Shown piece by piece: positions 1 to 64,000 of a stretch of DNA of 64,000 nucleotides. How positions within the stretch are numbered: the first letter of the stretch is position 1; every line of letters begins with the position of its first letter. Made by a program: the position numbers and the translations under genes. Source of the DNA: Kribbella rubisoli (lineage in GTDB: Bacteria; Actinomycetota; Actinomycetes; Propionibacteriales; Kribbellaceae). The notes below the pieces were generated by a model that was given only the letters and a program-made list of their open reading frames with translations, did no database searches and was not told where the DNA came from. The stretch covers positions 496,001-560,000 of the forward strand of contig NZ_SHKR01000014.1 in assembly GCF_004217145.1 (NCBI RefSeq). The letters are read 5' to 3'.

Positions 1-542
1 AGTACCAGACCGCCGAGGGTGACGACGTACCGCGGGTGCAGCTGCTCGGGTCCGGTGTCGCGCTGCCGTGGGTGCGCAAGGCCCAGCAGATCCTCGCCGA
101 GGAGTACTCCGTTGCCGCGGACATCTGGTCCGTCACCTCGTGGAACGAGCTGCGCCGCGACGCGGTGGCCGCGGAGCACCACAACCTGTTGCACCCGGAC
201 GAGCCGGAGCAGGTGCCGTTCGTGACCGAGCAGTTGAAGGACACCAAGGGCCCGGTCGTTGCCGTCAGCGACTTCATGCGCGCGGTGCAGGACCAGATCT
301 CCCGCTGGGTCCCGAACGACTACACCTCGCTCGGCACCGACGGCTTCGGTCTGGCCGACACCCGGGCCGCGGCCCGTCGGCACTTCCAGGTGGACGCCGA
401 GTCGATCGTCGTCGCGACGCTGGAGATCCTCGCCAAGCGCGGTGACGTCAAGCCGGAGGTCGCCGCCGAGGCGGCCCGCAAGTACCGGATCGACGACCCG
501 ACCGCGGTCGCCGGTGTGAAGCAAGAGGGCGCCGGCGCCTGA
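1..542 (+). CDS. aceE: pyruvate dehydrogenase E1 component, C-terminal part (partial)
   Basis: C-terminal 179 residues of the homodimeric (AceE-type) pyruvate dehydrogenase E1, the thiamine-diphosphate enzyme that decarboxylates pyruvate and acetylates the lipoyl group of E2. The frame is open from base 3 and no start lies in the window, so the gene runs in from the left; the GTG at 36 is internal. The transketolase C-terminal domain is recognised by GTDGFGLADTR, RRHFQVD and LAKRGDV, which occur in this order at the end of AceE proteins (family knowledge). A strong hairpin terminator follows. In Streptomyces an aceE gene also lies a few genes before fasR-fabD, which supports the call. Confidence 0.93.
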   Translation, partial: YQTAEGDDVPRVQLLGSGVALPWVRKAQQILAEEYSVAADIWSVTSWNELRRDAVAAEHHNLLHPDEPEQVPFVTEQLKDTKGPVVAVSDFMRAVQDQISRWVPNDYTSLGTDGFGLADTRAAARRHFQVDAESIVVATLEILAKRGDVKPEVAAEAARKYRIDDPTAVAGVKQEGAGA

Positions 543-558
543 CGCCGCAACGCCTGGC

Positions 559-590
559 ACGGGCCGCCCATCTCCGGATGGGCGGCCCGT
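559..590 (+). terminator. hairpin terminator of aceE
   Basis: Perfect 13-base inverted repeat (559-571 and 578-590) with a 6-base loop, starting 17 bases after the aceE stop. There is no long T run, as is common for actinobacterial terminators. Confidence 0.8.
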
Positions 591-625
591 TGCATATCCG
601 CTGGGATCGCGCGGCCGACCGGCCA

Positions 626-631
626 TACCCT
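626..631 (+). promoter_or_regulatory. -10 box of a leaderless promoter for the GNAT gene
   Basis: TACCCT fits TANNNT and ends 7 bases before the ATG at 639, so transcription would begin at or next to the start codon. No ribosome binding site is present, which agrees with a leaderless mRNA. Confidence 0.45.
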
Positions 632-638
632 CTTGACC

Positions 639-1157
639 ATGCCTGAACTGATCGAGCCGACCGTCGAACTGCGTGACTCCTTCCTGGAGTCGTCCCGCGA
701 GTGGGGCGACGAGCACCAGGACGGCGCCGGGCTATGGGAGGCCGACGATCTGACCACGGCCGAGGGCTTCGCCGACTGGGTCGAGCGCTTGCGCCAGCAG
801 AGCGACTCGGTGGAAATCACGCCGGACCGGGTGCCCGCGACGTACTGGTGGATCGTTGAGGACGGCAACTACCTGGGCGCGATCACCTTGCGGCACGCGC
901 TGAACGAGAAGCTGGCCGCGGGCGGTGGGCACATCGGGTACGGCGTACGCCCCTCGGCCCGTGGTCGCGGTCTGGCGACCTGGGCGCTCGGCCAGGTGCT
1001 CGACCGGGCCCGCGCCCGCGGGATGGACCGGGTGATGGTCAGCTGCGACGACGACAATGTGGCGTCGGCTCGGACGATCGAGCGCAACGGCGGCGTCCTG
1101 CAGGACGTCGGCGAGACCTGGCTGGGCCTGACCCGGCGCTACTGGATCGAGCTCTGA
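639..1157 (+). CDS. GNAT family N-acetyltransferase
   Basis: 172-residue single-domain acetyltransferase of the GCN5-related family, which transfers acetyl from acetyl-CoA to an amine; the substrate cannot be told from the sequence. The acetyl-CoA binding signature is visible as IGYGVRPSARGRGLATWAL (RxxGxG/A loop), preceded by YLGAITLRH and followed by MVSCDDDNVASARTIERNGG, the usual beta4-alpha4-beta5 order. ATG at 639 is chosen over an in-frame TTG at 633, because the TANNNT box at 626-631 gives a leaderless start there. The gene stands alone between the aceE terminator and the monooxygenase gene. Confidence 0.85.
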   Translation: MPELIEPTVELRDSFLESSREWGDEHQDGAGLWEADDLTTAEGFADWVERLRQQSDSVEITPDRVPATYWWIVEDGNYLGAITLRHALNEKLAAGGGHIGYGVRPSARGRGLATWALGQVLDRARARGMDRVMVSCDDDNVASARTIERNGGVLQDVGETWLGLTRRYWIEL

Positions 1158-1237
1158 CTCGCGTACGACAAACCTCGTAGTCGCGGCCGGGCCGAAGTTG
1201 CGCATTCCGTCCGACGCGGCGGATGCCCCGCGAAACC

Positions 1238-1243
1238 TAGCGT
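1238..1243 (+). promoter_or_regulatory. -10 box of a leaderless promoter for the monooxygenase gene
   Basis: TAGCGT ends 6 bases before the ATG at 1250, leaving no room for a leader or ribosome binding site. Confidence 0.45.
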
Positions 1244-1249
1244 CGAGGC

Positions 1250-2335
1250 ATGAACACGATCATCATCGGCGCAGGACAGGCCGGGCTCGCCACCGGTTAC
1301 CACCTACAGCGGCTCGGTGAGCCGTTCACGATCCTCGACGGCAACGCGCGAGTGGGAGACCAGTGGCGGTCGCACTGGGACAGCCTCAAGCTCTACTCGC
1401 CGGCGAAGTACGACGGTCTGCCCGGCTTCCCGTTCCCGGCCGACCCGTGGCACTACCCCGGCAAGGACGAGGTCGCCGACTATCTCGCGTCGTACGCCGA
1501 GCGCTTCGACCTCCCGATCCGGCAGAACACGCGCGTCGACAAGCTCGAACGGCTCGACGACCAGTGGATCGTCACCGTCGGGCGCGAGCAGCTCACCGCG
1601 GACAACATCGTCGTCGCCACCGGCACCTTCGGGCGTACGCCGTACCTCCCGGACTTCGCCGTCGACCTCGACCCGGCGATCCGGCAGCTGCACTCGTCGG
1701 AGTACCAGCGGCCGGAGCAGCTCAAGGACGGCGCTGTTCTCGTGGTCGGCGGGTCGCACTCCGGCACCGACATCGCGTACGAGGTAGCACAGACGCACGG
1801 GACGATCCTGTGCGGCCGCGATCCCGGGCAGGTGCCGTTCACACCGGGCAAGCCGAGCCAGGTCTTCTTCTGGCCGCTCATTCTGTTCGCGTGGCGGCAT
1901 GTGCTCACCCGCCGGACGCCGGTGGGAAGGAAAGAGATGGACCACATCCGCCACCACGGCGGCCCGATGATCCGGGTCAAGCGGGCCGATCTGACCGAGC
2001 GCGGGGTCCAGCGGATCCCTGCCAGGGTCACGGGGACGCAGGACGGTCTGCCGATGCTGGCCGACGGACGGGTACTGGACGTCGCGAACGTGGTCTGGGC
2101 GACCGGCTTCCAGCAGGTGTTCGACTGGATCAAGCTCCCGATCGTCGGCCCGGACGGCTGGCCGCGCGAGTACCGCGGGGTGGCGGAGAACGCGCCGGGC
2201 CTGTTCTTCTGCGGGCTGTCGTTCCAGTACGCGTTCAGTTCGATGGTGCTGCCGGGGGTCGGCCGGGACGCGGCGTACATCGCCCGCCGGGTCGCGGCCC
2301 GGGTCCGCCCCGAGCGGAGTCTTGCCCCCGCCTGA
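1250..2335 (+). CDS. flavin-containing monooxygenase-like NAD(P)/FAD oxidoreductase
   Basis: 361-residue two-dinucleotide-binding flavoprotein. The FAD-binding GAGQAG lies at residues 7-12 directly after the start. A second Rossmann motif, GGSHSG, at residues 167-172 should bind NADPH, and the linking VVATGTF lies at 121-127. The C-terminal VVWATGF is typical of class B/YUC-like monooxygenases. Such enzymes insert one oxygen into a soft nucleophile or ketone, but the substrate cannot be inferred. The length is short for Baeyer-Villiger enzymes and suits the YUC/CzcO-like group. The start is fixed by the -10 box 6 bases upstream. A LuxR-type regulator follows after 35 bases on the same strand and may be co-transcribed. 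Confidence 0.88.
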
Positions 2336-2370
2336 GTCGGCAGGGCATGCTCGCCAGTGGGGGACATCTG

Positions 2371-4005
2371 ATGGGGATTGTCGACGATCTGCAGCGAGCC
2401 CGGATCGCGTTCGAGCGACGCGACTGGGCCGCTGCGTATGACCGGCTGACCGCGGCCGACGGTGATCCGGGGACGGTCGGTCTCGGCGCGGACGATCTGA
2501 TGACCCTGGCGATGGCCACGTTCCTGCTCGGCGACATCGACGCGTGCATCCGGGCGCTGCAGCGCGGATACCGGCTGCGGATCGACAACGGCGAGGTGCT
2601 GGGCGCGGTCCGGTTCGCGTTCTGGCTGGCCCGGGTGCACAACGGCCGCGGCGAGGGCGCCGTCGGCAGCGGGTGGGCCGCACGGGCCGAGCGGTTGCTG
2701 GCCGACCACCCCGCCGACGTGGTCGAACGCGGGTACCTGCTGATCCACGACTTCTTCCGCTGCGTGGATCGCGGCGACTTCGCCGGCGCGGTAGCGACCG
2801 GCGACGAGATCGTCAGCGTGGCGCGTCGGCACGGCGATCCGGACCTGCTCGCGCAAGGTCTGGTCTGCAAGGGCCGGATGATGATGTACGCCGGTCATGT
2901 GCCGGAAGGCCTTGCCACGCTGGACGAAGCGATGGTCGGCGTCGCGGCCGGCGAGCTGTCACCGGTCTTCGCGGGCACGGTCTACTGCGCGATGATCGAC
3001 GCGTGCCAGGAAGTCCTCGACTTCGCGCGGGCATCGGCGTGGACGACCGCACTTACCCGCTGGTGCGACACGCAGCCGGACCTGGTGCCGTTCACCGGGC
3101 AGTGCGCCGTCCATCGAGGGCAGATCCTGCGGCTGCATGCGGCGTACCCGGAGGCGCTGGCAGAGTTCGAGGACGCGTGCCAGCGGTATGCGGCGTTGGG
3201 GTACGACGCGGCGGCGGGGCTGGCGATGAGCGAGCGTGGCGACGTACTGCGGGTCCTTGGTGAGTACGTGGCGGCGGAGTCGTCGTACGACCAGGCGGCC
3301 AGCTACGGGTACGAGGCGCAGCCGGGGCGTGCGCTGCTGATGACAGCGCGCGGGCGGGTGTCGGGCGCGATTGCCGCCGTACGGCGGCTGCTTGCGGAGA
3401 CCGGTGATCCGGTGCATCGGTCGCGGCTGCTGGCGGGGGCGGTCGAGGTGCTGATCGCAGGCGATGAGCCGGCTGAGGCCGAGCTGGCGGCTGGTCAGTT
3501 GTCGACGATCGCCGAGGAGTTCGGGTGTGCGGGGTTACGGGCGTCGGCGGCGTACTGCTCGGCCCTCGTCGCCTTGGCGGGCGAGGATGCCGATCGGGCG
3601 CTGCCGCTGGCGCGGACGGCGGTGCAGCTGTGGGGTGAGCTGCGGGCGCCGTACGAGATGGCTCGGGCGAAGGTGCTCGTCGGGCGGGCGGTTCGATTGC
3701 TCGGGGACGAGGACTCGGCGATCGCTGAGCTGACCGCAGCATGCCGGACGTTCGCCGAACTCGGGGCAGCCGGGGCGCGCCAGGAGGCCGAGAAACTGAT
3801 CGGTCGCAGTACTGGCGGGCTGACGGGACGGGAGCTGGACGTCCTGCGCTTAGTTGCGGTAGGCAACAGTAACGCCGAGATCGCGGGACTGCTGGTGCTG
3901 AGCGACAAGACGGTCGCCCGGCACCTCACCAACATCTTCGCGAAGCTCGACGTACCGTCACGGACGGCTGCTGCGGCGTACGCCCGCGATCACGACCTGC
4001 TGTGA
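2371..4005 (+). CDS. LuxR-type transcriptional regulator with TPR-like N-terminal region
   Basis: 544-residue regulator. The last 60 residues are a LuxR/GerE helix-turn-helix ([15 protein letters not shown], then [19 protein letters not shown]). The preceding 470 residues are alpha-helical, alanine/leucine-rich and look like tetratricopeptide-type repeats, as in LAL/MalT-like activators but without their N-terminal P-loop ATPase. Base 2371 is chosen because GGGGGA lies about 5-10 bases before it; an in-frame ATG at 2347 lacks this. The frame is open a further kilobase upstream only because it shadows the monooxygenase gene. It probably controls the neighbouring monooxygenase (inference). Confidence 0.85.
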
Positions 4006-4079
4006 AAGGTCCTCCGGAGGGAGCGCATTCCCTCTGGCGGGTGAGGTGACGGCAGGGCCGTCGGCCGGATGCTGTCTGG

Positions 4080-4613
4080 GTGAACACAACTGAGCGTCCT
4101 GTCCCCCGCTGGGCGTACCGCCTGGCGCACCTCATCCCGTTCATGGTGCTGCCGTCCGGGTTGTGGCGACTCGGGCTGGTCTTCGGCTCGTCGATGGGCA
4201 TGCTGGACCCGGACGGCAATGCCGCCCGGCTCGCAGGCGCCGGCGGCAAGGTGTACGTCGTCTGCCTGACGGTCTTCTCCGAGCTGGTCGCGTTGACAGC
4301 CCTGGGCATGGTCAGCCGCTGGGGCGAGGTCGCTCCGCGCTGGATCCCGCTCATCGGCGGCCGCGCCGTTCACCCGTACGCCGCGATCATCCCCGCGACC
4401 CTGGGCGGCCTGTCCCTGATCGCGCTCTGGACGTACGCCTTCCGCAACGCCTACACCGACCAGTTCATCCCGTTCTCCAGCACGGGCTGGAAGGTCCTGA
4501 TGCTCACCTGCTACACCCCGCTGAACCTCTGGGGCCCCGCCCTCCTGGTCCTGACCTGGGCCTACTACCGCCGCCGCGTCAGCGCGCCCGCGGTCGTGGC
4601 TTCAGTGCGATAG
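4080..4613 (+). CDS. integral membrane protein of unknown function
   Basis: 177-residue protein with about four hydrophobic segments (near residues 18-36, 60-80, 102-120 and 143-162) and a short basic C-terminus, so it should lie in the cytoplasmic membrane. I do not recognise a functional motif. Translation starts at a GTG; no convincing ribosome binding site is seen. The 3' end overlaps the end of the convergent pirin gene by 35 bases, so both 3' regions are antisense to each other. Confidence 0.75.
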   Translation: MNTTERPVPRWAYRLAHLIPFMVLPSGLWRLGLVFGSSMGMLDPDGNAARLAGAGGKVYVVCLTVFSELVALTALGMVSRWGEVAPRWIPLIGGRAVHPYAAIIPATLGGLSLIALWTYAFRNAYTDQFIPFSSTGWKVLMLTCYTPLNLWGPALLVLTWAYYRRRVSAPAVVASVR

Positions 4614-5586
4614 CCGGCAGCGGTGGCGCCGGGAGCGGATCGCCGTCGTAGCCGGGGACGGGCCGGAAGCGGTCGTTGCCGCCGCCGCTGATCGCATCCT
4701 GCCAGGACTGCCGGGCGGCGACGATCTCTTCGTGAGAGCGGCCAATGAAGTTCCACCACATCACCAGCTGCTCCTCGAAGGGTTCGCCGCCGAGCAGGAG
4801 GAAACGAACTCCGTTGTCGGAGGCAACCAGATCGATCGACTGGCGGTTGGCGCCGAGGTAGACCATCTCGCCGAACGCCGGGGCCAGCTCCCCGACCGTG
4901 AGCGATCCGTCGACGACGAGTACGGCGTACTCGTTGGACGGGGTGAGCGGCAGGGCCAGCGTCCGGCCGGGCTCGATGGTGATGTCGGCTCCGACGAGCG
5001 GAGTGAACGCGGGCGCCGGCGAGGTGACACCGGCGACGGTGCCGATCATCACCGTGGCGTGCGCGCCGTCGAAGTCGAGCTGCGGCAGATCGGCGTACGC
5101 GTTGAAGGCCGGCGGGGTCGTCGTACGCACCGATTCGGGAAGTGCGACCCACAGTTGCGCTCCGTGCAGCATCGGCGGCGCGGTCGGGGCCGAGATCTCG
5201 GAGTGGGCGATCCCGTTGCCCGCGGTCATGATGTTGAGCTCGCCGGGCCGCACGAACGCATGCGATCCGACACTGTCGCGGTGCTCGATCTCGCCTTCGA
5301 ACAGCCAGCTGACCGTCTGCAGGCTGGTGTGCGGATGCGGCGGCACCTGCATGCCGCGCTCCCCCGGTACGTCGTACGAGTCGACGCGCTGGGTCAGATC
5401 ATCCGGGCCGTAGTGGTCGACGAAGCACCACGCGCCGACCATGCGACGGTTCTTGTTGGGCAGCAGCCGGCGTACCGTCGTCGATCGTCCGAGCACGACC
5501 TCGCGCCCTTCGAGCAGCTCCAGCGCGGGGCCCTCGCAATCCCCGGTGCCGATGACTTCCGCCGGATCCTTCTCGAGATCACTCAT
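4579..5586 (-). CDS. pirin family protein (cupin)
   Basis: 335-residue pirin-like bicupin. The N-terminal cupin carries the metal-site residues in MQVPPHPHTSLQTVSWLFEG, followed by MTAGNGIAHSE, the characteristic pirin signature. Pirins bind one Fe(II) and some oxidise quercetin; the cellular role in actinobacteria is unclear. Start: an ATG overlapping the stop of the upstream PHP gene as ATGA is preferred to an in-frame ATG 12 bases earlier, since it implies translational coupling. The two genes form an operon whose promoter lies beyond base 6626. Confidence 0.88.
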   Translation of the reverse strand: MSDLEKDPAEVIGTGDCEGPALELLEGREVVLGRSTTVRRLLPNKNRRMVGAWCFVDHYGPDDLTQRVDSYDVPGERGMQVPPHPHTSLQTVSWLFEGEIEHRDSVGSHAFVRPGELNIMTAGNGIAHSEISAPTAPPMLHGAQLWVALPESVRTTTPPAFNAYADLPQLDFDGAHATVMIGTVAGVTSPAPAFTPLVGADITIEPGRTLALPLTPSNEYAVLVVDGSLTVGELAPAFGEMVYLGANRQSIDLVASDNGVRFLLLGGEPFEEQLVMWWNFIGRSHEEIVAARQSWQDAISGGGNDRFRPVPGYDGDPLPAPPLPAIALKPRPRAR

Positions 5587-6626
5587 GATGCGGTCCATTC
5601 CAGGAGTTGCTGCTGGTCCCAGGTGTTGATGACGCGGTCAGGCGTGACGCCGCAGTCCTCGGCGCGCTCGCAGCCGTAGACCTGCCAGTCGAGCTGACCG
5701 GGCGCGTGCGCGTCGGTGTCGATCGAGAACATGCACTCCATCTCGACGGCCATCGAGAGCAGGCGTTTGGGTGGGTCGAGGCGTTCGGGCCGCGAGTTGA
5801 TCTCGACCGCCGTCCCGAACTGGCGGCAGGCCTCGAAGACCACCTCGGGGTCGAACTCCGACTCGGGCCGGGTACCGCGGCCGCCGGTGATCAACCGGCC
5901 GGTGCAGTGGCCGAGGATGTCGACATGCGGGTTCGCGATCGCGCGGACCATCCGCTCGGTCATCGGCTCGGACGCCATCCGGAGCTTCGAATGCACGCTC
6001 GCGACGACCACGTCGAGCCGCGCCAGGATCTCGCTGTCGCAGTCGAGCGTGCCGTCCTCGTTGATGTCGACCTCGATCCCGTTCAGGATCTGGAACCCGT
6101 CCAGCTCGTCGGCGAGCTTTTTGTTGAGCTCGGCAACGACCTCGAGCTGCTGCAGCCGGCGTTCGCGGGACAGCCCGTTGGCGACGGTCAACCGGGGCGA
6201 GTGGTCGGTCAGCGCGACGTACGAGTGGCCGAGGCGATGCGCCGTACGCGCCATCTCCTCGATCGGGCTGCCACCGTCGGACCACTCGGAGTGCAGATGC
6301 AGGTCGGCCTTCAGGTCCGCCCGCAGCTGGTTGCCCGCCGTGGTCAGCTCCCCCGCAGCCTCTTCCAGCTTGACCAGGTACGACGGGGTCGCGCCGTCCA
6401 TCGCCTCGACGATGACGGCCTCGGTCTTCGGGCCGATACCGGCGATCTCGGTCAGCGTCCCGGCCCGGCGGCGAGCACGCACCTCGGCGGCCGGCAGCGC
6501 GGCGATCGTGTCGGCGGCCCGCCGGTACGCCTTCACCCGGTGCGTCGGCTGCCGGTCCCGCTCGAGGTAATACCCGATCGCGCGCAACGCCGCGATCGCG
6601 TCCTCCACGCCCGCCTTGTCCGTCAT
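5583..6626 (-). CDS. PHP-domain phosphoesterase with helix-hairpin-helix (PolX C-terminal-like)
   Basis: 347-residue protein built like the C-terminal half of PolX-type DNA polymerases without the nucleotidyltransferase. A helix-hairpin-helix (AGIGPKTE, residues 62-69) is followed by a PHP domain with the full set of metal ligands: DLHLHSEWSDG (H110, H112), TDH (141-142), EVDI (E185, D187), SVHSK (H212), GHCTGR (H240) and the terminal DTDAH. PHP domains hydrolyse phosphoesters, often as 3'-5' exonucleases, with di- or trinuclear metal sites. DNA-end processing is plausible (inference). It is translationally coupled to the pirin gene and divergent from fasR, with a large inverted repeat between them. 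Confidence 0.86.
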   Translation of the reverse strand: MTDKAGVEDAIAALRAIGYYLERDRQPTHRVKAYRRAADTIAALPAAEVRARRRAGTLTEIAGIGPKTEAVIVEAMDGATPSYLVKLEEAAGELTTAGNQLRADLKADLHLHSEWSDGGSPIEEMARTAHRLGHSYVALTDHSPRLTVANGLSRERRLQQLEVVAELNKKLADELDGFQILNGIEVDINEDGTLDCDSEILARLDVVVASVHSKLRMASEPMTERMVRAIANPHVDILGHCTGRLITGGRGTRPESEFDPEVVFEACRQFGTAVEINSRPERLDPPKRLLSMAVEMECMFSIDTDAHAPGQLDWQVYGCERAEDCGVTPDRVINTWDQQQLLEWTAS

Positions 6627-6644
6627 GCACCCATCATGGCAGCG

Positions 6645-6734
6645 CGGATCCCCAGGCCATCACAATCGGGCCTACGGCCCGGGGCCAGGCGGGACCCGGC
6701 CTCGGAGCTGCGATTGTGATGGCCTGGGGATCCG
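6645..6734. repeat. 24-base perfect inverted repeat spanning the PHP/fasR divergent promoter
   Basis: Arms 6645-6668 and 6711-6734 are exact reverse complements, separated by 42 bases. Each arm includes the word ATTGTGATGGCCTGGGG or its complement. The outer ends lie 18 bases from the PHP start codon and 17 bases from the fasR start codon, so the arms sit in mirror-image positions over the two -35 regions. It lies upstream of both genes and so cannot be a terminator for either. Confidence 0.9.
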
Positions 6735-6739
6735 GGGTC

Positions 6740-6745
6740 TATGGT
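6740..6745 (+). promoter_or_regulatory. -10 box of a leaderless promoter for fasR
   Basis: TATGGT ends 6 bases before the GTG at 6752. The -35 region would fall inside the right arm of the 24-base inverted repeat. Confidence 0.5.
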
Positions 6746-6751
6746 CGGTCC

Positions 6752-7957
6752 GTGGCGAAGGGTGCGCACGTGGCGCGGGCGGAGCGGTTGCAGGGCGCGA
6801 CCGGGGCGCTCGCCACCGCGGCAATGGCTGCGATGGAGGAGAAGCTGCCTTGGTTCGGGGAGCTCTCGGCGCAGGACCGGTCCTGGATCGGGCTGGTGGC
6901 GCAGTCCGGGATCTCGGCGTTCGTCGAATGGTTCCGCGATCCCGAGGCGCACTCCTCGATGCCGACCCGGATCTTCGGATCCGCGCCGCGCGAGTTCACC
7001 CGGGTCATCTCGCTGCACCAGACGGTTGACCTGGTGCGGACGACGATCGAAACCATCGAGACCACCATCGGCACGCTGCTACCGCCCGACGACGTACCGA
7101 TCGTCCACGAGGCCATCCAGCGCTACGCCCGCGAGGTCGCCTTCGCCGCCGCTACCGTCTACGCGCAGGCCGCCGAGATGCGCGGCGCCTGGGACGCCCG
7201 GCTGGAGGCCCTCCTCGTCGACTCGGTGATCCGCGGCGAGGCAGACGAATCAGTCCGGTCCCGCGCCTCCGCCCTCGGCTGGACCGGAGCCGCCGGTACG
7301 ACGGGGTCGGCCGAGGTGGCCGTTGTCGTCGGACGGGCCCAGAGCGCCGAGGACGCCCAAACGGCTTCGCACGTCGCCGACATGGTCAGGAACGCAGCCC
7401 GTGAGGCCGGCGCCGACGCGCTCTGCGCGATCCAGGGCGACCGCCTGGTCGTGGTACTCGGCGGTACGAGCAAACCTGTCGAGATCGTACAAAAACTGGC
7501 CCAATGGTTTGGACCCGGCCCGATCGTCGTCGGCCCTGTCGTGAAAGACCTGATGTCGGCCGTCACCTCGGCACGCGCCGCCGTAGCCGGCCTCCGCGCC
7601 GCGGCCGCCTGGCCCGGTGCCCCCCGGCCGGTGCAGGCCGATGAACTCCTGCCCGAACGGTCACTCTCCGGAGACGGCCACGCCCGCCGCCAGCTCGCCA
7701 ATGAGGTCTACGGCCCGCTCACGGTCGGCGATGGCGTGCTCCTCGACACGGTTTCGGCGTACCTCGACTCCGGCGGATCGATCGAGGCGACGGCCCGCGC
7801 GATGTTCATCCACGCCAATACCGTCCGGTACCGACTCAAGCGTGTGGCGGACATCACGGCGTACAACCCGCTGGATCCCCGCGACGCTTTCACATTGCGT
7901 GTCGCACTGACCTTGGGTCGCCTGCTCAATCCGGAGCCCGGAACAGCCGTTTTGTAG
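6752..7957 (+). CDS. fasR: PucR-type regulator of fatty acid synthesis (FasR-like)
   Basis: 401-residue regulator. The C-terminal 65 residues are a PucR/CdaR-type helix-turn-helix: GGSIEATARAMFIHANTVRY then RLKRVADIT. The N-terminal part is an all-alpha sensor-like region with no recognised ligand motif. In Streptomyces coelicolor the gene in this exact position, directly before fabD-fabH-acpP-fabF, encodes FasR, the activator of that operon (established). Orthology here rests on position and domain type. The start is a GTG with a -10 box 6 bases upstream; an earlier in-frame GTG/ATG lies inside the inverted repeat. The stop codon is inside a 19-base palindrome that may be its binding site. 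Confidence 0.85.
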   Translation: MAKGAHVARAERLQGATGALATAAMAAMEEKLPWFGELSAQDRSWIGLVAQSGISAFVEWFRDPEAHSSMPTRIFGSAPREFTRVISLHQTVDLVRTTIETIETTIGTLLPPDDVPIVHEAIQRYAREVAFAAATVYAQAAEMRGAWDARLEALLVDSVIRGEADESVRSRASALGWTGAAGTTGSAEVAVVVGRAQSAEDAQTASHVADMVRNAAREAGADALCAIQGDRLVVVLGGTSKPVEIVQKLAQWFGPGPIVVGPVVKDLMSAVTSARAAVAGLRAAAAWPGAPRPVQADELLPERSLSGDGHARRQLANEVYGPLTVGDGVLLDTVSAYLDSGGSIEATARAMFIHANTVRYRLKRVADITAYNPLDPRDAFTLRVALTLGRLLNPEPGTAVL

Positions 7958-7969
7958 GATCCCTACAAA
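7951..7969. promoter_or_regulatory. palindrome before fabD, candidate FasR operator
   Basis: TTTGTAGG-ATC-CCTACAAA is a perfect 8-3-8 palindrome; allowing one mismatch the arms extend to 12 bases (7947-7973). It overlaps the fasR stop and lies 67 bases before the fabD start. It is AT-rich relative to its surroundings and too weak for a terminator hairpin, so an operator is more likely. Binding by FasR is inferred. Confidence 0.55.
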
Positions 7970-8035
7970 CCGGCCCGGAAGAATTCGTGCTCGCCCTGCG
8001 GCTCCCGACGGGCCCTGTTGAGGGAGAGTGGGCAC

Positions 8036-9229
8036 GTGCTCGTCATCGTCGCACCCGGTCAGGGTGCCCAGACCCCAGGATTCCTCGAGCCGTGGCTGGC
8101 GGATCCCGTGTTCGAGAGCCGGCTGAACTGGCTCTCCGCGGTGGCCGGTCTCGACCTCGCCCACTACGGCACGGCGGCCGACGCGGACACGATCCGCGAC
8201 ACCGCGATCGCGCAGCCGCTGCTGGTCGCGTCCAGCATGCTGGCCGCGCTGGCGGTGTTCCCGCACCCGGCCGACGCCTTCACCAAGGTCGGCGCGGTCG
8301 CCGGCCACAGCGTCGGTGAGCTCGCCGCCGCGGCCGGTACCGGTGTGCTGACCGCCGAGCAGGCGATGGTCCTGGTCCGCGAGCGCGGCAAGGCGATGGC
8401 TGCCGCGGCCGCGCAGACCGCGACCTCGATGACCGCTGTCCTGGGCGGTGACCGCGAGGAGGTCCTGGCCAAGCTCGCCGAGCACAGCCTGACCGCGGCG
8501 AACGACAACGGCCCCGGCCAGATCGTTGCCGCCGGCACCGTTGAGGAGCTGGCCGCGCTGGCCGCGGACCCGCCGGCCAAGACCCGGCTGATCCCGCTGT
8601 CGGTCGCCGGCGCGTTCCACACCAGGCACATGGAGCCGGCGGTGCAGACGCTGGCGAAGTACGCGACCGCGATCAGCACCCACGACCCGCGGACCCGTCT
8701 GATCTCGAACCGCGACGGCCACGTCATCCACGACGGCCGGGACGTCCTGCAGCGGCTCGTCAACCAGGTGAACGCGCCGGTCCGCTGGGACCTGTGCATG
8801 CAGACCATGTCGGACCTCGACGTGACCGGCATCCTCGAGCTGCCGCCGGCGGGCACGCTGACCGGCATCGCCCGGCGTACACTGAAGGGTGTCGAGACGT
8901 TCGCGCTCAAGACCCCGGACCAGCTCGACGACGCCCGCGCGTTCGTGGACAAGCACGGCAGCCCGTCCGAGATCGACGCCTCCCCGACGTGGCGCCTGCT
9001 GGTCGCCCCGATCAAGGGCACCTTCACCCGCGCCGAGCAGACCCCCCACGAGACCGGCGACAAGGTCGAGGCCGGCGAGGTGGTCGCGACGGTCAAGAGC
9101 CTGCGCGACGAGGTCGCTGTCACCGCTCCGCACGGCGGCATCGTGGTCGAGTGGCTCGCCGAGGAAGGCGACCCGGTCGCCCCGGGGCAGCCGCTGGTCC
9201 GCCTGCACCCGGCCGGGAGCCCCGCATGA
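8036..9229 (+). CDS. fabD: malonyl-CoA:ACP transacylase fused to a biotinyl-like domain
   Basis: Transfers malonyl from CoA to acyl carrier protein, feeding chain elongation. The acyltransferase domain occupies residues 1-300, with the oxyanion motif GQGAQ at 8-12, nucleophile Ser92 in GHSVGE and catalytic His195 in GAFHTRHM. At 397 residues the protein is some 85 longer than ordinary FabD. Residues 318-395 form a biotinyl/lipoyl-type fold, recognised by ETGDKVEAGEVVATV, then APHGGIVVEWLAEEGDPV. At the place of the biotinylated lysine (the usual EAMK) it has KSLR, so Arg357 replaces the acceptor. The GTG start at 8036 has GGGAG 8 bases upstream and is preferred to a TTG at 8018. It overlaps fabH by ATGA. 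Confidence 0.92.
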   Translation: MLVIVAPGQGAQTPGFLEPWLADPVFESRLNWLSAVAGLDLAHYGTAADADTIRDTAIAQPLLVASSMLAALAVFPHPADAFTKVGAVAGHSVGELAAAAGTGVLTAEQAMVLVRERGKAMAAAAAQTATSMTAVLGGDREEVLAKLAEHSLTAANDNGPGQIVAAGTVEELAALAADPPAKTRLIPLSVAGAFHTRHMEPAVQTLAKYATAISTHDPRTRLISNRDGHVIHDGRDVLQRLVNQVNAPVRWDLCMQTMSDLDVTGILELPPAGTLTGIARRTLKGVETFALKTPDQLDDARAFVDKHGSPSEIDASPTWRLLVAPIKGTFTRAEQTPHETGDKVEAGEVVATVKSLRDEVAVTAPHGGIVVEWLAEEGDPVAPGQPLVRLHPAGSPA

Positions 9230-10215
9230 TCACGGCGTCGACGGGTTCGACGTACGCCGGAGTCCTCGGCATCGGGTCGTACCGCCCGCGGCGCATCGTG
9301 CCGAACTCCGAGATCCTCGAGCAGATCGACTCCAGCGACGAGTGGATCCAGACCCGCTCCGGGATCAAGGAGCGGCGCTGGGCCAGCGACGACGAGACCG
9401 TGCTGATGATGTCGGTGAACGCGGCCAAGGGCGCGCTGGCCGACTCCGGAATCGACCCGTCCGAGATCGGCTGCGTGATCGTCTCGACGGTCACCCACCT
9501 GTACCAGACGCCGGCGATCGCGACCCAGGTCGCGGTCGCGGTGGGCGCCCCGACTGCTGCGGCCTTCGACATCTCCGCTGCCTGTGCGGGCTTCTGCTAC
9601 GGCGTCGCGATGGCGAACGACCTGGTCCGCGGCGGCAGCGCGAAGTACGTGCTCGCGATCGGCGTCGAGCGGCTCAGCGACATCACCGACCGGACCGACC
9701 GCAGTACGGCGTTCATCTTCGCCGACGGCGCCGGTGCCGCGATCGTTGGACCGACCGACGAACCGGGGATCGGCCCGGTGGTGTGGGGTTCCGACGGCAC
9801 GCAGCACCAGGTGATCAGCCAGCGGGAGTCGTGGCAGGAGGTGTTCGGCAACCACAACTGGCCGCACCTCACGATGGACGGCAACCCGGTGTTCCGCTGG
9901 GCGTCGTTCGAGATGGCGAAGACCGCGCAGCAGGCGCTCGACGTGGCCGGTGTGAAGGCCGAGCAACTCGACCTGTTCGTGCCGCACCAGGCGAACATGC
10001 GGATCACCGACGCGATGCGGCGGGCGCTGAAGCTACCTGAGCACGTCAAGGTCGCGCGCGACATCGAGCGCCAGGGCAACACCTCGGCGGCGTCGATCCC
10101 GCTCGCGATCACCGCGATGCGGGAGGCCGGCGAAGCCAAGAGCGGCGACCTCGCCCTGATCATCGGCTTCGGTGCGGGACTGGTGTACGCCGCCCAGGTC
10201 ATCCGCCTGCCGTAG
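9226..10215 (+). CDS. fabH: beta-ketoacyl-ACP synthase III
   Basis: 329-residue FabH. It condenses a short acyl-CoA starter with malonyl-ACP to begin fatty acid synthesis; actinobacterial enzymes often take branched starters. The catalytic triad is complete: Cys120 in SAACAGF, His254 in VPHQAN and Asn285 in RQGNTSAAS. The N-terminal GIGSYRP and the RSGIKERRW motif are standard. The start ATG shares ATGA with the fabD stop, so the two are translationally coupled. It is the second gene of the fab operon. Confidence 0.96.
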   Translation: MITASTGSTYAGVLGIGSYRPRRIVPNSEILEQIDSSDEWIQTRSGIKERRWASDDETVLMMSVNAAKGALADSGIDPSEIGCVIVSTVTHLYQTPAIATQVAVAVGAPTAAAFDISAACAGFCYGVAMANDLVRGGSAKYVLAIGVERLSDITDRTDRSTAFIFADGAGAAIVGPTDEPGIGPVVWGSDGTQHQVISQRESWQEVFGNHNWPHLTMDGNPVFRWASFEMAKTAQQALDVAGVKAEQLDLFVPHQANMRITDAMRRALKLPEHVKVARDIERQGNTSAASIPLAITAMREAGEAKSGDLALIIGFGAGLVYAAQVIRLP

Positions 10216-10292
10216 TCCATAGTTGTCCGGGGCGGCTCAGGTGGCCGCACCGGCTGTACAGCCAGCAGAAATCCGAAAGGGAACCAGAGAAC

Positions 10293-10541
10293 ATGGCCAG
10301 CACCGAAGAGATCCGTTCCAACCTCGCCGAGATCGTGAACGAGATCGCCGGCATCCCGGTGGAGGACGTCCAGCTGGACAAGTCCTTCACCGACGACCTC
10401 GACGTCGACTCGCTCTCCATGGTGGAGGTCGTGGTGGCCGCCGAGGAGAAGTTCGACGTGAAGATCCCCGACGACGAGGTCAAGAACCTGAAGACCGTCG
10501 GCGACGCGGTCGCGTTCATCGAGCGCGCCCAGAACGGCTGA
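10293..10541 (+). CDS. acpP: acyl carrier protein
   Basis: 82-residue, strongly acidic acyl carrier protein that carries growing fatty acyl chains on a phosphopantetheine arm. The attachment serine is Ser40 in DVDSLSMVEV. Length and the four-helix pattern are normal for type II fatty acid synthase ACP. It lies 77 bases after fabH with a purine-rich AAAGGGAA before the ATG, and belongs to the fab operon. Confidence 0.96.
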   Translation: MASTEEIRSNLAEIVNEIAGIPVEDVQLDKSFTDDLDVDSLSMVEVVVAAEEKFDVKIPDDEVKNLKTVGDAVAFIERAQNG

Positions 10542-10668
10542 CGTACGCCGTCAACCGTGCTGGCCCGGGTGCTCATCGGGCTGCGGCCGATGCCGGCTCG
10601 ATGAGCACCACGCAGTACACACCCCTCGCTCCCAACCGCAGATCTCTCATGTGAAGGATGAGGTAACC

Positions 10669-11904
10669 ATGTCGAAGACCCGAGTCGTCATCACTGGGCT
10701 CGGAGCCACGACCCCGCTCGGGGGCGACGTGTCCAGCACCTGGGAAGGGCTGCTGGCCGGACGCTCCGGTGCGCGGCGGCTGACCGACGAGTGGGTGCAG
10801 AACCTGGCGGTGCAGATCGCCGCACCGGCCGCGGTCGACCCGACCGAGGTGATCGAGCGGGTCAAGGCCCGCCGCCTGGACCGGACGGCGCAGCTCGCCG
10901 TCGTCGCCGCCCGTGAGGCCTGGGCCGACTCCGGCCTGGAGGACTCCGGGATGGACAAGGAGCGGCTCGGCGTCGCAGTCGCCTCCGGTATCGGCGGCCT
11001 GCACACCACGCTGTCCAACTACGACGCCCTGCAGCAGAACCCGCGCCGGGTGTCGCCGCTGGCGATCCCGATGCTGATGCCGAACTCGTCCGCGGCGTAC
11101 GTGAGCCTGGAGTTCGGCGCCAAGGCCGGCGTACACACCCCGGTCTCGGCCTGTGCCTCCGGCAACGAGGCGATCTGGCTCGGGCTCGACCAGATCCGGC
11201 TCGGCCGCGCGGACGTGATCATCGCCGGTGGCTCCGAGGGCGCGATCATGGCGCTGCCGCTGGCCGCGTTCGGGATGATGCAGGCGCTGAGCAAGCGCAA
11301 CGACGACCCGGAGCGCGCCTCGCGTCCGTGGGACGTCGACCGCGACGGCTTCCTGCTCGGCGAGGGTGCCGGCGTACTGATCCTGGAGTCGTACGAGCAC
11401 GCGAAGGCGCGCGGCGCGAAGATGTACGCCGAGCTCGCCGGAGCGGGCATCTCGGCCGACGGCCACGACATCGCGCAGCCGGATCCGACCGGCTCGGGTG
11501 CGCGGCGGGCGATGGAGCGGGCGTTGTCCGAGGGCGACCTGACCCCGGCCGACATCTTCCACATCAACGCACACGCCACGTCGACGCCGCAGGGCGACAT
11601 CGCCGAGTCGCTCGCGATCCGGCAGGCGCTCGGCAAGGACGCCGACCACGCGGTCGCGACCGCGCCGAAGTCGATGATCGGCCACCTGCTCGGTGGAGCC
11701 GGCGCGGTGGAGTCGGTCGCGACCGTGCTCGCGCTGCACAACCGGGTCTCGCCGCCGACCATCAACGTGGACAAGCTCGACGACCAGATCGACCTTGACG
11801 TCGCGACCGAGCAGCGCAAGCTGCCCGAAGGGGACATCGCGGCGCTGAACAACTCGTTCGGTTTCGGCGGCCACAACGCCGCCATCGCGTTCAAATCGCT
11901 GTAA
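10669..11904 (+). CDS. fabF: beta-ketoacyl-ACP synthase II
   Basis: 411-residue elongating condensing enzyme. Catalytic residues are Cys162 in SACASGNEA, His302 in NAHATSTPQGD and His339 in MIGHLLGGAGA, and the C-terminal NNSFGFGGHN loop is present. ATG at 10669 has GAGG at a good distance and is preferred to the in-frame GTG at 10651. The carboxyltransferase gene begins 18 bases later, so the operon continues. Confidence 0.95.
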   Translation: MSKTRVVITGLGATTPLGGDVSSTWEGLLAGRSGARRLTDEWVQNLAVQIAAPAAVDPTEVIERVKARRLDRTAQLAVVAAREAWADSGLEDSGMDKERLGVAVASGIGGLHTTLSNYDALQQNPRRVSPLAIPMLMPNSSAAYVSLEFGAKAGVHTPVSACASGNEAIWLGLDQIRLGRADVIIAGGSEGAIMALPLAAFGMMQALSKRNDDPERASRPWDVDRDGFLLGEGAGVLILESYEHAKARGAKMYAELAGAGISADGHDIAQPDPTGSGARRAMERALSEGDLTPADIFHINAHATSTPQGDIAESLAIRQALGKDADHAVATAPKSMIGHLLGGAGAVESVATVLALHNRVSPPTINVDKLDDQIDLDVATEQRKLPEGDIAALNNSFGFGGHNAAIAFKSL

Positions 11905-11922
11905 CTCCCTTCGGAGGACCCC

Positions 11923-13347
11923 ATGACCGTTGCCCCGGCGAAACCCGCCAAACTGCCCCGTGAGGTGGACCCGCGTAATCCGGTCACCCGGCTGACGAAC
12001 CTGTTGGACCCGGGCAGCCTGGAGCTGATCACCCCCGACAACCTGTCGGGGATGATCGCGGCCCGAGGGCGGATCGCCGGGGCGAAGGTCGTCGCGTTCT
12101 GTTCGGACGCCACCGTGATGGGCGGCGCGATGGGTGACGAGGGCTGCGACGTCGTGGTCAAGGCGTACGAGGTCGCGCGCGAGGAGCAGGTGCCGATCGT
12201 CGGCCTGTGGCACTCGGGCGGCGCGCGGCTGGCCGAGGGCGTGCTGAGCCTGCACGCGGTCGGCAAGATCTTCTACGCGATGACGCAGGCGTCCGGGAAG
12301 ATCCCGCAGATCTCCGTCGTGCTCGGCCCGGCGGCGGGCGGCGCGGCGTACGGTCCGGCGCTGACCGACATCGTCATCCTCGGTCCCGAGGGACGGATCT
12401 TCGTGACCGGGCCGGACGTGGTCCGCTCGGTCACGGGTGAGGACGTCGACATGCTCCGGCTCGGCGGGCCCGAGCCGCACGGCCGGCGCTCCGGGGTCGT
12501 CCACATCACGACCGACTCCGAGACGGCCGCTCTGGAGCAGGCCCGTCGGCTCACCGACCTGCTCGCGAACCAGGGCTCGATGTCCACGGACATCCCGGAC
12601 ACGGATCTGTCCGGGTTCCTGCCGGAGTCGGCCAAGCGTGCCTACGACGTCCATCCGCTGGTCGGAGGGGTGCTCGACGGGGCTTCCTCGGTCGAACTGC
12701 ACCAGCGATGGGCGCCGAATATCGTCACCACGCTCGGCCGGCTCGGTGGGCGGACGGTCGGCGTGATCGCCAACAATCCGCTCCGCCTCGGTGGTTGCCT
12801 GGACGCGCTATCGGCGGAGAAGGCGTCGCGGTTCGTCCGGATGTGCGACGCGTTCGGCGTACCGCTGGTCGTGCTGGTCGACGTACCGGGTTATCTGCCG
12901 GGGGTCGGGCAGGAGTGGGACGGCGTCGTACGGCGGGGTGCGAAGCTGCTGCACGCATTCGCTGAGGCCGTCGTACCGCGGGTGACGTTGGTGACGCGGA
13001 AGACCTACGGCGGGGCGTACATCGCGATGAATGCGCGGTCGTTGGGGGCAACCCGCGTGTTCGCGTGGCCTCGGGCCGAGGTGGCTGTGATGGGTGCGGT
13101 CGCGGCTGTACGGGTGCTGCACCGCCGGAAGCTGGCCGAGGTCGACCCTGAACTGCGGCCGCAGGTCGAGGCCGAACTGGCCGCCGAACACGAGACGATT
13201 GCCGGCGGCATCGACCGCGCCCGCGAGATCGGCGTCGTCGACGAGGTCGTCGAGCCCACTCGCACCCGCACCGCCCTGGCAACCGCCCTGGCGAAGGCAG
13301 AGGCCGGCGGGACTGTCCGCGGCAACCACGGCAACATTCCGCTTTAA
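11923..13347 (+). CDS. accD: acyl-CoA carboxylase carboxyltransferase (beta) subunit
   Basis: 474-residue carboxyltransferase of the acetyl/propionyl-CoA carboxylase family, which moves CO2 from biotin to acyl-CoA to give malonyl- or methylmalonyl-CoA. Two crotonase-like halves are visible. The N-terminal half has HSGGARLAEGVLSLHAVGKI and AAGGAAYGPALTD; the C-terminal half has VPGYLPG, KTYGGAYIAMNA and WPRAEVAVMG. GGAGG precedes the ATG by 6 bases. No biotin carboxylase or biotin carrier gene is nearby, so the partner alpha chain must be encoded elsewhere. Its place after fabF suggests it supplies malonyl-CoA to this operon's products. Substrate preference (acetyl- or propionyl-CoA) cannot be read with confidence. 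Confidence 0.88.
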   Translation: MTVAPAKPAKLPREVDPRNPVTRLTNLLDPGSLELITPDNLSGMIAARGRIAGAKVVAFCSDATVMGGAMGDEGCDVVVKAYEVAREEQVPIVGLWHSGGARLAEGVLSLHAVGKIFYAMTQASGKIPQISVVLGPAAGGAAYGPALTDIVILGPEGRIFVTGPDVVRSVTGEDVDMLRLGGPEPHGRRSGVVHITTDSETAALEQARRLTDLLANQGSMSTDIPDTDLSGFLPESAKRAYDVHPLVGGVLDGASSVELHQRWAPNIVTTLGRLGGRTVGVIANNPLRLGGCLDALSAEKASRFVRMCDAFGVPLVVLVDVPGYLPGVGQEWDGVVRRGAKLLHAFAEAVVPRVTLVTRKTYGGAYIAMNARSLGATRVFAWPRAEVAVMGAVAAVRVLHRRKLAEVDPELRPQVEAELAAEHETIAGGIDRAREIGVVDEVVEPTRTRTALATALAKAEAGGTVRGNHGNIPL

Positions 13348-13362
13348 CGGTTTTGACGGCTG

Positions 13363-13394
13363 GAAGGGCACGGATCCGTAGATCCGTGCCCTTC
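13363..13394 (+). terminator. terminator of the fab operon
   Basis: Perfect 14-base stem (13363-13376 and 13381-13394) with a CGTA loop, 16 bases after the accD stop. A second bulged hairpin lies at 13422-13449 and a 12-base palindrome GTTGTTAACAAC at 13411-13422. No T run follows. Confidence 0.85.
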
Positions 13395-13562
13395 ACGTGG
13401 TGCGGCCGCTGTTGTTAACAACCACCGGGGGTGTCCCGACACCCGGTGGCCCAGCGGCCACGGCCCCTCCCACCCTTGTAGAAGTCTGATGCTCAGTCTC
13501 ATCGAAAAGTTCGCGGAAAGCTCCGCCCTTCACGGCTTTCTTCTCAAGTTCTCAGGAACCGC

Positions 13563-14060
13563 TTAGACAACTTGGTGGAGCCAGCGGACGGGTGCACCGT
13601 CGCCGGCGTAGCGGAAGGGCTCGAGCTCGTCGTCCCAGGGGCGACCGAGCAAACGCTCGACCTCCTCGGTCAGGTCGGCCTCGCCGCTGGCCGCCTTCAG
13701 CATGGCCGCCTTCAGCCGCTCCTCCGGCACCATGATGTCGCCGTGCACGCCGGTGGTCGCGTGGAAGACCCCGAGCTCCGGCGTGAACGAGTACCGCTCG
13801 CCCTCGACGCCGTTGCTCGGCTCCTCAGTGACCTCGAACCGCAGCTTCTGCCATCCGCGCAGGGCGGATGCCAGCTTGGCCGCGGTGCCGGCCTCGGCCT
13901 GCCAGGACAGCTCGGCCCGGTACGTGCCCTGGGCCGCTGGTTGCGGTGTCCAATCCAGTTTTACGGGCACGCCTAGGATGCCGCCCGCGGCCCACTCGAC
14001 ATGAGGGCACAACGCTGACGGCACCGTGTGGACGTACAGAACGCCACGAGTTGTCGCCAC
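13563..14060 (-). CDS. DUF3145 family protein
   Basis: 165-residue protein of the actinobacteria-specific DUF3145 family, recognised by the N-terminal TRGVLYVHTVPSALCPHVEW and the C-terminal FRYAGDGAPVRWLHQV. Its biochemical function is unknown; the family is widely conserved in actinobacteria as a stand-alone gene. The GTG start at 14060 is chosen because GGAGGT lies 5 bases upstream and it matches the family N-terminus; the frame remains open 51 bases further without a ribosome site. It is convergent with the fab operon. Confidence 0.88.
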   Translation of the reverse strand: MATTRGVLYVHTVPSALCPHVEWAAGGILGVPVKLDWTPQPAAQGTYRAELSWQAEAGTAAKLASALRGWQKLRFEVTEEPSNGVEGERYSFTPELGVFHATTGVHGDIMVPEERLKAAMLKAASGEADLTEEVERLLGRPWDDELEPFRYAGDGAPVRWLHQVV

Positions 14061-14243
14061 CGGGACCTCCTGTGCTCGAGGGGCGCCTTCCCCAGCGTTC
14101 TCGAAACACACCTGTCAGTCCTGGCAGACTCGTACATCTTGCACCACGAGCACCTTCAACACCAGTAACCTCGCCGTGTCAACTACATCACCATCGTGTC
14201 GCGATTCAGGTCGACGAGCGGCGAGGCTCCCGGGCCGGGCTGA

Positions 14244-15197
14244 TTACGGGAACCGGGTCGCGAGCGCGATGCAGGCGCCGGCGGCGGCCAGCGTGAAGAG
14301 CATCGCGATACCGGCGTACCGGGCGGTGATCTCCTTGTCGACCTCGTCGTACCCGACCGAGGAGCCGATGTCCTTGTAGACGTCCTTGAGCTCGCCCGCG
14401 GACTCCGCGGTGTATGCCTCGCCGCCGGTGGTCTCGGCGATGCTGCGGAGCTCGGTGCGGTCCGGTGGTACTCGCTGCCGGATGCCGTCCATCTCGATGA
14501 AGCCGGAGTCGGTGCCGAAGCAGATCGTGTACACCGGGGTGTTCTTCGCCTTGGCGGCCTGCGCGCCTTCCTGCGCCGTCCGGCCGACCGTGCGCTTGCC
14601 GTCCGACAGCATCACGATGCGGGCCGGGGCCGGGTCGTTCGGGTGCGCGGGATCCGGCGGGACCTGGGTGAGCGCCTGCAGCGAGGTGAAGATGCCTTCA
14701 CCGGTCGCGGTCGACTCGGCCAGCTCGAGCCCGTCGATCGACCGGTCGATGGTCGCCCGGTCCGTGGTCGGCGGCACGATGATCGACGCCGTACCCGCGA
14801 AGTTGACCAGTGCCACGTTGAACTTCGTCGGCAGGTTGTTGACGAACTCCTTCGCCGACTCCTTCGCGGCCTCCAGCCGGTTCGGCTCGATGTCGGTCGC
14901 CATCATCGACAGCGAGACGTCGATCGCGACCACGATCGTGGCCCGCTCACGCGGCACCTTGACCTTGTCCTTCGGCTGCGCGAACGCCAGGATGCAGGTC
15001 ATCGCGGCCAGCAGCGCCAGCCCGACGGCGAGGTGCCGCCGCCACTGCGGCCGCCGCGGCGCGACCCGGTCCAGCAACGCGATATTCGTGAACCGCAACG
15101 CGTACTGCGAGCGACGGTGCTGGAGGAAGATGTACCCCGCGACGATCAGCGGGATCAGCAGCAGCAACCACAATCTGGCCGGAGACAGGAACTCCAT
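14244..15197 (-). CDS. VWA-domain membrane protein (BatA/YegL-like)
   Basis: 317-residue membrane-anchored von Willebrand A protein. Two N-terminal membrane segments (residues 8-26 and 56-73) precede a VWA domain with the MIDAS motif DVSLS at 93-97; a third segment is near the C-terminus (about 295-313). It is the third member of the usual MoxR-DUF58-VWA set, thought to act as an AAA chaperone system with metal-dependent adhesion domains. Its ATG overlaps the DUF58 stop as TGATG, so it is coupled to the genes upstream. The substrate is not known. Confidence 0.87.
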   Translation of the reverse strand: MEFLSPARLWLLLLIPLIVAGYIFLQHRRSQYALRFTNIALLDRVAPRRPQWRRHLAVGLALLAAMTCILAFAQPKDKVKVPRERATIVVAIDVSLSMMATDIEPNRLEAAKESAKEFVNNLPTKFNVALVNFAGTASIIVPPTTDRATIDRSIDGLELAESTATGEGIFTSLQALTQVPPDPAHPNDPAPARIVMLSDGKRTVGRTAQEGAQAAKAKNTPVYTICFGTDSGFIEMDGIRQRVPPDRTELRSIAETTGGEAYTAESAGELKDVYKDIGSSVGYDEVDKEITARYAGIAMLFTLAAAGACIALATRFP

Positions 15198-16189
15198 CAG
15201 CGAGCCACTCCCTTCGGCGGTTGGTGCAGGCGGGGCGCCACTCGCCGGTAGGCGAGCACGAACCGCACGGTGTCGGCGACCCAGTCACGGTCGGTCCGCA
15301 GTACAAGATGCCCCGCACCTACCCTACGCAGAGCGGCCCTGGTTCGTTCCCGTTGTGCGAGAGCGGCTACCGCGAACGCCTCCCGGACCTTGCGCCGCCG
15401 GGTGTCGATCTCGCGCACCTCGCCGGTCTCCGGGTCACCGATCGTGACGACGCCGATGTTCGGCAGCTCGAGCTCGCGCGGGTCGACGATCTCGACCGCG
15501 AGCACCTGGTGCTGAGCGGTCAGCTTGCGCATCGCGCGTTCCCAGGACGGCTCGATCTGGCTCGCGACCTCACCGTCCTGCGGGGTCAGGAAGTCGGACA
15601 CGATCACTCGCAGTCCACGCTTGCGCTGGGTCCGGGCCATCGACTCCAGCGCCGCGGCGAGATCGCTGCGATGCGCCTCCTCGTCACCACTGAACTGCTC
15701 GGCGAGCAACGCGCGCAGCAGGCCGTAGAGCGCAAGCCGCCCGGATCGCGCCGGCCAGCGCCGGAGCGCCGAGTCGCGCAGCATCAGCCCGCCGAAGCGG
15801 TCACCGAGGCGGTGGGTCAGGAACCCGACGGTCGCGACAGCCGCCACAGCGAGCTCGCGCTTCTCGAGGGTCGACGTACCGAAGTCCATCGAGCCGGACA
15901 GGTCGACCAGCGCCCACGTCTCCAGCTCACGGTCCGCGATCAGGTCGCGGACGTGCGGGATCGTGGTCCGCGCGGTGACGGCCCAGTCCATCCGTCGTAC
16001 GTCGTCGCCGACCTGATACTCACGCGCTTCGGCCAGCTCGGTGCCCGGACCCGGGAGCAGCCCCAGGTGTTCGCCGTGCAGGTAGCCCTCGAGGCGCCGT
16101 ACGACGGTCAGCTCCAGCCGCCGCAACGCACGCTCGGGAGCGAGCTGCGAGATCGTCATCGCAGCCCGCGGGTCTCGTCGGTTCGGCAC
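15197..16189 (-). CDS. DUF58 domain protein
   Basis: 330-residue DUF58 protein, the partner of MoxR AAA ATPases. Family marks are GLLPGPGTELAEAREYQVGD followed by VRRMDW and the VWA-like WALVDLSGSMDFG. It lacks obvious membrane helices. Two starts are possible. The GTG at 16189 overlaps the MoxR stop as TAGTG and has GGAG at 8 bases, which I prefer. An ATG 30 bases inside (16159) has only a weak site. It sits between moxR and the VWA gene with overlapping stop/start codons on both sides. Confidence 0.85.
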   Translation of the reverse strand: MPNRRDPRAAMTISQLAPERALRRLELTVVRRLEGYLHGEHLGLLPGPGTELAEAREYQVGDDVRRMDWAVTARTTIPHVRDLIADRELETWALVDLSGSMDFGTSTLEKRELAVAAVATVGFLTHRLGDRFGGLMLRDSALRRWPARSGRLALYGLLRALLAEQFSGDEEAHRSDLAAALESMARTQRKRGLRVIVSDFLTPQDGEVASQIEPSWERAMRKLTAQHQVLAVEIVDPRELELPNIGVVTIGDPETGEVREIDTRRRKVREAFAVAALAQRERTRAALRRVGAGHLVLRTDRDWVADTVRFVLAYRRVAPRLHQPPKGVAR

Positions 16190-17223
16190 TACACAAACTC
16201 CGGGCGGCCCGTGCCGTCGGCTCCGTCGCGCCACACCGGCTGCGGCGGCGGGACGGTGGCCAGGATCCGCTCGATCACGGCCCGCGGGTCGATGTTGTCC
16301 GCGACCGCGTCGAAGGTCAGGCCGAGACGGTGGCCCATGACGTCGAGTGCGACGGTCTGGATGTCGCTCGGCAGCAGGTAGTCCCGGCCGTGGATCAGCG
16401 CCAGCGCCCGGCCGGCGGCGATCAGGCCGAGGGTCGCGCGCGGGCTGACGCCCAGCTCGATGATCGGCTCCAGGTCGGGCAGGTGGAAGTCGGTCGGCGT
16501 ACGAGTCGCCATCACCAGGCGTACGGCGTACTCCGCGACCAGGTTGTGGACGAACACCTGCTCGGCCGAGCGCTGCAGCTCCATGATCGTCTCGGGCTTG
16601 AGCACCTGCCGCGGCTCCGGCGGGTCGACGCTCATCCGGCGGAGGATCTCGAACTCCTCGTGCCCGCGCGGGTGCGGTACGTCGATCTTGACCAGGAAGC
16701 GGTCGCGCTGCGCCTCGGGCAGCGGGTAGACGCCCTCGGACTCGATCGGGTTCTGGGTCGCGATGACGATGAACGGCTTGGGCATCGGGAAGGTCTGGCC
16801 GCCGATCGACACCTGCCGCTCGGCCATCAGCTCGAGCATCGCCGACTGCACCTTGGCCGGTGCGCGGTTGACCTCGTCGGCCAGCACGAAGTTCACGAAC
16901 GTCGGACCGAGCTCGATGTCGAAGGTCTCGCGGGTCTGCCGGTAGATCCGGGTGCCAACGATGTCGGACGGGACCAGGTCCGGGGTGAACTGGATCCGGG
17001 CGAACGTGCCGCCGACCACGCTTGCGAAGGTGCGGACGGCCAGCGTCTTCGCGACACCCGGGACGCCCTCGAGCAGACAGTGACCCTTCGCGAGCAGCGA
17101 CACCATCAGGGTCTCGACCATGTGCTCCTGGCCGACGATCACCCGCTTGACCTCAGCGACGGCCTCGCCGATCAGCCTGGACTGCTGGGCCACGGCACCC
17201 GTGGGCATCGTCGTCTCGGTCAT
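16189..17223 (-). CDS. MoxR family AAA ATPase
   Basis: 344-residue MoxR-type AAA+ ATPase, believed to remodel or activate a partner complex with the DUF58 and VWA proteins encoded next. Walker A is GVPGVAKT (53-60) and Walker B FVLADEVNR (112-120). Sensor-type ATQNPIESEGVYPLPEAQRD is the MoxR hallmark. The ATG at 17223 has AAGGA 6 bases upstream; upstream in-frame codons have no such site. First gene of a three-gene coupled operon, divergent from the single-TM protein gene at 17428. Confidence 0.92.
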   Translation of the reverse strand: MTETTMPTGAVAQQSRLIGEAVAEVKRVIVGQEHMVETLMVSLLAKGHCLLEGVPGVAKTLAVRTFASVVGGTFARIQFTPDLVPSDIVGTRIYRQTRETFDIELGPTFVNFVLADEVNRAPAKVQSAMLELMAERQVSIGGQTFPMPKPFIVIATQNPIESEGVYPLPEAQRDRFLVKIDVPHPRGHEEFEILRRMSVDPPEPRQVLKPETIMELQRSAEQVFVHNLVAEYAVRLVMATRTPTDFHLPDLEPIIELGVSPRATLGLIAAGRALALIHGRDYLLPSDIQTVALDVMGHRLGLTFDAVADNIDPRAVIERILATVPPPQPVWRDGADGTGRPEFV

Positions 17224-17427
17224 GCATGTCCTTCCGGGGCCCGCGTGCGCGGACCATGTCATTCCCCACTTCGCAACACCGGTCATTCCATCAGATCACC
17301 GGGGCCAGCGGGCGCAGGGCCCACCGGGTCCTCCCCCATCCTGCCCCTCCGAGCCAAATCGCGCGCGCCGACCGTTACCGCACGGCCGTGGCGACAGTGC
17401 TACCAGGGATGTGGTGGGATTGGGGTG

Positions 17428-18276
17428 ATGACTGCGACCGAATCCCAGACCGAGGTGCAGCCGGCGGACCCGCCGGAGGAGCGCCGTGCGCTGGAGATTC
17501 CGGAAGCTCTCCCGTTGCAACCGGAGGACCCGCCGCGGGTCGGCGAGTTCTGGCTCCGCGGCCGGCTCGGCGCTAACGCCGCCGGCTACCTCTACACGGC
17601 CAGCGACGAGGCCGGCCGGAACGTCGTCGTCGCGATGATGACCGAGGGCTCCGCGGACGACGCGGCCGCCCGCGACCGGTTCGTGTACGCCGTCGACGAC
17701 CTGCCCGAGGAAGCCGTACTGGGCCACAACGACGGCGATGACGACGACCTCGCGCTCTGGGTCGCGGTCGGGCCGATCCGGGAGGACGACGGGTCGAGCG
17801 CGGCGTCCGACGAGCGGTTGATCGCGGAGCGTCGCGGCGAGGAGATCCTGTCCGCAGTACTGATGGATCGCATCCCGCAGATCGGCAAGCTGCGCGGGCC
17901 GGAGTTCCGTCACTACTGGGAGAGCCGCCGGCGTCCTGGTCTGTTCCGGATCTGGCCGCTGCCGTGGCCGAACGCTCTGCGCCCGGCATCGCGGTGGGCG
18001 CTCGCGTTCGCGTTGCTGACGATGGCGCTGATCATGGCGCTGGCCGTCTTCCTGGCGTGGCTGCTGTTCCGCCACGCGGCGCCGCTCGAGCCGGAACCCG
18101 TCATCCCGACACCGACGAACACGGCCACCGTCACCGTCACGCCGACCACGCCGCCGCCGGGCACCGGCTCGACCTCACCGTCCATCACGGTCAGCCCGAG
18201 CCCGGTCCCGACCGGTATCCCGACCACGCTCCCGTCGGGCACGGGCACGGCGACGAACCCGGGCGACAAGTTCTAG
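17428..18276 (+). CDS. single-pass membrane protein with Pro/Thr-rich exterior
   Basis: 282-residue protein I do not recognise. The acidic N-terminal cytoplasmic part (about 190 residues) has a beta-rich stretch (VGEFWLRGRLGANAAGYLY) faintly like the N-lobe start of a protein kinase, but no catalytic motifs. One membrane helix covers about residues 194-217 and is followed by a 65-residue outer tail made mostly of Thr, Pro, Ser and Gly. Its stop shares CTAG with the stop of the convergent small gene. Being divergent from moxR it may be functionally linked to that operon, but nothing else shows this. Confidence 0.7.
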   Translation: MTATESQTEVQPADPPEERRALEIPEALPLQPEDPPRVGEFWLRGRLGANAAGYLYTASDEAGRNVVVAMMTEGSADDAAARDRFVYAVDDLPEEAVLGHNDGDDDDLALWVAVGPIREDDGSSAASDERLIAERRGEEILSAVLMDRIPQIGKLRGPEFRHYWESRRRPGLFRIWPLPWPNALRPASRWALAFALLTMALIMALAVFLAWLLFRHAAPLEPEPVIPTPTNTATVTVTPTTPPPGTGSTSPSITVSPSPVPTGIPTTLPSGTGTATNPGDKF

Positions 18277-18521
18277 TCGGTCTGTTGCCGTCGTTTCAGG
18301 GTTAGCAGGCCGATCAGACTGATGACGGCCCAACTGCCCTCCAGCAGCAGGAAGCCCCAGGAGAGCTGGATCGCGGCGATGGTGGCGAGGACTCCTGAGC
18401 CGATCAGGTTGAGAAGCTGGTAGGTGATGGTCCGCTGGCGCAGGCGACCTGCCTGAGCGGCGGCGAACGCGAGCAGAATGGTGACCGCGCCAACGATCTC
18501 GAGAACGTCGAGTACGTGCAT
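18273..18521 (-). CDS. small membrane protein (CBU_0592-like)
   Basis: 82-residue protein with three hydrophobic segments (residues 5-23, 36-55 and 58-75) ending in a basic KRRQQ tail. The pattern YQLLNLIGSGVL with LEGSW fits the small CBU_0592-type membrane family of unknown function. GGAGGGGG precedes the ATG. Its TAG overlaps the TAG of the opposing gene in a shared CTAG, a four-base convergent overlap. Confidence 0.72.
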   Translation of the reverse strand: MHVLDVLEIVGAVTILLAFAAAQAGRLRQRTITYQLLNLIGSGVLATIAAIQLSWGFLLLEGSWAVISLIGLLTLKRRQQTD

Positions 18522-18616
18522 GAGGACGACCCCCTCCGTCAGGGTGGGGCGCCGTCTTGACAGACCGGGTACGGCGCCGCTCGTCCGGGGAGCCCGCTTG
18601 CCGTGAACTCCTCTCG

Positions 18617-19417
18617 TCAGGATAGCAAGCGCAGCAACTCCGGATCCCGCCAGAGCTTCTCCGGTACGGGCTGGCGGACCAGTGCTGCGTCGGCGCGGAT
18701 CTCGGCCGGTGACGATGCCGCGATCAATACTGACGTGACCGCGGAATGCCTGCTGGGAAAGGCGAGTGCGGCCTGCGGGAGGGAAACGCCGTACCGCTCG
18801 CAGACTGCCGAGATGCGCCGGGACTCGACGGTGTCTGCGTGGAGGACCTGTGGTGTGAGTACGCCGGAGACGATGACGGAGACTCCGCGCGCTAGGCAAC
18901 GATCCAGCAGCGGTACGGCGGTACGGTCGAGCAGCGAGTACTGCGCTGTCAGCAGCACGCAGTCGAACTCGACGTCGCGCACCAGGCGGTCGAGCTCCTG
19001 CCAGTCGTCCGACACTGCTCCTACGGCCTTGATGATCCCTTCGCGCCTCAGCCGGTCGAGCCTCGGGTAGGCCGACTCGTCGTGGGCGAACGCGAGGTCG
19101 ATCGCGAGTCCTAGTTGCGCGCGGCTCTCGTCGATCGAGGTCTTCGGATCGTCTCCGACCACCTTCGTCGACACCAGGAACTCACCCCGTGGGCGCTTCT
19201 GCAGCCCCGTACCGAGTCGTCGTTCCGAGTCGCCGTACGCCGGGGACGTGTCGAAGAACCGGATGCCCGCCTGGTATGCCGCATCGACGGTGGCAACCGC
19301 GGTCGCGTCGCCGTCCGGGCCCGGCAGCTCGCCGAGATGCGAACCGCCGAGCCCGAACCGCGGCGGCCGGAACCGGATCGTCGAATGGGGTGCGAGCACC
19401 TGGCTCGGTGCGGCCAT
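18617..19417 (-). CDS. aldo/keto reductase
   Basis: 266-residue member of the aldo/keto reductase superfamily (NADPH-dependent carbonyl reduction in a TIM barrel). Visible active-site parts are FDTSPAYGDSERRLG (Asp and Tyr) and STKVVG (Lys); the C-terminal IAASSPAEI resembles the cofactor-binding end. It is some 50 residues shorter than the classical members, and the segment after the Lys is compact, as in the L-fucose dehydrogenase-like group; the substrate is unknown. The ATG at 19417 is chosen because GGAGG lies 8 bases before it; a GTG 9 bases earlier would sit too close. Confidence 0.83.
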   Translation of the reverse strand: MAAPSQVLAPHSTIRFRPPRFGLGGSHLGELPGPDGDATAVATVDAAYQAGIRFFDTSPAYGDSERRLGTGLQKRPRGEFLVSTKVVGDDPKTSIDESRAQLGLAIDLAFAHDESAYPRLDRLRREGIIKAVGAVSDDWQELDRLVRDVEFDCVLLTAQYSLLDRTAVPLLDRCLARGVSVIVSGVLTPQVLHADTVESRRISAVCERYGVSLPQAALAFPSRHSAVTSVLIAASSPAEIRADAALVRQPVPEKLWRDPELLRLLS

Positions 19418-19492
19418 CGCACTCACCTCCCCTGATCGGTACCTACCAGGATCGGGGTTACGCCCGGACTTCGCATCCCGAACCCTTTCTGA

Positions 19493-20575
19493 TCAAACGT
19501 TGACGCAGACCGGGGTCGGCGTGCTGAAGTCGCTTGCCTGGGTCAGGGCGCCGGTCGTTTGGTCTACCGCAAACGTGGTGATGTTGTTCGACTTCTGGTT
19601 GGCGACGAAGAGCAGGCGGCCGGTCGGGTCGAACGCGCAGTGCCGCGGCCAGTCGCCGCCGCAGTTTGGTATACCAACGAGCTCGAGGTGCGGGCCGTCG
19701 GTGCTGAAGATCGCGATGCTGTTGTGCCCGCGGTTGGTCAGGTAGACGAAGCGTCCGTCCGCGGAGATCACCACCTCCCCCGGATAGTTCTCCCCTTCGC
19801 CCACCGGGAGCGACTCGAGCACGGTCAGTACGCCGTCGTCGTACCCGCAGATCGTGACCGTGCTGTCGAGCTCGTCGGCGACGTACGCGTAGTTGCCGGA
19901 CGGATGGAATACCAAATGCCGCGGACCGGCACCGGTCTTGACCTTCGCCTGGTGCTGCAGCCCGAGCTTCCCGTCCGCGAGCGTGTAGGTGTAGATCGAG
20001 TCCGTGCCGAGGTCGACGCCGAGCACGTACTGACCCGCCTGCACGATCTCGTGCGCGTGCGGCGCCGAGCCCTGGTGCTTGACCAGATCAGTTTGTTGCC
20101 CAAGGCTTCCATCTGCGGCGATCGGGTGAACCGCGATGTCGCCGGATCCGTAGTTCGCACTGAGCAGATAGTCGCCGATCTTGGCGACATGGCAAGGCCC
20201 GGATCCCTTGTTGGGTTGACGATTCAGCACTCGCGGGGTGCCCGAGATGTCGATCGCTGTGACGGCGCCGGCATCCTGCTCGTTCACGGCGTACAGGAAG
20301 TTGCCGGACCGGATCACGAAGGACGCGTTTGGTATACCAGCGATGCTGCCGGCCGGGCTGATCTTCCCGGCCTCGTCGTACGTCGCGATGCCGATGCTGT
20401 CCCCGTACGTCCCGAGATACAACGTGCGGTCCTCCACCTGACCGCCTGCAGGCTCTCGGCCGTGCGCCTCCGGGCTCGGCGCGCCCGGTTCGGGTGCTTC
20501 GCGGGTCGCGGCCTGGTGGATCGGAGCGAGCGCGGCCGCGGTGAAGCCGAGGAATCCTCGGCGGCTGACGCTCAC
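19493..20575 (-). CDS. Tat-exported lactonase, seven-bladed beta-propeller (6-phosphogluconolactonase-like)
   Basis: 360-residue protein of the Pgl/CMLE beta-propeller family, which hydrolyses sugar lactones or cycloisomerises muconate. The N-terminus has a twin-arginine signal (SRRGFLGFTAAALAP), so it should be exported folded. Blade motifs include TLYLGTYGDSIGIATYD, GPRHLVFHPSGNYAYVADE and FDPTGRLLFVANQ. The GTG start shares GTGA with the stop of the upstream hydrolase gene, so the two are coupled. The gene contains three full copies, and one degenerate copy, of the scattered palindrome TTTGGTNNACC. Export makes a role in the pentose phosphate pathway unlikely; an external lactone is more likely (inference). 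Confidence 0.85.
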   Translation of the reverse strand: MSVSRRGFLGFTAAALAPIHQAATREAPEPGAPSPEAHGREPAGGQVEDRTLYLGTYGDSIGIATYDEAGKISPAGSIAGIPNASFVIRSGNFLYAVNEQDAGAVTAIDISGTPRVLNRQPNKGSGPCHVAKIGDYLLSANYGSGDIAVHPIAADGSLGQQTDLVKHQGSAPHAHEIVQAGQYVLGVDLGTDSIYTYTLADGKLGLQHQAKVKTGAGPRHLVFHPSGNYAYVADELDSTVTICGYDDGVLTVLESLPVGEGENYPGEVVISADGRFVYLTNRGHNSIAIFSTDGPHLELVGIPNCGGDWPRHCAFDPTGRLLFVANQKSNNITTFAVDQTTGALTQASDFSTPTPVCVNV

Positions 20576-22158
20576 GCCGCCACCGGAACGCTGATCCACG
20601 ACGGATCACCGGCAGGCGAACTGAACGTCACCGTCGACCCGATCACGCTCCGCCCGAGATACCGCGGATCCACGGTGTCCACCACCAGCACGAGGTGGTG
20701 CCCGGCCGGCACCTCCCAACTCGTCGCCTCCAGCCCTACGTCGAGCGGCACCGCCTTCCCCGGCGTAGCACCGCGCAGCGTGTACGGCTTGTGCGACATC
20801 AACGACCCGACCCCCAGCGCATCAACGTCGTACAGATAGGCGAAGAGCGAAGTACTGGCCGCCGACGGCTTCACGGTGACATGCAACTTCGGCATACCAT
20901 TCACAACCGTCGCGCTACTGAACGCCGGCCCGGACCAGACCCCGGCGAACGACCTGTCCACCAAGGGAGTCACAACACCCGTCGGAATCGACAGCAGCCC
21001 TTGCAGCGCACCGGATACGAGCGCCACCCCACTATCCGCGACCGTTGGTATACCAGCTCCGATCGACCGACTCCACCCAGTCGACGCACCACCCTGCAGC
21101 GCTCCTGCCTTGGTCATGTACGACGTCCGCGGCTGCCCGACCGCCGCCCAATTGGCATACCCGCGCCACGTGCCACGCTGCGACTTCAGCTGCACCGGCG
21201 GCTCGGCGTCCGCACCGTTGTCCGCACCCGTCAGGTAGTGGCGCAGCCAGTCGACAAGCTCGTCCCACGTCTCATTTGGTAGACCAAGCGCTCCCGTCAC
21301 CTCCGGCGTCGCGTGATCGCCATGCGCAAGCAGCAGCCGCTTCGGCCCCGTCAGGCTGGTGAAGAAGTCCGTGTACTGCGACGGCGGGAAGATCGAATCC
21401 TCGAACGCGTTCGCCAGGAACACAGCCGGTTTCTTCGCGTTGATTTGGTCTACCATCGTCGCCGCGGACCGCGCCGGCGAGAGCTGACTCGCCTCCGCGA
21501 TCGCACCGTCGAAGTCACCGGTGACGAACTTCGTCTGCAGGGAAGCCATCTCCGGCCCGGGCCGGCCTGTGATGTTGCCCAGGGCAAGCAGACCGGCGAC
21601 GGACTGAAGCGCGACGGTGTGGTTCGGATCCAGCGACCGGATCAGATCGGCCCACCCGCTGAGCGCGCCGACCGCCTTGATCCGCGAGTCCTTCGCGGCG
21701 GCGAGCAGCGACGTACCAGCGCCGTAGGAGATCCCGACTGCAGCGACCCGGCTGGTGTCGGCCGGCGTGTGCTGACCGGCCCAGTCGATCACCTTGCTGA
21801 CGTCGGCGACGGTCGGCGGTCCGGCGATGTCGATGCCGCCGCCGGAATCCCAGAAGCCTCGGCTGGAGTACGAGATGACCTGGAACCCGGCCGTGGCCAG
21901 CTTCGTCCCCTGGCCGACGTACTCCACGTTCGGCACACCCCAACTCGACGGCATCACCACGAGCGGGAACGGGCCGTCCCCCTGCCCGGTCGGAGTGAGT
22001 ACGACCGCGCCGATCTCGGTCCCACCGGCGCCGGGGATGCGCTGGTATACCGCGCTGAAGCCCGGCGCGGTCTGGCTGGCATCAGCACTCGGACCGATCG
22101 TGATCAGGGTCAGAGCGACCGCAAGGGCGCCGGTGATTGCCACCGTAAGTCTGCGCAC
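20572..22158 (-). CDS. secreted S15/CocE-like alpha/beta hydrolase
   Basis: 528-residue exported hydrolase. A signal peptide (RRLTVAITGALAVALTLITI) precedes an alpha/beta hydrolase core with nucleophile Ser in GISYGAGTS, Asp in AFEDSIFP and His in AHGDHATPE. The C-terminal 180 residues look like the beta-jelly-roll of X-Pro dipeptidyl peptidase/CocE esterases. It probably cleaves esters or Xaa-Pro peptides outside the cell; the substrate is unknown. The GTG at 22158 has GGAGG 5 bases upstream; longer reading upstream is low-quality sequence. First gene of a pair with the lactonase. It carries four copies of the TTTGGTNNACCA-like palindrome encoded by rare codons. Confidence 0.82.
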   Translation of the reverse strand: MRRLTVAITGALAVALTLITIGPSADASQTAPGFSAVYQRIPGAGGTEIGAVVLTPTGQGDGPFPLVVMPSSWGVPNVEYVGQGTKLATAGFQVISYSSRGFWDSGGGIDIAGPPTVADVSKVIDWAGQHTPADTSRVAAVGISYGAGTSLLAAAKDSRIKAVGALSGWADLIRSLDPNHTVALQSVAGLLALGNITGRPGPEMASLQTKFVTGDFDGAIAEASQLSPARSAATMVDQINAKKPAVFLANAFEDSIFPPSQYTDFFTSLTGPKRLLLAHGDHATPEVTGALGLPNETWDELVDWLRHYLTGADNGADAEPPVQLKSQRGTWRGYANWAAVGQPRTSYMTKAGALQGGASTGWSRSIGAGIPTVADSGVALVSGALQGLLSIPTGVVTPLVDRSFAGVWSGPAFSSATVVNGMPKLHVTVKPSAASTSLFAYLYDVDALGVGSLMSHKPYTLRGATPGKAVPLDVGLEATSWEVPAGHHLVLVVDTVDPRYLGRSVIGSTVTFSSPAGDPSWISVPVAA

Positions 22159-22216
22159 TGGAACCTCCGGCGTTCGGGAATTACCGGAGGGTAACCAGAA
22201 AGTTGCCGCTGTGTCA

Positions 22217-23146
22217 CTACCTCGGCACGGTGAGTGCTGGATCAACCCCAGTCGCCTCGACAGACCAGTCCCACAGCTCCTTGGCCAGCCCAGCGTCCTG
22301 CGCAGTCCGCGTCGGCAGTACGACCTTCGGCGTACCGCGGTACTCGAAGAAGCCCGGTCCGACGAACGATCCGGGGCGCAGATCCGGGTACGTCGCGGCG
22401 TACAGACTCGGCCACGCACCGGCCGCGGCGGATTGCGCGACGAGGCGGGTCGCGGCGGCCCAGAGCTGCGCCTGACGGAGATTGCCGGCAAGCTCAGGCC
22501 CAGCAGCCTGCAGGTGCGTCGAGGCGTACCCGGGATGCGCACCGACGCTCAGCAGGCCGACCCCGGCAGCACGCGCGCGGCGATCGAGCTCGAGCATGAA
22601 GAGCAGGTTCGCGAGCTTCGACTTCCCGTACGACTCCCACTTCCGGTAGCTGCCCGCCGGCCGGCGAAGGTCGGCCTTGCTGATGCCGCGAACGGTCTTG
22701 TGCATGAACGAGCTGACCGTCACGACACGGCTGCCCTTGACCAGCAACGGCATCAGCCGGCCGGTGAGTGCGAAGTGACCGAGATGGTTGGTGCCGAGCT
22801 GGAGCTCGAACCCGTCGACGGTCTCCCGGTACGGCGGCGCCATCACGCCGGCGTTGTTGATCAGCAGATCCAGCCGCTCGTACGACGTACCGACCTCGTT
22901 GGCCGCCTTCTCGACACTCGCAAGATCAGCGAGGTCCAACTCGAGCACGGTCGGCGCTCTCCCGGCCTTCTGCGTCAACGTCTCCGCAGCCCGCGCCGCC
23001 TTCTCCGGATTGCGCGCCGCGACCAGCACGTCCGCGCCATGCCGCAGCAGCTCCAGCGCGGTCTCGTACCCGAGTCCGCTCGTAGCACCCGTGACGAGCG
23101 CCAGTTTTCCGGTGAGGTCAGGAATATCCGCAGTACTCCAGGTCAT
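22217..23146 (-). CDS. short-chain dehydrogenase/reductase
   Basis: 309-residue SDR of the retinol-dehydrogenase-like type. Cofactor motif TGATSGLG at 19-26, NNAG near residue 97, and the catalytic pair in YGKSK are present, with NHLGHF between. A long C-terminal extension is normal for this subgroup. Such proteins reduce or oxidise a carbonyl/alcohol with NADP(H); the substrate is unknown. The -10 box TACTGT ends 6 bases before the ATG, so the mRNA is probably leaderless. Confidence 0.88.
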   Translation of the reverse strand: MTWSTADIPDLTGKLALVTGATSGLGYETALELLRHGADVLVAARNPEKAARAAETLTQKAGRAPTVLELDLADLASVEKAANEVGTSYERLDLLINNAGVMAPPYRETVDGFELQLGTNHLGHFALTGRLMPLLVKGSRVVTVSSFMHKTVRGISKADLRRPAGSYRKWESYGKSKLANLLFMLELDRRARAAGVGLLSVGAHPGYASTHLQAAGPELAGNLRQAQLWAAATRLVAQSAAAGAWPSLYAATYPDLRPGSFVGPGFFEYRGTPKVVLPTRTAQDAGLAKELWDWSVEATGVDPALTVPR

Positions 23147-23152
23147 GCGCCC

Positions 23153-23158
23153 ACAGTA
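23153..23158 (-). promoter_or_regulatory. -10 box of a leaderless promoter for the SDR gene
   Basis: TACTGT on the minus strand ends 6 bases before the ATG at 23146; no ribosome binding site is present. Confidence 0.45.
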
Positions 23159-23183
23159 GTGGTGGGCGCACGACCTGCAGCCG

Positions 23184-24653
23184 CTACTTCAGGATCTTGC
23201 GGGCCTTGAAGGCGTCGGTCACCGTTTGCGCGGCGGCCTTGCCGTACAGCAGCCGGGCAGCCTGGACGGTGTCCTGGGCCGCGGCGGCGAACGAGGTGTC
23301 GGGGTCGTAGAAGTACGTGGCCTCGAGGATCAGCTTGTTCGCCTTGGTCCGGCCGAGCGCCTGGTGGATGTCCCACAGCGCGTTCGACCAGATCTCGCCG
23401 TCGTCGTGCACCTCACCGTCGATGTCGTCGGTGGTCTTGCCGGTGTCGGTACGACGCAGGCAGTGCGGCTCGTCGCTCGTGTACGACGTGGCGTCCCAGT
23501 CCATCACGCACGGCAGGTTGAAGCCCTTGCTGACCGGGACCGACATGGTGACGGCCCAGTAGTCGCCGAAGCCCTCACCGATCGCACCGCCCTGCTCGGA
23601 CTCGCCGAATCCCGGGACGATGTCGTCCTGGATGGCGTGACCGTACTCGTGCCAGATGACCTCGGCGTCCTCGGCGTCGTCGACCCCGCCGTCGCCGGTG
23701 GTGATCATGTCCGTCGACGGGTCGTAGAACGAGTTGTCGTCGCGGATCGTGTCGACCGAGAAGTCCTGGGACTCGTTGTTCGCGTCCTTGAACCCGAGCG
23801 ACTGGATGTACTCCTGCGCCTGGTTGATGTGGTAGTACACCATCACCTGTTCGAACTTGTTGTTCGCGCGCTGGTAGACGAATGTGTTGTTCTTGTTCTG
23901 CGCGAGGCCGCCGTTGCCTTCCTTGATGTTGACGAAGGCGCCGTTGAGCTTCCCGGAACCGTCCAGGTTGCGCAGGACCACGTTCTTCTGCGCCAGGAAC
24001 AGCGCGTCCTGGTTCTTGTCGTTCATGTCGGTCAGCTTCTCGTTCTGCGTGCTGACCACCGGGTTCGGGTCGAAGACCGAGCCGCGGCCGTCGACGTTGT
24101 CGCTGATGACCTTCGACGCGACCACACTGCCGGTCTTCGCGTCGACGAGCGACTGGCTGACGCCTTCGGTCGACCGGCTGGTGACGGTCCAGACCAGGCG
24201 GGCGTCCGGTCCGCCGACAACCGCGAGTTGAGCGGCGCCGCTGGTCGCGTCCGGCTGCTTCGCGAAGCTCTTGTTCGGCCCGGCCGCTCGCGACCGGGCC
24301 GCCTGCGCTGTGACCGACGCGTTCGCGGTCTGCGTCGCGGACGCCGGCGCGACCTTCGCGCTGACATCGAGGTTCGCCGGTACGGCGTCCCGCCCGTCCG
24401 CGATCTGCACCGTGCCGTCCTTCGCGACGTGCTTGGCGTAGTACCCGTCGACGACCGGCAGGCCCTTGAAGGTCTGCTGGTACCAGTAGTGCTTGCCGAG
24501 CAACGACGTCTTCGTCTTGATCAGCTTGAGCCCGTTCGGATTGGCTGTCGCCGCCTGCGGCGCGGCCCCCGCGGCGCTGGTGAACGACAACCCGAGCGCG
24601 ACAGTCGCCAGTCCTGCGGTGGCGGCCACAAGCGCCTTCCGGCTTTTCGACAT
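23184..24653 (-). CDS. secreted zinc metallopeptidase (fungalysin M36/thermolysin-like)
   Basis: 489-residue secreted protease precursor. A signal peptide covers residues 1-31. An FTP-type propeptide follows (YWYQQTFKGLPVVDGYYAKH, residues 56-75), which inhibits and helps to fold the enzyme, then a catalytic domain with HEYGH (335-339) and the third zinc ligand Glu360 in GEGFGDYW. It is expected to act outside the cell on proteins. The ATG at 24653 has GGAGGG upstream; an in-frame start 39 bases earlier would bury the signal peptide. It appears to be monocistronic. Confidence 0.88.
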   Translation of the reverse strand: MSKSRKALVAATAGLATVALGLSFTSAAGAAPQAATANPNGLKLIKTKTSLLGKHYWYQQTFKGLPVVDGYYAKHVAKDGTVQIADGRDAVPANLDVSAKVAPASATQTANASVTAQAARSRAAGPNKSFAKQPDATSGAAQLAVVGGPDARLVWTVTSRSTEGVSQSLVDAKTGSVVASKVISDNVDGRGSVFDPNPVVSTQNEKLTDMNDKNQDALFLAQKNVVLRNLDGSGKLNGAFVNIKEGNGGLAQNKNNTFVYQRANNKFEQVMVYYHINQAQEYIQSLGFKDANNESQDFSVDTIRDDNSFYDPSTDMITTGDGGVDDAEDAEVIWHEYGHAIQDDIVPGFGESEQGGAIGEGFGDYWAVTMSVPVSKGFNLPCVMDWDATSYTSDEPHCLRRTDTGKTTDDIDGEVHDDGEIWSNALWDIHQALGRTKANKLILEATYFYDPDTSFAAAAQDTVQAARLLYGKAAAQTVTDAFKARKILK

Positions 24654-24785
24654 TCGCTTCCCTCCCACGTTCCTGTTGCGTAACGCAACCACTACGATCC
24701 GTCGAACCCTAGTTCGGCGTACCGCCCGCTGGGAAGCGGAACTCCGCGTGATTCTGCGGATTTCACGGCGGCAAGGGAAATCCTG

Positions 24786-25241
24786 TTATCCGAGGGCGAG
24801 CGGCTTGCCCGGGTACTCACGCAGTACCAGCGAGGTGCTCACCGGCCCCAGCCGGCCGATCGCGTCGACCACCTGCTCGAGCCGGCCGGCGTCGGGCGCG
24901 TGCACGTCGAGCAGGAAGCAGTCCTCACCGGTCAGCCGGTACGTCGCGACGACCTCCTGCAACGTCGCGAACAGCTCGAGCGACTCAGGGATCCGCGCGT
25001 GTGTGGTCCGGACGCGTACGACGGCGTGGATGTTGAGCCCGACCTTGGCGGGGTCGACGACCGCGCGATACCCGGTGATGACGCCGGATCGTTCCAGGCG
25101 CTGGATCCGTGCCGATACCGCGGGCTGCGACAGGTTCACCTTCCGCCCGATATCGGCCCCGCTCAGCCTGCCGTCGGTCTGCAGGATCGCCAGGATCTCC
25201 CGGTCGATCGGGTCCAATGAACCAATCGTTGCCTCGCTCAT
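24786..25241 (-). CDS. Lrp/AsnC family transcriptional regulator
   Basis: 151-residue leucine-responsive-type regulator. The N-terminal winged helix is clear (LDPIDREILAILQTDGR, then IGRKVNLSQPAVSARIQRLE), followed by the RAM ligand-binding domain (HAVVRVRTTHARIPE, TGEDCFLLDVHA). Such proteins form octamers and sense amino acids. It is divergent from the small hydrolase gene at 25324, with 82 bases between the starts, so autoregulation and control of that gene are likely (inference). Confidence 0.9.
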   Translation of the reverse strand: MSEATIGSLDPIDREILAILQTDGRLSGADIGRKVNLSQPAVSARIQRLERSGVITGYRAVVDPAKVGLNIHAVVRVRTTHARIPESLELFATLQEVVATYRLTGEDCFLLDVHAPDAGRLEQVVDAIGRLGPVSTSLVLREYPGKPLALG

Positions 25242-25323
25242 CGACCTTCATTTCATCCGCTCAGGGCGCCGTACGACGATGACTCCTCCATGATGGCAGG
25301 CGTTCACACGCAAAGGAGAGTTC

Positions 25324-25887
25324 ATGACCTTCGTCATCATCCCCGGCCTCGACGGCTCCGACGTACATCACTGGCAGTCGCGGTGGGAGAGCGAGTGGCT
25401 CGCGTCCGCCTTGCGGATTCAGCCGTCGTCGTGGTCGGCGCCGGACCTCACCGATTGGTCCGACGCGATCACGCGGGCCGTCGAGAGTGCGGCTGACGAC
25501 ATCGTCTTCGTCACGCACAGCCTCGGCTGCCATGCCCTGTCCCACTGGCTGACCCAGTCACCACCACCCACTCGCATCCGCGGCGCCTTCCTGGTCGCGC
25601 CTCCCGACCCGCAGGCGCAGACCTTCCCAACGGACCGCCTACCGACCTTCGCCTCCCTCCCCGCCCCTCGCCTCCCCGTTCCCACCGTCCTCGTCACCAG
25701 CACCGACGACCCCTACTGCAGCCCCACCGCTGCGGCCCGCCTCGCCCGATCCTGGGCAACGCCTCACATCCCCCTGCCCCGTCTGGGCCACATCAACAGC
25801 GACAGCGACCTCGACCTGTGGCCTGCAGGGCGTGATCTCCTCACCGCGTTCGCGGCAGGTCTGGGCTTGGAAGCGGACAGGTTCTGA
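25324..25887 (+). CDS. RBBP9/YdeN-type alpha/beta hydrolase
   Basis: 187-residue small serine hydrolase of the RBBP9/YdeN family. The nucleophile lies in THSLGC, the Asp in TSTDDPYC and the His in RLGHINSDS, with HHWQSRW near the N-terminus as in this family. Function in bacteria is mostly unknown. AAAGGAGAG precedes the ATG by a few bases. It is divergent from the Lrp gene. Confidence 0.86.
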   Translation: MTFVIIPGLDGSDVHHWQSRWESEWLASALRIQPSSWSAPDLTDWSDAITRAVESAADDIVFVTHSLGCHALSHWLTQSPPPTRIRGAFLVAPPDPQAQTFPTDRLPTFASLPAPRLPVPTVLVTSTDDPYCSPTAAARLARSWATPHIPLPRLGHINSDSDLDLWPAGRDLLTAFAAGLGLEADRF

Positions 25888-25935
25888 CCGCTACCTCTTC
25901 TAGCGTTGGAGCAACACTCAGGAGAGGATCCCGTC

Positions 25936-27036
25936 ATGACGACGCTGAGCCTGCAGGCACTGAACCGTGCCACGCTCGACCGCCAATGGCTGCTCGAACG
26001 CCACGACGCCACCGCCCTCGAAGCGATCGAGCACCTGGCCGGCATGCAGGCCCAGGCCCCGCTCGCGCCGTACGTCGGCCTCTGGACCCGGCTGAAGGAC
26101 TTCCAGCCTGCTGAACTCGTCAAGCTCCTGGAGGACCGCCAGGCCGTCCGCGGTTCGTTGATGCGGGCAACCATCCACCTGGTCTCGAGCCGCGACTTCC
26201 TCGCCTTCCGGCCGCTCATCCAGCCCCGCCTGGACCGCGAGATCTACCAGAACATCACCTACGGCCGGCACCGCCTCGAGGGCCTCGACATGGACGCCGT
26301 ACTCCAAGCCGGCATCGACCGCATGACCGAGAGCCCCGCTACGGCCGTCCAACTCCGCGAGCACCTCGCCAAACTCTGGCCCGACCGCGAACCCGCCGCC
26401 CTGGCCCACGCCGTCCGCTGCCTCCTCCCCACCATCCAGATCCCACCCCGAGGCATCTGGAACAAAGGCGGCAACCCCACCATGACCACCGCCGACCTCT
26501 GGCTCAACTCCCCCATCACCACCAAGCCCTCCGCAGAAGCCTTGGTACTCCGCTACCTAGCCGCCTACGGCCCCGCGACCGTAGCCGACGCCCAAACCTG
26601 GTCCGGTCTCACCCACCTGGCCGAAATCTTCGACCGCCTGGACCTCCGCACCTACACCACCCCCGACTCCAACCGCCCCCTCTACGACCTCCCCGACATC
26701 CCCCTCCCACCCGAAGACACCGAACCCCCCACCCGCTTCCTCCCCGAATACGACAACCTCCTCCTCTCCCACGCCGACCGCACCCGCTTCTCCCCCACCC
26801 CTACCCCCACTTCCCTCCCCCTACAAACCCTCCTAACCAAAGGCACAATCCTCCACAACGGCTACACCAAAGCCCTATGGACCCAATCCAAATCCAAAAC
26901 CCAAACCACCCTACAAATAGCCCCCACCACCAAGCTCTCCCACCAAGCCTGGCAATCAATCGAGTCAGAAGCCCACAACCTCCTAACCTTCACAAACCCC
27001 AACGCCACCCACACCATCACCCGCACCGACACCTGA
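25936..27036 (+). CDS. winged-helix DNA-binding domain protein (HTH_42/AlkX-like)
   Basis: 366-residue member of the HTH_42 (YcaQ/AlkZ-like) family, recognised by LNRATLDRQWLL, LAGMQAQAPLAPYVGLW and RGSLMRATIHLVS. Relatives include DNA glycosylases such as AlkZ/AlkX that act on crosslinked or alkylated DNA; the usual catalytic QxQ/QxD-type motif may correspond to MQAQ. Glycosylase activity is possible, not shown. The ATG at 25936 has GGAGAGG upstream and a TAGCGT -10 box at 25901. The last 600 bases are almost free of G on the coding strand and use codons such as CTA, AAA, CAA and ATA that neighbours avoid. Confidence 0.85.
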   Translation: MTTLSLQALNRATLDRQWLLERHDATALEAIEHLAGMQAQAPLAPYVGLWTRLKDFQPAELVKLLEDRQAVRGSLMRATIHLVSSRDFLAFRPLIQPRLDREIYQNITYGRHRLEGLDMDAVLQAGIDRMTESPATAVQLREHLAKLWPDREPAALAHAVRCLLPTIQIPPRGIWNKGGNPTMTTADLWLNSPITTKPSAEALVLRYLAAYGPATVADAQTWSGLTHLAEIFDRLDLRTYTTPDSNRPLYDLPDIPLPPEDTEPPTRFLPEYDNLLLSHADRTRFSPTPTPTSLPLQTLLTKGTILHNGYTKALWTQSKSKTQTTLQIAPTTKLSHQAWQSIESEAHNLLTFTNPNATHTITRTDT

Positions 27037-27089
27037 CTCAGGTATCGTTCTCCTGTCGGCGGAGGTGCGCTAACACCGTTGATACCGAC

Positions 27090-27135
27090 GAGACCGCGGC
27101 GCATTTTCGGATCCGACTCCGTGCGCCGCGGTCTC
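27090..27135. terminator. bidirectional terminator between the winged-helix gene and the Tcp-like operon
   Basis: Perfect 14-base inverted repeat (27090-27103 and 27122-27135) with an 18-base loop, placed between convergent genes that end at 27036 and 27166. Confidence 0.85.
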
Positions 27136-27165
27136 TTGCCTCCTCAGGCCAGAATCGACTCCACG

Positions 27166-28215
27166 TCAGCCCCATGCGGCGGGTGGAATTCCGCCTGCTT
27201 GCTCGAGTGTGTGCACGCGCTCCACCAACGACGGCGTGCTCGACATCACCTGCGCTCGACGGCTGCTCTCGCGACCCAGGTCCTGTTGATGCTGCATCTG
27301 CCATCCGTACAAGACTTGCACCAAGGTGGCGCCGTACCCGAGCATGGCCGCCTTTCGGTCAGCCTCCTTGACATGCCAGCGATTGAGCCAGGCAAGGAAG
27401 GGCGGGGCGATAAATGGAGTGAGAAAGAGAATCGGCCAGATATACCCGTGGCCGAAGGTGAACGCCGCAAGCACAATGCCGGCGTACGCCATGATCATGA
27501 AGCCGCCGATGATGCATCCAAGAGCAGGCACGCGTCTCATCAGGCGCGCGACCGCGCGTACGACGATCAACCCACATCGAGCCGGGATCGAGTACCAGAA
27601 GTTGACCAGGCTCAGCCACGCCCGCCCGCCGAGGTGGTGACTCAACTCGTGAGCCAAAGCCGCTTCCAGGTGCTGCGGAGGCAGGGTGTAGAGCGACCAT
27701 CGCGTAACCGCGACGGTGTGCCCGGGAGTTGGTGTCGCACTAACCTCGTCCGACTCCTGAATCCACAATGAGAACCGTCGATCAGGCACACCGGCTCGGC
27801 CGAGAAGGTGCTGCCAAGCCGGGCCCAGCCTCTGCTGCTCAACAAGCGTCGGTCGGCGCAGTCGGAAAAGGTACTTCGCCAGCAGTTCCTCGGTTGACGG
27901 CAGCAGGATCATGGCACCGGACAGGATCCAGAGTGCGATCACGATCCAGCCCCACTTGAATCCGATCGCACCTGCGATCCAAATGACGAGAACCAGGCTC
28001 CAGAAGAACCACGGAACGGCCGACAACAAGGCCGTCCAGGCCGAGGCCTCGGGCAAGTTGCGTGGCCGAGATTGAGAGTGTCCACCGGCAGGACCGGGCA
28101 ACTGAGGCTGTGGCTGTGGCTGGTTGTAGCCTCGCGCGCCGGGATAGGGCGGCACCGGGCCGGGCCTGGACCCCTCACCACCACTCTGGTCGTAGGGTTC
28201 ACCGGGGCCGGTCAT
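27166..28215 (-). CDS. M48-type membrane zinc protease
   Basis: 349-residue protein. A Pro/Gln/Gly-rich cytoplasmic N-terminus (1-55) is followed by two membrane segments (about 62-104). Then comes a peptidase M48 domain with HELSH (189-193), plus two more hydrophobic segments (about 230-275). M48 enzymes (HtpX, Oma1) cut membrane proteins. I place the start at an ATG with AGGAG 9 bases upstream; an in-frame ATG at 28257, three bases after the stop of the preceding gene, is possible too. It is the last gene of the Tcp-like run, so it may process a component or substrate of that apparatus (inference). Confidence 0.78.
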   Translation of the reverse strand: MTGPGEPYDQSGGEGSRPGPVPPYPGARGYNQPQPQPQLPGPAGGHSQSRPRNLPEASAWTALLSAVPWFFWSLVLVIWIAGAIGFKWGWIVIALWILSGAMILLPSTEELLAKYLFRLRRPTLVEQQRLGPAWQHLLGRAGVPDRRFSLWIQESDEVSATPTPGHTVAVTRWSLYTLPPQHLEAALAHELSHHLGGRAWLSLVNFWYSIPARCGLIVVRAVARLMRRVPALGCIIGGFMIMAYAGIVLAAFTFGHGYIWPILFLTPFIAPPFLAWLNRWHVKEADRKAAMLGYGATLVQVLYGWQMQHQQDLGRESSRRAQVMSSTPSLVERVHTLEQAGGIPPAAWG

Positions 28216-28259
28216 TGGACGCTTCTCCTCGGGGTTGGGCGGGTTGGGTCCGTTCATTA

Positions 28260-29405
28260 TCAGTACAGGGACACGTGGACGTGGTCGAAGTGGCCGCCGG
28301 TGGCGTCGGTTGGGTTGTAGACGCCGCCGCCGTTGTACGGGATCCAGGTGCCGCGGCGGGCGGACCAGATCTTGCCGTACCAGATCACGTAGTGCACGCC
28401 TGTCTGTCCGGCGGTGGTCACGGCCCAGTTCGCGATCTGGTCGCCGCGGGCGCGAGCGGGCGCGGACTGTCTGGCGTCTGTGCCGACCATGACGTCACAT
28501 GCCAGGCCGCGAGGGTGGTCGCTGGTCGGATTCCATGCGTGCGCGTCCCAGCAGCTCATGCTCAAGTTGCCGAGATTCTTGCGCGCCGCCGCGACCCAGG
28601 CCGCCGTACGCGGCGTCACCAAACCACCGGTACCAGTCGGATCTGTGACGGTCGCCTTCTGCTGTGGCCAGACGCCGTTGACCGGCTTGCCTGCGGTCAA
28701 TCCGCCCGACTGACCGCAGTTGTCGTCGTCCTGCAATCCATCGACGACTGACCCACCGGCCGGCGCGCCGGTGCGACCGGCGTACGGGTTCCCAGCTCTG
28801 GTCAGATCGATGCCGGCTGCAGAGGCGATCTCGCGGGCCTCTTGCTCGCGTACGGCGTACCTGTCAGGGAACGCGGATACCTGGACTGCCTGAGCAGCAT
28901 CACCTAGCGCCATCGAGGGCCAGCCATTGATGTCCACGAGTCCGGGCGGATCTGGCGCCTGGGAGCCGCCGAAGAACGCGTTGGCGGCGTACCGCGGATT
29001 CATAATCTGAAGCCGCGACCCCCAGCCCGCCGCGGGTCGCTGCTGGAACAGACCGACCGAGTCGGCGTCGCCGTAGGTGAGGTTCTGGAGATCTGACTCG
29101 ACCAATGCCGTCATCAAAGCGATCAGCGTCGCTTTGCCCGGTAGGCCTCGCTGCACGGCGACGCTGTCGATCAGTTTGGCGAAAGCGACCTGCGTCGTAC
29201 GAAGTGGCCCGCTGGGCTTAGGGTCGCCGCCCTGGCCGGGAAGTCCGACGGGGCAAGCAGCCTGGTTCGTCGTACCGCCACCGAACGGAGCAAGCATCAG
29301 CAGGCTTGCGACCCCGATGACCGCCAGCGCGGCCGCACCTTTGGCAGCCCACCCTCGCCCGACGACCGACAGGAGCCCATGACCGAGATCACGCTCGTCG
29401 AACAT
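28260..29405 (-). CDS. membrane-anchored cell-wall hydrolase of the Tcp-like system (TcpG-like role)
   Basis: 381-residue protein with one N-terminal membrane helix (22-40). An all-alpha lytic-transglycosylase-like region follows (about 65-215; ALVESDLQNL, DSVGLFQQRP). The C-terminal domain (about 270-381) carries SDHPRGLACDVM and GHFDHVHVS, the metal-binding layout of the M15/ARB_07466-type peptidoglycan hydrolase domain. Type IV secretion systems need such an enzyme to open the wall; in pCW3 that job is done by TcpG. GGAGG precedes the ATG. It follows the VirB8-like gene by 15 bases. Confidence 0.8.
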   Translation of the reverse strand: MFDERDLGHGLLSVVGRGWAAKGAAALAVIGVASLLMLAPFGGGTTNQAACPVGLPGQGGDPKPSGPLRTTQVAFAKLIDSVAVQRGLPGKATLIALMTALVESDLQNLTYGDADSVGLFQQRPAAGWGSRLQIMNPRYAANAFFGGSQAPDPPGLVDINGWPSMALGDAAQAVQVSAFPDRYAVREQEAREIASAAGIDLTRAGNPYAGRTGAPAGGSVVDGLQDDDNCGQSGGLTAGKPVNGVWPQQKATVTDPTGTGGLVTPRTAAWVAAARKNLGNLSMSCWDAHAWNPTSDHPRGLACDVMVGTDARQSAPARARGDQIANWAVTTAGQTGVHYVIWYGKIWSARRGTWIPYNGGGVYNPTDATGGHFDHVHVSLY

Positions 29406-29420
29406 CGCAGTCCTCCGCCG

Positions 29421-30344
29421 TCACGGTCCCGTACCGCCGGACACGTCGCTGATGACCCACTGACCGTTCTGGTTTGCCAGCGTGATGAGCAGCGGTACGT
29501 CGAACCGCTGAGCGTGCTTGCCGGTGACGTCGATAGTGACCTTGACGAAGCGGGTGATGCGGCTCGGAGTGTCGACCGGAGCCTCCGCATTTGCAGGTGG
29601 AGCAGTGACCGGAGCTGCGAGAACCGTCGACTTACCGCCATCGCTCTTGAGCGCTTCGTACGTCGGATCTCCCGCGGCGGTGAAGCTCGACGCCACCTCG
29701 GAGGTCATGTATTTCGCGCATTTCGCCACGAGTGCGGCGTACGTCTCCGTTGCCGGGTCGCGGGTGTAGAAGGCTCGCGCCCACGCGCTGACGACATCGG
29801 TCGCCATAGCTGTCGCCTCGGCTGCCGGTCGTTGAGTCTCGGGCGGCGGAGTGGTGAGGTCCGAGCTCGCGGGAGCGACGGGTTCGTTCGACTGGGTCGA
29901 CGGCGCAGTCGGGAGCACGACCGAGCGACCAGGTGTCAGCAAGCTGATCGGGGCTCCGTCGTCCTTGTTCTTGCCGCCCAGCAGCCGCGGCAGTCCACCG
30001 CCGACACCGAGGATGACCACGATCAGGATGACGACCAGGACCACAATGGCCGCGGGGCTCGTCGGTTCGGCCTGGCGCTGATTGCGTAGCCAGGCCATGC
30101 GCTGCACATGATCATCACGACGCCAGTTCTTCTTCGCACGGCGCCGGTCGCGACCGTGGAGATCGTCCAACTCTTCCGGGTAGTCGTAGTCGTTGCTCAT
30201 CAGCGAGCGCCAGCCCTCAGGGGCATCAGGGCGCGGCTGACCTTCCCGACCGTCCGTTTTCGGCCCGGTCGGGTCAGGTGCGCGATGCCGCGACTGACTG
30301 GCGCCTTCCCGGCGGTCGTGCGGCGATTTGGGTTTCCGGGCCAT
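29421..30344 (-). CDS. bitopic membrane protein, VirB8/NTF2-like, of the Tcp-like system
   Basis: 307-residue protein: a charged, disordered N-terminus (1-95) with acidic and Arg-rich blocks, one membrane helix (about 98-120), a Pro/Ser linker, and an external domain of about 130 residues (from ATAMATDVVSAWARAFYTRD to the end, with WVISDVSGG) that looks like the NTF2-like fold of VirB8/TcpC. The residue pattern is weak, so this rests on topology and context. It starts 6 bases after the stop of the TcpH-like gene. With the TcpC-like protein it would be a second VirB8-like subunit in the same operon. Confidence 0.65.
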   Translation of the reverse strand: MARKPKSPHDRREGASQSRHRAPDPTGPKTDGREGQPRPDAPEGWRSLMSNDYDYPEELDDLHGRDRRRAKKNWRRDDHVQRMAWLRNQRQAEPTSPAAIVVLVVILIVVILGVGGGLPRLLGGKNKDDGAPISLLTPGRSVVLPTAPSTQSNEPVAPASSDLTTPPPETQRPAAEATAMATDVVSAWARAFYTRDPATETYAALVAKCAKYMTSEVASSFTAAGDPTYEALKSDGGKSTVLAAPVTAPPANAEAPVDTPSRITRFVKVTIDVTGKHAQRFDVPLLITLANQNGQWVISDVSGGTGP

Positions 30345-30350
30345 CCGACA

Positions 30351-32378
30351 TCACCTACGCGTCGGCACGTGCACCGTCACGCCGTCCTTGGTGACAGCCG
30401 AGTATTCCCGGAACCTCCGCGGCTGTGACGTCGACGCCTTCCGCCGAACTCGTTGTCCCTTCGGCGGCCCTTCGCGCAGGCTCGCGGAGTGCGTGTGTGC
30501 ACGCGGCTCGTAGCGGACATCATTGGAAGGCACCGGAATGGGCCGCCGCGAATGACGAGCCTTCTGCGCGTCACCACTGGCTCGACGTGCTCCTCCCGAC
30601 GAGGAGTTGGTCGTCGCTGCGACTCCCGCACTTGTGACCGTGATCGTCGGACGCTTGTCAGCATCCTTCGATTGCGAACGCGCGCGAGCGAGGTTGAGGC
30701 CCGAGGTTGTACGGCTGGGTGTGGCTGCGGAAGCGAGTCGACCAGCCGCTCCGCCAGCAGCACCAGCAGCCGCCGCATGCTGACCACCGGGACCGGCCCC
30801 GCTCGGGCTTCCAGCCGCTCCATCCATGCGGCGACCACCCATGCCCGAGGTGAGCTCATGCGGCGAACTACCAGCCGAACCCCGCCCCAGAGAACCAACC
30901 ACAGGAGCCTGCCGATACACCCGAACAGACGAGACCCGTTGAGAAGCAGGCTCCGTCGTCCGGATGCGATCCCGACTCCGCTCCGTAGGTGCCGGCGCTG
31001 CACCCCGACTGCTCAGGGCACCCATGACCCGCTTGACCGCACTCATCGCGCCACGACGCGCAAGCCCGCCCAACATGATGCTGCCGGCACCAGGCCGCAT
31101 CATCGTCGTGAGGCTATCCAGCAAACGCCGCAGCCGGAATCCGACGATCAACACGACAATTGCCAGTCCGGTAACGGGCAGCCAACCCAACGGGCCGGTC
31201 AACGTGAACACAGCCGTGACAAGGGTCAGTGCAGTTCCGAAGACAAGCATCGCCAGGAAGGACTGCAGGACAAGGCCTACAAGTGCCTCGAACCAGTTCA
31301 ATCCCCATTGGCGAGGACGACCGGGGATGATCCAAAGACAAGCGAAGAACACCCCGACGACAAGAAGCAACAGTGCCCCAATGAACGCCATCAGAGCCGT
31401 GAAAGCCAAGGCGATGTTCAGGAACCCGAACAGTGTGGCAGCGATCGCGGCAAGCATGACGACGGCTGTACGTCCGAATGGGTTGTCGCCCTTGACCCAC
31501 TTCACAGTTGGAGCGTCATCGCCGCCCTCGGCAGGAACGATTACCTTGTTGACGTAGTCCTTCCGGGCGTCCGCGCTGACACCGACGTCGAGCATGCCCT
31601 TCCCGTAACGCTCGCACGCCGAGATCGATCCGAACTCTGCGATGCACCAAGGCGTCACCGCGAATCCCCGCCAACTCGCGTCGGCCGATTTTCGCAGCAA
31701 GGTGTCTCTAGCTGTGCCGGTGAAACCCGGCTCGGGCCACGGAATCGGACTCTGAATCGTTGGCCCTAAGGCATCTGACGATGCGCTCATCACTGCACCT
31801 GCCCCGAGCTGACGCGCACCGTCGACTCCGCGCAACCAAGTTGCCGGTGCCACTGCGAAGCTGACGCTCAGCACACCCGCAACGAGAACCCAAACCATTT
31901 GGCCAAGGGCGCTGCCTGTGGCCCGACGCTGCGTGTAGGCAGCTACCGCACCGAATGCCAGAGCTGACGGTAACAACCATCCGACGAGTTGCGTGCCTGT
32001 AGCACCGATCGTTGTGGCGGTTGCATCGGTGAGTGGCTTGACGTCGGTGAATGAGAACAGCCACCAACCGACAGAGATCGCCGCGCGGGTTATCGCCAGG
32101 ATGTACATCATGACGATGTAGGCGTACCCGTTGAAGATCATGTTGAAGGTGTCGGTCAGACCCGTGTCGAAATCCAAGCCGTAATTCATCGGGCTGTACT
32201 GCTCGAACAGGGTTCGGGTGTCGCCGTGGGTTAGGTCGGGGGTGGGCAGGAGGTCGGCGAAGCCGGTGGGGTTGGTGGGGCCTTGGTTTGGGTCGGCGGC
32301 TAGGGCTACCTGGGCTGTGATTATGAAGGAGATCGAGAGGACCGTGGCCGCGGTTCTGAGGCGGCGGGGCCACCTCAT
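30351..32378 (-). CDS. polytopic channel protein of the Tcp-like system (TcpH/VirB6/TrbL-like)
   Basis: 675-residue protein. A signal-like N-terminal segment (LRTAATVLSISFIITAQVAL) is followed by two clusters of membrane helices (about residues 80-185 and 305-425). A cytoplasmic tail of some 245 residues follows, rich in Arg, Ser, Ala and Gly. This arrangement is that of VirB6/TcpH, the inner-membrane pore of type IV secretion systems. The ATG overlaps the stop of the ATPase gene as ATGA. The first 55 codons share the G-poor coding strand of the ATPase tail next to them. Confidence 0.78.
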   Translation of the reverse strand: MRWPRRLRTAATVLSISFIITAQVALAADPNQGPTNPTGFADLLPTPDLTHGDTRTLFEQYSPMNYGLDFDTGLTDTFNMIFNGYAYIVMMYILAITRAAISVGWWLFSFTDVKPLTDATATTIGATGTQLVGWLLPSALAFGAVAAYTQRRATGSALGQMVWVLVAGVLSVSFAVAPATWLRGVDGARQLGAGAVMSASSDALGPTIQSPIPWPEPGFTGTARDTLLRKSADASWRGFAVTPWCIAEFGSISACERYGKGMLDVGVSADARKDYVNKVIVPAEGGDDAPTVKWVKGDNPFGRTAVVMLAAIAATLFGFLNIALAFTALMAFIGALLLLVVGVFFACLWIIPGRPRQWGLNWFEALVGLVLQSFLAMLVFGTALTLVTAVFTLTGPLGWLPVTGLAIVVLIVGFRLRRLLDSLTTMMRPGAGSIMLGGLARRGAMSAVKRVMGALSSRGAAPAPTERSRDRIRTTEPASQRVSSVRVYRQAPVVGSLGRGSAGSSPHELTSGMGGRRMDGAAGSPSGAGPGGQHAAAAGAAGGAAGRLASAATPSRTTSGLNLARARSQSKDADKRPTITVTSAGVAATTNSSSGGARRASGDAQKARHSRRPIPVPSNDVRYEPRAHTHSASLREGPPKGQRVRRKASTSQPRRFREYSAVTKDGVTVHVPTRR

Positions 32379-35300
32379 GCGACGTGCTCCTTGTTGCCGG
32401 TGGGGCGGTCTGGGTCGGGGGTGGGGTCGTCGGGGTGGGCGGGGTACATGGCTTCGTTGTAGGCGGCCTCGTCGGCTTCTTGGTCGTAGACCTCGTCGGG
32501 GCCGATCGGGGAGTCGTGGCGGAGGGTGGGGCGGGGGTCCTGGCCGTTGGAATGAGGGTGGCCGGTTTCGAGGGCGTGGTCCTGGCCGTTGGGGGTTGGT
32601 GGGTGGCCGTTTTGCTGGGCTACCGGGGTTTCGTCTGCCGGCGAGGGCGTGGGAGCGTAGGTCGGTCCGGGGGCGGGGGGACCTGACTGCGCTTGCTGTG
32701 ATGCAGATTGGAACGGTGCGCTCGGTTGGGCCGGTGATTGCTGGGCCTGAGGCGCGGGGTGCTGCGGGGCCTTGGGGCGGGACGGGGCGGCGCCGTTCGG
32801 TGAGGCAGGTACGCCGTTCTGAGGCGCGGCGAGGGTGCCGTTATAGGACGTGTGGCCGTCCGGGGCGGTGGGAGTGCCTCGGTAGGACGTGGCGTCGCTG
32901 GGTACGGCGGGAGCGCCGTAGGACGCGTCACCGTTGGGCGCGGCCGGCCGGCCGCCGTTAGGCGCCGCGGGAGGGCCGGCGTTAGGTGCGGCGGGAGGGC
33001 CGGCGTAGGACGGGTTGCCGTTTGAGGTGCCGTTGTGCGATGGGGCGTCCTGGTACGTCGGCGCTTGGGTGTGGGCTTCGGATTGGGCGGTGGCGGTGGC
33101 GGCTGGTTCGAAGTGGGGGTCGTCTTCGGCGAAGGGGTCTTCGGGGGCGGCCGCGGGGAGGGCGGGTTGGGTGGGGGTGTTGGCGTGTTCGGATTCGGGG
33201 GTGGTGCGGAGGAGGGCTGCTACCTGCTGGCTGGGGATGTCGATCTGGACGGTGGCTACTTCGTCCCAGCGGTCGCGCATGATGCAGTGGCCGTGGCGGA
33301 TGGATTTGCCGTTGGCGGCGGTGTTGATGCCGCGGACCAGGGTTTGGTACGGCGCGGTCTGCGGGCGGCCCAGGAGCTCGAGGAGCGAGTCGACCTGCTC
33401 GCGGGAACGCAGGCTGAAGGCGAAGAGGGTCGTGATCTGCTCGACCAGACCGGGAAGCTTCAAGATCGACGCCGGGTCCTGGGTGTCCAGGACGAGTGAG
33501 GCGCCGAGTGCACGGCCGACACGGGCGATGTAGTCCAGGAAGGACGCGCCGTCCGGGGTCTTGGTCAGCAGGTGGACCTCGGGGACGATGACGACCTTCG
33601 AGCGGCCGCGGAACTCGCGGCGGCCCGTCGTACGGACCATCCAGGCGAGGCAGCCGCGGAGGCAGGCCATGCCGACGCGTTCGATCGGGGACCAGGACTC
33701 GGGCGCCGACTCGGGGGACGGCAGCGTGAGGCCGGGCATCTGCACGACCCAGAGACCTGGGTTCGTGGTGAGGGACGAGAGGCCGGACGGCGGGCCGGCG
33801 ACGACCGAGCCGAGACCGGTCTCGACCAGGTCGCGCAGGGCGAAGCCCACCGTACGCACGGTCTCCGAGTCGGAAGCGCACAACCGCTGGATGACGCCCC
33901 ACGAGGACGGATCAGGCGACTGGATCTCGGCGCGGGTCGCGGCCATGACCGGAGCCTCGGCCGCACCACGCAGATGCGGCGGCAGCAGAAGCATCAGCTG
34001 CGAAGGCGCCTGCAGCAGCGCATCGTCAACAGGCAGCACGCGCAGCAGGTCTGCAGCGCCGGAGAACTGTGCGGTGATCTCAATGACAGCAGTCGGTACG
34101 CCGTACTCAGCGGCGACCGCCGACACACCCGCGGCATCGCCCTTCAGGTCCAGCAACGGGACCCAAGCGCCGGCAAACGCGGAGTCCAGACCGCCCAGCA
34201 TCGCCGCAGTCGTCTTGCCTCGACCGGACCGGCCCAGGAAGAGCGTCGTCGTCGCGTCACCAAGAGCAGAACCAGCAGCCGCGTCGAACCGCACCAGACC
34301 AGGCGTCGACCCGGTCAGATAGCCGATAGCCGGACCGGTCGCGTCACCGATCGACGCACCGCCCCAGAACCAGGATCCGAAGAACGCAGTCGACTCCCGC
34401 ACATGCCCGAGGTCCGGCACGCGCAACTGGTCACCCGGCAAGGACTCCAGCCACAGGTCGCGCTGCTCGTCAGCACCGGCGGCCACAGTGATGCCACGGT
34501 CCGCGTAGTGCGCGATCACCGCGTCTACATAAGCTTCCAGGTCCTCACGCGTGTCCGCGCTGACCAGCAACCGCGGGTGATCCTCGACCAGCGTCAGACC
34601 ACTGCGGTTGATGTCGCGCTTGACCTCACGCATGACACGCTCGGTCTCCACGATCTCGTCGGCGGTCTCCTCCGCCGTACCCTTCGCGGCCGAACGGCGC
34701 TGCTCCTTCGCGCTCTTCCGGGTCTCGTCGACCAGGTGGCGCGCAGTCTTCTTCGTCAGCACCCGGAAACGCACAGACGCCTCGACAGTGACGTCGATTT
34801 CCTCACCGTCGTCGTCGATCGCCTTGATCTCCGACAGCGTCCGCAGCCACTCCCCCGCCCCCGGAGTCTCGAGCTCCTCGGGGAAGTCGGTCATGGCCAG
34901 GACAGTCGTGTACGCCGCGATCTGCCCACGCGTGTCGTAGATCCGCAGGTGATCGGTGTACGGCACCACGCGCCCCGACGTCAGCCGAGCCAGCGACGCA
35001 CCCGTGATCAGACCACGCCGCGGCGCCGCGACCGCACCGCGATGCATCTCCCGGCTGATCAGCCAGGAGATCACCTCGGCGGGCGCGGTGTGCGCGCGCC
35101 AGACCGTCGAGCCGAGCTGACGAGCGAGCTTGCGCACCCGCTCGTCCAGGTGCGCGAGCTCGCGCGCACTGACCCGCCACGACGTCGTACCAAGAGCGTC
35201 GCTGATCGATCCGCGCACCTGCGCGGTCGCCCGCGGGTCACGGTCACTCAGATGTACGCCGAGCGCGACGTACCGCTCAGGCATCCGCATCTCGTCGATC

Positions 35301-35641
35301 CGGTCGGCCCGGGTCTGCGCCCATGCTTCGTGGTCGCCCAGCCGGTAATGGCCGGCCATCGAGTCGATGTAGTCCTGACCGGTCGAACGGCCCCACACCA
35401 CCTTCAGGTGGCTGAGCCTGTCGCCGAGGATCGTCGCTGCAGCGCTGACGGCTGCGTCCAGAGCTGCGTCCTGCTCGGACTCGGTGGCGAGGTCCGTGTT
35501 GGCCACCGAGATCAGGAACCATGCCTCGGCGCTGCGCTCGGTCACGAGCAGGCCGTCAGCGATGGCAACAAGACGAGGTGGCGGCAGGCCGCGCTCGCGG
35601 CCGACCCCCACCAGGTTCAGGAGTTTGTCAGCGATCTTCAT
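32375..35641 (-). CDS. VirB4/TcpF-like conjugation ATPase with long disordered tail
   Basis: 1088-residue ATPase, the motor of the Tcp-like apparatus. The N-terminal 300 residues resemble the VirB4 non-catalytic part, followed by a charged coiled-coil (about 300-345). The RecA-like domain has Walker A GRSGRGKT (470-477) and a Walker B-like VVIVPEVHLL with Glu where VirB4 usually has Asp-Glu. After about residue 860 the chain is a Pro/Asn/Gly/Ala-rich tail of 230 residues, including an octapeptide repeat, ending with an acidic patch. The ATG overlaps the TcpE-like stop as ATGA; the longer open frame upstream is ignored. The tail is encoded by G-poor, C-rich sequence. Confidence 0.85.
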   Translation of the reverse strand: MKIADKLLNLVGVGRERGLPPPRLVAIADGLLVTERSAEAWFLISVANTDLATESEQDAALDAAVSAAATILGDRLSHLKVVWGRSTGQDYIDSMAGHYRLGDHEAWAQTRADRIDEMRMPERYVALGVHLSDRDPRATAQVRGSISDALGTTSWRVSARELAHLDERVRKLARQLGSTVWRAHTAPAEVISWLISREMHRGAVAAPRRGLITGASLARLTSGRVVPYTDHLRIYDTRGQIAAYTTVLAMTDFPEELETPGAGEWLRTLSEIKAIDDDGEEIDVTVEASVRFRVLTKKTARHLVDETRKSAKEQRRSAAKGTAEETADEIVETERVMREVKRDINRSGLTLVEDHPRLLVSADTREDLEAYVDAVIAHYADRGITVAAGADEQRDLWLESLPGDQLRVPDLGHVRESTAFFGSWFWGGASIGDATGPAIGYLTGSTPGLVRFDAAAGSALGDATTTLFLGRSGRGKTTAAMLGGLDSAFAGAWVPLLDLKGDAAGVSAVAAEYGVPTAVIEITAQFSGAADLLRVLPVDDALLQAPSQLMLLLPPHLRGAAEAPVMAATRAEIQSPDPSSWGVIQRLCASDSETVRTVGFALRDLVETGLGSVVAGPPSGLSSLTTNPGLWVVQMPGLTLPSPESAPESWSPIERVGMACLRGCLAWMVRTTGRREFRGRSKVVIVPEVHLLTKTPDGASFLDYIARVGRALGASLVLDTQDPASILKLPGLVEQITTLFAFSLRSREQVDSLLELLGRPQTAPYQTLVRGINTAANGKSIRHGHCIMRDRWDEVATVQIDIPSQQVAALLRTTPESEHANTPTQPALPAAAPEDPFAEDDPHFEPAATATAQSEAHTQAPTYQDAPSHNGTSNGNPSYAGPPAAPNAGPPAAPNGGRPAAPNGDASYGAPAVPSDATSYRGTPTAPDGHTSYNGTLAAPQNGVPASPNGAAPSRPKAPQHPAPQAQQSPAQPSAPFQSASQQAQSGPPAPGPTYAPTPSPADETPVAQQNGHPPTPNGQDHALETGHPHSNGQDPRPTLRHDSPIGPDEVYDQEADEAAYNEAMYPAHPDDPTPDPDRPTGNKEHVA
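32931..33002 (-). repeat. three 24-base tandem units in the TcpF-like tail
   Basis: Units begin at 32931, 32955 and 32979 and encode AGPPAAPN-like octapeptides. They differ at a few bases, so they are not freshly duplicated. Confidence 0.75.
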
Positions 35642-36201
35642 TCGCGGCCCTTCCCTGACGACGTCCTGCGACTCACCCGTTGTACGTGATCCGAACCCAG
35701 CAGGCGGGCCCGCTGGTTCACGGTGATGTCCGCACCCGCGCGGACCATCGGATCGAGCTCCACCACGACCTCGCGTTCCCACTCCGGCGTCACTCTGGCC
35801 TTCGCCAGGTCGGCAACCTTCCGGGTCGCGACGCGCTCACGCCACGGCAGGTACTCCGTCTTGTCGGCGGCCCGCGCGCCGAGACCGATGATCGGGCGAT
35901 GTGCACGCAACGCGTACCGCACGGCCAGCGCCCACTCGGTCACCCGGCGGCGGCGTTCGTGGAACTTGCCGGGCCGCCAGCCGAACGCGGTGATCACGAA
36001 CGGCGGAACGACATACAGACTGACCGTGGGCTTCTTCGGCACCCCGATGAACGGGAACAGCAACGCGATCCAGAGCACGATGATCACCGCACCGAAGATG
36101 ATCATCCGGCGCCGGGCGCCTTCTCCGAGGTCGATGCCGAGCAGGTCGTACTGCCGGGTCTCGATCTCGAAGTGGTGAGTGAGGGTACGGCCGACGCGCA
36201 T
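35638..36201 (-). CDS. TcpE-like conjugation membrane protein
   Basis: 187-residue protein: a short N-terminus, one or two membrane segments (about 34-73), and a basic cytoplasmic domain of 110 residues. Size, topology and place between the TcpD-like and TcpF-like genes match TcpE/PrgI-type subunits, which recruit the VirB4-like ATPase to the membrane. The ATG overlaps the TcpD-like stop as TGATG and has GGAGG upstream; a TTG one codon earlier is less likely. Its own stop overlaps the ATPase start. Confidence 0.75.
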   Translation of the reverse strand: MRVGRTLTHHFEIETRQYDLLGIDLGEGARRRMIIFGAVIIVLWIALLFPFIGVPKKPTVSLYVVPPFVITAFGWRPGKFHERRRRVTEWALAVRYALRAHRPIIGLGARAADKTEYLPWRERVATRKVADLAKARVTPEWEREVVVELDPMVRAGADITVNQRARLLGSDHVQRVSRRTSSGKGRE

Positions 36202-36488
36202 CAATTACCTCCGGACAGCAATCCCCAAAAGCCCTTGAGCACGTTGATGGTCTGGTTGTTGGCGTAGATCAGCCCGCCGACCAGCACCCCGGCCGCGATG
36301 TGGCCGAACAGCTCGCCCCACTCGCGCTTGAAGTAGTGGCCGATGGCACGCAACACGAGGATCGCGATGAAGATGTTCCCCGCGATGACCAGGACCCAGT
36401 CCTTGAAGTCCGCGCCCGTAGGGACGTTGGGGTCGGCCATGGGCACGGCAAGCTGAACCACGCTCGCAGCCAGTTCGTGCGTCATCAT
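36201..36488 (-). CDS. TcpD-like small membrane protein
   Basis: 95-residue protein with a short outer N-terminus and two hydrophobic segments (about 31-49 and 60-78), separated by a basic loop. TcpD of pCW3 is a similar small membrane protein coded between tcpC and tcpE. GGGAGA lies 7 bases before the ATG. It lies 49 bases after the TcpC-like gene and is coupled to the TcpE-like gene. Confidence 0.72.
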   Translation of the reverse strand: MMTHELAASVVQLAVPMADPNVPTGADFKDWVLVIAGNIFIAILVLRAIGHYFKREWGELFGHIAAGVLVGGLIYANNQTINVLKGFWGLLSGGN

Positions 36489-36537
36489 TGCGGTGTCTCC
36501 CTTGTTGCCTCGGTCATCCGATGGCCAGTCGCTGGAA

Positions 36538-37818
36538 TCATCCGACGGCAGCCACTTGCCATCGTTGTGCTCCGTCGGTGGCGACAGTACGCCTCAACGT
36601 GAGCGTGTACGTCTGGTCCAAGGTGGTGTCCCCCGCCCCGTCCCAGGTGACGGCCGCGGTCGCCCGCCGCTCGTCGTCGTTACCCGTGTAGACCTGCCAA
36701 TCCTTGAGCGCGCCGAACTTCACCGCACCGTTCAGGCTGCGGATGGTCGAGCCGGGCGCGGTCACTGCCGAGACCTTGTTGTCCGACTCGGCATACGCAC
36801 CGAAGAACGCCTCCGCGTCCTTCTGCGTCGCCGCGGTCAAGTCGTCGTCCGGTGCCCCTGCCTGGGGCATGTTGTCGGGCAGCGCCGCCCGGATGTCCGG
36901 CACGAACGTCGGCGGCCCGCTGGTCACAACGCGCGCCGCGGTCCGCGCGACCGGGACCGACACGCGCTCCCAGATGATCGGTCCGGCCTTCCAGCCCCTG
37001 CCCTGCCGCGCGAACGTGTGCACCCGGACCCGGACATCCACCACAGCGGTCAGGCCGTTGGAGTCGGGCGTGACCTCACCCGGATAGGCAACGTCAGCCG
37101 TTTGTTTGCCGCGACCGTTCCATCCCGCGCGACTGTCCAGTCCGGCCGCGAGGTCGAGACCGATCTGCGCAGGACGCGCGTCCGGGTTGTCCTCGTCCCA
37201 CGTCAGGTACGAAACGGCGTACCGCGTCGCGACTGCACGGGACTCGTCGGCCGGGAAGCTGCTCTGCCCGCTGACGACGGTCTCCGGTGTCCGGTTCGGG
37301 CTGATCCAGGAGCGGATGCCGCTGATGGCTGCCAGCAGCAGCACGACGACGACGAGGCCGCGGAAGAATCGCCTTGCCCACGTGGAAAACGACGACTCCG
37401 GCTCGGTCGACCACGGCGTCTGTCCAGGCTCCAGCACCTCCCGGGCCGGGCCCGGCGCAGCGTGAGCACCGTGGGATCCGTGCGGGGAACGCTGTTTCAA
37501 ACGTTCGGGTGTGCGGTGCGCCGGGTCCTGATGCGGCACGTCCGGAGGACCTGAAGGACCTGAAGGACGCTGCGCCGGCCGACGGGGCGGCGCCATCACG
37601 CCACCGGGCGGAGGCGGTCCCTGTTGCTGAGGAGCGGAGTATTGCGCCGCTACGCCCTGCGCCTGGCGAGGGGTCGGTGACACCGGGCCACCGGGGTGGT
37701 CCCACCACTCCGGTGCGGTGCTCTGCGGGCGTCCTTTGCCCGCCTTCTTGGTCCGGCGCTGGTCCGACCAATGCTCACCTTTTGGCGGCAGATTCAATGC
37801 AGTTCGCCACCAACTCAT
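36538..37818 (-). CDS. TcpC-like conjugal transfer protein (VirB8 family)
   Basis: 426-residue bitopic protein. The first 145 residues are disordered, rich in Pro, Gln and Arg; a membrane helix follows (about 152-170), then an outer region of 255 residues with two NTF2-like halves. This is the layout of TcpC, the essential VirB8-like scaffold of Gram-positive conjugation systems. Recognisable pieces include AVSYLTWDEDNPDARPAQI and EAFFGAYAESDN. It is the first gene of the run and follows a promoter-like sequence at 37851-37878. Confidence 0.82.
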   Translation of the reverse strand: MSWWRTALNLPPKGEHWSDQRRTKKAGKGRPQSTAPEWWDHPGGPVSPTPRQAQGVAAQYSAPQQQGPPPPGGVMAPPRRPAQRPSGPSGPPDVPHQDPAHRTPERLKQRSPHGSHGAHAAPGPAREVLEPGQTPWSTEPESSFSTWARRFFRGLVVVVLLLAAISGIRSWISPNRTPETVVSGQSSFPADESRAVATRYAVSYLTWDEDNPDARPAQIGLDLAAGLDSRAGWNGRGKQTADVAYPGEVTPDSNGLTAVVDVRVRVHTFARQGRGWKAGPIIWERVSVPVARTAARVVTSGPPTFVPDIRAALPDNMPQAGAPDDDLTAATQKDAEAFFGAYAESDNKVSAVTAPGSTIRSLNGAVKFGALKDWQVYTGNDDERRATAAVTWDGAGDTTLDQTYTLTLRRTVATDGAQRWQVAAVG

Positions 37819-37850
37819 CCCTACCCGCCCCTCAGACAGCAGTTACGCGG

Positions 37851-37878
37851 ACAGTAGCCGGGAGGATACGGCAAGCAA
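37851..37878 (-). promoter_or_regulatory. promoter of the Tcp-like operon
   Basis: On the minus strand TTGCTT (37878-37873) and TACTGT (37856-37851) are 16 bases apart, 33 bases before the TcpC-like ATG. A bulged inverted repeat (GGAGGATACGG against CCGTCCTCC) surrounds the -35 box and could be an operator. Confidence 0.45.
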
Positions 37879-38198
37879 CCGTCCTCCGGGAGACCTCAGC
37901 CCAGGATCCGGATGGTCCATCGCTCCCCGCAGCCATACTGTTACCCCGCTCGCGGGAAGTGTCACCCTCACCGTCACTATTACCGGCCAAGCGTGACACC
38001 TTCGGCACCGTCGTCATAGCTCCTTCTCATGACCGTTCAGGTCGACCGGGCAGCGCACACCCTGCCACACGCCGTGGACAGGTTTCGAATATCCGTGCGA
38101 ACAGCTAGGTACAGAATGCACCAACTGATCACAGATAGTAACCGATCCGGCGATCCGCCTGTGGAAAACTCTCCCGTGGCGAGGGGGTCAAAATCGCC

Positions 38199-38207
38199 TG
38201 TGGACAA
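38199..38207. promoter_or_regulatory. DnaA-box-like 9-mer
   Basis: TGTGGACAA is the exact reverse complement of the actinobacterial DnaA box TTGTCCACA. Near matches are TGTGGAAAA at 38160 and CGTGGACAG at 38073. It lies next to the -35 box of the aldo/keto reductase promoter. No dnaA or dnaN gene is in the window. Confidence 0.35.
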
Positions 38208-38272
38208 CCGCTTGCCCAAGACGCTTCCGGGCATAGGGTCGGAGTGAACCTGCTACCCCGTGGAGGACCAGG

Positions 38273-39148
38273 ATGGAAACTCGCCGACTGGGCAGACTCG
38301 GACACCAGAGCTCGGTACTGATCTACGGCGCCGCGTCGCTCGGCGGAGTCGACCAGGACCGCGCCGATGCCTCGATCCAGGAAGCTCTGGATGCCGGCAT
38401 CAACCATTTCGACGTGGCCGCCGACTACGGCGACGCCGAGCTCCGGCTCGGACCGCGGATGCCCGAGATCCGCGACCGCATCTTCCTCGCCACCAAGACC
38501 GGCCGCCGGACGGTCGAGGAGGCCTGGAGCGAGATCAACCGTTCACTGGAGCGACTCCAGACAGACCACCTGGATCTGATTCAGATGCACGCCGTCTGCG
38601 ACATGGAGAACCTCGATCTCGTCACCGGCAAGGGCGGATCGCTGGAAGCGGCGATCCGGGCCAAGGACGAAGGCATGGTCCGGGCGATCGGCATCACCGG
38701 CCACACCGAGCAGGCGCCGTCGGTGCACACCGAGGGCCTGCGCCGGTTCGATTTCGACAGCGTGCTCACCCCGTTGAACTACAAGCTGTCGACGGATCCG
38801 CAGTACGCCGCTGATTACGCCGGCCTGGTCGAGGCCGTGAAGGCGTCGGACGCAGCGCTGATGACGATCAAGATGATTGCCCGCCGCAACTGGCAGGACG
38901 GCGAGCAGAAGGCCTACGACACGTGGTACCGGCCGTTCGACGAGCAGCGCTACATCACCGCCGCCACCGCGTGGCTGCTCAACGGTCACCCGGAGATCAC
39001 CGGGCTCGCTACTGCGGGTGAGACCCGGCTGCTGCAACAAATGATTGTTGCAGAGCGCGAGCGCGCCGACCTCACCCCCGAGGCGGCCGCGTCGATTCTC
39101 GGTGAGGTGCAGGACTACGCGTCACCCTTCGTGGACTCACCCATCTGA
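38273..39148 (+). CDS. aldo/keto reductase
   Basis: 291-residue aldo/keto reductase. The catalytic set is visible: Asp and Tyr in FDVAADYGDAELRLG, Lys in ATKTGRR and His in LIQMHAVCDM. It ends with an extra helical segment (LTPEAAASILGEVQDYASP) typical of the YdhF/Aq_1627-like group; the substrate is unknown. GGAGGA precedes the ATG. A strong terminator follows, so it is monocistronic. It is not closely similar to the shorter aldo/keto reductase at 18617. Confidence 0.88.
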   Translation: METRRLGRLGHQSSVLIYGAASLGGVDQDRADASIQEALDAGINHFDVAADYGDAELRLGPRMPEIRDRIFLATKTGRRTVEEAWSEINRSLERLQTDHLDLIQMHAVCDMENLDLVTGKGGSLEAAIRAKDEGMVRAIGITGHTEQAPSVHTEGLRRFDFDSVLTPLNYKLSTDPQYAADYAGLVEAVKASDAALMTIKMIARRNWQDGEQKAYDTWYRPFDEQRYITAATAWLLNGHPEITGLATAGETRLLQQMIVAERERADLTPEAAASILGEVQDYASPFVDSPI

Positions 39149-39183
39149 CGACGTGGCCCAGGTCACATACGAGACTCCGCATT

Positions 39184-39218
39184 CCGGTCACTGTCGTACG
39201 GCGTACGACAGTGACCGG
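39184..39218 (+). terminator. terminator after the aldo/keto reductase gene
   Basis: Perfect 16-base stem (39184-39199 and 39203-39218) around GGC, 35 bases after the stop codon. Confidence 0.85.
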
Positions 39219-39299
39219 CGTGCGCGGTCCGGGGCCGGGAACAAGTCGAGGGCCGATCGGTGTTGAGCTAGTCGTACTCATCTACTTTCGGAGGTCGTA

Positions 39300-39689
39300 G
39301 TGGCAACGGTCGAGCTGACCCAGGACAACTTCAACGAGGTGGTCGGTGGCGACGGTCTCGTGCTGGTGGATTTCTGGGCCGAGTGGTGTGGCCCGTGCAA
39401 GATGTTCGGACCGGTCTATGAGAAGTCGTCCGAGCAGCATGCGGACATCACGTTCGGCAAGGTCGACACCGAGGCTCAGGGCGAGCTGGCGCAGGCCTTC
39501 CAGATCTCGTCGATCCCCACGCTGATGGCGGTCCGTGACGGCGTCGTCCTGTACTCGCAGGCCGGTGCGCTGCCGTCGGCGAGCCTGGAGGACCTGATCG
39601 GTCAGCTGCGCGCGGTGGACATGGAAGAGGTCAAGGCGCAGATCGCCGCCCACGAGGCGGAGCACGGCAGCGAGCCGCACACGCACTGA
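39300..39689 (+). CDS. trxA: thioredoxin
   Basis: 129-residue thioredoxin with the active site WCGPC (Cys30 and Cys33), FWAEWCGPCK, and the cis-proline loop SSIPTLM. It reduces disulfides in the cytoplasm using thioredoxin reductase. It is about 20 residues longer than E. coli thioredoxin, with a His/Glu-rich C-terminus (AAHEAEHGSEPHTH) that could bind metal. GTG start with CGGAGG 6 bases upstream; a TACTTT box lies just before it. No reductase gene is adjacent. Confidence 0.92.
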   Translation: MATVELTQDNFNEVVGGDGLVLVDFWAEWCGPCKMFGPVYEKSSEQHADITFGKVDTEAQGELAQAFQISSIPTLMAVRDGVVLYSQAGALPSASLEDLIGQLRAVDMEEVKAQIAAHEAEHGSEPHTH

Positions 39690-39717
39690 CCCGTGCACCA
39701 ACGCTGCATCAAACAGT

Positions 39718-40542
39718 TCAAACTATCCGGGAGCTCCCAGCGAGCTCCCGGATTTGTTGTGCCACGGCCTTCCGGTCCGGACCGGCGCCGATCTGGCGAT
39801 TGGTGTCGATCGCGGTCATCAGCCGGGTGCGTTCGTCAGGTCCGAGGCGGCCCCAGCCGTTCCGGACGATCTTCAGCGCGTGGTACTGCTCGTTGCCGGT
39901 GAGCGACCTACTGATCGCCTCGTGAAGTACTTCGCTGTCGAGGAGGGACAGGTCGCCCTCCATCAGGCCGAGGGCGAGGACGCGGACGATCGGCGAGCCG
40001 GTGAAGAACAGCTCCCTGACCTCGTCCTTGTCGAACTTCTCCACGGCGGACGCGTTCGCGACGCGCTGGACGATCCGGTCGAGGATCTCACCGCGGACAG
40101 CCTTCAGCTCGGGCCCGCGCAGCTCGGTGTAGATCGTTGCGTAGGCGTCGAGCTGCTTCTCCATGCCCAGGGCCTGCAGGGTGCCGGCGGTCTTCCGTGC
40201 GGTCGCGGCGATCTGCCGGACGAGGTGTACTTCGAACTCCCCGAACTTCAGGCGCCTGATCCGGTCGACGATCGACGGCATGATCACCAGCAGCAGCCCC
40301 GCCGCGAGAACGGTGATGAGCGGTCCTTGGCCGACGCCGGTGAACAGCCCGACGAGCCCGGCGACGAGCAACGCGCCGCCGATCACCAGGCAGAGGATCC
40401 GCGACGACACATCCACCACCGGCCTGGCCTTCACGGTCCACGCAGGCGCTTCGGGTCGGCTGGAGGGTGCGAAGTGAGCGGGCGGTCCTGGCGGAGCGGA
40501 CGGCACAGGACGGCCAGGCGGTGATTGGTTCACGTCCGACAT
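39718..40542 (-). CDS. membrane protein with two helices and a cytoplasmic helical domain, function unknown
   Basis: 274-residue protein I do not recognise. A Pro-rich N-terminus (1-32) is followed by two membrane segments (about 48-68 and 73-91) and a mostly helical 180-residue domain (for example VRQIAATARKTAGTLQALG). The 3' end includes the trxA terminator. GGAGG lies 9 bases before the ATG. No partner gene is evident. Confidence 0.72.
   Translation of the reverse strand: MSDVNQSPPGRPVPSAPPGPPAHFAPSSRPEAPAWTVKARPVVDVSSRILCLVIGGALLVAGLVGLFTGVGQGPLITVLAAGLLLVIMPSIVDRIRRLKFGEFEVHLVRQIAATARKTAGTLQALGMEKQLDAYATIYTELRGPELKAVRGEILDRIVQRVANASAVEKFDKDEVRELFFTGSPIVRVLALGLMEGDLSLLDSEVLHEAISRSLTGNEQYHALKIVRNGWGRLGPDERTRLMTAIDTNRQIGAGPDRKAVAQQIRELAGSSRIV
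39726..39752 (+). terminator. terminator of trxA, inside the end of the opposing gene
   Basis: Stem of 11 bases (39726-39736 and 39742-39752), loop CCAGC, followed by TTTGTTGT on the plus strand. It lies within the last codons of the convergent membrane-protein gene. Confidence 0.8.
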
Positions 40543-40602
40543 CGGGCATGGCCTCCGTACGTCGTTGGCGAGTCCTGGTGATCGTGCCTGTGTCGTCAGC
40601 TA

Positions 40603-41037
40603 TCAGCAAGAGGTCAAGCGGGCATCGGCCGTACGACGCATGAGCGTGGACCTGCCTACCTGGTCCGTGAACCCCCACCGTCGGTAGAACGGGATGAGCT
40701 CCGGCTGGCAGACGAGTTCGAGACTGCGCACGTCGACGAGCTCGGGATGGTTGACCACGGCATCCAACAAAGCGACGCCCAGGCCGGAGCCGCGGTGGGA
40801 TTCGTCGACGATCACGTCCAGCACCAGGGCGAGGTGCGTGTAGTCGGTGAGCACGCGCGCAAAGCCGACCAGGCGGTCGGCGAGGGACACCGTGGTGACG
40901 ATGTCCGAGTGCTCGAGGAGACGTGCGACCTCGGCAGGTGTGCGGTCCGACATCCACCACGCCGTACGCATCAGGTCTGTTAGCTCCGGGATGCGGGACG
41001 GCGGCACTTCGGTCTGGATCGTCAGGTCAGCGGGCAT
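40603..41037 (-). CDS. GNAT family N-acetyltransferase
   Basis: 144-residue acetyltransferase. The acetyl-CoA loop is visible in VIVDESHRGSGLGVALLDA, and the C-terminal ELIPFYRRWGF is the usual beta5-alpha4 part. The substrate is unknown. Its ATG directly abuts the stop of the VOC gene (TAGATG), so they form a coupled pair. Confidence 0.85.
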   Translation of the reverse strand: MPADLTIQTEVPPSRIPELTDLMRTAWWMSDRTPAEVARLLEHSDIVTTVSLADRLVGFARVLTDYTHLALVLDVIVDESHRGSGLGVALLDAVVNHPELVDVRSLELVCQPELIPFYRRWGFTDQVGRSTLMRRTADARLTSC

Positions 41038-41439
41038 CTAGAAGTCGCGTGAGCTGAGGACGCAGAACTCGTTGCCTTCGGGGTCTGCCAGGACGGTCCA
41101 GCTCGGACCCTCGGGTTGGCCGACGTCGACGCGGGTGGCGCCCAGTGCCTCCAGGCGGGCGATCTCGGCGTCGCGGTCCTGGCTCGTGTGCGGCGCGAAA
41201 TCCAGATGCAGCCGGTTCTTCACCGTCTTGCCCTCTGGCACAGGGACGAACACCATGCCTGGGCCGATCCGCTCCCAGGGCATGTCCTGGAAGGAGTCCT
41301 GCTCGACCCAGCCAGGGACATTCACACACTCGTCATCGGTCTCGATGATCGTCTTCCAGCCGAACGCCTCGGCCCACCAGGCCGCCTGCTTGCGGACGTC
41401 GTGGCAGTCGATCACGACCGTGTACCACCTGAGCACCAT
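41038..41439 (-). CDS. VOC superfamily (glyoxalase/bleomycin-resistance-like) protein
   Basis: 133-residue vicinal-oxygen-chelate domain with two beta-alpha-beta-beta-beta modules: VVIDCHDVRKQAAWWAEAFG at the start and LHLDFAPH, then VLADPEGNEFCVLSS near the end. This is the glyoxalase-like group; many are enzymes on small metabolites or drug binders. The ATG matching the family N-terminus is chosen; 8 further upstream codons are open. Followed without a gap by the GNAT gene. Confidence 0.85.
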   Translation of the reverse strand: MVLRWYTVVIDCHDVRKQAAWWAEAFGWKTIIETDDECVNVPGWVEQDSFQDMPWERIGPGMVFVPVPEGKTVKNRLHLDFAPHTSQDRDAEIARLEALGATRVDVGQPEGPSWTVLADPEGNEFCVLSSRDF

Positions 41440-41480
41440 GGCAGGAACCCTCGCACAGCCCACCGACAGAAAACAGAAAA

Positions 41481-41520
41481 GAGCGGGCCCTGGGCAGGAG
41501 AAAAACGCCAGGGCCCGCTC
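41481..41520 (-). terminator. intrinsic terminator of the D-amino acid dehydrogenase gene
   Basis: 13-base perfect stem (41481-41493 and 41508-41520) with a 14-base loop. On the minus strand it is followed by TTTTCTGTTTTCTGT, a real U-rich tail. A weaker 9-base hairpin (41628-41655) lies nearer the stop codon. Confidence 0.88.
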
Positions 41521-41670
41521 TTGGGGCTGACCGGAGCGGCGACGTGGTGGCCGAGGTCGTGCGGGCAGATGAGGTGCTGCCCGAGGAGGGTCACCGAAGA
41601 GCTGCTCGAGGAGACGGTCAGCGGACTGGCGGGACCACGTCGTCGGGGTCCCGCCACGTCATCCGCGTCG

Positions 41671-42942
41671 TCAGCGGAGTGGGTTGAACGGCCGCAGTTC
41701 CTCCGGCGCACGGCCGGTGGTGATGGTCTCGGCCAGCAGTTGACCGGTGATCGGGCCGAGGGTGATACCCCACATACCGTGCCCGCCGGCCGCGAAGACC
41801 CGCGGCGACGCGGTCGCGCCGATCAGCGGCAGGCCGTCCGGAGTACAGGGTCGCGGACCGACCCACTCGAACGTCCGGGCGTCCAGGTCGGCGTCACGCA
41901 GCAGCGGCCGGGCGGCCTCGACGATCGCGTCGATCCGGCGCGGGTCGAGCTTCGCCTCCGGCTTGCGGAACTCCATCATCCCGGCGACGCGGAGCCGGTC
42001 GCCCAGCGGCGTGCAGGCAATGCGCTGCGCCGGGAAGTAGACAGGCCCGGCCGGAACGTGCGCCATCGGCACGCTGAAGCTGTACCCACGACCTGCCTGC
42101 ACCACAGTGCGAACGCCGAACTGCCGCGCCAGGTCACCCAGCCACGCGCCGGTCGCCATCACGACCGCGTCGAACGGGTCGGTCTCGCCGTCGCCGGTGA
42201 CCAACCGGACGCCGCGGATCTCGTCGACGATGTCCTTCACGACGACACCGCTGATGATCTGCCCACCGCGGGCGATCACCGAGTCGGCCAGCAACTTCAC
42301 GTACGCACCGGGGTTGATGAACCGCTGTCCGTGCAGCCGGATCGCGGCCCCGATCTCGTCGGACAGCGAGGGCTCGATCGCGCGGGCGTCGTCACCGCTG
42401 ATCGCCTCGAACTCGATGCCCTGGCCCGCGGCGTGGATGGCCTCGATCTCTTCGAGCAGCACGCTGCGCTCCTCGACGGTGCGGTACGCGGCCAGGAACG
42501 ATTTGGCCTCGTGCGTCTGGGCCTCGACACCGGCCTTGGCCAGGAAGTCGAACGCGTCCAGCGCCTGGCGGTTGATCGGGACCAGCGACTCCATTGCTGT
42601 CTTCCAGCGTCCGGCGGTGCTATTGCGAGCGAAGCGGGTGAGGAACTTGAGGAGCCGCGGGCTCGCGGTCGGTGGGACATACACCGGTGAGGCGGGGCTC
42701 AGCACCGCACGGACGCCGTACTTGAGGACCGCAGGTTCCGGGAGCGGGGTGGCCAGGCCGGGTGTCAGCCAGCCTGCATTGCCCCAGGACGCGCCCGCGG
42801 CGACACCTTCACGGTCGAGCACGGTCACCTCGACACCGGCCTCCTGGAGGAACCAGGCGGTGGCCAGGCCGACCATGCCCGCGCCGACGACGGCAACGCG
42901 GTCAGGAACGATGTGCGGTACTGCGGAACCAGCTGTGGTCAT
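41671..42942 (-). CDS. dadA: D-amino acid dehydrogenase (FAD-dependent, DadA-like)
   Basis: 423-residue flavoprotein of the DAO/DadA family that oxidises D-amino acids (or proline derivatives) to keto acids, passing electrons to the respiratory chain. The FAD motif GAGMVG lies at 20-25, followed by DREGVAAGASWGNAGWL. The C-terminal TPDGLPLIGA and GGHGMWGITLGP are typical. It lies divergent from a PucR-type regulator with 90 bases between the starts, suggesting amino-acid-responsive control. It could act on other secondary amines such as hydroxyproline. Confidence 0.85.
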   Translation of the reverse strand: MTTAGSAVPHIVPDRVAVVGAGMVGLATAWFLQEAGVEVTVLDREGVAAGASWGNAGWLTPGLATPLPEPAVLKYGVRAVLSPASPVYVPPTASPRLLKFLTRFARNSTAGRWKTAMESLVPINRQALDAFDFLAKAGVEAQTHEAKSFLAAYRTVEERSVLLEEIEAIHAAGQGIEFEAISGDDARAIEPSLSDEIGAAIRLHGQRFINPGAYVKLLADSVIARGGQIISGVVVKDIVDEIRGVRLVTGDGETDPFDAVVMATGAWLGDLARQFGVRTVVQAGRGYSFSVPMAHVPAGPVYFPAQRIACTPLGDRLRVAGMMEFRKPEAKLDPRRIDAIVEAARPLLRDADLDARTFEWVGPRPCTPDGLPLIGATASPRVFAAGGHGMWGITLGPITGQLLAETITTGRAPEELRPFNPLR

Positions 42943-43009
42943 GTATCGATGGTGCGGCCCCCGCCAGCGGCTGTCATGGTGCGATCACACCATTGACGAG
43001 ACAAACTAC

Positions 43010-43024
43010 TGTGCTGAGAGCACA
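43010..43024. promoter_or_regulatory. palindrome in the dadA/pucR intergenic region
   Basis: TGTGCT-GAG-AGCACA is a perfect 6-3-6 palindrome 8 bases before the regulator start. It is a candidate site for the PucR-type regulator controlling both divergent genes. Confidence 0.45.
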
Positions 43025-43032
43025 ATAACCTG

Positions 43033-44571
43033 GTGATCACTGCGCCTGACCTGATTGCCGCCGTCGGCCCCGCCCTCTTCGAGATGGTGGTGACCGGCAA
43101 GGGCGACAGCGAGGTCCGTGACGTGTTCCTGGCTGACCCGCAGGAGGCTGCGACAGGTCAGCCAGGTGATCTGGTGCTCGGACTCGGTCTGCGCGACGCA
43201 GAGGACGCTGTGGAGCTCGTAGAGCGCTGTGCGGCCAGCAGCGCGTCCGGCGTCGTTCTGCGTACGGCGCTCGCCCACGAGCCGACCGTGCTCACCGCAG
43301 CGGAAAAGACCAGGCTCACCCTTGTCGCGCTGCAGCCGAGCGTCACGTGGGCGCATGTGGTGTGGCTGATGCGTGGCGTCATCGACCGCGCCGCCGCGCC
43401 GGACTCCCCTGCCGCCGGAGACGCCGGAGTACACCAGGAGCTGTTCGCACTGGCAGATGCGGCCGCAGCGATCGTCGATGCGCCAGTGACCATCGAGGAC
43501 AACCAGTCGCGGGTACTGGCGTACTCCTCTGGTCAGGACTTCACCGACCCGACCCGTGTGTCCACCATCGTCGGTCGTCGGGTGCCGGCCGAGGTGATTG
43601 CGCATTTCCGGGCCCGTGGAATCTTCCGGCGGCTGGCGCGGTCCAGCGAGCCGTTCCTGGTGCCGGACGGTCCGAATGGCATCCGCCCGCGTCTCGTCGT
43701 ACCGGTCCGGGCTGGTGGTGAGTGGCTGGGGTCTATCTGGGCTGTTGTCGACGGTCCGGTGAGTGATGCGGTCACTGCGGAGCTCAGCAACGCCGCATCC
43801 GTGTTGGCGTTGCACCTGTTGCGGTTGCGCGCTCAGGCCGACGTGGCGCGGCGGAGTGCGATCGATCGGCTGCGGACGATCCTGCGGCAGTTCTCACCGG
43901 ACAGTCCGGTCGACGTACGGCTCCCGCGGCAGCCGTGGCGGGTGGTGGCGCTCGGCTCGCCGGACGGGTACGACGTACCGCAGCAGCTGGACCTGTGGGA
44001 GTCGACCGGGCGTCGGCACGGGTGGAGCGAGCCGCAGCTGGCTGATCTGGACGGGACGGTGCTGGCCGTTGTCACGGACACGGACGGGCCAGGGTCGTGG
44101 AACTGGTTGCAGAAGCTCGTGCAGGAGCAGGCGCCGGGCACGTACGCGGCTGCCGGTGGTCCGGCGCGCGGTCCTGCCGATCTGCCGAGCTCACGGGCCG
44201 AGGCGGTCGAGTTGCTCGGTCTCGTACGGCGGGGTGTCGCGCCCGGGCCGGCGTTGCGGGTCGAAGAGGCGTGGCACGTGCTGACTGTTCACCGAGCGGT
44301 GACGTCGCTTGATACCACCAAGCTGGATGGTCCGCTCGCGACGTTGCTGCGGCACGACATCGACCATGACACGGGATACGTGGAAACGTTACAGGCGTGG
44401 CTTGATTATCCGGGGCAGCCGCAGCGGGCGGCGCGGGAGTTGCACCTGCATACGAACACGTTGCGGCATCGGATGAAGCGGATCGGGGAAATCGCGGAGC
44501 TGGATCTCTCGGATCCGCGCGAGCGGCTGGCGTTGCAGCTGCAGATCGCCGCCGTACGCACCGAGCACTGA
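43033..44571 (+). CDS. PucR family transcriptional regulator
   Basis: 512-residue regulator. The N-terminal PucR-type domain is followed by a GAF-like middle (about residues 140-270; QELFALADAAAAIVDAP, LVVPVRAGGEWLGSIW). The C-terminal helix-turn-helix has YPGQPQRAARELHLHTNTL then RHRMKRIGEI. Such regulators activate catabolic genes in response to purine, amino acid or other metabolites. It is divergent from dadA and probably controls it. The start is a GTG without a clear ribosome site. At its 3' side lies a run of four hairpins. Confidence 0.88.
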   Translation: MITAPDLIAAVGPALFEMVVTGKGDSEVRDVFLADPQEAATGQPGDLVLGLGLRDAEDAVELVERCAASSASGVVLRTALAHEPTVLTAAEKTRLTLVALQPSVTWAHVVWLMRGVIDRAAAPDSPAAGDAGVHQELFALADAAAAIVDAPVTIEDNQSRVLAYSSGQDFTDPTRVSTIVGRRVPAEVIAHFRARGIFRRLARSSEPFLVPDGPNGIRPRLVVPVRAGGEWLGSIWAVVDGPVSDAVTAELSNAASVLALHLLRLRAQADVARRSAIDRLRTILRQFSPDSPVDVRLPRQPWRVVALGSPDGYDVPQQLDLWESTGRRHGWSEPQLADLDGTVLAVVTDTDGPGSWNWLQKLVQEQAPGTYAAAGGPARGPADLPSSRAEAVELLGLVRRGVAPGPALRVEEAWHVLTVHRAVTSLDTTKLDGPLATLLRHDIDHDTGYVETLQAWLDYPGQPQRAARELHLHTNTLRHRMKRIGEIAELDLSDPRERLALQLQIAAVRTEH

Positions 44572-44641
44572 GCCGACACTGAGATGTACGCCACAGGCCC
44601 GTGTAACAAGGCTTCATATTCCGGCAACTGTTGGGCAACAT

Positions 44642-44778
44642 CCGGCTGACAGAGTCTTCCTTGTCAGCCGGTCCGGCCTTTCACCAGGAGGCCGGAACGG
44701 CTCGGGTCCGAGCTTTTCACCAGGAAGCTCGGGCCGTACGCAGGCCCGGCGATTGTCTGAGCGATCGCCGGGCCTGCG
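44642..44778 (+). ncRNA. candidate structured RNA: three hairpins and a terminator, two with identical loops
   Basis: Four consecutive hairpins. HP1: 10-base stem (44642-44651 and 44662-44671). HP2: 8-base stem (44672-44679 and 44689-44696) with loop TTCACCAGG. HP3: 11-base stem with one G-U pair (44705-44715 and 44725-44735), again with loop TTCACCAGG. HP4: perfect 15-base terminator stem (44739-44753 and 44764-44778) followed by GTATTTCT. HP2 and HP3 have different stem sequences but the same 9-base loop at the same place, as expected of a selected RNA element. It may be an independent small RNA or the 3' end of the PucR-gene mRNA. I know of no matching family. Confidence 0.5.
44739..44778 (+). 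terminator. terminator downstream of the PucR gene / hairpin array
   Basis: Perfect 15-base stem with a 10-base loop, then GTATTTCTCC. It lies 167 bases after the PucR stop codon and 20 bases before the end of the convergent flavoprotein gene. Confidence 0.85.
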
Positions 44779-44797
44779 GTATTTCTCCTACCGTTGC

Positions 44798-45814
44798 CTA
44801 GGACAACCGGTTGACGATGGTGCGGTAGACGCCGGGGAGTGCGGCGGCGGCCGGGACGATGCGTGGGGCGAGCAGCGGGCGGCTGCGGGCCCAGAGCAAC
44901 GATGCGGTCAGCAGGCGGCACTCCCAGGAGACGCGACGCCAGGCTGCTTCGTAGTCCTGCGGGCGGTTGGCGCGGATGCAGTCGACAAGCTCTGCGGAGG
45001 TGCGCAGGGCGACGGCGATGCCTTCACCGGTCAGCGCGTCGACGTACCCGGCGGCGTCACCTACCAGCAGGACATGGCCGGCCGTGCGCGCGTGCACACG
45101 CTGGCGGAGCGGACCGGCGCCCATCACCGCACTCGCCGCCTCGGCTCCCCGCAGGCGGCGCTCGAGCGCGGGAAAGGCGTCGAGATGCGAGTCGAAGGTG
45201 CCACGCGCGGAAGTGAGGATCGCGACGCCGACCAGGTCGTCGGCGACCGGCGTCACGTAGGCCTCACCGAGACGAGACCAGTAGACCTCGACAAGATCAG
45301 TCCAGGGAGCCACGGCGAAGTGCTGCCGAAGCCCACGACGTACCTCATCAGACTTTCCATCAGAGAGATCTAGTTGGCGGCGGATTGGGGAGTGGAGGCC
45401 GTCGGCGGCGGCTAGGTAGTGGGCGGTGTGGTTGGCGGCGGTTACCGAGGTGGTGTTTTGGGTGATGGGGCCGACTCGGTCGTGGATGACGGGGACGTTC
45501 AGTTCGGCTAGTCGCTTCAGGAGGGCTGACTGGAGGGTGGTGCGGCGTACTCCGAGACCGGGTCCGGCGGTGAAGCGGGCGTCTACCTGGTGGGTGGCGT
45601 CTACGTAGCGGATTCCGTGGAACGGGCGGCCGGAAAGTTCCACGCCCAGGCGGGTCAGGTATTCGACGGCGCTGTGGGCGATCCCCTCGCCGCACGCTTT
45701 GTCGATAGGGCCGGAGCGCGGCTCGACAACGACTACCGACAGGCCGGCCAGGGCAGCCCGGATCGCAGTAGCCGCCCCGGCCGGACCCGCGCCCGCAACG
45801 AGTAGGTCGATCAC
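44798..45814 (-). CDS. FAD-dependent geranylgeranyl reductase/hydroxylase family protein (SrsC-like position)
   Basis: 338-residue flavoprotein of the geranylgeranyl-reductase/PHBH-like group. The FAD motif GAGPAGAATA lies at residues 8-17. CGEGIAHSA follows at about 42-50, and GDAAGYVDALTGEGIAVAL is the second FAD motif. In Streptomyces griseus srsC encodes the FAD hydroxylase of the phenolic lipid operon srsABC (established); here the order PKS - methyltransferase - flavoprotein is the same, but whether it hydroxylates a ring or reduces double bonds is open. Its GTG shares GTGA with the stop of the upstream methyltransferase gene. Confidence 0.82.
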   Translation of the reverse strand: MIDLLVAGAGPAGAATAIRAALAGLSVVVVEPRSGPIDKACGEGIAHSAVEYLTRLGVELSGRPFHGIRYVDATHQVDARFTAGPGLGVRRTTLQSALLKRLAELNVPVIHDRVGPITQNTTSVTAANHTAHYLAAADGLHSPIRRQLDLSDGKSDEVRRGLRQHFAVAPWTDLVEVYWSRLGEAYVTPVADDLVGVAILTSARGTFDSHLDAFPALERRLRGAEAASAVMGAGPLRQRVHARTAGHVLLVGDAAGYVDALTGEGIAVALRTSAELVDCIRANRPQDYEAAWRRVSWECRLLTASLLWARSRPLLAPRIVPAAAALPGVYRTIVNRLS

Positions 45815-46323
45815 TTGACCAGCGCGGAGTTGAGTGCGGTCTCCTCGGTGCGAATGCGGACGGCGAGCAGCGGGATGTTCAACACAGTGAAGACCAGTGC
45901 TGTGATCCACGCGGTGTGGACCAGCGGCAGCGCGATCCCCTCCGCGACCACCGCCACATAGTTGGGATGCCGGATCCACCGATACGGGCCGCCGGCAACC
46001 AACCGCAGCCCCGGTACGACGATCACGCGCGTGTTCCACTGGTGTCCGAGGACCGAGATGCACCACCACCGCAACCCCTGCGCGAGCACCACCACGACCA
46101 GCATCGTCCACCCCAGCCACGGGATGAACGGCCGGTGCAACGCCTCCACCATGCACGCGGCCAGCAGTCCGGTGTGCAGCACCACCATGAACGGATAGTG
46201 CCCGCGCCCGGACTCCACCCCGCCCCGAGCGAAGCTCCACTTCGCGTTCCGCAGCGACACCACGAGCTCGGCCACGCGCTCGCACGCAACCAGGATCACC
46301 AGGCCCAGATACCAGCCGTACAT
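45811..46323 (-). CDS. isoprenylcysteine carboxyl methyltransferase-like membrane methyltransferase (SrsB-like position)
   Basis: 170-residue membrane protein with four hydrophobic segments and the ICMT/phospholipid methyltransferase signature GGPYRWIRHPNYVAV near residues 110-124, where SAM is bound. In srsABC the equivalent gene methylates an alkylresorcinol. The start is uncertain by two codons; the ATG overlapping the PKS stop as TGATG is preferred to two in-frame GTG codons just before it. It is coupled on both sides. Confidence 0.85.
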   Translation of the reverse strand: MYGWYLGLVILVACERVAELVVSLRNAKWSFARGGVESGRGHYPFMVVLHTGLLAACMVEALHRPFIPWLGWTMLVVVVLAQGLRWWCISVLGHQWNTRVIVVPGLRLVAGGPYRWIRHPNYVAVVAEGIALPLVHTAWITALVFTVLNIPLLAVRIRTEETALNSALVK

Positions 46324-47375
46324 CACCACTCCATCAGCACGAGCTCGGAACAGAAACCAGGTCCCATCGCCAGCAGCACGCCCGGACCCTCAGGAGAAGG
46401 ATCCAGCTTGAGCGTGTCACCGAGCACGTGCAGCACCGAGGACGACGACAAGTTGCCGACCGCATCCAGCGAGGTCCAGGTCAGATCCAGCGCTCCCGGT
46501 CGCAGCTCCAGCGTCTCGGACACCGCATCCAGCACCTTCGGTCCACCCGGGTGACTCACCCACGTACCGATCTCCGGCACGGTCAGCCCGTGATCCTCGA
46601 GGAACCCCCGGACGTCACCGCCCAGATACTTGCGCACCACCTCAGGCACGTCCGCCCCGAGCACGATCCGGAATCCGCCCGACCCGATGTCCCACCCCAT
46701 CACCCGCTCCGAGTCCGGGTACAGCCGCGACCGCGTCGCCACCACCGAAGGCCCGGACGCGAGCGGATGCTCCGACCCCGTCAGTACCACCGCAGCCGCG
46801 CCGTCCCCGAACAACGCTCCACCCACCAGGTTCGGCAACGAGGCGTCGTCCCGCTGCAATGTCAACGAGCACAGCTCCACCGACAGCAGTACGGCGACCT
46901 GCGTCGGCCAGGCCGTCAGGTAATCGTGCAGCCGCGCAATCCCCGCTGCTCCCCCGACGCACCCGAGCCCGAACAACGGCAGCCGCTTCACGTCCTCCCG
47001 CAGCCCGAGCCGCATCGCCACCCGCGCATCGATCGACGGAGCCGCCACCCCGGTGACCGTCGTGAACATCAGTACGTCGACGTCGTCCAGCGCCAGCCCC
47101 GCGTCCTTCACCGCCCCCGCGACCGCCTCCGCGCCGAGCTCGACAGCCGTCGCGATCCACTCGTCGTTCGCCTCACCGAAGTCCTTCAAAGCGGCGTACC
47201 GCTCCAGCGGCAACGCGAGATGCCGATAGGACACCCCCGCATTCGCGTGCAGCCGTCGCAGCAGCGCAGAACTCCGGCCGTCCGGCAGACAGATCGAGGC
47301 GAACGCCTCCGTCAGCGAAGACTGCGGATAGCGGTACGGCGGGAGCGCGGGCCGGACCGCTGCGATCCGCGTCAT
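46323..47375 (-). CDS. type III polyketide synthase (SrsA/alkylresorcinol synthase-like)
   Basis: 350-residue chalcone-synthase-fold enzyme that extends an acyl starter with malonyl units without a carrier protein. The catalytic triad is Cys139 in GLGCVGGAAG, His275 in VSHPGGPK and Asn308 in AVGNLSSSS. The following methyltransferase and flavoprotein genes suggest a long-chain phenolic lipid (alkylresorcinol or alkylpyrone) product, as for srsA. The ATG lies only 18 bases from the start of the divergent prenyltransferase gene. Confidence 0.9.
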   Translation of the reverse strand: MTRIAAVRPALPPYRYPQSSLTEAFASICLPDGRSSALLRRLHANAGVSYRHLALPLERYAALKDFGEANDEWIATAVELGAEAVAGAVKDAGLALDDVDVLMFTTVTGVAAPSIDARVAMRLGLREDVKRLPLFGLGCVGGAAGIARLHDYLTAWPTQVAVLLSVELCSLTLQRDDASLPNLVGGALFGDGAAAVVLTGSEHPLASGPSVVATRSRLYPDSERVMGWDIGSGGFRIVLGADVPEVVRKYLGGDVRGFLEDHGLTVPEIGTWVSHPGGPKVLDAVSETLELRPGALDLTWTSLDAVGNLSSSSVLHVLGDTLKLDPSPEGPGVLLAMGPGFCSELVLMEW

Positions 47376-47393
47376 CGTGGCATCGTTACGTCG

Positions 47394-48197
47394 GTGAAGA
47401 CCGTCAAAGGTCTGGCTCTTGCCTGCCACCCCGGGCCCACTGTCGCCGTGACCGCTCTGGTCACGGCTGTCGCCTGGTCGGCCGGGCGAAGTCCGGCCGG
47501 GTGTCTCCTCGTCGCAGCAACGATCCTCACCGGCCACCTCTCGATCGGCTGGAGCAATGACGCGATTGATGCCGCCCGCGACACCATTGTGAACCGCCGG
47601 GACAAGCCCGTGGTGCGCGGACTGGTGAGTCGCCGGACGCTCGCGATCGGCGCCGGCATCATGTTGGTCGTCACGATTCCGGTCTCCCTTGCCAACGGAC
47701 TGGCGGCCGGCCTGGTTCATCTGCTCTTCGTCGCCTGCGCCTGGGCGTACAACCTGGGCCTCAAGTCGACCGTGATCTCCTGGCTCCCGTATGCCGTCGC
47801 GTTCGGCGCGCTGCCCTCGTTCGTGACGCTCGGTACCGCACAGGTCTGGGCGCCGTGGTGGGCCACCGCCGCGGGCGCTCTTCTGGGGATCGGTGCCCAT
47901 TTGGCAAACGTCGTACCCGATCTGGCCGACGACCTCGCGACCGGCGTACGGGGGTGGCCACAGCGGCTCGGGTCCTACGCCCGCCTGCTCGCTCCGCTCC
48001 CGCTCGCACTCGCGACCGGGCTCTTGGTGATCGCGCCCGCCGGGGCGATCGGCATCGTCGGCTGGATCGCGCTCGTCGTCGTCGCGGCACTGCTCGTCAC
48101 GATCCTGCTCTGGCGCAACGCGCCGTTCCTGGTCACGATCGCCATCGCCGCGGTCAGCATCATCACGCTGGTGTTGCGCGGTGACGCACTGATCTAG
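47394..48197 (+). CDS. UbiA family prenyltransferase
   Basis: 267-residue polytopic protein with eight or so membrane segments. The first Asp-rich motif (SNDAIDAARD, with RDKP after it) and the second (VVPDLADDLATG) should bind Mg-prenyl diphosphate. The N-terminal ACHPGPTVAVTAL is typical of the UbiA/EboC-like group. It would attach a prenyl chain to an aromatic acceptor; the neighbouring phenolic-lipid genes offer such an acceptor (inference). GTG start; the 3' end overlaps the convergent LysR gene by 35 bases. Confidence 0.86.
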   Translation: MKTVKGLALACHPGPTVAVTALVTAVAWSAGRSPAGCLLVAATILTGHLSIGWSNDAIDAARDTIVNRRDKPVVRGLVSRRTLAIGAGIMLVVTIPVSLANGLAAGLVHLLFVACAWAYNLGLKSTVISWLPYAVAFGALPSFVTLGTAQVWAPWWATAAGALLGIGAHLANVVPDLADDLATGVRGWPQRLGSYARLLAPLPLALATGLLVIAPAGAIGIVGWIALVVVAALLVTILLWRNAPFLVTIAIAAVSIITLVLRGDALI

Positions 48198-49086
48198 CCG
48201 GCGCCTGCGGATCGAGCACGGCGTCCGGCTTCAGCGGCGCGTTGCTGCCGAGGATCGCTGCCGTCAGCGCCTCGGCCGGCTCCTTCGCGGCCCGCGGGTT
48301 CGTGATCAGCACCAGGTCGATCGAAGGCAACTCCGGCAGGCCCGCGCTCGGCGGCGGCTCGACCAGGTCCGCGGGCATCAGCGACCGCGCGAAGATCGCG
48401 ATCCCCAGCCCGGCCCGGACAGCCGCGAGTACGCCGTTGACGCCGCGCACGATGCACGTGATCCGGCAGGTGCGGCCGGCCTGTTCGAGCGACTGCACGC
48501 CGAGCGACCGGCTCAGCGACGGCGCCTGGTACGCGACCAGCGGCACCGGTCCGTCGGGCGCGATCCGGGTCCCCGCGATACCGGCCCAGACGAGCGGATC
48601 ACGTCGTACCAGCCGGCCGTTGGGCTCGTAGCCGCCGCCGGCGCCGTGCTTCACGTAGGCGAGGTCGAGGTGGCCGGACTCGACCCGGCGGAGCAGGTTC
48701 GGGCTCTGGGCAACGGTCAGCTCGAGGTCGATCCGCGGGTACAGCTGACGGAAGTCGCGCAGGATCTTCGGCAGCGGAGTGAGCGCGAGGTCGTCGGTCA
48801 CGCCGAACCGCAGCCGGCCGCGGAGTTCGGAGCCGGTGAAGTACCCGGCGGCCTCTTCGTGCGCGGCCAGGATGGTCCGGGCGAATCCGGCCATCGCCTC
48901 GCCGTCCGCGGTCAGGGTGACAGTGCGGGTGTCACGGACGAAGAGCGGTCGCCCGACGGCCACCTCGAGTTTGCGGACATGTTGGCTCACCGTGGGCTGC
49001 CGGATGCCCAGCCGCTCGGCGGCCTGCGTGAAGCTGAGCGACTGCGCCACCGCCAGGAACGTGCGCAGCTGGTCCGGGTCGTACAT
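48163..49086 (-). CDS. LysR family transcriptional regulator
   Basis: 307-residue LysR-type regulator. The N-terminal winged helix is complete (LRTFLAVAQSLSFTQAAERL, then GIRQPTVSQHVRKLE), followed by the two-lobed effector domain. It is divergent from an MFS exporter gene; a T-N11-A type palindrome lies between them, so it most likely controls that exporter and itself. The end overlaps the UbiA gene by 35 bases. Confidence 0.92.
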   Translation of the reverse strand: MYDPDQLRTFLAVAQSLSFTQAAERLGIRQPTVSQHVRKLEVAVGRPLFVRDTRTVTLTADGEAMAGFARTILAAHEEAAGYFTGSELRGRLRFGVTDDLALTPLPKILRDFRQLYPRIDLELTVAQSPNLLRRVESGHLDLAYVKHGAGGGYEPNGRLVRRDPLVWAGIAGTRIAPDGPVPLVAYQAPSLSRSLGVQSLEQAGRTCRITCIVRGVNGVLAAVRAGLGIAIFARSLMPADLVEPPPSAGLPELPSIDLVLITNPRAAKEPAEALTAAILGSNAPLKPDAVLDPQAPARSVRHRATPA

Positions 49087-49111
49087 CGATTCACCCCTTC
49101 ATTACGTGACG

Positions 49112-49126
49112 CTATAAGACTAATAG
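49112..49126. promoter_or_regulatory. LysR-type operator palindrome
   Basis: CTATAAGACTAATAG is an interrupted palindrome (CTAT..AG.CT..ATAG) with T-N11-A geometry in an AT-rich patch between the LysR and MFS genes, 26 bases from the LysR start. Confidence 0.55.
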
Positions 49127-49211
49127 GAGTAATTCGCTGGGGGAATCCAGTACCTAACCGTGAGGATGGAGGTGTCCTCCCCTGACCAGTCCACACGCGT
49201 AGGGATCGCTC

Positions 49212-50744
49212 TTGACCACCCGGGCCACCTCCGGTTCTGTCCCGTCCACCGATTTCCACCTCCACCGCACCACCGACCGCACCGAGTTCCGGGAGTCGCA
49301 GCGCCGCCCGGGCTTCAAGGACACCTTCAGCGCGCTGCGGGTCCGCAACTTCCGTCTCCTGGTCAGCGGACTGCTGGTCGTCTCGACCGGCGGCTGGATC
49401 CAGCGCATCGCGCAGGACTGGCTGGTGCTCACACTCACCGGCAGCGCGACCGCGGTCGGCATCACGACCGCGCTGCAGTTCACCCCCACCCTCCTGCTCG
49501 GCCTGTACGGCGGCGTCATCGCGGATCGCTTCCCGAAGCGGAAGGTCCTGCTCGCCACCCAGACCACCTTCGGAACCTGTGCCGCCGTCCTCGCGACGGT
49601 CGCGTTCACCGGCCACGTCCAGGTCTGGCACGTCTACACGATGGCGTTCGTCCTGGGTCTCGCGACCGCGGTCGACAACCCGACCCGCCAGTCGTTCGTC
49701 ACCGAGATCGTCCCCCGCGACACGGTGCGGAACGCGATCAGCATGGTGTCGTCGACGTTCCAGCTCGGCAGCATGGTCGGCCCGGCGCTCGGCGGCGTAC
49801 TGCTCGGCGTCCTCGGTACGCCGTGGGCGTTCGCGATCAACGCCTGCACGTTCTTCGCCTCGATCAGCGCGCTGCTGCGGATGCGGGAGAGCGAGATGCC
49901 CGGATACCACGCGGCCCGCAAGGCGAGCGCGGGGATCCGGATCCGGGACGGCCTGCGCGACGGCGTGCTGTATGCGTTCCACGAGCCGGCCGTGCGGTGG
50001 GCGATCGCGCTCGTCGGGATCTACGGCATGTTCACGATCAGCCTGGCGGTCACGCTGACCGCCTTCGCCGACCGGGTCTTCCAGATCGGCGCTTCGGGGT
50101 ACGGCATCCTGAACTCGGTCGTCGCGTTCGGCGCACTGGCGGGTGCGCTGCTGTCGGCCCGCCGTGTGCGGCCGACCCGGCTGCGCAACCTGATCGGTAT
50201 CGCGTGCCTGCTGACGATCACCGAAGTACTCGCCGCGATCCAACCGTCGCTGTGGACCTTCATCCCGGTCCTCGCGTCGATGGGTATGGCGACCCTGATG
50301 TTCCTGACCGCGGCCCAGTCGATGGTCCAGTTGACCACTCCGGACGGCCTGCGCGGCCGGGTCTCCGGGATCTACAACCTGGTCTTCATCGGGGGCGGCG
50401 CGATCGGCGGGCCGACGGTCGGGTTCCTCGCACAGCACTTCGGGGCGCGGTCGGCGCTGCTGCTCGCCGGGCTGATCCCGGCGGTGGCGACGATCGCGAT
50501 CGGCCTGCGGCTGCGGCGGGACGGCCAGTTCCGGCTGGTCCTCGTCCGGACCAGGTCCCCGTGGCACCAGGTCCCGCTCCGGCTCAACCTGCAGCAGGCG
50601 GAGATCATGCTCGCTGCCCCGGCGGCGACCACTCCCATCACCCGTACGTCGCGCCCGTTCGTCCTGGGCCGTCGTCAGCACGCGCGGATGGACTCGCACC
50701 TGCGTCCGAGCCGCGCACGTCGCCGCCCGCAACACCACACATAG
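49212..50744 (+). CDS. MFS exporter (EntS/transmembrane secretion effector type)
   Basis: 510-residue major facilitator with twelve predicted membrane segments and a basic, soluble C-terminal tail of about 80 residues. The pattern FRLLVSGLLVVSTGGWIQRI, ADRFPKRKVL and NPTRQSFV fits the MFS_3/EntS group of proton-driven drug or siderophore exporters. A TTG start with AGGGAT upstream is used; there is no better start before the first helix. Divergent from LysR. A bidirectional terminator follows. Confidence 0.88.
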   Translation: MTTRATSGSVPSTDFHLHRTTDRTEFRESQRRPGFKDTFSALRVRNFRLLVSGLLVVSTGGWIQRIAQDWLVLTLTGSATAVGITTALQFTPTLLLGLYGGVIADRFPKRKVLLATQTTFGTCAAVLATVAFTGHVQVWHVYTMAFVLGLATAVDNPTRQSFVTEIVPRDTVRNAISMVSSTFQLGSMVGPALGGVLLGVLGTPWAFAINACTFFASISALLRMRESEMPGYHAARKASAGIRIRDGLRDGVLYAFHEPAVRWAIALVGIYGMFTISLAVTLTAFADRVFQIGASGYGILNSVVAFGALAGALLSARRVRPTRLRNLIGIACLLTITEVLAAIQPSLWTFIPVLASMGMATLMFLTAAQSMVQLTTPDGLRGRVSGIYNLVFIGGGAIGGPTVGFLAQHFGARSALLLAGLIPAVATIAIGLRLRRDGQFRLVLVRTRSPWHQVPLRLNLQQAEIMLAAPAATTPITRTSRPFVLGRRQHARMDSHLRPSRARRRPQHHT

Positions 50745-50746
50745 CA

Positions 50747-50798
50747 CCCGGGGCAGGTCCGAGCTGCTGCCTTCCACTCGGATCGGACCTGCCCCGGG
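50747..50798. terminator. bidirectional terminator between the MFS and lysyl-oxidase-like genes
   Basis: Perfect 16-base stem (50747-50762 and 50783-50798) with a 20-base loop, 2 bases after the MFS stop and 7 bases from the end of the opposing gene. Confidence 0.88.
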
Positions 50799-50805
50799 CA
50801 TCTAC

Positions 50806-52086
50806 TCACGGCGTGGTGATGACGCCGACAGGCGGGACCTGGACGGTGCGGTGGTGCTTGCTGCCGCCCAGGATCACCTTGCGTAGGGCAACGTTGTTCT
50901 TCGTGTTCGACTCGTACAGGCGGTTCTCCGGGTTGGCGCTCACCTGGACGTAGTACGTGCCGTTGGCAAGGTTCGTGATGTCGAAGGATTGCCCGGGCAA
51001 CGACTGCTCGTAGGTGTCGCCGTTGCCGACGTCAAGGACCTCACGCACCGACAGCGAGCCGTGGTCGCCGCAGGCGGTGTGCAGATCGGTGTTGTACGGG
51101 TGCCAGTTCGCGTTCTTGACCGTGTAGTCGATGGCATCCGTCGCGGCCAGGCAGAACGCCTCCTTTTGGCTCCGGACCACCTCGGTCTGCTTGGAGTTCA
51201 GCAGGCTGTAGCGGGCGAAGTCGGTGAAGTGCCAGTGGTTGTGTCCGGGCCGGCCGTCCCACTCGAGCGTCCCGGTGTTCTGGTAGCCGACCTCCTTGCC
51301 GTGCGTGTCGTAGAAGTACTGGTACGCGTCCATCAGGTCCTTGCCCTGCTGCCGGAACCCGTCCAGCACCAGCGGCGACGGACCCGCGTTCCACACGGTC
51401 GCCGAGAACTGCAGGAAGTCCTTGGCCGCGTCCGGCGTACCCTCGTCGCCCGGCGCGACGACGATCCCCCAGGCCGGGACCGGCCGCAGGTCTGGCTTCG
51501 GGCCCTTCGGCACGCTCGCCTTCCCGGTCGGACGGGCCGTGTGAGGCTTCAGCGCCACCGAGCTCGCTGCCGCCTTCTTACCTCCGAAGCAACCGCGCAC
51601 GCACGTGTCGCCCTTCTGGATCGTCACGTTCAGGCTCACCGATGCGTCCGCCGCCGGGATCTTGAAGAAGTCCCGATACCCCTTGCTGACCGTGACCGTT
51701 GCCTTGTACTTGCCGTTGGCAAGCTGTACCGGATCGTCACCGCCGTACGTCCGCGAAGACCATCCCGTCTGCAGACCCCAGACCGCACCTTGCGTGAACG
51801 GGTTCGCCGTACAGCCGTCCGGGTACGGCGAGGTCGCGGGCGCGTCCGGCCGGGTCCGTGACCCCTCGCCGTTCAGGCACAGCGATTGGTCCTTGTCGAG
51901 CACCTTCTTGCCCGAGGCATCGGTGAGCGTGATGTGCAGGAACTTCCCCAGCCCGGAGAAGTCCGTGACAAGACCCTTCGGCAACTGCCGGGTCGCCTTG
52001 CCGTTGACGTACTGCATCGCGACCACCGGCGAGCTGTACGACGCGCGCGTCGTCCGCACCTCGATCGGTGCGTTGCCGGCCACCAC
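50806..52086 (-). CDS. lysyl-oxidase-like copper protein, apparently lacking its N-terminus
   Basis: 426 residues of a lysyl oxidase-type protein, a copper amine oxidase fold normally secreted. The copper-site signature is GHNHWHFTDFARYSL; FSGLGKFLHITLTDASGKK and ATSPYPDGC are further family-like pieces. Family-like sequence (ENYGVDLDLGTH) continues in frame before the first usable start, up to a TGA about 60 bases upstream. No signal peptide can be found there in any frame, so a 5' truncation or frameshift is likely and the gene may be a pseudogene. It is divergent from the alpha-galactosidase gene. Confidence 0.6.
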   Translation of the reverse strand: MVAGNAPIEVRTTRASYSSPVVAMQYVNGKATRQLPKGLVTDFSGLGKFLHITLTDASGKKVLDKDQSLCLNGEGSRTRPDAPATSPYPDGCTANPFTQGAVWGLQTGWSSRTYGGDDPVQLANGKYKATVTVSKGYRDFFKIPAADASVSLNVTIQKGDTCVRGCFGGKKAAASSVALKPHTARPTGKASVPKGPKPDLRPVPAWGIVVAPGDEGTPDAAKDFLQFSATVWNAGPSPLVLDGFRQQGKDLMDAYQYFYDTHGKEVGYQNTGTLEWDGRPGHNHWHFTDFARYSLLNSKQTEVVRSQKEAFCLAATDAIDYTVKNANWHPYNTDLHTACGDHGSLSVREVLDVGNGDTYEQSLPGQSFDITNLANGTYYVQVSANPENRLYESNTKNNVALRKVILGGSKHHRTVQVPPVGVITTP

Positions 52087-52242
52087 ATGCGTACCGAGGT
52101 CGAGGTCGACGCCGTAGTTCTCGACACCCGGCCGGCGTCCTCACGAAGCCGGCCTGTTGCTGGTACGACGACCCGGCCGCGGAGCGAAGTTGATCAAGGT
52201 TCCATGGCAGTCGTGTCACAGGAAGTCACCGGCGCCGAATAC

Positions 52243-52272
52243 TTGACTGGGTAAATTAACCCGACCTAGGCT
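52243..52272 (+). promoter_or_regulatory. alpha-galactosidase promoter with operator-like spacer
   Basis: TTGACT (52243-52248) and TAGGCT (52267-52272) are 18 bases apart. The spacer begins with GGGTAAATTAACCC (52249-52262), a near-perfect palindrome, so a repressor bound there would block RNA polymerase. Confidence 0.55.
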
Positions 52273-52311
52273 CGGCCGCGTCCGCTCACTCCTCCCCCGG
52301 AGGAACATCGC

Positions 52312-54330
52312 ATGTCCTTGAGACGCCCCACTCTGACCGTGCTGGCTGCCATCGCCCTGGTGTCGACGGCAGCCGCAACCGCCCCCGCCGATGCCGCCCC
52401 GGAACACAAGCCCAGCTATCCGCAGGTCGCCGCCACGCCGTACATGGGCTGGAGCAGCTGGAGCCTGCAGTCGACCAACTACCCGGGCGTCAACCCCGAC
52501 GGCCCCGGCAGCTTCATCAGCGAGAAGAACATCCTCACCCAGGCGAAGGCCCTGGCCACCAAGCTCAAGCCGTACGGCTACGAGTACATCAACGTCGACG
52601 CCGGCTGGCAGGACGGCGGCGACGAGTACGGCCGCCCGGTCGCGATGGCGAAGCGGTTCCCGCGCGGGATGAAGGCGGTCGGCGACGACATCCACAAGCT
52701 CGGCCTGAAGTTCGGCATCTACACCACCGTCGGCCTGGGCACGGATGTCTATCGAGACGGCAACACGCCGATCTACGACGCGCCCGGCTGCTTCACGCGC
52801 GACATCGTCTACCCCGACCTGCGCAAGACCAACGGCTGGGACGCGGCGTACAAGATCAACTACGACAGCCCGTGCGCGCAGAAGTACGCCGACTCGATCG
52901 CCAAGCTGTTCGCGTCCTGGGGTGTCGACTTCATCAAGATGGACGGCGTCGGCCCGGGCTCCTGGAAGGGCGCGCCGGACGATCCGAACCACAACAACAC
53001 CGCGGATATCGAGGCCTGGTGGCGCGCCGTACAGAACGCCGGCCGGCCGATGCAGTACACGCTGTCCTGGTCGCTCAGCCATCGGTACGCCGACGTGTGG
53101 AAGCAGAACTCGAACGGCTGGCGGATCGACACCGACGTCGAGTGCTACTGCGACACGATCGTCAAATGGGACAGCTCGGTGAAGGCACGCTGGTGGGACC
53201 TCCCGCAGTGGATCGACGACGCCGGACCGGGCCACTGGAACAACCTCGACGCCCTCAACGTCGGTGTCGGCGCGATGGACGGGCTGACCGACGCCGAACG
53301 ACAGAGCTACATGACGTTCTGGGCGATCAACTCGGCGCCGCTGTTCGCCGGTGACGACCTGACCAAGCTGGACGCGTACGGCCTGAAGCTCCTCACGAAC
53401 CGCGAGGTCATCGCGATCGACCAGTCCGGTAACCCTGCGCGTCCGCTGGACCAGGACCAGCTGCAGCAGGTCTGGTACGCGCACAACAAGGACGGCAGTA
53501 CGACGGTCGCGCTGTTCAACCTGGCCGACTCCCCCGCCACGGTGACCGGTAACTTCGACCAGCTCGGTATCGACGGGAACGCGACTGTCCGCGATATCTG
53601 GGCGAACCAGAACACGCGCAAGGTCAGCGGAGCGGTCAGCGCTCAGCTGCCGGCGCACGGGTCGAAGCTGTACAAGATCAGTCCGAGTCACGTTCCGGTT
53701 GCCACGCCCGCCGATCTGACGGCGACCGACGTCAGCCGTACGACGACCACGCTGACGTGGCGGCCGGCCGCGGGCGCGACGTCGTACAAGGTGTTTGCCA
53801 ATGGCAAGCAGGTGGCGACCTCGTCGGGCACCAGCGCAGTGGTCAGCGGTTTGTTGCCGCAGACGCAGTACTCGTTCACCGTGCGAGGTGTCAGGAGCGG
53901 GAACACGTCTGGAGCTAGTGCGCCGGTGACGATGGTGACCTCTGCCGGACCCGCGCGGTACGAGGCCGAGGCGTCGAGCAGCACGTTGACCGGGGACGCG
54001 AGTGTCTCCGGGTGCAGCCTGTGTTCGGGTGGCTCGAAGATCGGCAACATCGGCTACGGGTCGACGGTGACGCTCAACAACATCGCCGTGCCGACGACCG
54101 GGACGTACCTGGTCAAGATCGCCTACACCGATGGCGACACCAGCCGGCAGAGCATGCTGACGGTCAACGGCACCGACAGCTACTGGGTCAACTACAGCGG
54201 CCTCGGCGACAACGACTGGGGTACGCCGCAGGTCACGTACCTCCCGATGAAGCTGACGGCCGGGGCGAACGCGATCAAGGTCAGCAACCCGAACGGCTAC
54301 ATCGCCGACATCGACTGGATCACCGTCTGA
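52312..54330 (+). CDS. secreted GH27 alpha-galactosidase with FN3 and carbohydrate-binding domains
   Basis: 672-residue secreted enzyme that removes terminal alpha-galactose (or beta-arabinopyranose) from polysaccharides. Signal peptide 1-28. The GH27 barrel (about 40-350) has TPYMGWSSW, nucleophile Asp211 in FIKMDGVG and acid/base Asp275 in WRIDTDVE. Next come a beta-sandwich C-terminal domain, a fibronectin type III domain (about 463-545; LTATDVSRTTTTLTW) and a CBM35/CBM6-like domain (about 548-672; RYEAEASSSTLTG, YIADIDWITV). GGAGG precedes the ATG. It has its own regulated-looking promoter and a terminator at the end. Confidence 0.92.
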   Translation: MSLRRPTLTVLAAIALVSTAAATAPADAAPEHKPSYPQVAATPYMGWSSWSLQSTNYPGVNPDGPGSFISEKNILTQAKALATKLKPYGYEYINVDAGWQDGGDEYGRPVAMAKRFPRGMKAVGDDIHKLGLKFGIYTTVGLGTDVYRDGNTPIYDAPGCFTRDIVYPDLRKTNGWDAAYKINYDSPCAQKYADSIAKLFASWGVDFIKMDGVGPGSWKGAPDDPNHNNTADIEAWWRAVQNAGRPMQYTLSWSLSHRYADVWKQNSNGWRIDTDVECYCDTIVKWDSSVKARWWDLPQWIDDAGPGHWNNLDALNVGVGAMDGLTDAERQSYMTFWAINSAPLFAGDDLTKLDAYGLKLLTNREVIAIDQSGNPARPLDQDQLQQVWYAHNKDGSTTVALFNLADSPATVTGNFDQLGIDGNATVRDIWANQNTRKVSGAVSAQLPAHGSKLYKISPSHVPVATPADLTATDVSRTTTTLTWRPAAGATSYKVFANGKQVATSSGTSAVVSGLLPQTQYSFTVRGVRSGNTSGASAPVTMVTSAGPARYEAEASSSTLTGDASVSGCSLCSGGSKIGNIGYGSTVTLNNIAVPTTGTYLVKIAYTDGDTSRQSMLTVNGTDSYWVNYSGLGDNDWGTPQVTYLPMKLTAGANAIKVSNPNGYIADIDWITV

Positions 54331-54346
54331 TCCGGTCCATCGGACC

Positions 54347-54377
54347 GCGGGGCCGGCACCACCAGGGCCGGCCCCGC
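54347..54377 (+). terminator. terminator of the alpha-galactosidase gene
   Basis: 11-base GC-only stem (54347-54357 and 54367-54377) with a 9-base loop, followed by GCTTTACT; it lies 16 bases after the stop codon. Confidence 0.78.
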
Positions 54378-54391
54378 GCTTTACTGGATCA

Positions 54392-55153
54392 ATGAGCGCC
54401 TATCCCGAACCCCTGATCCCGCCCGGCGGCACCGCACCGGTCCCGCGGCGGATCCGCGCGATGCTCGACGACCGCGTCGTCCTCGACACGATGGACGCGA
54501 TCTACCTGTGGGAGTTCCCGCCGTACCCGCAGTACTACCTCCCGCTCGGGGACGTGGCCGACGGCGTACTGACCGACACCGGCGAGACGAAGACGTTCGG
54601 GCACGGTGTCGCCCGCGTGCACAACGCCGGATCAGGCCACGCCTGGGTGTACGACGACGGCGTCGCAAAGGACCGCGTCCGGTTCCAATGGGACGCGCTG
54701 GACCGCTGGTTCGAGGAAGACGAGGAAGTCTTCGTCCACCCCCGCAACCCGTACTCGCGGGTGGACGCGATCAACTCCACCCGCCGGGTCGAGGTGGCCG
54801 TGGACGGCATCACGCTCGCCGACTCGAGCTCCACGGTCATCGTCTTCGAGACCGGGCTGCCGCCGCGCTACTACTTCCCGAAGACGTCGGTCCACCTGGA
54901 GCACCTCACCCCGTCCGAGACCGTCACCGCGTGCCCGTACAAGGGCCGCACCTCGGAGTACTGGTCGGTCCCGTCGGTCGCCGACGTCGCCTGGTCCTAC
55001 GACTTCCCAACAGCACCCCTGCTGCCGGTCGCCGGCCACGTCGCCTTCTTCAACGAGAACGTCGACATCACCATCGACGGCGTACCCCAAGAACGCCCGA
55101 TCACCCCGTTCTCGAACCCAGCTGCCCGGCCGGCCGACGGAGCCGTTCGGTGA
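54392..55153 (+). CDS. DUF427 domain protein (two repeats)
   Basis: 253-residue protein made of two DUF427 units (about 25-125 and 130-225), each with a conserved YYLP/YYFP motif and the second with CPYKGRTSEYWSV, the family mark. The function is unknown; DUF427 proteins are often near redox genes. No ribosome site is visible, so leaderless translation is possible. Its stop directly abuts the stop of the convergent SDR gene. Confidence 0.86.
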   Translation: MSAYPEPLIPPGGTAPVPRRIRAMLDDRVVLDTMDAIYLWEFPPYPQYYLPLGDVADGVLTDTGETKTFGHGVARVHNAGSGHAWVYDDGVAKDRVRFQWDALDRWFEEDEEVFVHPRNPYSRVDAINSTRRVEVAVDGITLADSSSTVIVFETGLPPRYYFPKTSVHLEHLTPSETVTACPYKGRTSEYWSVPSVADVAWSYDFPTAPLLPVAGHVAFFNENVDITIDGVPQERPITPFSNPAARPADGAVR

Positions 55154-55921
55154 TCAGATGCCTGCGGTGGTGGCGCCGTCCATCGTGATGATCGAGGCGG
55201 TGACGTAGCCAGCCAGTGGGGAGGCGAGGAAGACGGCGACGTTCGCGACCTCTTCGGGTTCGCCGAAGCGGCCCATCGGTACGTCGCGGACCATCTCGGC
55301 GAGAAGCTCGTCCTTCGGCTTGCCGGTCGCGCGGACCGCGGCCTCGAGCCCCTCGTCGACGCGGTTGGTGCGGGTCGTACCCGGGTTGATCACGTTCACC
55401 CGCACGCCGCTGCCGGCGTACGCCTTCGCATAGCCGACCGACGCCAGCATCAGCGCAGCGTTGGCCGCGCCACCGCCGATGTGCAGCGGGTTCGCGGCGC
55501 GGCCGCCCTGGCCGACGACGTTCACGACCGCGCCGCTACCGCGCTCCGCCATCCCGCGGATGACGGCCTCGGTCGCGTGCATGTACGTGAAGTACTTCGC
55601 CTCCATCGCCGCATGCAGCGCCTTGCTGTCCAGCTCGTCCACCGGAGTACGCCGGGCCGCACCCGCGCAGTTGATCAGGATGTCCGGTACACCGATCCGC
55701 TCGAAGACAGCCTTCGTCGCGTCGGGATCGGTGAGGTCGACCGCTTCCACTCCGAAGGTGATATCCGGCAACTGCTCCTGGGCCTTGGCGAGATTGGCGG
55801 GATCACGGGAGATGCCGATCACCGTCACGCCTTCACGGGCGAGCGCCTCGACACAGGCAAGCCCGATGCCCTTGCTGGCCCCGGTGACGACAGCAGTCTT
55901 CCCGGTCAGTTGCAGATCCAC
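55154..55921 (-). CDS. short-chain dehydrogenase/reductase
   Basis: 255-residue classical SDR: TGASKGIG (14-21), INCAGAAR in place of NNAG, and a C-terminal AGYVTASIITMDGATTAG. The usual Ser-Tyr-Lys is less standard: the region where YxxxK should be reads VGYAKAYA, so Tyr and Lys are only two apart, and catalysis may be altered. The substrate is unknown. It lies 8 bases after the HxlR gene on the same strand and is probably co-transcribed. Confidence 0.83.
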   Translation of the reverse strand: MDLQLTGKTAVVTGASKGIGLACVEALAREGVTVIGISRDPANLAKAQEQLPDITFGVEAVDLTDPDATKAVFERIGVPDILINCAGAARRTPVDELDSKALHAAMEAKYFTYMHATEAVIRGMAERGSGAVVNVVGQGGRAANPLHIGGGAANAALMLASVGYAKAYAGSGVRVNVINPGTTRTNRVDEGLEAAVRATGKPKDELLAEMVRDVPMGRFGEPEEVANVAVFLASPLAGYVTASIITMDGATTAGI

Positions 55922-55929
55922 GTGACTCC

Positions 55930-56310
55930 TCAGAGGTTGGCGTCGTACTCGGTGCGGGCTGCGGCGATCTCGTCCATGTGGGCGTAGGCCCAGGTGCGCA
56001 TCGTCGCGACGGCCGCGGCCAGGCTCAGGCCGAGCGGCGTCAGCGTATAGGTCACCGTCACCGGAACAGTAGGAACAACCTCACGCCGTACGACGCCGTC
56101 GCGCTCGAGGTGGCGGAGCGTCTGCGTGAGCATCTTCTGGGTGATGCCCTCGATGATCGACTTGAGCTGCCCGGAGCGCAGCGTGCCGCCCTTCTCGAGC
56201 GTGCTGATGACGAGCATCGTCCAGGTGTCGCCGATCCGGCCCAGCACCTGACGTGTCGGGCAGGCCCCTTTGGTGGCGTCCCATTTGCCTCTGACCTGGT
56301 CGGTATCCAT
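55930..56310 (-). CDS. HxlR family transcriptional regulator
   Basis: 126-residue HxlR winged-helix regulator: CPTRQVLGRIGDTWTMLVI, the recognition helix region GITQKMLTQTLRHLERDGVV, and YTLTPLG at the wing. Cys17 is the position of the redox-sensing cysteine in several relatives (YodB, HypR type), so it may sense electrophiles. It is divergent from the MDR-SnoaL gene (94 bases apart), a typical HxlR target, and upstream of an SDR. Confidence 0.9.
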   Translation of the reverse strand: MDTDQVRGKWDATKGACPTRQVLGRIGDTWTMLVISTLEKGGTLRSGQLKSIIEGITQKMLTQTLRHLERDGVVRREVVPTVPVTVTYTLTPLGLSLAAAVATMRTWAYAHMDEIAAARTEYDANL

Positions 56311-56404
56311 TTGGTGCCTATGGCAGTAGTAAGTGCTGTCTTCCGGCCCGCCACGACCCGCTCGTAGCGTCGTTGCCGAGTCTAGTTGAAGGAGCGGAAC
56401 GGCA

Positions 56405-57733
56405 ATGAGGGCAGTGGTTGCGGTGGACACCGGAAAGGTCGGGCTCGCCGACGTCGACGAGGTCCGGCCGGGCGAAGGCGAGCTGGTGATCGAGGTCGCG
56501 GCATTCTCCATCAATCGCGGCGAGACCTTCCAGTTGGAGCGCCCGAGGGAGGGTTGGCGGCCCGGCAAGGACATTGCGGGCCGGGTTCTGGAGGCGGCTG
56601 AGGACGGTCCGCCTGTCGGCAGTCGGGTGGTCGCACATCTGCCGCACTCCGGGTGGGCCGAGCGGGTGACCGCACCGGCCACGCAGGTCGCAGTACTGCC
56701 GGACGCCATCTCGTTCGAGCAGGCCGCCGCGCTGCCGCTCGCGGGGCTGACGGCGCTGCGGTTGTTGCGTACGGCGGGCAGCGTGATCGGGCGACGGATC
56801 CTGCTGACCGGCGCATCCGGCGGGGTCGGGCACTACTTCACCGAACTCGCGGCCAACGCCGGCGCGGCCGTCACCGCGGTCGTCTCCTCCCCGGCCCGCG
56901 GCGCGCGTCTGCTCGAACTCGGCGCCGAGACCCTCGTGTACGACGTCGCCGACGCGCGTGGTCCGTTCGACCTCGTGCTCGAGTCCGTCGGTGGTGAGAG
57001 CCTGCCGGTCGCGTTGTCGAAGCTGGTCCCCGGTGGTGACCTGATCTGGTTCGGTGAGGCCAGCCGGCAACCGGTCACCCTCGACTTCTTCGACTTCTTC
57101 ACCGCCCCGGAGGCCGCGCGCATCCGGCACTTCCACTACGTCCACGGCGCCGACGACCAGGACCTGGCCACGCTCGTCCGGCTGGTTTCCTCGGGCCGGC
57201 TCCATCCGGAGCTCGGCCGCGTCGAGGACTGGTCCCGGACCGACGCCGTACTCGACGACCTTCGTCATCGCCGCATCCGCGGCAACGCCGTACTCACTCT
57301 GCACAAGGAGGCAACACCAATGGATCCGAAGACCGTCGTGACCCGGTACGTCGAAGCGGTGGCGGCGGGTGACCGGGCGACCATGCACGCCAGCTTCGCC
57401 CCGGACGTCGTCTGGACCTACCCGGGCGACCTTCCGTTGTCCGGTGACTGGAAGGGCAGGGATCTGGTCATGGACGAGTTCCTGGGTGCGGTGGCCGGCA
57501 AGCTCTTCGCGCCGGATACACCAGTTGCCATCGCACTCACGAACGTCATCGCCGACGGCGAGCAGGTGTTCGCCGAGTGGACTGCGCAGGCGACCGCCCG
57601 GGCCGGTGGCGCGTATGCCAACAAATGTGGAGCGGTCTTCACTGTTCGGGACGGTGTGATCGTCGCGGTCCGGGAGTACACCGACACCGATCACGCGCGC
57701 CGGGTGCTGTTCCCGGACGAATCGATGCTCTGA
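56405..57733 (+). CDS. zinc-free MDR oxidoreductase fused to a SnoaL-like domain
   Basis: 442-residue two-domain protein. Residues 1-303 are a quinone-oxidoreductase-type MDR (FSINRGET, PGKDIAGRV, TGASGGVGHYFTELA for NADPH). Residues 306-442 are a SnoaL/NTF2-like fold (VTRYVEAVAAGDRATMHASF, YPGDLPLSGDWKG). The join contains ATG at 57320 with AGGAGG 8 bases before it, in frame, so the second domain probably can also be made alone. This looks like two adjacent genes whose stop codon was lost. It is divergent from an HxlR regulator. Confidence 0.86.
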   Translation: MRAVVAVDTGKVGLADVDEVRPGEGELVIEVAAFSINRGETFQLERPREGWRPGKDIAGRVLEAAEDGPPVGSRVVAHLPHSGWAERVTAPATQVAVLPDAISFEQAAALPLAGLTALRLLRTAGSVIGRRILLTGASGGVGHYFTELAANAGAAVTAVVSSPARGARLLELGAETLVYDVADARGPFDLVLESVGGESLPVALSKLVPGGDLIWFGEASRQPVTLDFFDFFTAPEAARIRHFHYVHGADDQDLATLVRLVSSGRLHPELGRVEDWSRTDAVLDDLRHRRIRGNAVLTLHKEATPMDPKTVVTRYVEAVAAGDRATMHASFAPDVVWTYPGDLPLSGDWKGRDLVMDEFLGAVAGKLFAPDTPVAIALTNVIADGEQVFAEWTAQATARAGGAYANKCGAVFTVRDGVIVAVREYTDTDHARRVLFPDESML

Positions 57734-57856
57734 GCAAATATTGCCGCTGGTGCGGGCTTGAACGGGTCAGTACAGTGGGTAACCAGATCGACACTCTTTG
57801 TTTCGACGCCTGATGCCCGAGCAGTTGCCCTGAGCACCGACGCCGGAGGACCACCC

Positions 57857-59989
57857 GTGCCGACCTCTTCACCTCCCAAGCTCTGGAAGACCATCCTTCA
57901 CCACGATCTCCCTGCATCGTTGGTCGTCTTCCTTATCGCAGTACCCCTCTCCCTCGGGATCGCCGCCGCATCCGGCGCACCGCTGATCGCCGGCCTGGTG
58001 GCCGCTGTGGTCGGCGGCGTGGTCGCCGGTGCGCTCGGCGGATCCCCCTTGCAGGTCAGCGGTCCGGCCGCCGGGCTGACCGTGGTCGTCGCCGGCCTCG
58101 TTACCCAGTTCGGCTGGGCCGCGACCGCTGCCGTCACCTGCGCCGCCGGTGTCCTGCAGATCCTGCTGGGCGTCACCCGCATCGGGCGGCTGGCGCTCTC
58201 ACTGTCTCCCGCCGTCGTGCACGGCATGCTTGCCGGGATCGGCGTGACGATCGCCGTCCAGCAACTGCATGTCGTGCTCGGCGGCAAGGCTCAGAGCTCG
58301 CTGATCGACAACGTGATCGCGCTGCCCGCGCAACTGATCACGCATCACGGTCATTCCGTTGTCGTCGGCATCTTGACGGTCGCGGTCGTGCTCGCCTGGC
58401 CCAGAATCCCCAAAATAAAGGTGATTCCGGCACCGCTCGTCGCCGTGGTTGCGGTGACTGCGCTGGCCGCGGTGTGGATGCCCGACGTGACACGGGTCGA
58501 CCTGCCGGACCATCCGCTGCAGAGTCTGATCCTGCCGACGATGCCCGAAGGCGCGCCGATCGAGATCGTGACCGCCGTGCTGACCGTTGCGCTGGTCGCC
58601 AGCGTCGAGTCGTTGCTGTCGGCCGTTGCCGTTGACAAGCTTCATCGCGGCAACCGGAGCAACCTCGATCGCGAGCTGATCGGCCAGGGCGCAGCAAATG
58701 CGCTGTCCGGCGCCCTCGGCGGTATGCCGGTCACCGGCGTGATCGTCCGCTCGTCCACGAACGTCGCCGCCGGCGCGCGGACGCGGGCGTCCGCGATCAT
58801 GCACGGCCTGTGGATCGCGGCGTTCGTGCTCGCCGCCGGCGCGATGCTCGAGCTGATCCCGATGGCCGCACTGGCCGGCGTACTGCTTGTCACCGGGTTG
58901 CGATTGGTGCAGCTCGCTCACATCCGCACGTTGCGCAGGCACGACGAGTTGCTCGTGTACGTCGTGACGGCGGTCGGCGTCGCCGCACTCGGACTCGCGG
59001 AAGGCGTACTGCTCGGCCTGGTGCTCGCGGTCGTGCGCGTGCTGTACCGGCTTGCCCGCGCGACCGTCACCGCAACCGAGTCCGACGGCGTGTGGACCGT
59101 CCGGATCCGCGGCACGCTGGTGTTCCTGGGGGTCGCGTCACTCGTGCGGACGCTGCGGTCGATCCCGGCCGGTGCGACGGTTCGGGTCGAGCTCACCGTG
59201 GATCATCTCGACCACGCAGCGTACGAGGCGATCGAGGACTGGCGGCGGGGGCACATCGCCCGCGGCGGCATCGTCGAGCTGAATCGTGCTCAGTCCGGTC
59301 GGCAGATGCTGGACGGTGTCCGCAAGTTCGAGGCCTCGGCCGATGAGATCCGCCCGCTGCTCGCGCGACTCGCGGCGGAGGGGCAACGACCCGAGCATCT
59401 GTTCATCACCTGTGCGGACTCGCGGATCGTGCCGACGATGATCACCACGAGCGGTCCCGGCGACCAGTTCTGCGTGCGGAACATCGGCAACCTCGTGCCG
59501 CCGAAGGGCTCGAACAGCAGCTCCGTCGACGCCGCGATCGAGTACGCCGTCGAAGTGCTCGGCGTGAAGTCGATCGTCGTCTGCGGTCATTCCTCCTGCG
59601 GCGCCGCCGCTGCCGCGCTCGCTGCCGACGTACCAGAGGGTTCCGGCCTGGAGAGCTGGCTGCGGCACCTGGAGCCGTCGGTACGCCGTGCGGTCGCGCT
59701 GCCCGACATCATCGATCCGGCCACCGGCGTGAAGCTCTCACCCGCGGACAAGCTGTCCGTCGCGAATGTCGCCGTACAACTCGAGAACCTGCGGAGTTTC
59801 GCGTGTGTCCGTGAGGCCGAGGCTCAGGGCCGGCTCGAGCTGATCGGGCTCTGGTTCGACATCGGCGCCGCCGCAGCCAGGCTGGTGCTCGAACGCGAGC
59901 CCTTCCTCGTCCGCGCCGACGACGAACTGTCGAAGATCAGGAGCAGCGGTACTGCGAGCGCGATCGCGACCAGACCGTCCAGCCAGTAG
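57857..59989 (+). CDS. SulP-type anion transporter fused to beta-carbonic anhydrase
   Basis: 710-residue fusion. The N-terminal 400 residues are a SulP anion transporter (LPASLVVFLIAVPLSLGIA, then the SGPAAGLTVVVAGLV turn). After a short STAS-like linker comes a beta-carbonic anhydrase with zinc ligands Cys519 (CADSR), His578 and Cys581 (CGHSSCG). Together these probably import bicarbonate and interconvert it with CO2, which would supply carboxylases. The GTG at 57857 has GGAGGA 6 bases upstream. The last 166 bases overlap the convergent PAP2 gene. Confidence 0.9.
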   Translation: MPTSSPPKLWKTILHHDLPASLVVFLIAVPLSLGIAAASGAPLIAGLVAAVVGGVVAGALGGSPLQVSGPAAGLTVVVAGLVTQFGWAATAAVTCAAGVLQILLGVTRIGRLALSLSPAVVHGMLAGIGVTIAVQQLHVVLGGKAQSSLIDNVIALPAQLITHHGHSVVVGILTVAVVLAWPRIPKIKVIPAPLVAVVAVTALAAVWMPDVTRVDLPDHPLQSLILPTMPEGAPIEIVTAVLTVALVASVESLLSAVAVDKLHRGNRSNLDRELIGQGAANALSGALGGMPVTGVIVRSSTNVAAGARTRASAIMHGLWIAAFVLAAGAMLELIPMAALAGVLLVTGLRLVQLAHIRTLRRHDELLVYVVTAVGVAALGLAEGVLLGLVLAVVRVLYRLARATVTATESDGVWTVRIRGTLVFLGVASLVRTLRSIPAGATVRVELTVDHLDHAAYEAIEDWRRGHIARGGIVELNRAQSGRQMLDGVRKFEASADEIRPLLARLAAEGQRPEHLFITCADSRIVPTMITTSGPGDQFCVRNIGNLVPPKGSNSSSVDAAIEYAVEVLGVKSIVVCGHSSCGAAAAALAADVPEGSGLESWLRHLEPSVRRAVALPDIIDPATGVKLSPADKLSVANVAVQLENLRSFACVREAEAQGRLELIGLWFDIGAAAARLVLEREPFLVRADDELSKIRSSGTASAIATRPSSQ

Positions 59990-60654
59990 TGGTTCGCGGT
60001 GACCACGACGACCGTGAAGGTGAGCAGCGGATGTGCGATCCACAGCCAACGCCACCGTGACCGCGTCGCGCGGATCAGGAACACCGCGACCATCAACGCC
60101 CAGCCGACGTGCAGGCTCGGCATCGCGGCGAACTGATTCGCGACCCCGGAGTGCGTGCTCGGTCCGTAGACCGACTGGCCGAGCAGCACGCCCGTGTCCA
60201 CCCAGCCCGACATCATCCGCGGCGGCGCAAGCGGGAAGAGCATGTGCCCGATCAGCGCCAGCCCGGTCAGCGACGCGAGCGCCCAGCGCGCCTTCCCGTA
60301 CTCCGCCGGGCGGCGAATCATCAACCACAGCAGGACCATCGCGGTCAGCGGGAAGTGCACGGTCGCGTAGAACAGGTTCGCGGCCCGGGCGAGCCCGTCG
60401 ACCTGCAGCGCGTGATGCTGGAGCGTCGCCTCGCTCGGCAGCCCGAGCCGGGCCTCCCAGCGGATCAACTCGTGGGCGTGCTTGAACGCGGACCCCGAGT
60501 GCTCCGCCGACAGGAACCGTCCGAGGTTGTAGACCCCGAACAGCACCGCCAGCAGCGCGATCTCGCGGACAACCCGCCATACCCCACCCCTACGACTCCG
60601 CCCCAGCTCCGGTAGCGCGGGTTGCCCCACCCGGTCCAGAGTCATCTGCGCCAT
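59824..60654 (-). CDS. PAP2-type phosphatase / inositol-phosphotransferase-like membrane protein
   Basis: 276-residue membrane protein of the PAP2/Aur1-like group. It has five or six hydrophobic segments and the lipid-phosphatase motifs SLHVGWA (C2) and NHYWLDG (C3), with PSTHSGVANQ before them. Substrates are usually lipid phosphates or inositol phospholipids. The ATG at 60654 has GGGGGT upstream; an in-frame ATG at 60738 lacks a ribosome site. The C-terminal 54 codons run antisense through the end of the SulP-carbonic anhydrase gene. Confidence 0.8.
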   Translation of the reverse strand: MAQMTLDRVGQPALPELGRSRRGGVWRVVREIALLAVLFGVYNLGRFLSAEHSGSAFKHAHELIRWEARLGLPSEATLQHHALQVDGLARAANLFYATVHFPLTAMVLLWLMIRRPAEYGKARWALASLTGLALIGHMLFPLAPPRMMSGWVDTGVLLGQSVYGPSTHSGVANQFAAMPSLHVGWALMVAVFLIRATRSRWRWLWIAHPLLTFTVVVVTANHYWLDGLVAIALAVPLLLIFDSSSSARTRKGSRSSTSLAAAAPMSNQSPISSSRP

Positions 60655-60820
60655 GCCGACCCCCAGCCTCAAACCGAACGCTCGTTCTCTGTAATTCCAC
60701 CCTGCGCCTGTGGCCTTGCTGAGATCAAGAACGGTCATTCGTTTTGCACTGTGATCCTCACCTCACAGCGGTCGGATATTGGCTGGCGCCGCTCCGTAGT
60801 CCCCGGAAGGATCGATCGGC

Positions 60821-61981
60821 ATGGAGAAGGTCTTCATCCGGTGGACGTGGATGCGCGCGGTCCTGCACAACGGATGGTGGCTGGTCACGAGCGTCTACCT
60901 GGTCGTCGACGCCGGCCTCTCCCCGGCCCAGCTCGTGCTGATCGGGTCCGTCCAGAGTGCGTTCGCGCTCGTGTTCGAAGTACCTGCCGGTGTCATCGCG
61001 GACACGATCAGCCGCAAGTGGTCGCTGGTCATCTCCCAGGTGCTGATGGGTACGGCGATGCTCGCGACCGGACTGTTCGAGTCGTTCCCGGCTCTCCTCG
61101 CGACCCAGGTGCTGTGGGGTATCTCGTGGACGTTCGCGAGCGGATCGGACGTCGCGCTGATCACCGACGAGCTCGATCGGCCCGACCGGATCAACTTCGT
61201 CCTGACGCGCGCCGCCCGCGCCCAGCTGACCGGCGCCGCGACCGGCCTGATCGCGCTCGGTCTGCTCGCCTGGGCGACCCGGCGCGACGTCACGATCATG
61301 GTTGCCGGCGTCGCGATGATGTCGCTCGCGCTGTACGTCGCGTTCCGCTTCACCGAGCACAACTTCGTCCCGACCCGCACGGCCCGCTGGTCGACGTCGT
61401 GGACCACCTTCGTCCGCGGTGTCACGCTCGTACGCCGGAGCCGCGCGATCCTGCTGATCTTCGCCGCGACGTTCCTCGTCAACGGCGCCTCGGATGCGGC
61501 CGGCCGGCTCACCCAGAAGCAGCTGATCGACCTCGGCCTGCCGCCGTCGATCCTTTGGTTCACGGCGCTCGGGGTGGTCGGGCTGGCCGTCGGTGCGGTC
61601 GTTCTGCGGCTCGTCACGCGGCGCATCACCGGGATCCACGCCGCGACCGATTACGCGCTGGCAGCGCTCGTCGGCGTACTCAGCATGCTCCTGCTCGCAT
61701 TCGCCCGCGATCCGGCCCTCGGCGCGATCGCCGTCGTACTCCTGAACGGCATCGTCACCCCGCTGACGCGGGTCATCAGCACGATCTGGATCAATACCCG
61801 CACGACCGCAGACATCCGCGCGACGACCCACTCGTTCCTGGCCCAGCTCGAGTACCTCGGCGAGATCGTCTGCGGCATCACGATCTCCACCCTCGCCGGC
61901 CTGACCACCCTCCCGATCGCCCTCGCCGGCTGCGCAGTCCTCTTCGCGGCAACCGCCGTACTCATGCGGTCGTCCAGGTGA
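60821..61981 (+). CDS. MFS transporter
   Basis: 386-residue major facilitator with about twelve membrane segments. Helix 2-3 signature IADTISRKWSLVISQ and FEVPAGVIAD are in the usual place. It resembles small drug-efflux or tetracycline-type MFS proteins; the substrate is unknown. GGAAGG lies 11 bases before the ATG. The 3' end overlaps the AcnX small subunit gene by 20 bases on the other strand. Confidence 0.85.
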   Translation: MEKVFIRWTWMRAVLHNGWWLVTSVYLVVDAGLSPAQLVLIGSVQSAFALVFEVPAGVIADTISRKWSLVISQVLMGTAMLATGLFESFPALLATQVLWGISWTFASGSDVALITDELDRPDRINFVLTRAARAQLTGAATGLIALGLLAWATRRDVTIMVAGVAMMSLALYVAFRFTEHNFVPTRTARWSTSWTTFVRGVTLVRRSRAILLIFAATFLVNGASDAAGRLTQKQLIDLGLPPSILWFTALGVVGLAVGAVVLRLVTRRITGIHAATDYALAALVGVLSMLLLAFARDPALGAIAVVLLNGIVTPLTRVISTIWINTRTTADIRATTHSFLAQLEYLGEIVCGITISTLAGLTTLPIALAGCAVLFAATAVLMRSSR

Positions 61982-62375
61982 TGGTTGCCTCGGTCGGTGT
62001 GGCCGAAACGTGCAACCGCGCGTTGTCCGGGATGGCGTCGTACGGCGCGAGGACGACCGGGAGGTCGAGGTTGTAGAGCTCGGCGGCGACGAGGGCGCCG
62101 AGCGGGATGATCGGGTCGGGGCGGGTCAGGATGATCGCGGCGGGTGCGGTGCGGGCGCGGATCTGTTCGGCCAGGACGCTGCTGGCTGAGCTGGAGCCGC
62201 GGCCGGACTCCATCATCAGGATGCGACCGGTGAGAACGGCGCCGCACTGCGGGTGATGCGCGTCGACGATGCGACCGTGTTCGTCGGTCCCGCCCCAGAA
62301 CGAGAGCGGCGCGGTGAGGCGGATCGGCTCGCCGGTCGCGGTGCCGGGGTGGAGAGTGCGGCCTCGGATGATCAC
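61962..62375 (-). CDS. aconitase X small subunit (DUF126)
   Basis: 137-residue DUF126 swivel domain, the small subunit of aconitase X: GRTLHPGTATGEPIRLTAPL, PQCGAVLTGRIL, then GRGSSSASSVLAE, which carries the active-site serine loop. Its GTG shares GTGA with the stop of the large subunit gene. Known bacterial two-subunit AcnX enzymes dehydrate cis-3-hydroxy-L-proline, and the archaeal ones mevalonate 5-phosphate. Confidence 0.88.
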   Translation of the reverse strand: MIIRGRTLHPGTATGEPIRLTAPLSFWGGTDEHGRIVDAHHPQCGAVLTGRILMMESGRGSSSASSVLAEQIRARTAPAAIILTRPDPIIPLGALVAAELYNLDLPVVLAPYDAIPDNARLHVSATPTEATITWTTA

Positions 62376-63586
62376 TCGAAGACGACCCGACCGGCACGGG
62401 CCGACGCGACGCATTCGGCCAGCGAGCCGAGGACCGCGCTGACGTTGATGTTTCCGGGTGCGTAATGCGCCCACTTGCCGGAGTTCGTCATCACGTTCTT
62501 CCAGTCGGGCGAGAGGATCGCGGTGACGTACGTGCAGGTGTCGACGACCACGGTCACGCCGGCGTTCTCCAACACGTCCAGCTCGGCGCCCTTGAGCCGC
62601 TCCCGCGTGTGGCGGTTGGTCGACAGGTAGAACGGCACCTTCAGCGGCGGCCCGTCTTTCAGCAACTCCGCGAGCCGCAGACATTCGGCGTACGACGCGT
62701 GCGGCGTACCGACGCTCACCGCATCGAGCTCACCGGTCGTCGACAACTCGCGCCTGACGCGGAGCAGGGTGTCGAGATCGACCTCGCGCACCGGAAGCTC
62801 AGCGAACTCGCGCGGCGCCTCCGGCGTAATGCCGACCGCATGGAACAACGCAACTCCCCCAGCCGACGCGGCCGCCGCGCCCAGCGCCTTCAGATCATCC
62901 TCGGTCACCTCTGCTGGAATCCCTACCAGCACAGGGATTCCAGCACCTACCACCGACCCGATGTGGTGCCCGAGCAACGGATACGCCAGCTCCGAATGCA
63001 GGAAGTCTCCCAACGCCCGGCAGTCGAATACCACGGTCCCCTGCCGCGCCTCGGACGTCTGCAATCCGGCGTACGGCGCTCGTCCGGTGATCGCCGCGCA
63101 GACGTCGAGGAAGTCGCCGTACCGATCCGTGCGCGCGCCGAGGACCGAGTTCGCGAACACGATCGCGTTCGACTCCGCCCACGCGATGTGCTCCCCGAGC
63201 CCGGGCCGGTTCGGGAGCTGGTACGGCGCGCACGTGAACGTCGGCGTACATCCGAGGTCGACGTACGCCGCCATCAGCTCCCGCCCCGCGGCCGCCAGCT
63301 CCTGATCGCGGACGAGGGCCGGGTGGATGAGGTCCATCGAGCCGACGTTCAGCGTCGTCGGGACGCGTACCCGAGCGCCCAGGTCGACCAGGCGGTGGGC
63401 GAAGTCCAGACTGACCTGGCCGTGGTACAGGCACGAGTCGACGTGCGCTGACGTGATCTCGACCAGCCGCGGCGCGTCCGAGATCCGCGCCTGACCGACG
63501 ATCACGCGCATCGCGAGCGCGACGCCGTCCCCGTCCCGACCGCCGAGCATTGCCTCTTCCTCGGCGGTCAGGTGAAGGGTCTGCAT
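62372..63586 (-). CDS. aconitase X large (catalytic) subunit
   Basis: 404-residue catalytic subunit of aconitase X (DUF521): LTAEEEAMLGGRDG at the start, VGSMDLIHPA, CAPYQLPNRPGLGEHIAWAE, and the cluster-region VMTNSGKWAHYAPGN near the end. In bacteria such enzymes use an iron-sulfur or metal cofactor to dehydrate cis-3-hydroxy-L-proline; mevalonate-5-phosphate is the archaeal substrate (family knowledge). Start ATG lies three bases after the S41 peptidase stop, so re-initiation is likely. No proline racemase or reductase gene is near, so the substrate is not proven here. Confidence 0.88.
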   Translation of the reverse strand: MQTLHLTAEEEAMLGGRDGDGVALAMRVIVGQARISDAPRLVEITSAHVDSCLYHGQVSLDFAHRLVDLGARVRVPTTLNVGSMDLIHPALVRDQELAAAGRELMAAYVDLGCTPTFTCAPYQLPNRPGLGEHIAWAESNAIVFANSVLGARTDRYGDFLDVCAAITGRAPYAGLQTSEARQGTVVFDCRALGDFLHSELAYPLLGHHIGSVVGAGIPVLVGIPAEVTEDDLKALGAAAASAGGVALFHAVGITPEAPREFAELPVREVDLDTLLRVRRELSTTGELDAVSVGTPHASYAECLRLAELLKDGPPLKVPFYLSTNRHTRERLKGAELDVLENAGVTVVVDTCTYVTAILSPDWKNVMTNSGKWAHYAPGNINVSAVLGSLAECVASARAGRVVFE

Positions 63587-63589
63587 ACC

Positions 63590-64000
63590 TCAGACGGTAA
63601 CCCGACGGCTCGCGACCAGGTTCCCCGACGTGTATCCGTCCGCCCGCAGCAGCGCGCCCGGATTCACCTCGAGGATGTCGATGCTCAGCGGCCCGGTCAG
63701 ATCCTCGGAGCTGATCGGGCGCTCGTCGAGATAGACGTCGACCCGATCGATGCTCTGGGCATCTATCGCGACCGTGAGCGTCGTGCCGCTGAGCGACGTC
63801 TTCAGGTCGAGCCTGCGAACCGGTAGCGCGGCGAGCAGCGCACCGGCCCTGTTCAGCAGGTCCACATTGCCGTCGAGCAGGTCGGCCTTGGTCATCCGGT
63901 GCGTCTCGTGCGGTTTCACGCCGAGGTCCTCGACCGGCGTACCGGCGAGCTTGCCTACGCGCAGGGTGCGGCGGATTGCGACCCGCAGGTTCGCGCCGTT
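63590..64000 (-). CDS. S41 family peptidase, C-terminal part (partial)
   Basis: C-terminal 136 residues of a protein that continues off the right edge. The stretch RVAIRRTLRVGKLAG followed by PVEDLGV and HRMTKADLLDGNVDLLNRA matches the end of actinobacterial S41 (tail-specific/tricorn-like) peptidases, though the catalytic Ser-Lys part lies outside the window. The frame is open to the last base, so it is truncated only by the window. It is upstream of the AcnX subunits with a 3-base gap, so all three form one operon. Confidence 0.7.
   Translation of the reverse strand, partial: NGANLRVAIRRTLRVGKLAGTPVEDLGVKPHETHRMTKADLLDGNVDLLNRAGALLAALPVRRLDLKTSLSGTTLTVAIDAQSIDRVDVYLDERPISSEDLTGPLSIDILEVNPGALLRADGYTSGNLVASRRVTV

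Follow-up and report, generated by a model that had tools for sequence, protein, structure and literature searches.

The window, which is the whole stretch of 64,000 nucleotides of Kribbella rubisoli analysed here, contains on its minus strand (37818-27166) an operon of eight genes, some of them overlapping, just as the original prediction had described. The gene order is TcpC, TcpD, TcpE, VirB4, TcpH/VirB6, a second VirB8, a muramidase-VldE wall hydrolase and an M48-family protein, and the operon has the parts of a Gram-positive Tcp/Tn916-type type IV secretion system (T4SS): a VirB4-type ATPase, a VirB8-family subunit and a VirB1-type wall hydrolase. The operon is preceded by a conserved small ORF of 61 codons on the same strand (38017-37832), which had been overlooked in the first reading and has 57-61 codons elsewhere in Kribbella. 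It has AAGGAG before its start, and its stop lies 13 nt upstream of the TcpC start codon; it is intact in all 37 genomes with an alignable upstream region, its variation is lowest at the second codon position, and the residues of its C-terminus, VACRILPATVRVTAV, are near-invariant in 37 genomes. The DNA conservation upstream of TcpC is due, at least partly, to this ORF. A structured RNA leader 5' of TcpC was also considered for this highly conserved DNA and was rejected on the basis of a fold z-score of 0.42 and no match in Rfam.

The first four genes of the operon form its conserved half. The TcpC-like protein of the VirB8 family (36538-37818, minus strand as all eight genes; 426 aa) exceeds the cut-off of its Pfam model (TpcC, 2.1e-7) and has a mean identity of 80% in 38 Kribbella genomes. 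It is followed by a TcpD-like small membrane protein (36201-36488; 95 aa; NCBIfam TcpD_dom 0.011, below cut-off), whose identity across Kribbella is 94%, and by a TcpE-like membrane protein (35638-36201; 187 aa; Pfam TcpE 0.041, below cut-off), whose ATG at 36201 overlaps the TcpD stop. The VirB4/TcpF-type ATPase (32375-35641; 1088 aa) gives the sole AAA_10 match above the family cut-off in the window's genome (Pfam, 1.1e-21), and matches the NCBIfam TcpF model at 2.8e-11, under that model's cut-off. It is composed of a conserved core of about 820 aa and a long variable tail rich in Pro, Gln and Asn; three other species have this tail fused with TcpH, which suggests that the two proteins act together. 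The mean identity of 97% for the core across Kribbella and a dN/dS of about 0.01-0.03 (0.007-0.026 in the pairs tested) indicate strong purifying selection.

The second half begins with the polytopic TcpH/VirB6-like protein (30351-32378; 675 aa; NCBIfam CD3337_EF1877 2.6e-14, below cut-off), which opens the exchangeable block explained below, is 34-42% identical to the genes at the same position in plasmid operons, and has a mean identity of 62% across Kribbella, falling into discrete classes. Among the subunit names proposed originally, those of TcpC, VirB4 (AAA_10) and M48 are upheld by Pfam matches over the cut-off; those of TcpD, TcpE and TcpH, weak by profile, are backed by the conserved gene order and by 32-51% identity to the plasmid operons. 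The second VirB8-like protein (29421-30344; 307 aa) has no Pfam match. The best PDB match of its predicted NTF2-like domain is the VirB8 domain of PrgL (7aed, Foldseek E 6.6e-4), with 3ub1 (an NTF2-like conjugation protein), CagV and DotI among later fold matches, and the predicted structure, made from an alignment of proteins of the window and genome loci only, with three plasmid rows left out, thus supports the VirB8 fold that had been proposed for it. The two-domain wall hydrolase (28260-29405; 381 aa) could be resolved into a muramidase-like domain and a VldE-like Zn endopeptidase domain both by sequence (8b2h, 5e-10; 9flh, 3e-8) and by fold, which recovered the same pair. Its VldE-like domain has the motif SDHPRG...D...HFDHVH, and H297, D304, H375 and H377 are invariant in 33 sequences.

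The last gene (27166-28257; 363 aa) encodes an M48-family membrane protein with HELSH (Pfam M48 3e-7, over cut-off; profile match to Ste24p 4il3, 1.2e-6). A protease at the end of such an operon is unusual, as had been remarked at first, but it is no stray gene: each of the 33 readable Kribbella loci has it, and M48 is paired with VirD4 also on two plasmids, on which no other operon genes were found alongside. The HExxH motif is kept in 12 of the 14 class I and in all eight class III sequences and is lost in all nine of class II. In class III a VirD4 ATPase is encoded directly behind M48; VirD4 lies inside the operon in 8 of the 33 readable loci and in none of the other 25, and a similarity search found no VirD4 homologue of the class III type in the window's genome. 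The search for effector genes between M48 and the flank yielded nothing beyond winged-helix paralogues, an IS3-type transposase pair in one genome (G002), and the class III VirD4. The linkage of M48 and VirD4 is real, and it points to a coupling component that is apparently undescribed; a literature search combining T4SS, M48 and VirB4 found nothing.

When 38 Kribbella genomes were examined, the TcpE gene was found in every one, as a single copy except in one genome with an apparent duplicated contig (G012). The operon lies between the same flanks in all Kribbella loci where both flanks are readable. Its upstream flank (38273-39689, plus strand), an aldo/keto reductase and a thioredoxin-like gene, adjoins it in nearly all loci; at least one gene of the downstream flank (23184-27036: an M4-type peptidase, an AsnC regulator, an RBBP9-like hydrolase and a winged-helix DNA-binding family protein) follows it in all loci that are long enough, except the truncated G009. 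In this exception TcpH is broken at residue 238 and the distal module is missing within the stretch examined, which means that a species can do without the complete machine. Reading frames are intact in nearly all species. A search for the VirB4 N-terminus in 37 genera of the order sample found no genus besides Kribbella. Because of the 38 positive genomes, the common flanks and the negative genera, the operon is a core and non-mobile one, and the original prediction, that the apparatus is resident and descends from conjugation machinery, was right. Sporadic presence, which that prediction regarded as the sign of an ordinary integrative element, was absent; the operon contains no relaxase and no coupling protein, neither a relaxase nor VirD4 adjoins it in the window's genome, and the window has no tRNA genes. 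The reading as a mobile element is rejected on the grounds of ubiquity, shared flanks and selection, and the apparatus belongs permanently to the genus Kribbella.

The conservation of the operon is, however, of two speeds: the VirB4 core is near-constant, and close species exchange the envelope half in one piece. The block (27040-32378 in the window, a class I allele, with approximate boundaries carried over from two other species whose alleles belong to different classes) includes TcpH, VirB8, hydrolase and M48, all four of which sort the Kribbella loci identically into at least three deep allele classes and two singletons, with 36-64% identity between classes. The block tree recovers every main class as a single clade with full support, whereas the backbone rejects such a clade for every one of them (p-AU 1.7e-4, 1e-65 and 7e-6), and on an unlinked tree the class must change 14 times, where four changes would be the minimum, the classes being named from the same loci that were used for this count and the second tree itself being unlinked. 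In the close pair L011 and L012, DNA identity is mostly 93-99% outside the block and 51-70% inside it, and synonymous divergence rises about tenfold in the block; dS values between close species are 1.4-2.2 in the block and 0.1-0.2 in the backbone, with 0.03-0.17 measured outside the block. This synonymous jump indicates replacement. Positive selection was considered as the cause of the divergence and rejected, since dN/dS is <0.5 everywhere and synonymous sites jump too. K. capetownensis and K. pittospori are a natural class-swap pair.

On the basis of these data, we consider it fairly probable that a plasmid-type channel became a core envelope machine, with a fixed motor and an exchangeable envelope module, for export linked to contact or growth. 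A conjugation channel from a plasmid would have become a fixture of the chromosome earlier than the divergence of the Kribbella species sampled; VirB4 with TcpC, TcpD and TcpE would be the conserved motor and base, and TcpH (VirB6), the second VirB8, the wall-cutting muramidase/Zn-endopeptidase and the M48-family protein a co-adapted envelope module, moving between species as one block, presumably via homologous recombination in the conserved flanks. We infer that a substrate passes, driven by ATP, through the locally opened wall on contact with another cell or in hyphal growth. M48 may act with, or instead of, a VirD4 coupling ATPase, possibly processing substrates in classes I and III and assisting without catalysis in class II. 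What keeps the alleles of the module diverse may be the variable exterior that they face, for instance partner cells, rivals or phages; ancient diversity and recombination could also suffice, dN/dS being well below 1. The more specific reading that this T4SS is a polymorphic organ of recognition or rivalry, whose motor is fixed, whose modules set the cells or phages engaged, and whose M48 is the partner of the coupling ATPase, is possible but tentative.

Much less likely, in our view, is a resident conjugation channel for mobilisable islands or for chromosomal exchange among Kribbella, which would borrow its relaxase and VirD4 from elsewhere. The claim that relaxase and coupling protein are lacking stands locally but not for the whole genome, which has a TrwC/MobF relaxase and, at a second T4SS-like locus, a VirD4. 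The one relaxase is located on another contig, on an unlinked tRNA-adjacent island carrying an integrase and no T4SS gene that we saw; TrwC/MobF matches occur in 27 of the 38 Kribbella genomes, and the second-locus VirD4 in all 38. This core VirD4 could serve the operon in trans. The plasmid relatives are conjugative-type operons, and the frequent allele exchange means that DNA moves between Kribbella species by some route. However, 11 genomes have the operon and no TrwC match, and a MobP search in these found none either; 25 of the 33 readable loci have no VirD4 in the operon; the second locus is equipped with a VirB4-like ATPase, a VirB6 and a pilin of its own; and for several other MobF relaxases of the genus the coordinates place a VirD4 no more than about 15 kb away.

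Kribbella is filamentous, and this habit is in accord with a developmental envelope complex that serves aerial growth, sporulation septation or chromosome segregation instead of export to cells, a reading that we regard as unlikely. Its precedent is cmdABCDEF (SCO4126-4131) of Streptomyces coelicolor, a T4SS-like cluster that lies on the chromosome, encodes a VirB4-like ATPase and is related to genes of plasmid transfer; its mutants have defects in sporulation and in the segregation of chromosomes, with plasmid transfer unaffected (PMC2782261); tgdA (SCO4132), numbered beside cmd, encodes a putative transglycosylase. The shorter ATPase of the second locus, however, seems by inference only to be nearer to CmdB than the operon VirB4 is, and a swap of half of the apparatus at 36-64% identity is unexpected for a purely internal part. 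That the locus is an ordinary integrative conjugative element, or what is left of one in decay, is highly improbable, although the whole operon is homologous to plasmid transfer operons and G009 has lost the distal half, because of the same site and flanks throughout the genus, the absence of tRNA genes from the window, and the low VirB4 dN/dS with frames intact in nearly all species.

The known Gram-positive T4SSs are nearly all conjugation machines, and whether any were converted to other dedicated organs is described as a long-standing question (2025 review, PMC12857230). The Kribbella locus is a candidate for T4SS domestication on the scale of a genus in which 38 species can be compared, and it offers class-swap pairs, M48 active-site losses, gene fusions and one truncation as natural variants. 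Through the block exchange, the idea that partner specificity is set by the envelope half of a T4SS becomes open to test. A literature search for T4SS and Kribbella gave a match that concerned Streptomyces mirabilis.

Of the known systems, transfer operons on actinobacterial plasmids come closest, with VirB4 47-50% identical and, in the nearest of them, 49-50%. Those of Paenarthrobacter (NZ_CP101191), Streptomyces albidoflavus (NZ_CP109237) and Streptomyces pFRL6 have the common order TcpC-TcpD-TcpE-VirB4-TcpH-VirB8-hydrolase, but differ in having extra small genes and a VirB4 of about 850 aa without the long tail, and no M48 gene was found in them; two of the plasmid operons viewed have a VirD4-type gene nearby, and Pfam recognised no plasmid relaxase in L002, L003 and L005. 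The tcp locus of Clostridium perfringens pCW3 has, as here, equivalents of TcpC, D, E, F, H and the hydrolase in one locus. The original prediction that the pCW3 order is kept needs correction for the hydrolase, which here follows TcpH and VirB8, while TcpG precedes TcpH in the pCW3 order A-C-D-E-F-G-H (PMC3506638). pCW3 has, unlike our operon, the TcpA coupling protein and the TcpM relaxase, and no second VirB8 or M48 is named in it (PMC6137059, PMC3506638). The aforementioned cmdABCDEF with tgdA resembles the operon in being chromosomal and in having a VirB4-like ATPase and a wall lytic enzyme; by published description its gene set is different, and allelic block exchange, seen in Kribbella, is not reported for it (PMC2782261, PMC6585502). 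No dedicated coupling protein is needed by Ptl, Brucella VirB and H. pylori ComB (PMC12857230), and the same may hold for the operon here, which contains no VirD4, but these three are diderm systems with outer-membrane core complexes. The Bartonella Trw T4SS likewise has a conjugation ancestor, no VirD4, and some diversified subunits (PMC12857230, PMC2883598); its diversity consists in multiple VirB2/VirB5 copies in a diderm, whereas that of Kribbella consists in the joint replacement of single-copy VirB6, VirB8, hydrolase and M48.

All eight genes named in the original prediction are present in the minus-strand operon at 37818-27166, in the order TcpC, TcpD, TcpE, VirB4, TcpH/VirB6, a second VirB8, a wall hydrolase and M48. 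When the window proteins were searched with Pfam and NCBIfam profiles, support was good for TcpC, VirB4 and M48 and weak for TcpD, TcpE and TcpH; we retained the latter names, which are based in part on synteny, because of gene position and 32-51% identity to the counterparts in plasmid operons of identical gene order. A profile of the M48 protein matched Ste24p. The top Foldseek match of the AlphaFold model of the sixth gene product was the VirB8 domain of PrgL, supporting its assignment as a second VirB8, and the two-domain hydrolase is defined by the same approach as a muramidase plus a VldE-like Zn endopeptidase. Upstream of TcpC, a 61-codon ORF (38017-37832, minus strand) is intact in 37 of 37 genomes, with near-invariant C-terminal residues. 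Elsewhere in the window, a guanidine-III riboswitch was found at 18546-18611 on the minus strand (53 bits).

The view that the apparatus is resident was borne out by the presence of TcpE in all 38 Kribbella genomes, with flanks in common where both could be read; TcpE is single-copy in all but G012, where a second copy, on a different contig, apparently stems from duplication in the assembly. The same aldo/keto reductase gene (AKR), usually with a thioredoxin gene, lies upstream across the genus, and M4 peptidase, AsnC, RBBP9 or winged-helix genes lie downstream on contigs of sufficient length. The N-terminal 400 residues of VirB4 had no match outside Kribbella among 294 genomes from 37 genera of the order, and the closest relatives are plasmid operons of Paenarthrobacter, Arthrobacter and Streptomyces (VirB4 identity 46-50%). 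A single acquisition predating the divergence of the sampled Kribbella, with vertical descent afterwards, is plausible.

The predicted lack of a relaxase and a coupling protein holds for the eight-gene operon itself and fails genome-wide. The window's genome (G000) has one TrwC relaxase (1250 aa), on a contig other than the operon's, in an island that also carries AbiE-like genes and one for an integrase (contig C3, stretch L135:8690-16422) and on which no T4SS genes were seen. Since TrwC occurs in 27 and MobP in one of the 38 genomes, 11 genomes carry the operon without either relaxase. All 38 genomes encode a VirD4 of about 614 aa, and an AAA_10 search of the window's genome gave one VirB4 above the cut-off. 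In the window's genome, this VirD4 belongs to a second T4SS-like locus (G000:C1:2152076-2161946; L144:12076-19992 and L145:142-1946), which encodes VirD4, a VirB4-like ATPase with plasmid relatives up to 78% identical, TrbL/VirB6, TrbC/VirB2 pilin, DUF4913 and DUF6668, and adjoins dnaB, rplI and ssb. It is present in 34/34 genomes examined; at this locus, the close pair G006/G016 has no recognisable TrbL, 266-aa or 285-aa gene. At least two intein-like insertions are apparent by eye in the adjoining dnaB (L144:6145-9519).

The operon is resident and under strong constraint, and its envelope half is exchangeable. Genus-wide mean identity is 97% for the VirB4 core, 94% for TcpD, 91% for TcpE and AKR and 80% for TcpC in the conserved part, and 67.5% for the hydrolase, 62% for TcpH, 54% for VirB8 and 45% for M48 in the block formed by these four genes. 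All four sort the genomes into identical groups: classes I (14 genomes, window included), II (9) and III (8) and the singletons G034 and G031. In trees made by quick search, every main class is a single, fully supported clade of the block tree, whereas members of one class are dispersed over the backbone tree (13 changes versus a minimum of 4); an AU test on the backbone data rejected a single clade for each main class. A further tree, combining rplI with the unlinked second locus, gave 14 class changes, a count as low being reached in 23 of 200 shuffles.

The replacement itself can be followed between K. capetownensis (class III) and K. pittospori (class I), whose DNA identity is mostly 93-99% as far as the VirB4-TcpH junction, 51-70% across the block and again 92-97% inside the winged-helix gene; dS is 1.4-2.2 in the block and 0.03-0.17 outside, and dN/dS is <0.5 everywhere. 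Between classes, block pS is at least 0.58 in all pairs, and AKR and VirB4 range over 0.13-0.56. The block has changed by recombinational replacement, not by rapid point evolution. No gene mixing was seen between main classes; smaller mosaics occur inside class I: the window and G026 differ with dS of 1.1 in TcpH and 1.6 in M48, and only 0.35 in VirB8 and 0.28 in the hydrolase.

A VirD4-like ATPase immediately follows M48 in class III only, and M48 is kept in classes I and II, both of which lack the ATPase behind it. The only plasmid matches to M48, from Nocardiopsis flavescens (L181:11707-14321) and Saccharothrix sp. (L182:10663-13370), are each an overlapping M48-VirD4 gene pair with a HELGH motif in M48, near which no other operon genes were found. 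These two associations point to M48 as partner to a coupling ATPase. HExxH has been lost from M48 of all class II members and the singleton G031, and the motif is altered in G005 and G035, so some backgrounds can dispense with catalysis. VirB4 and TcpH form a single open frame of 1609-1693 aa in three species (G002, G007 and G014; L064, L069 and L075), which suggests that motor and channel touch. In G009 (L071:8246-8935), similarity to TcpH ends after 238 residues and no distal module follows within the stretch read, reflecting natural truncation or rearrangement.

We infer from these sequence comparisons that the operon may mediate contact- or growth-dependent translocation, with its variability facing outside, and the VirD4 locus could serve it in trans. 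Known parallels are Bartonella Trw, a diversified T4SS without VirD4 (PMC12857230, PMC2883598), other T4SSs without VirD4, and the cmdABCDEF (cmd) cluster of Streptomyces coelicolor, of which the second T4SS-like locus is a candidate equivalent; loss of cmd affects sporulation and chromosome segregation, and not plasmid transfer (PMC2782261).

Follow-up and report, generated by a model that had tools for sequence, protein, structure and literature searches.

Why should a short gene-free stretch between two convergent genes present the same nine-base loop twice, each time on a different stem? The question arises in the window studied here, a stretch of 64,000 nucleotides from the 8.6 Mb genome of a member of the genus Kribbella (G000). 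The gap between 44571 and 44798 contains no gene among the window's open reading frames, as the first-pass annotation had stated for 44572-44797. We compared this locus across the genus, and the reading that fits best is a new small RNA, specific to the genus, that would act via its repeated loop. The relevant features are as follows, in window coordinates:

43033-44571, plus strand: PucR-type regulator, the upstream neighbour (PF13556; PF07905 slightly under the cut-off)
44603-44647, plus strand: conserved upstream block GTAACAAGGCTTCA-ATTCCGGCAAC-GGGCAACATCCG, putative promoter or activator DNA
44642-44671, plus strand: hairpin 1 (HP1), a strong fold here that is not conserved across the genus in per-species folds
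44657-44788, plus strand: predicted transcript of about 120-130 nt, start uncertain, running from after the HP1/-10-like region to the terminator
44672-44696, plus strand: hairpin 2 (HP2), 8-bp stem, loop TTCACCAGG at 44680-44688
44705-44735, plus strand: hairpin 3 (HP3), 11-bp stem, loop TTCACCAGG at 44716-44724
44739-44788, plus strand: intrinsic-terminator-like hairpin, 15-18 bp, short T-rich tail, 99% of cells paired genus-wide
44798-45814, minus strand: FAD-dependent reductase of the geranylgeranyl-reductase type, the convergent downstream neighbour (PF01494)

The array lies directly 3' of the PucR stop codon and is flanked by the PucR gene and the FAD reductase in all of the 37 genomes in which it could be placed, 4 of which have extra sequence between array and reductase. 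A type III polyketide synthase (46323-47483, minus strand) adjoins the FAD reductase, and the same gene group (44798-48197) includes an ORF on the opposite strand for a membrane protein, called UbiA-like by eye from its translation.

Folding recovered the four hairpins described by the first-pass annotation at their positions, including the 15-bp terminator stem and its short U run. The 229 intergenic bases fold at -120.7 kcal/mol, against a mean of -84.5 for dinucleotide shuffles (n=200; z -7.0), and 0/200 shuffles matched this fold. The terminator stem (44739-44753/44764-44778) is a perfect 15 bp followed by the tail GTATTTCTCC. HP2 and HP3 do carry one and the same nine-base loop. Their stems had been called unrelated, which is true of the outer stems; the inner stem bases are similar, and the 17-nt stretch around the loop that includes them shows 88% identity between the two hairpins. 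The loop word together with both closing bases, TTTCACCAGGA, occurs 3 times in the whole genome, and 2 of these occurrences are in this array.

The comparison with other Kribbella genomes provides the main evidence that the loop itself is under selection. In a count that tolerated two loop substitutions, the loop was exactly TTCACCAGG in 88/88 hairpins of 37 genomes, on 26 distinct 7-bp stems. Most genomes have two looped hairpins (21) or three (15), and a single one has only one. Across the 88 hairpins the loop is closed by U-A, C-G or G-C, and one pair further down A-U occurs as well. In our alignment (A1), 96.6% of cells are paired, and this fraction drops to 27-49% when the partners are slid by 1-3 columns. 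In 19 of the 32 base pairs both partners change and pairing is maintained, against 1-4 in the slid controls; this holds for 7/8 pairs of HP2 and 8/11 pairs of HP3, and the loop is invariant in both. The idea of the first-pass annotation that selection acts on an RNA loop whose stem pairing is maintained is thus strongly supported by these comparisons, and we propose that the stems are mere holders and the loop the contact site. The UU and GG of the loop could form two U-G pairs, and RNAfold draws them so, which would leave a loop of 5 nt instead of 9. Since these positions were never seen as U-A or C-G, we read them as sequence that is recognised rather than as stem. Two genomes depart from the general pattern. 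G010 (G010:C1:597115-597232) has about 12 extra bases within the first conserved loop (TTCA...ACCAGG), and its second hairpin is intact. In G031, the most divergent genome, the upstream block is mostly lost or decayed and two hairpins containing TTCACCAGG are retained.

HP1, which the first-pass annotation had counted as part of the array, does not share this history: its fold has z -4.3 to -6.7 in near relatives only and z about 0 in most other Kribbella. Because it is not conserved and sits where the -10/start region is expected, we left it out of the conserved RNA; HP1 is outside the conserved array and probably overlaps the -10/start region or the promoter. The upstream block spans about 45 bases, shows higher conservation than the stems and occurs in a single copy in its own genome. 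Its element GTAACAAGGCTTCA is exact in 36/37 genomes and has 1 mismatch in the remaining one. The block is probably promoter or activator DNA; a search for a sigma-70 consensus upstream of the array found none. Read on the plus strand, the stems have G-U pairs and A-C mismatches in a ratio of 60:18. This excess, with the terminator that closes the array on the plus strand, favours transcription of that strand. The predicted transcript could reach about 200 nt in species with three looped hairpins.

The array is widespread within the genus. BLAST detected the intergenic DNA in 37 of 38 Kribbella genomes, and R1, a covariance model based on 31 copies, matched 38/38, with a single match in each except for one doubled. 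This check on homologous loci, suggested by the first-pass annotation, found both the loop and the pairing conserved. With the covariance model, under stricter filters than those used within the genus, none of 353 genomes from elsewhere in the order carried the array, and the one PucR orthologue examined in the sister family lacks such an array. The exact two-loop pattern gave 71 matches among 84,980 prokaryote genomes, and only those in Kribbella had stems at both paired loops. One record named 'Streptomyces sp. SID13031' (NZ_JAAGLV010000008.1) carries the RNA and is evidently a Kribbella. No array was found in phages and plasmids, and the pattern matches in viral contigs never had paired stems beyond 3 bp on both copies. 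A dispersed repeat or mobile element was rejected because the array is single-copy and syntenic. In summary, the array is best read as specific to Kribbella.

How might such an RNA act? We suggest that a small RNA of about 120-200 nt would be transcribed from the plus strand, starting at a promoter of its own that lies downstream of PucR and ending at the intrinsic terminator. Rigid GC-rich stems would each present one copy of the nine-base loop UUCACCAGG, two or three copies per RNA. These loops would most likely pair with only a few mRNAs that bear CCUGGUGAA-like sites and block their translation or stability, and the loop repeats would offer several binding sites or redundancy. The UCACC of the loop could pair with the GGUGA of Shine-Dalgarno-like sites. 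That the loops of this Kribbella RNA pair with a few mRNAs is a reading to which we give about even credence.

The search for targets gave little to favour this pairing. Genome-wide, there are 179 occurrences of the loop complement CCUGGUGAA. Among the 93 exact CCTGGTGAA sites that we examined, almost all of which are coding, 73 are within genes and on the same strand, as expected from the codon bias (CTG-GTG-AA codons). At 1,162 called gene starts (1.2 Mb, or 14% of the genome of one species), the complement was not enriched relative to shuffled words. Only GGTGAA and TGGTGA, which resemble the Shine-Dalgarno sequence, show a weak enrichment in start regions, and they are equally over-represented inside genes. 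A handful of targets may lie beyond these 1,162 starts. The best candidate at a gene start was an acyl-CoA ligase gene, in which a complementary site spans the GTG start and is intact in 29 of 37 species. The site is lost in five species, whose RNA loops are unchanged, and has one mismatch in three more. We rejected the ligase as a target, given the five species that lose the site and keep the loops, and because a conserved leader mini-ORF overlapping the start accounts for the conservation of the site. The mRNA partner envisaged by the first-pass annotation therefore has no support so far.

This mini-ORF (L298-L317, L332-L348) is found in 37 Kribbella genomes and lies on the minus strand at about 1489936-1490042 of C1 in G000. 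It has about 11-17 codons, mostly 15, and overlaps the GTG start of the ligase in another frame. It begins with A/GTG, typically encodes M/V-T/A-D-S-P-G-E..., and the DNA that it shares with the ligase start is nearly invariant. It lacks a Shine-Dalgarno site, and its arrangement suggests that this upstream ORF is leaderless, or else a +1 frameshift. Another candidate was a gene resembling phytanoyl-CoA dioxygenases (G000:C4:783812, on the minus strand), in which 15 nt some 22 codons past the start are perfectly complementary to HP2 (UCCUGGUGAAAGGCC). We set it aside because the complement is coding and the stem bases involved vary between species.

The same small RNA might instead use its repeated loop to capture an RNA-binding protein, as a sponge like CsrB/RsmZ or the ANTAR-binding EutX, the main alternative, which we consider doubtful on balance. 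It would explain why identical loops recur on interchangeable stems in copy numbers of 2 to 3, why all nine bases of the loop are invariant, and why complementary sites are not enriched at gene starts. However, the best-known partner of such sponges, CsrA, is absent from the genome, the base after the GG varies so that the GGA core is not kept, and none of the 92 other copies of TTCACCAGG that we examined (about half of the copies) is on a stem of more than 4 bp, which means that among these copies there are no mRNAs with the same hairpin. A broader version, in which a multivalent Kribbella-specific RNA has its UUCACCAGG loops recognised by an RNA-binding protein, so that actinobacteria would have their own equivalent of Csr, seems to us unlikely. 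Between pairing with mRNAs and capture of a protein we give a slight preference to pairing, since sRNAs built along these lines, sX13 among them, act in that way.

The remaining explanations dispense with an RNA that acts through its loops. The convergent genes, the terminator hairpin and the location right after the PucR stop codon would fit a structured 3' end whose loops have no function, be it terminators between convergent genes or a PucR 3' UTR. Yet a terminator needs no identical nine-base loop in every one of the 88 hairpins on changing stems, there are no T-runs behind the two looped hairpins, the upstream block is conserved along its length, and the PucR orthologue of the sister family does without the array. 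We thus consider this explanation very improbable. Still less credible, and close to discarded in our view, is a DNA element, either a set of protein-binding repeats or a mobile or recombination hairpin read from single-stranded DNA. Such an element could account for repeats with a common sequence and for an upstream block that resembles protein-binding DNA, but it fits poorly with a single syntenic copy in each genome and no dispersed ones, with its absence from phages, plasmids and, as paired stems beyond 3 bp on both copies, viral contigs, with compensatory changes in the stems, and with the excess of G-U over A-C.

Under the preferred reading of a small RNA acting through its loops, the fixation of nine bases amid exchanged stems indicates a single defined partner, and finding it would bring to light either a regulon or an RNA-binding protein that is new. 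To our knowledge, few actinobacterial small RNAs have been described outside Streptomyces, Mycobacterium and Corynebacterium, actinobacteria largely lack the usual RNA chaperones, and global sponges of the Csr kind are hardly known in the phylum. In our literature search we met no small RNA described from this locus in Kribbella, nor the loop word in any paper on bacterial sRNAs. The small RNA looks previously undescribed, and the array is a new candidate Rfam family.

We compared the array with the known RNAs that it most resembles. No Rfam family reaches its gathering threshold at the array. The sole match at that level in the window is a Guanidine-III riboswitch (RF01763, 18546-18611, minus strand, 53 bits). 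The sX13 RNA of Xanthomonas is Hfq-independent and its loops act on mRNA sites near starts (PMC3771888). The array resembles it in its series of GC-rich hairpins, whose apical loops repeat a motif, and in its terminator, but the loops of sX13 are CCCC/CCCCC instead of UUCACCAGG, and the phylum and the locus are different. Membership in the family (RF02232) was rejected: the score was 25.5 bits against a gathering score of 50 bits, and eight copies from other Kribbella did not match the model. The 6C RNA of actinobacteria, of about 100 nt, also has two hairpins with one shared loop motif (PMC4046766), but its loops consist of about six or more consecutive C. Its model (RF01066) has no match in the window or the genome, in a weak search where the control genome gave only a match below the cut-off.

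The resemblance to the CsrB/RsmY/RsmZ sponges lies in the several hairpins, the single loop motif and the changeable stems. CsrB/RsmZ carry GGA in each loop, whereas the GG of the Kribbella loop is fixed but followed by A, G or C. A CsrA sponge is rejected because CsrA (PF02599) was not found in G000, whereas the control genomes were positive. ANTAR targets also consist of two adjacent hairpins with related loops and a short linker, but their loops are hexanucleotides with A1 and G4 (PMC8164766), a register that is missing from the longer Kribbella loop (or from its 5-nt form). Ms1, a 6S-like RNA reported for Kribbella by synteny (PMC9130861), is likewise an actinobacterial sRNA. It is recognised by synteny with a HAD hydrolase and an oxidoreductase, in contrast to the PucR and FAD reductase genes that flank the array in every placed genome. 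The array belongs to none of the described families tested and would work like a multi-loop sRNA, with the general features of trans-acting RNAs of that kind: independent hairpins, one loop motif, a terminator and an intergenic position.
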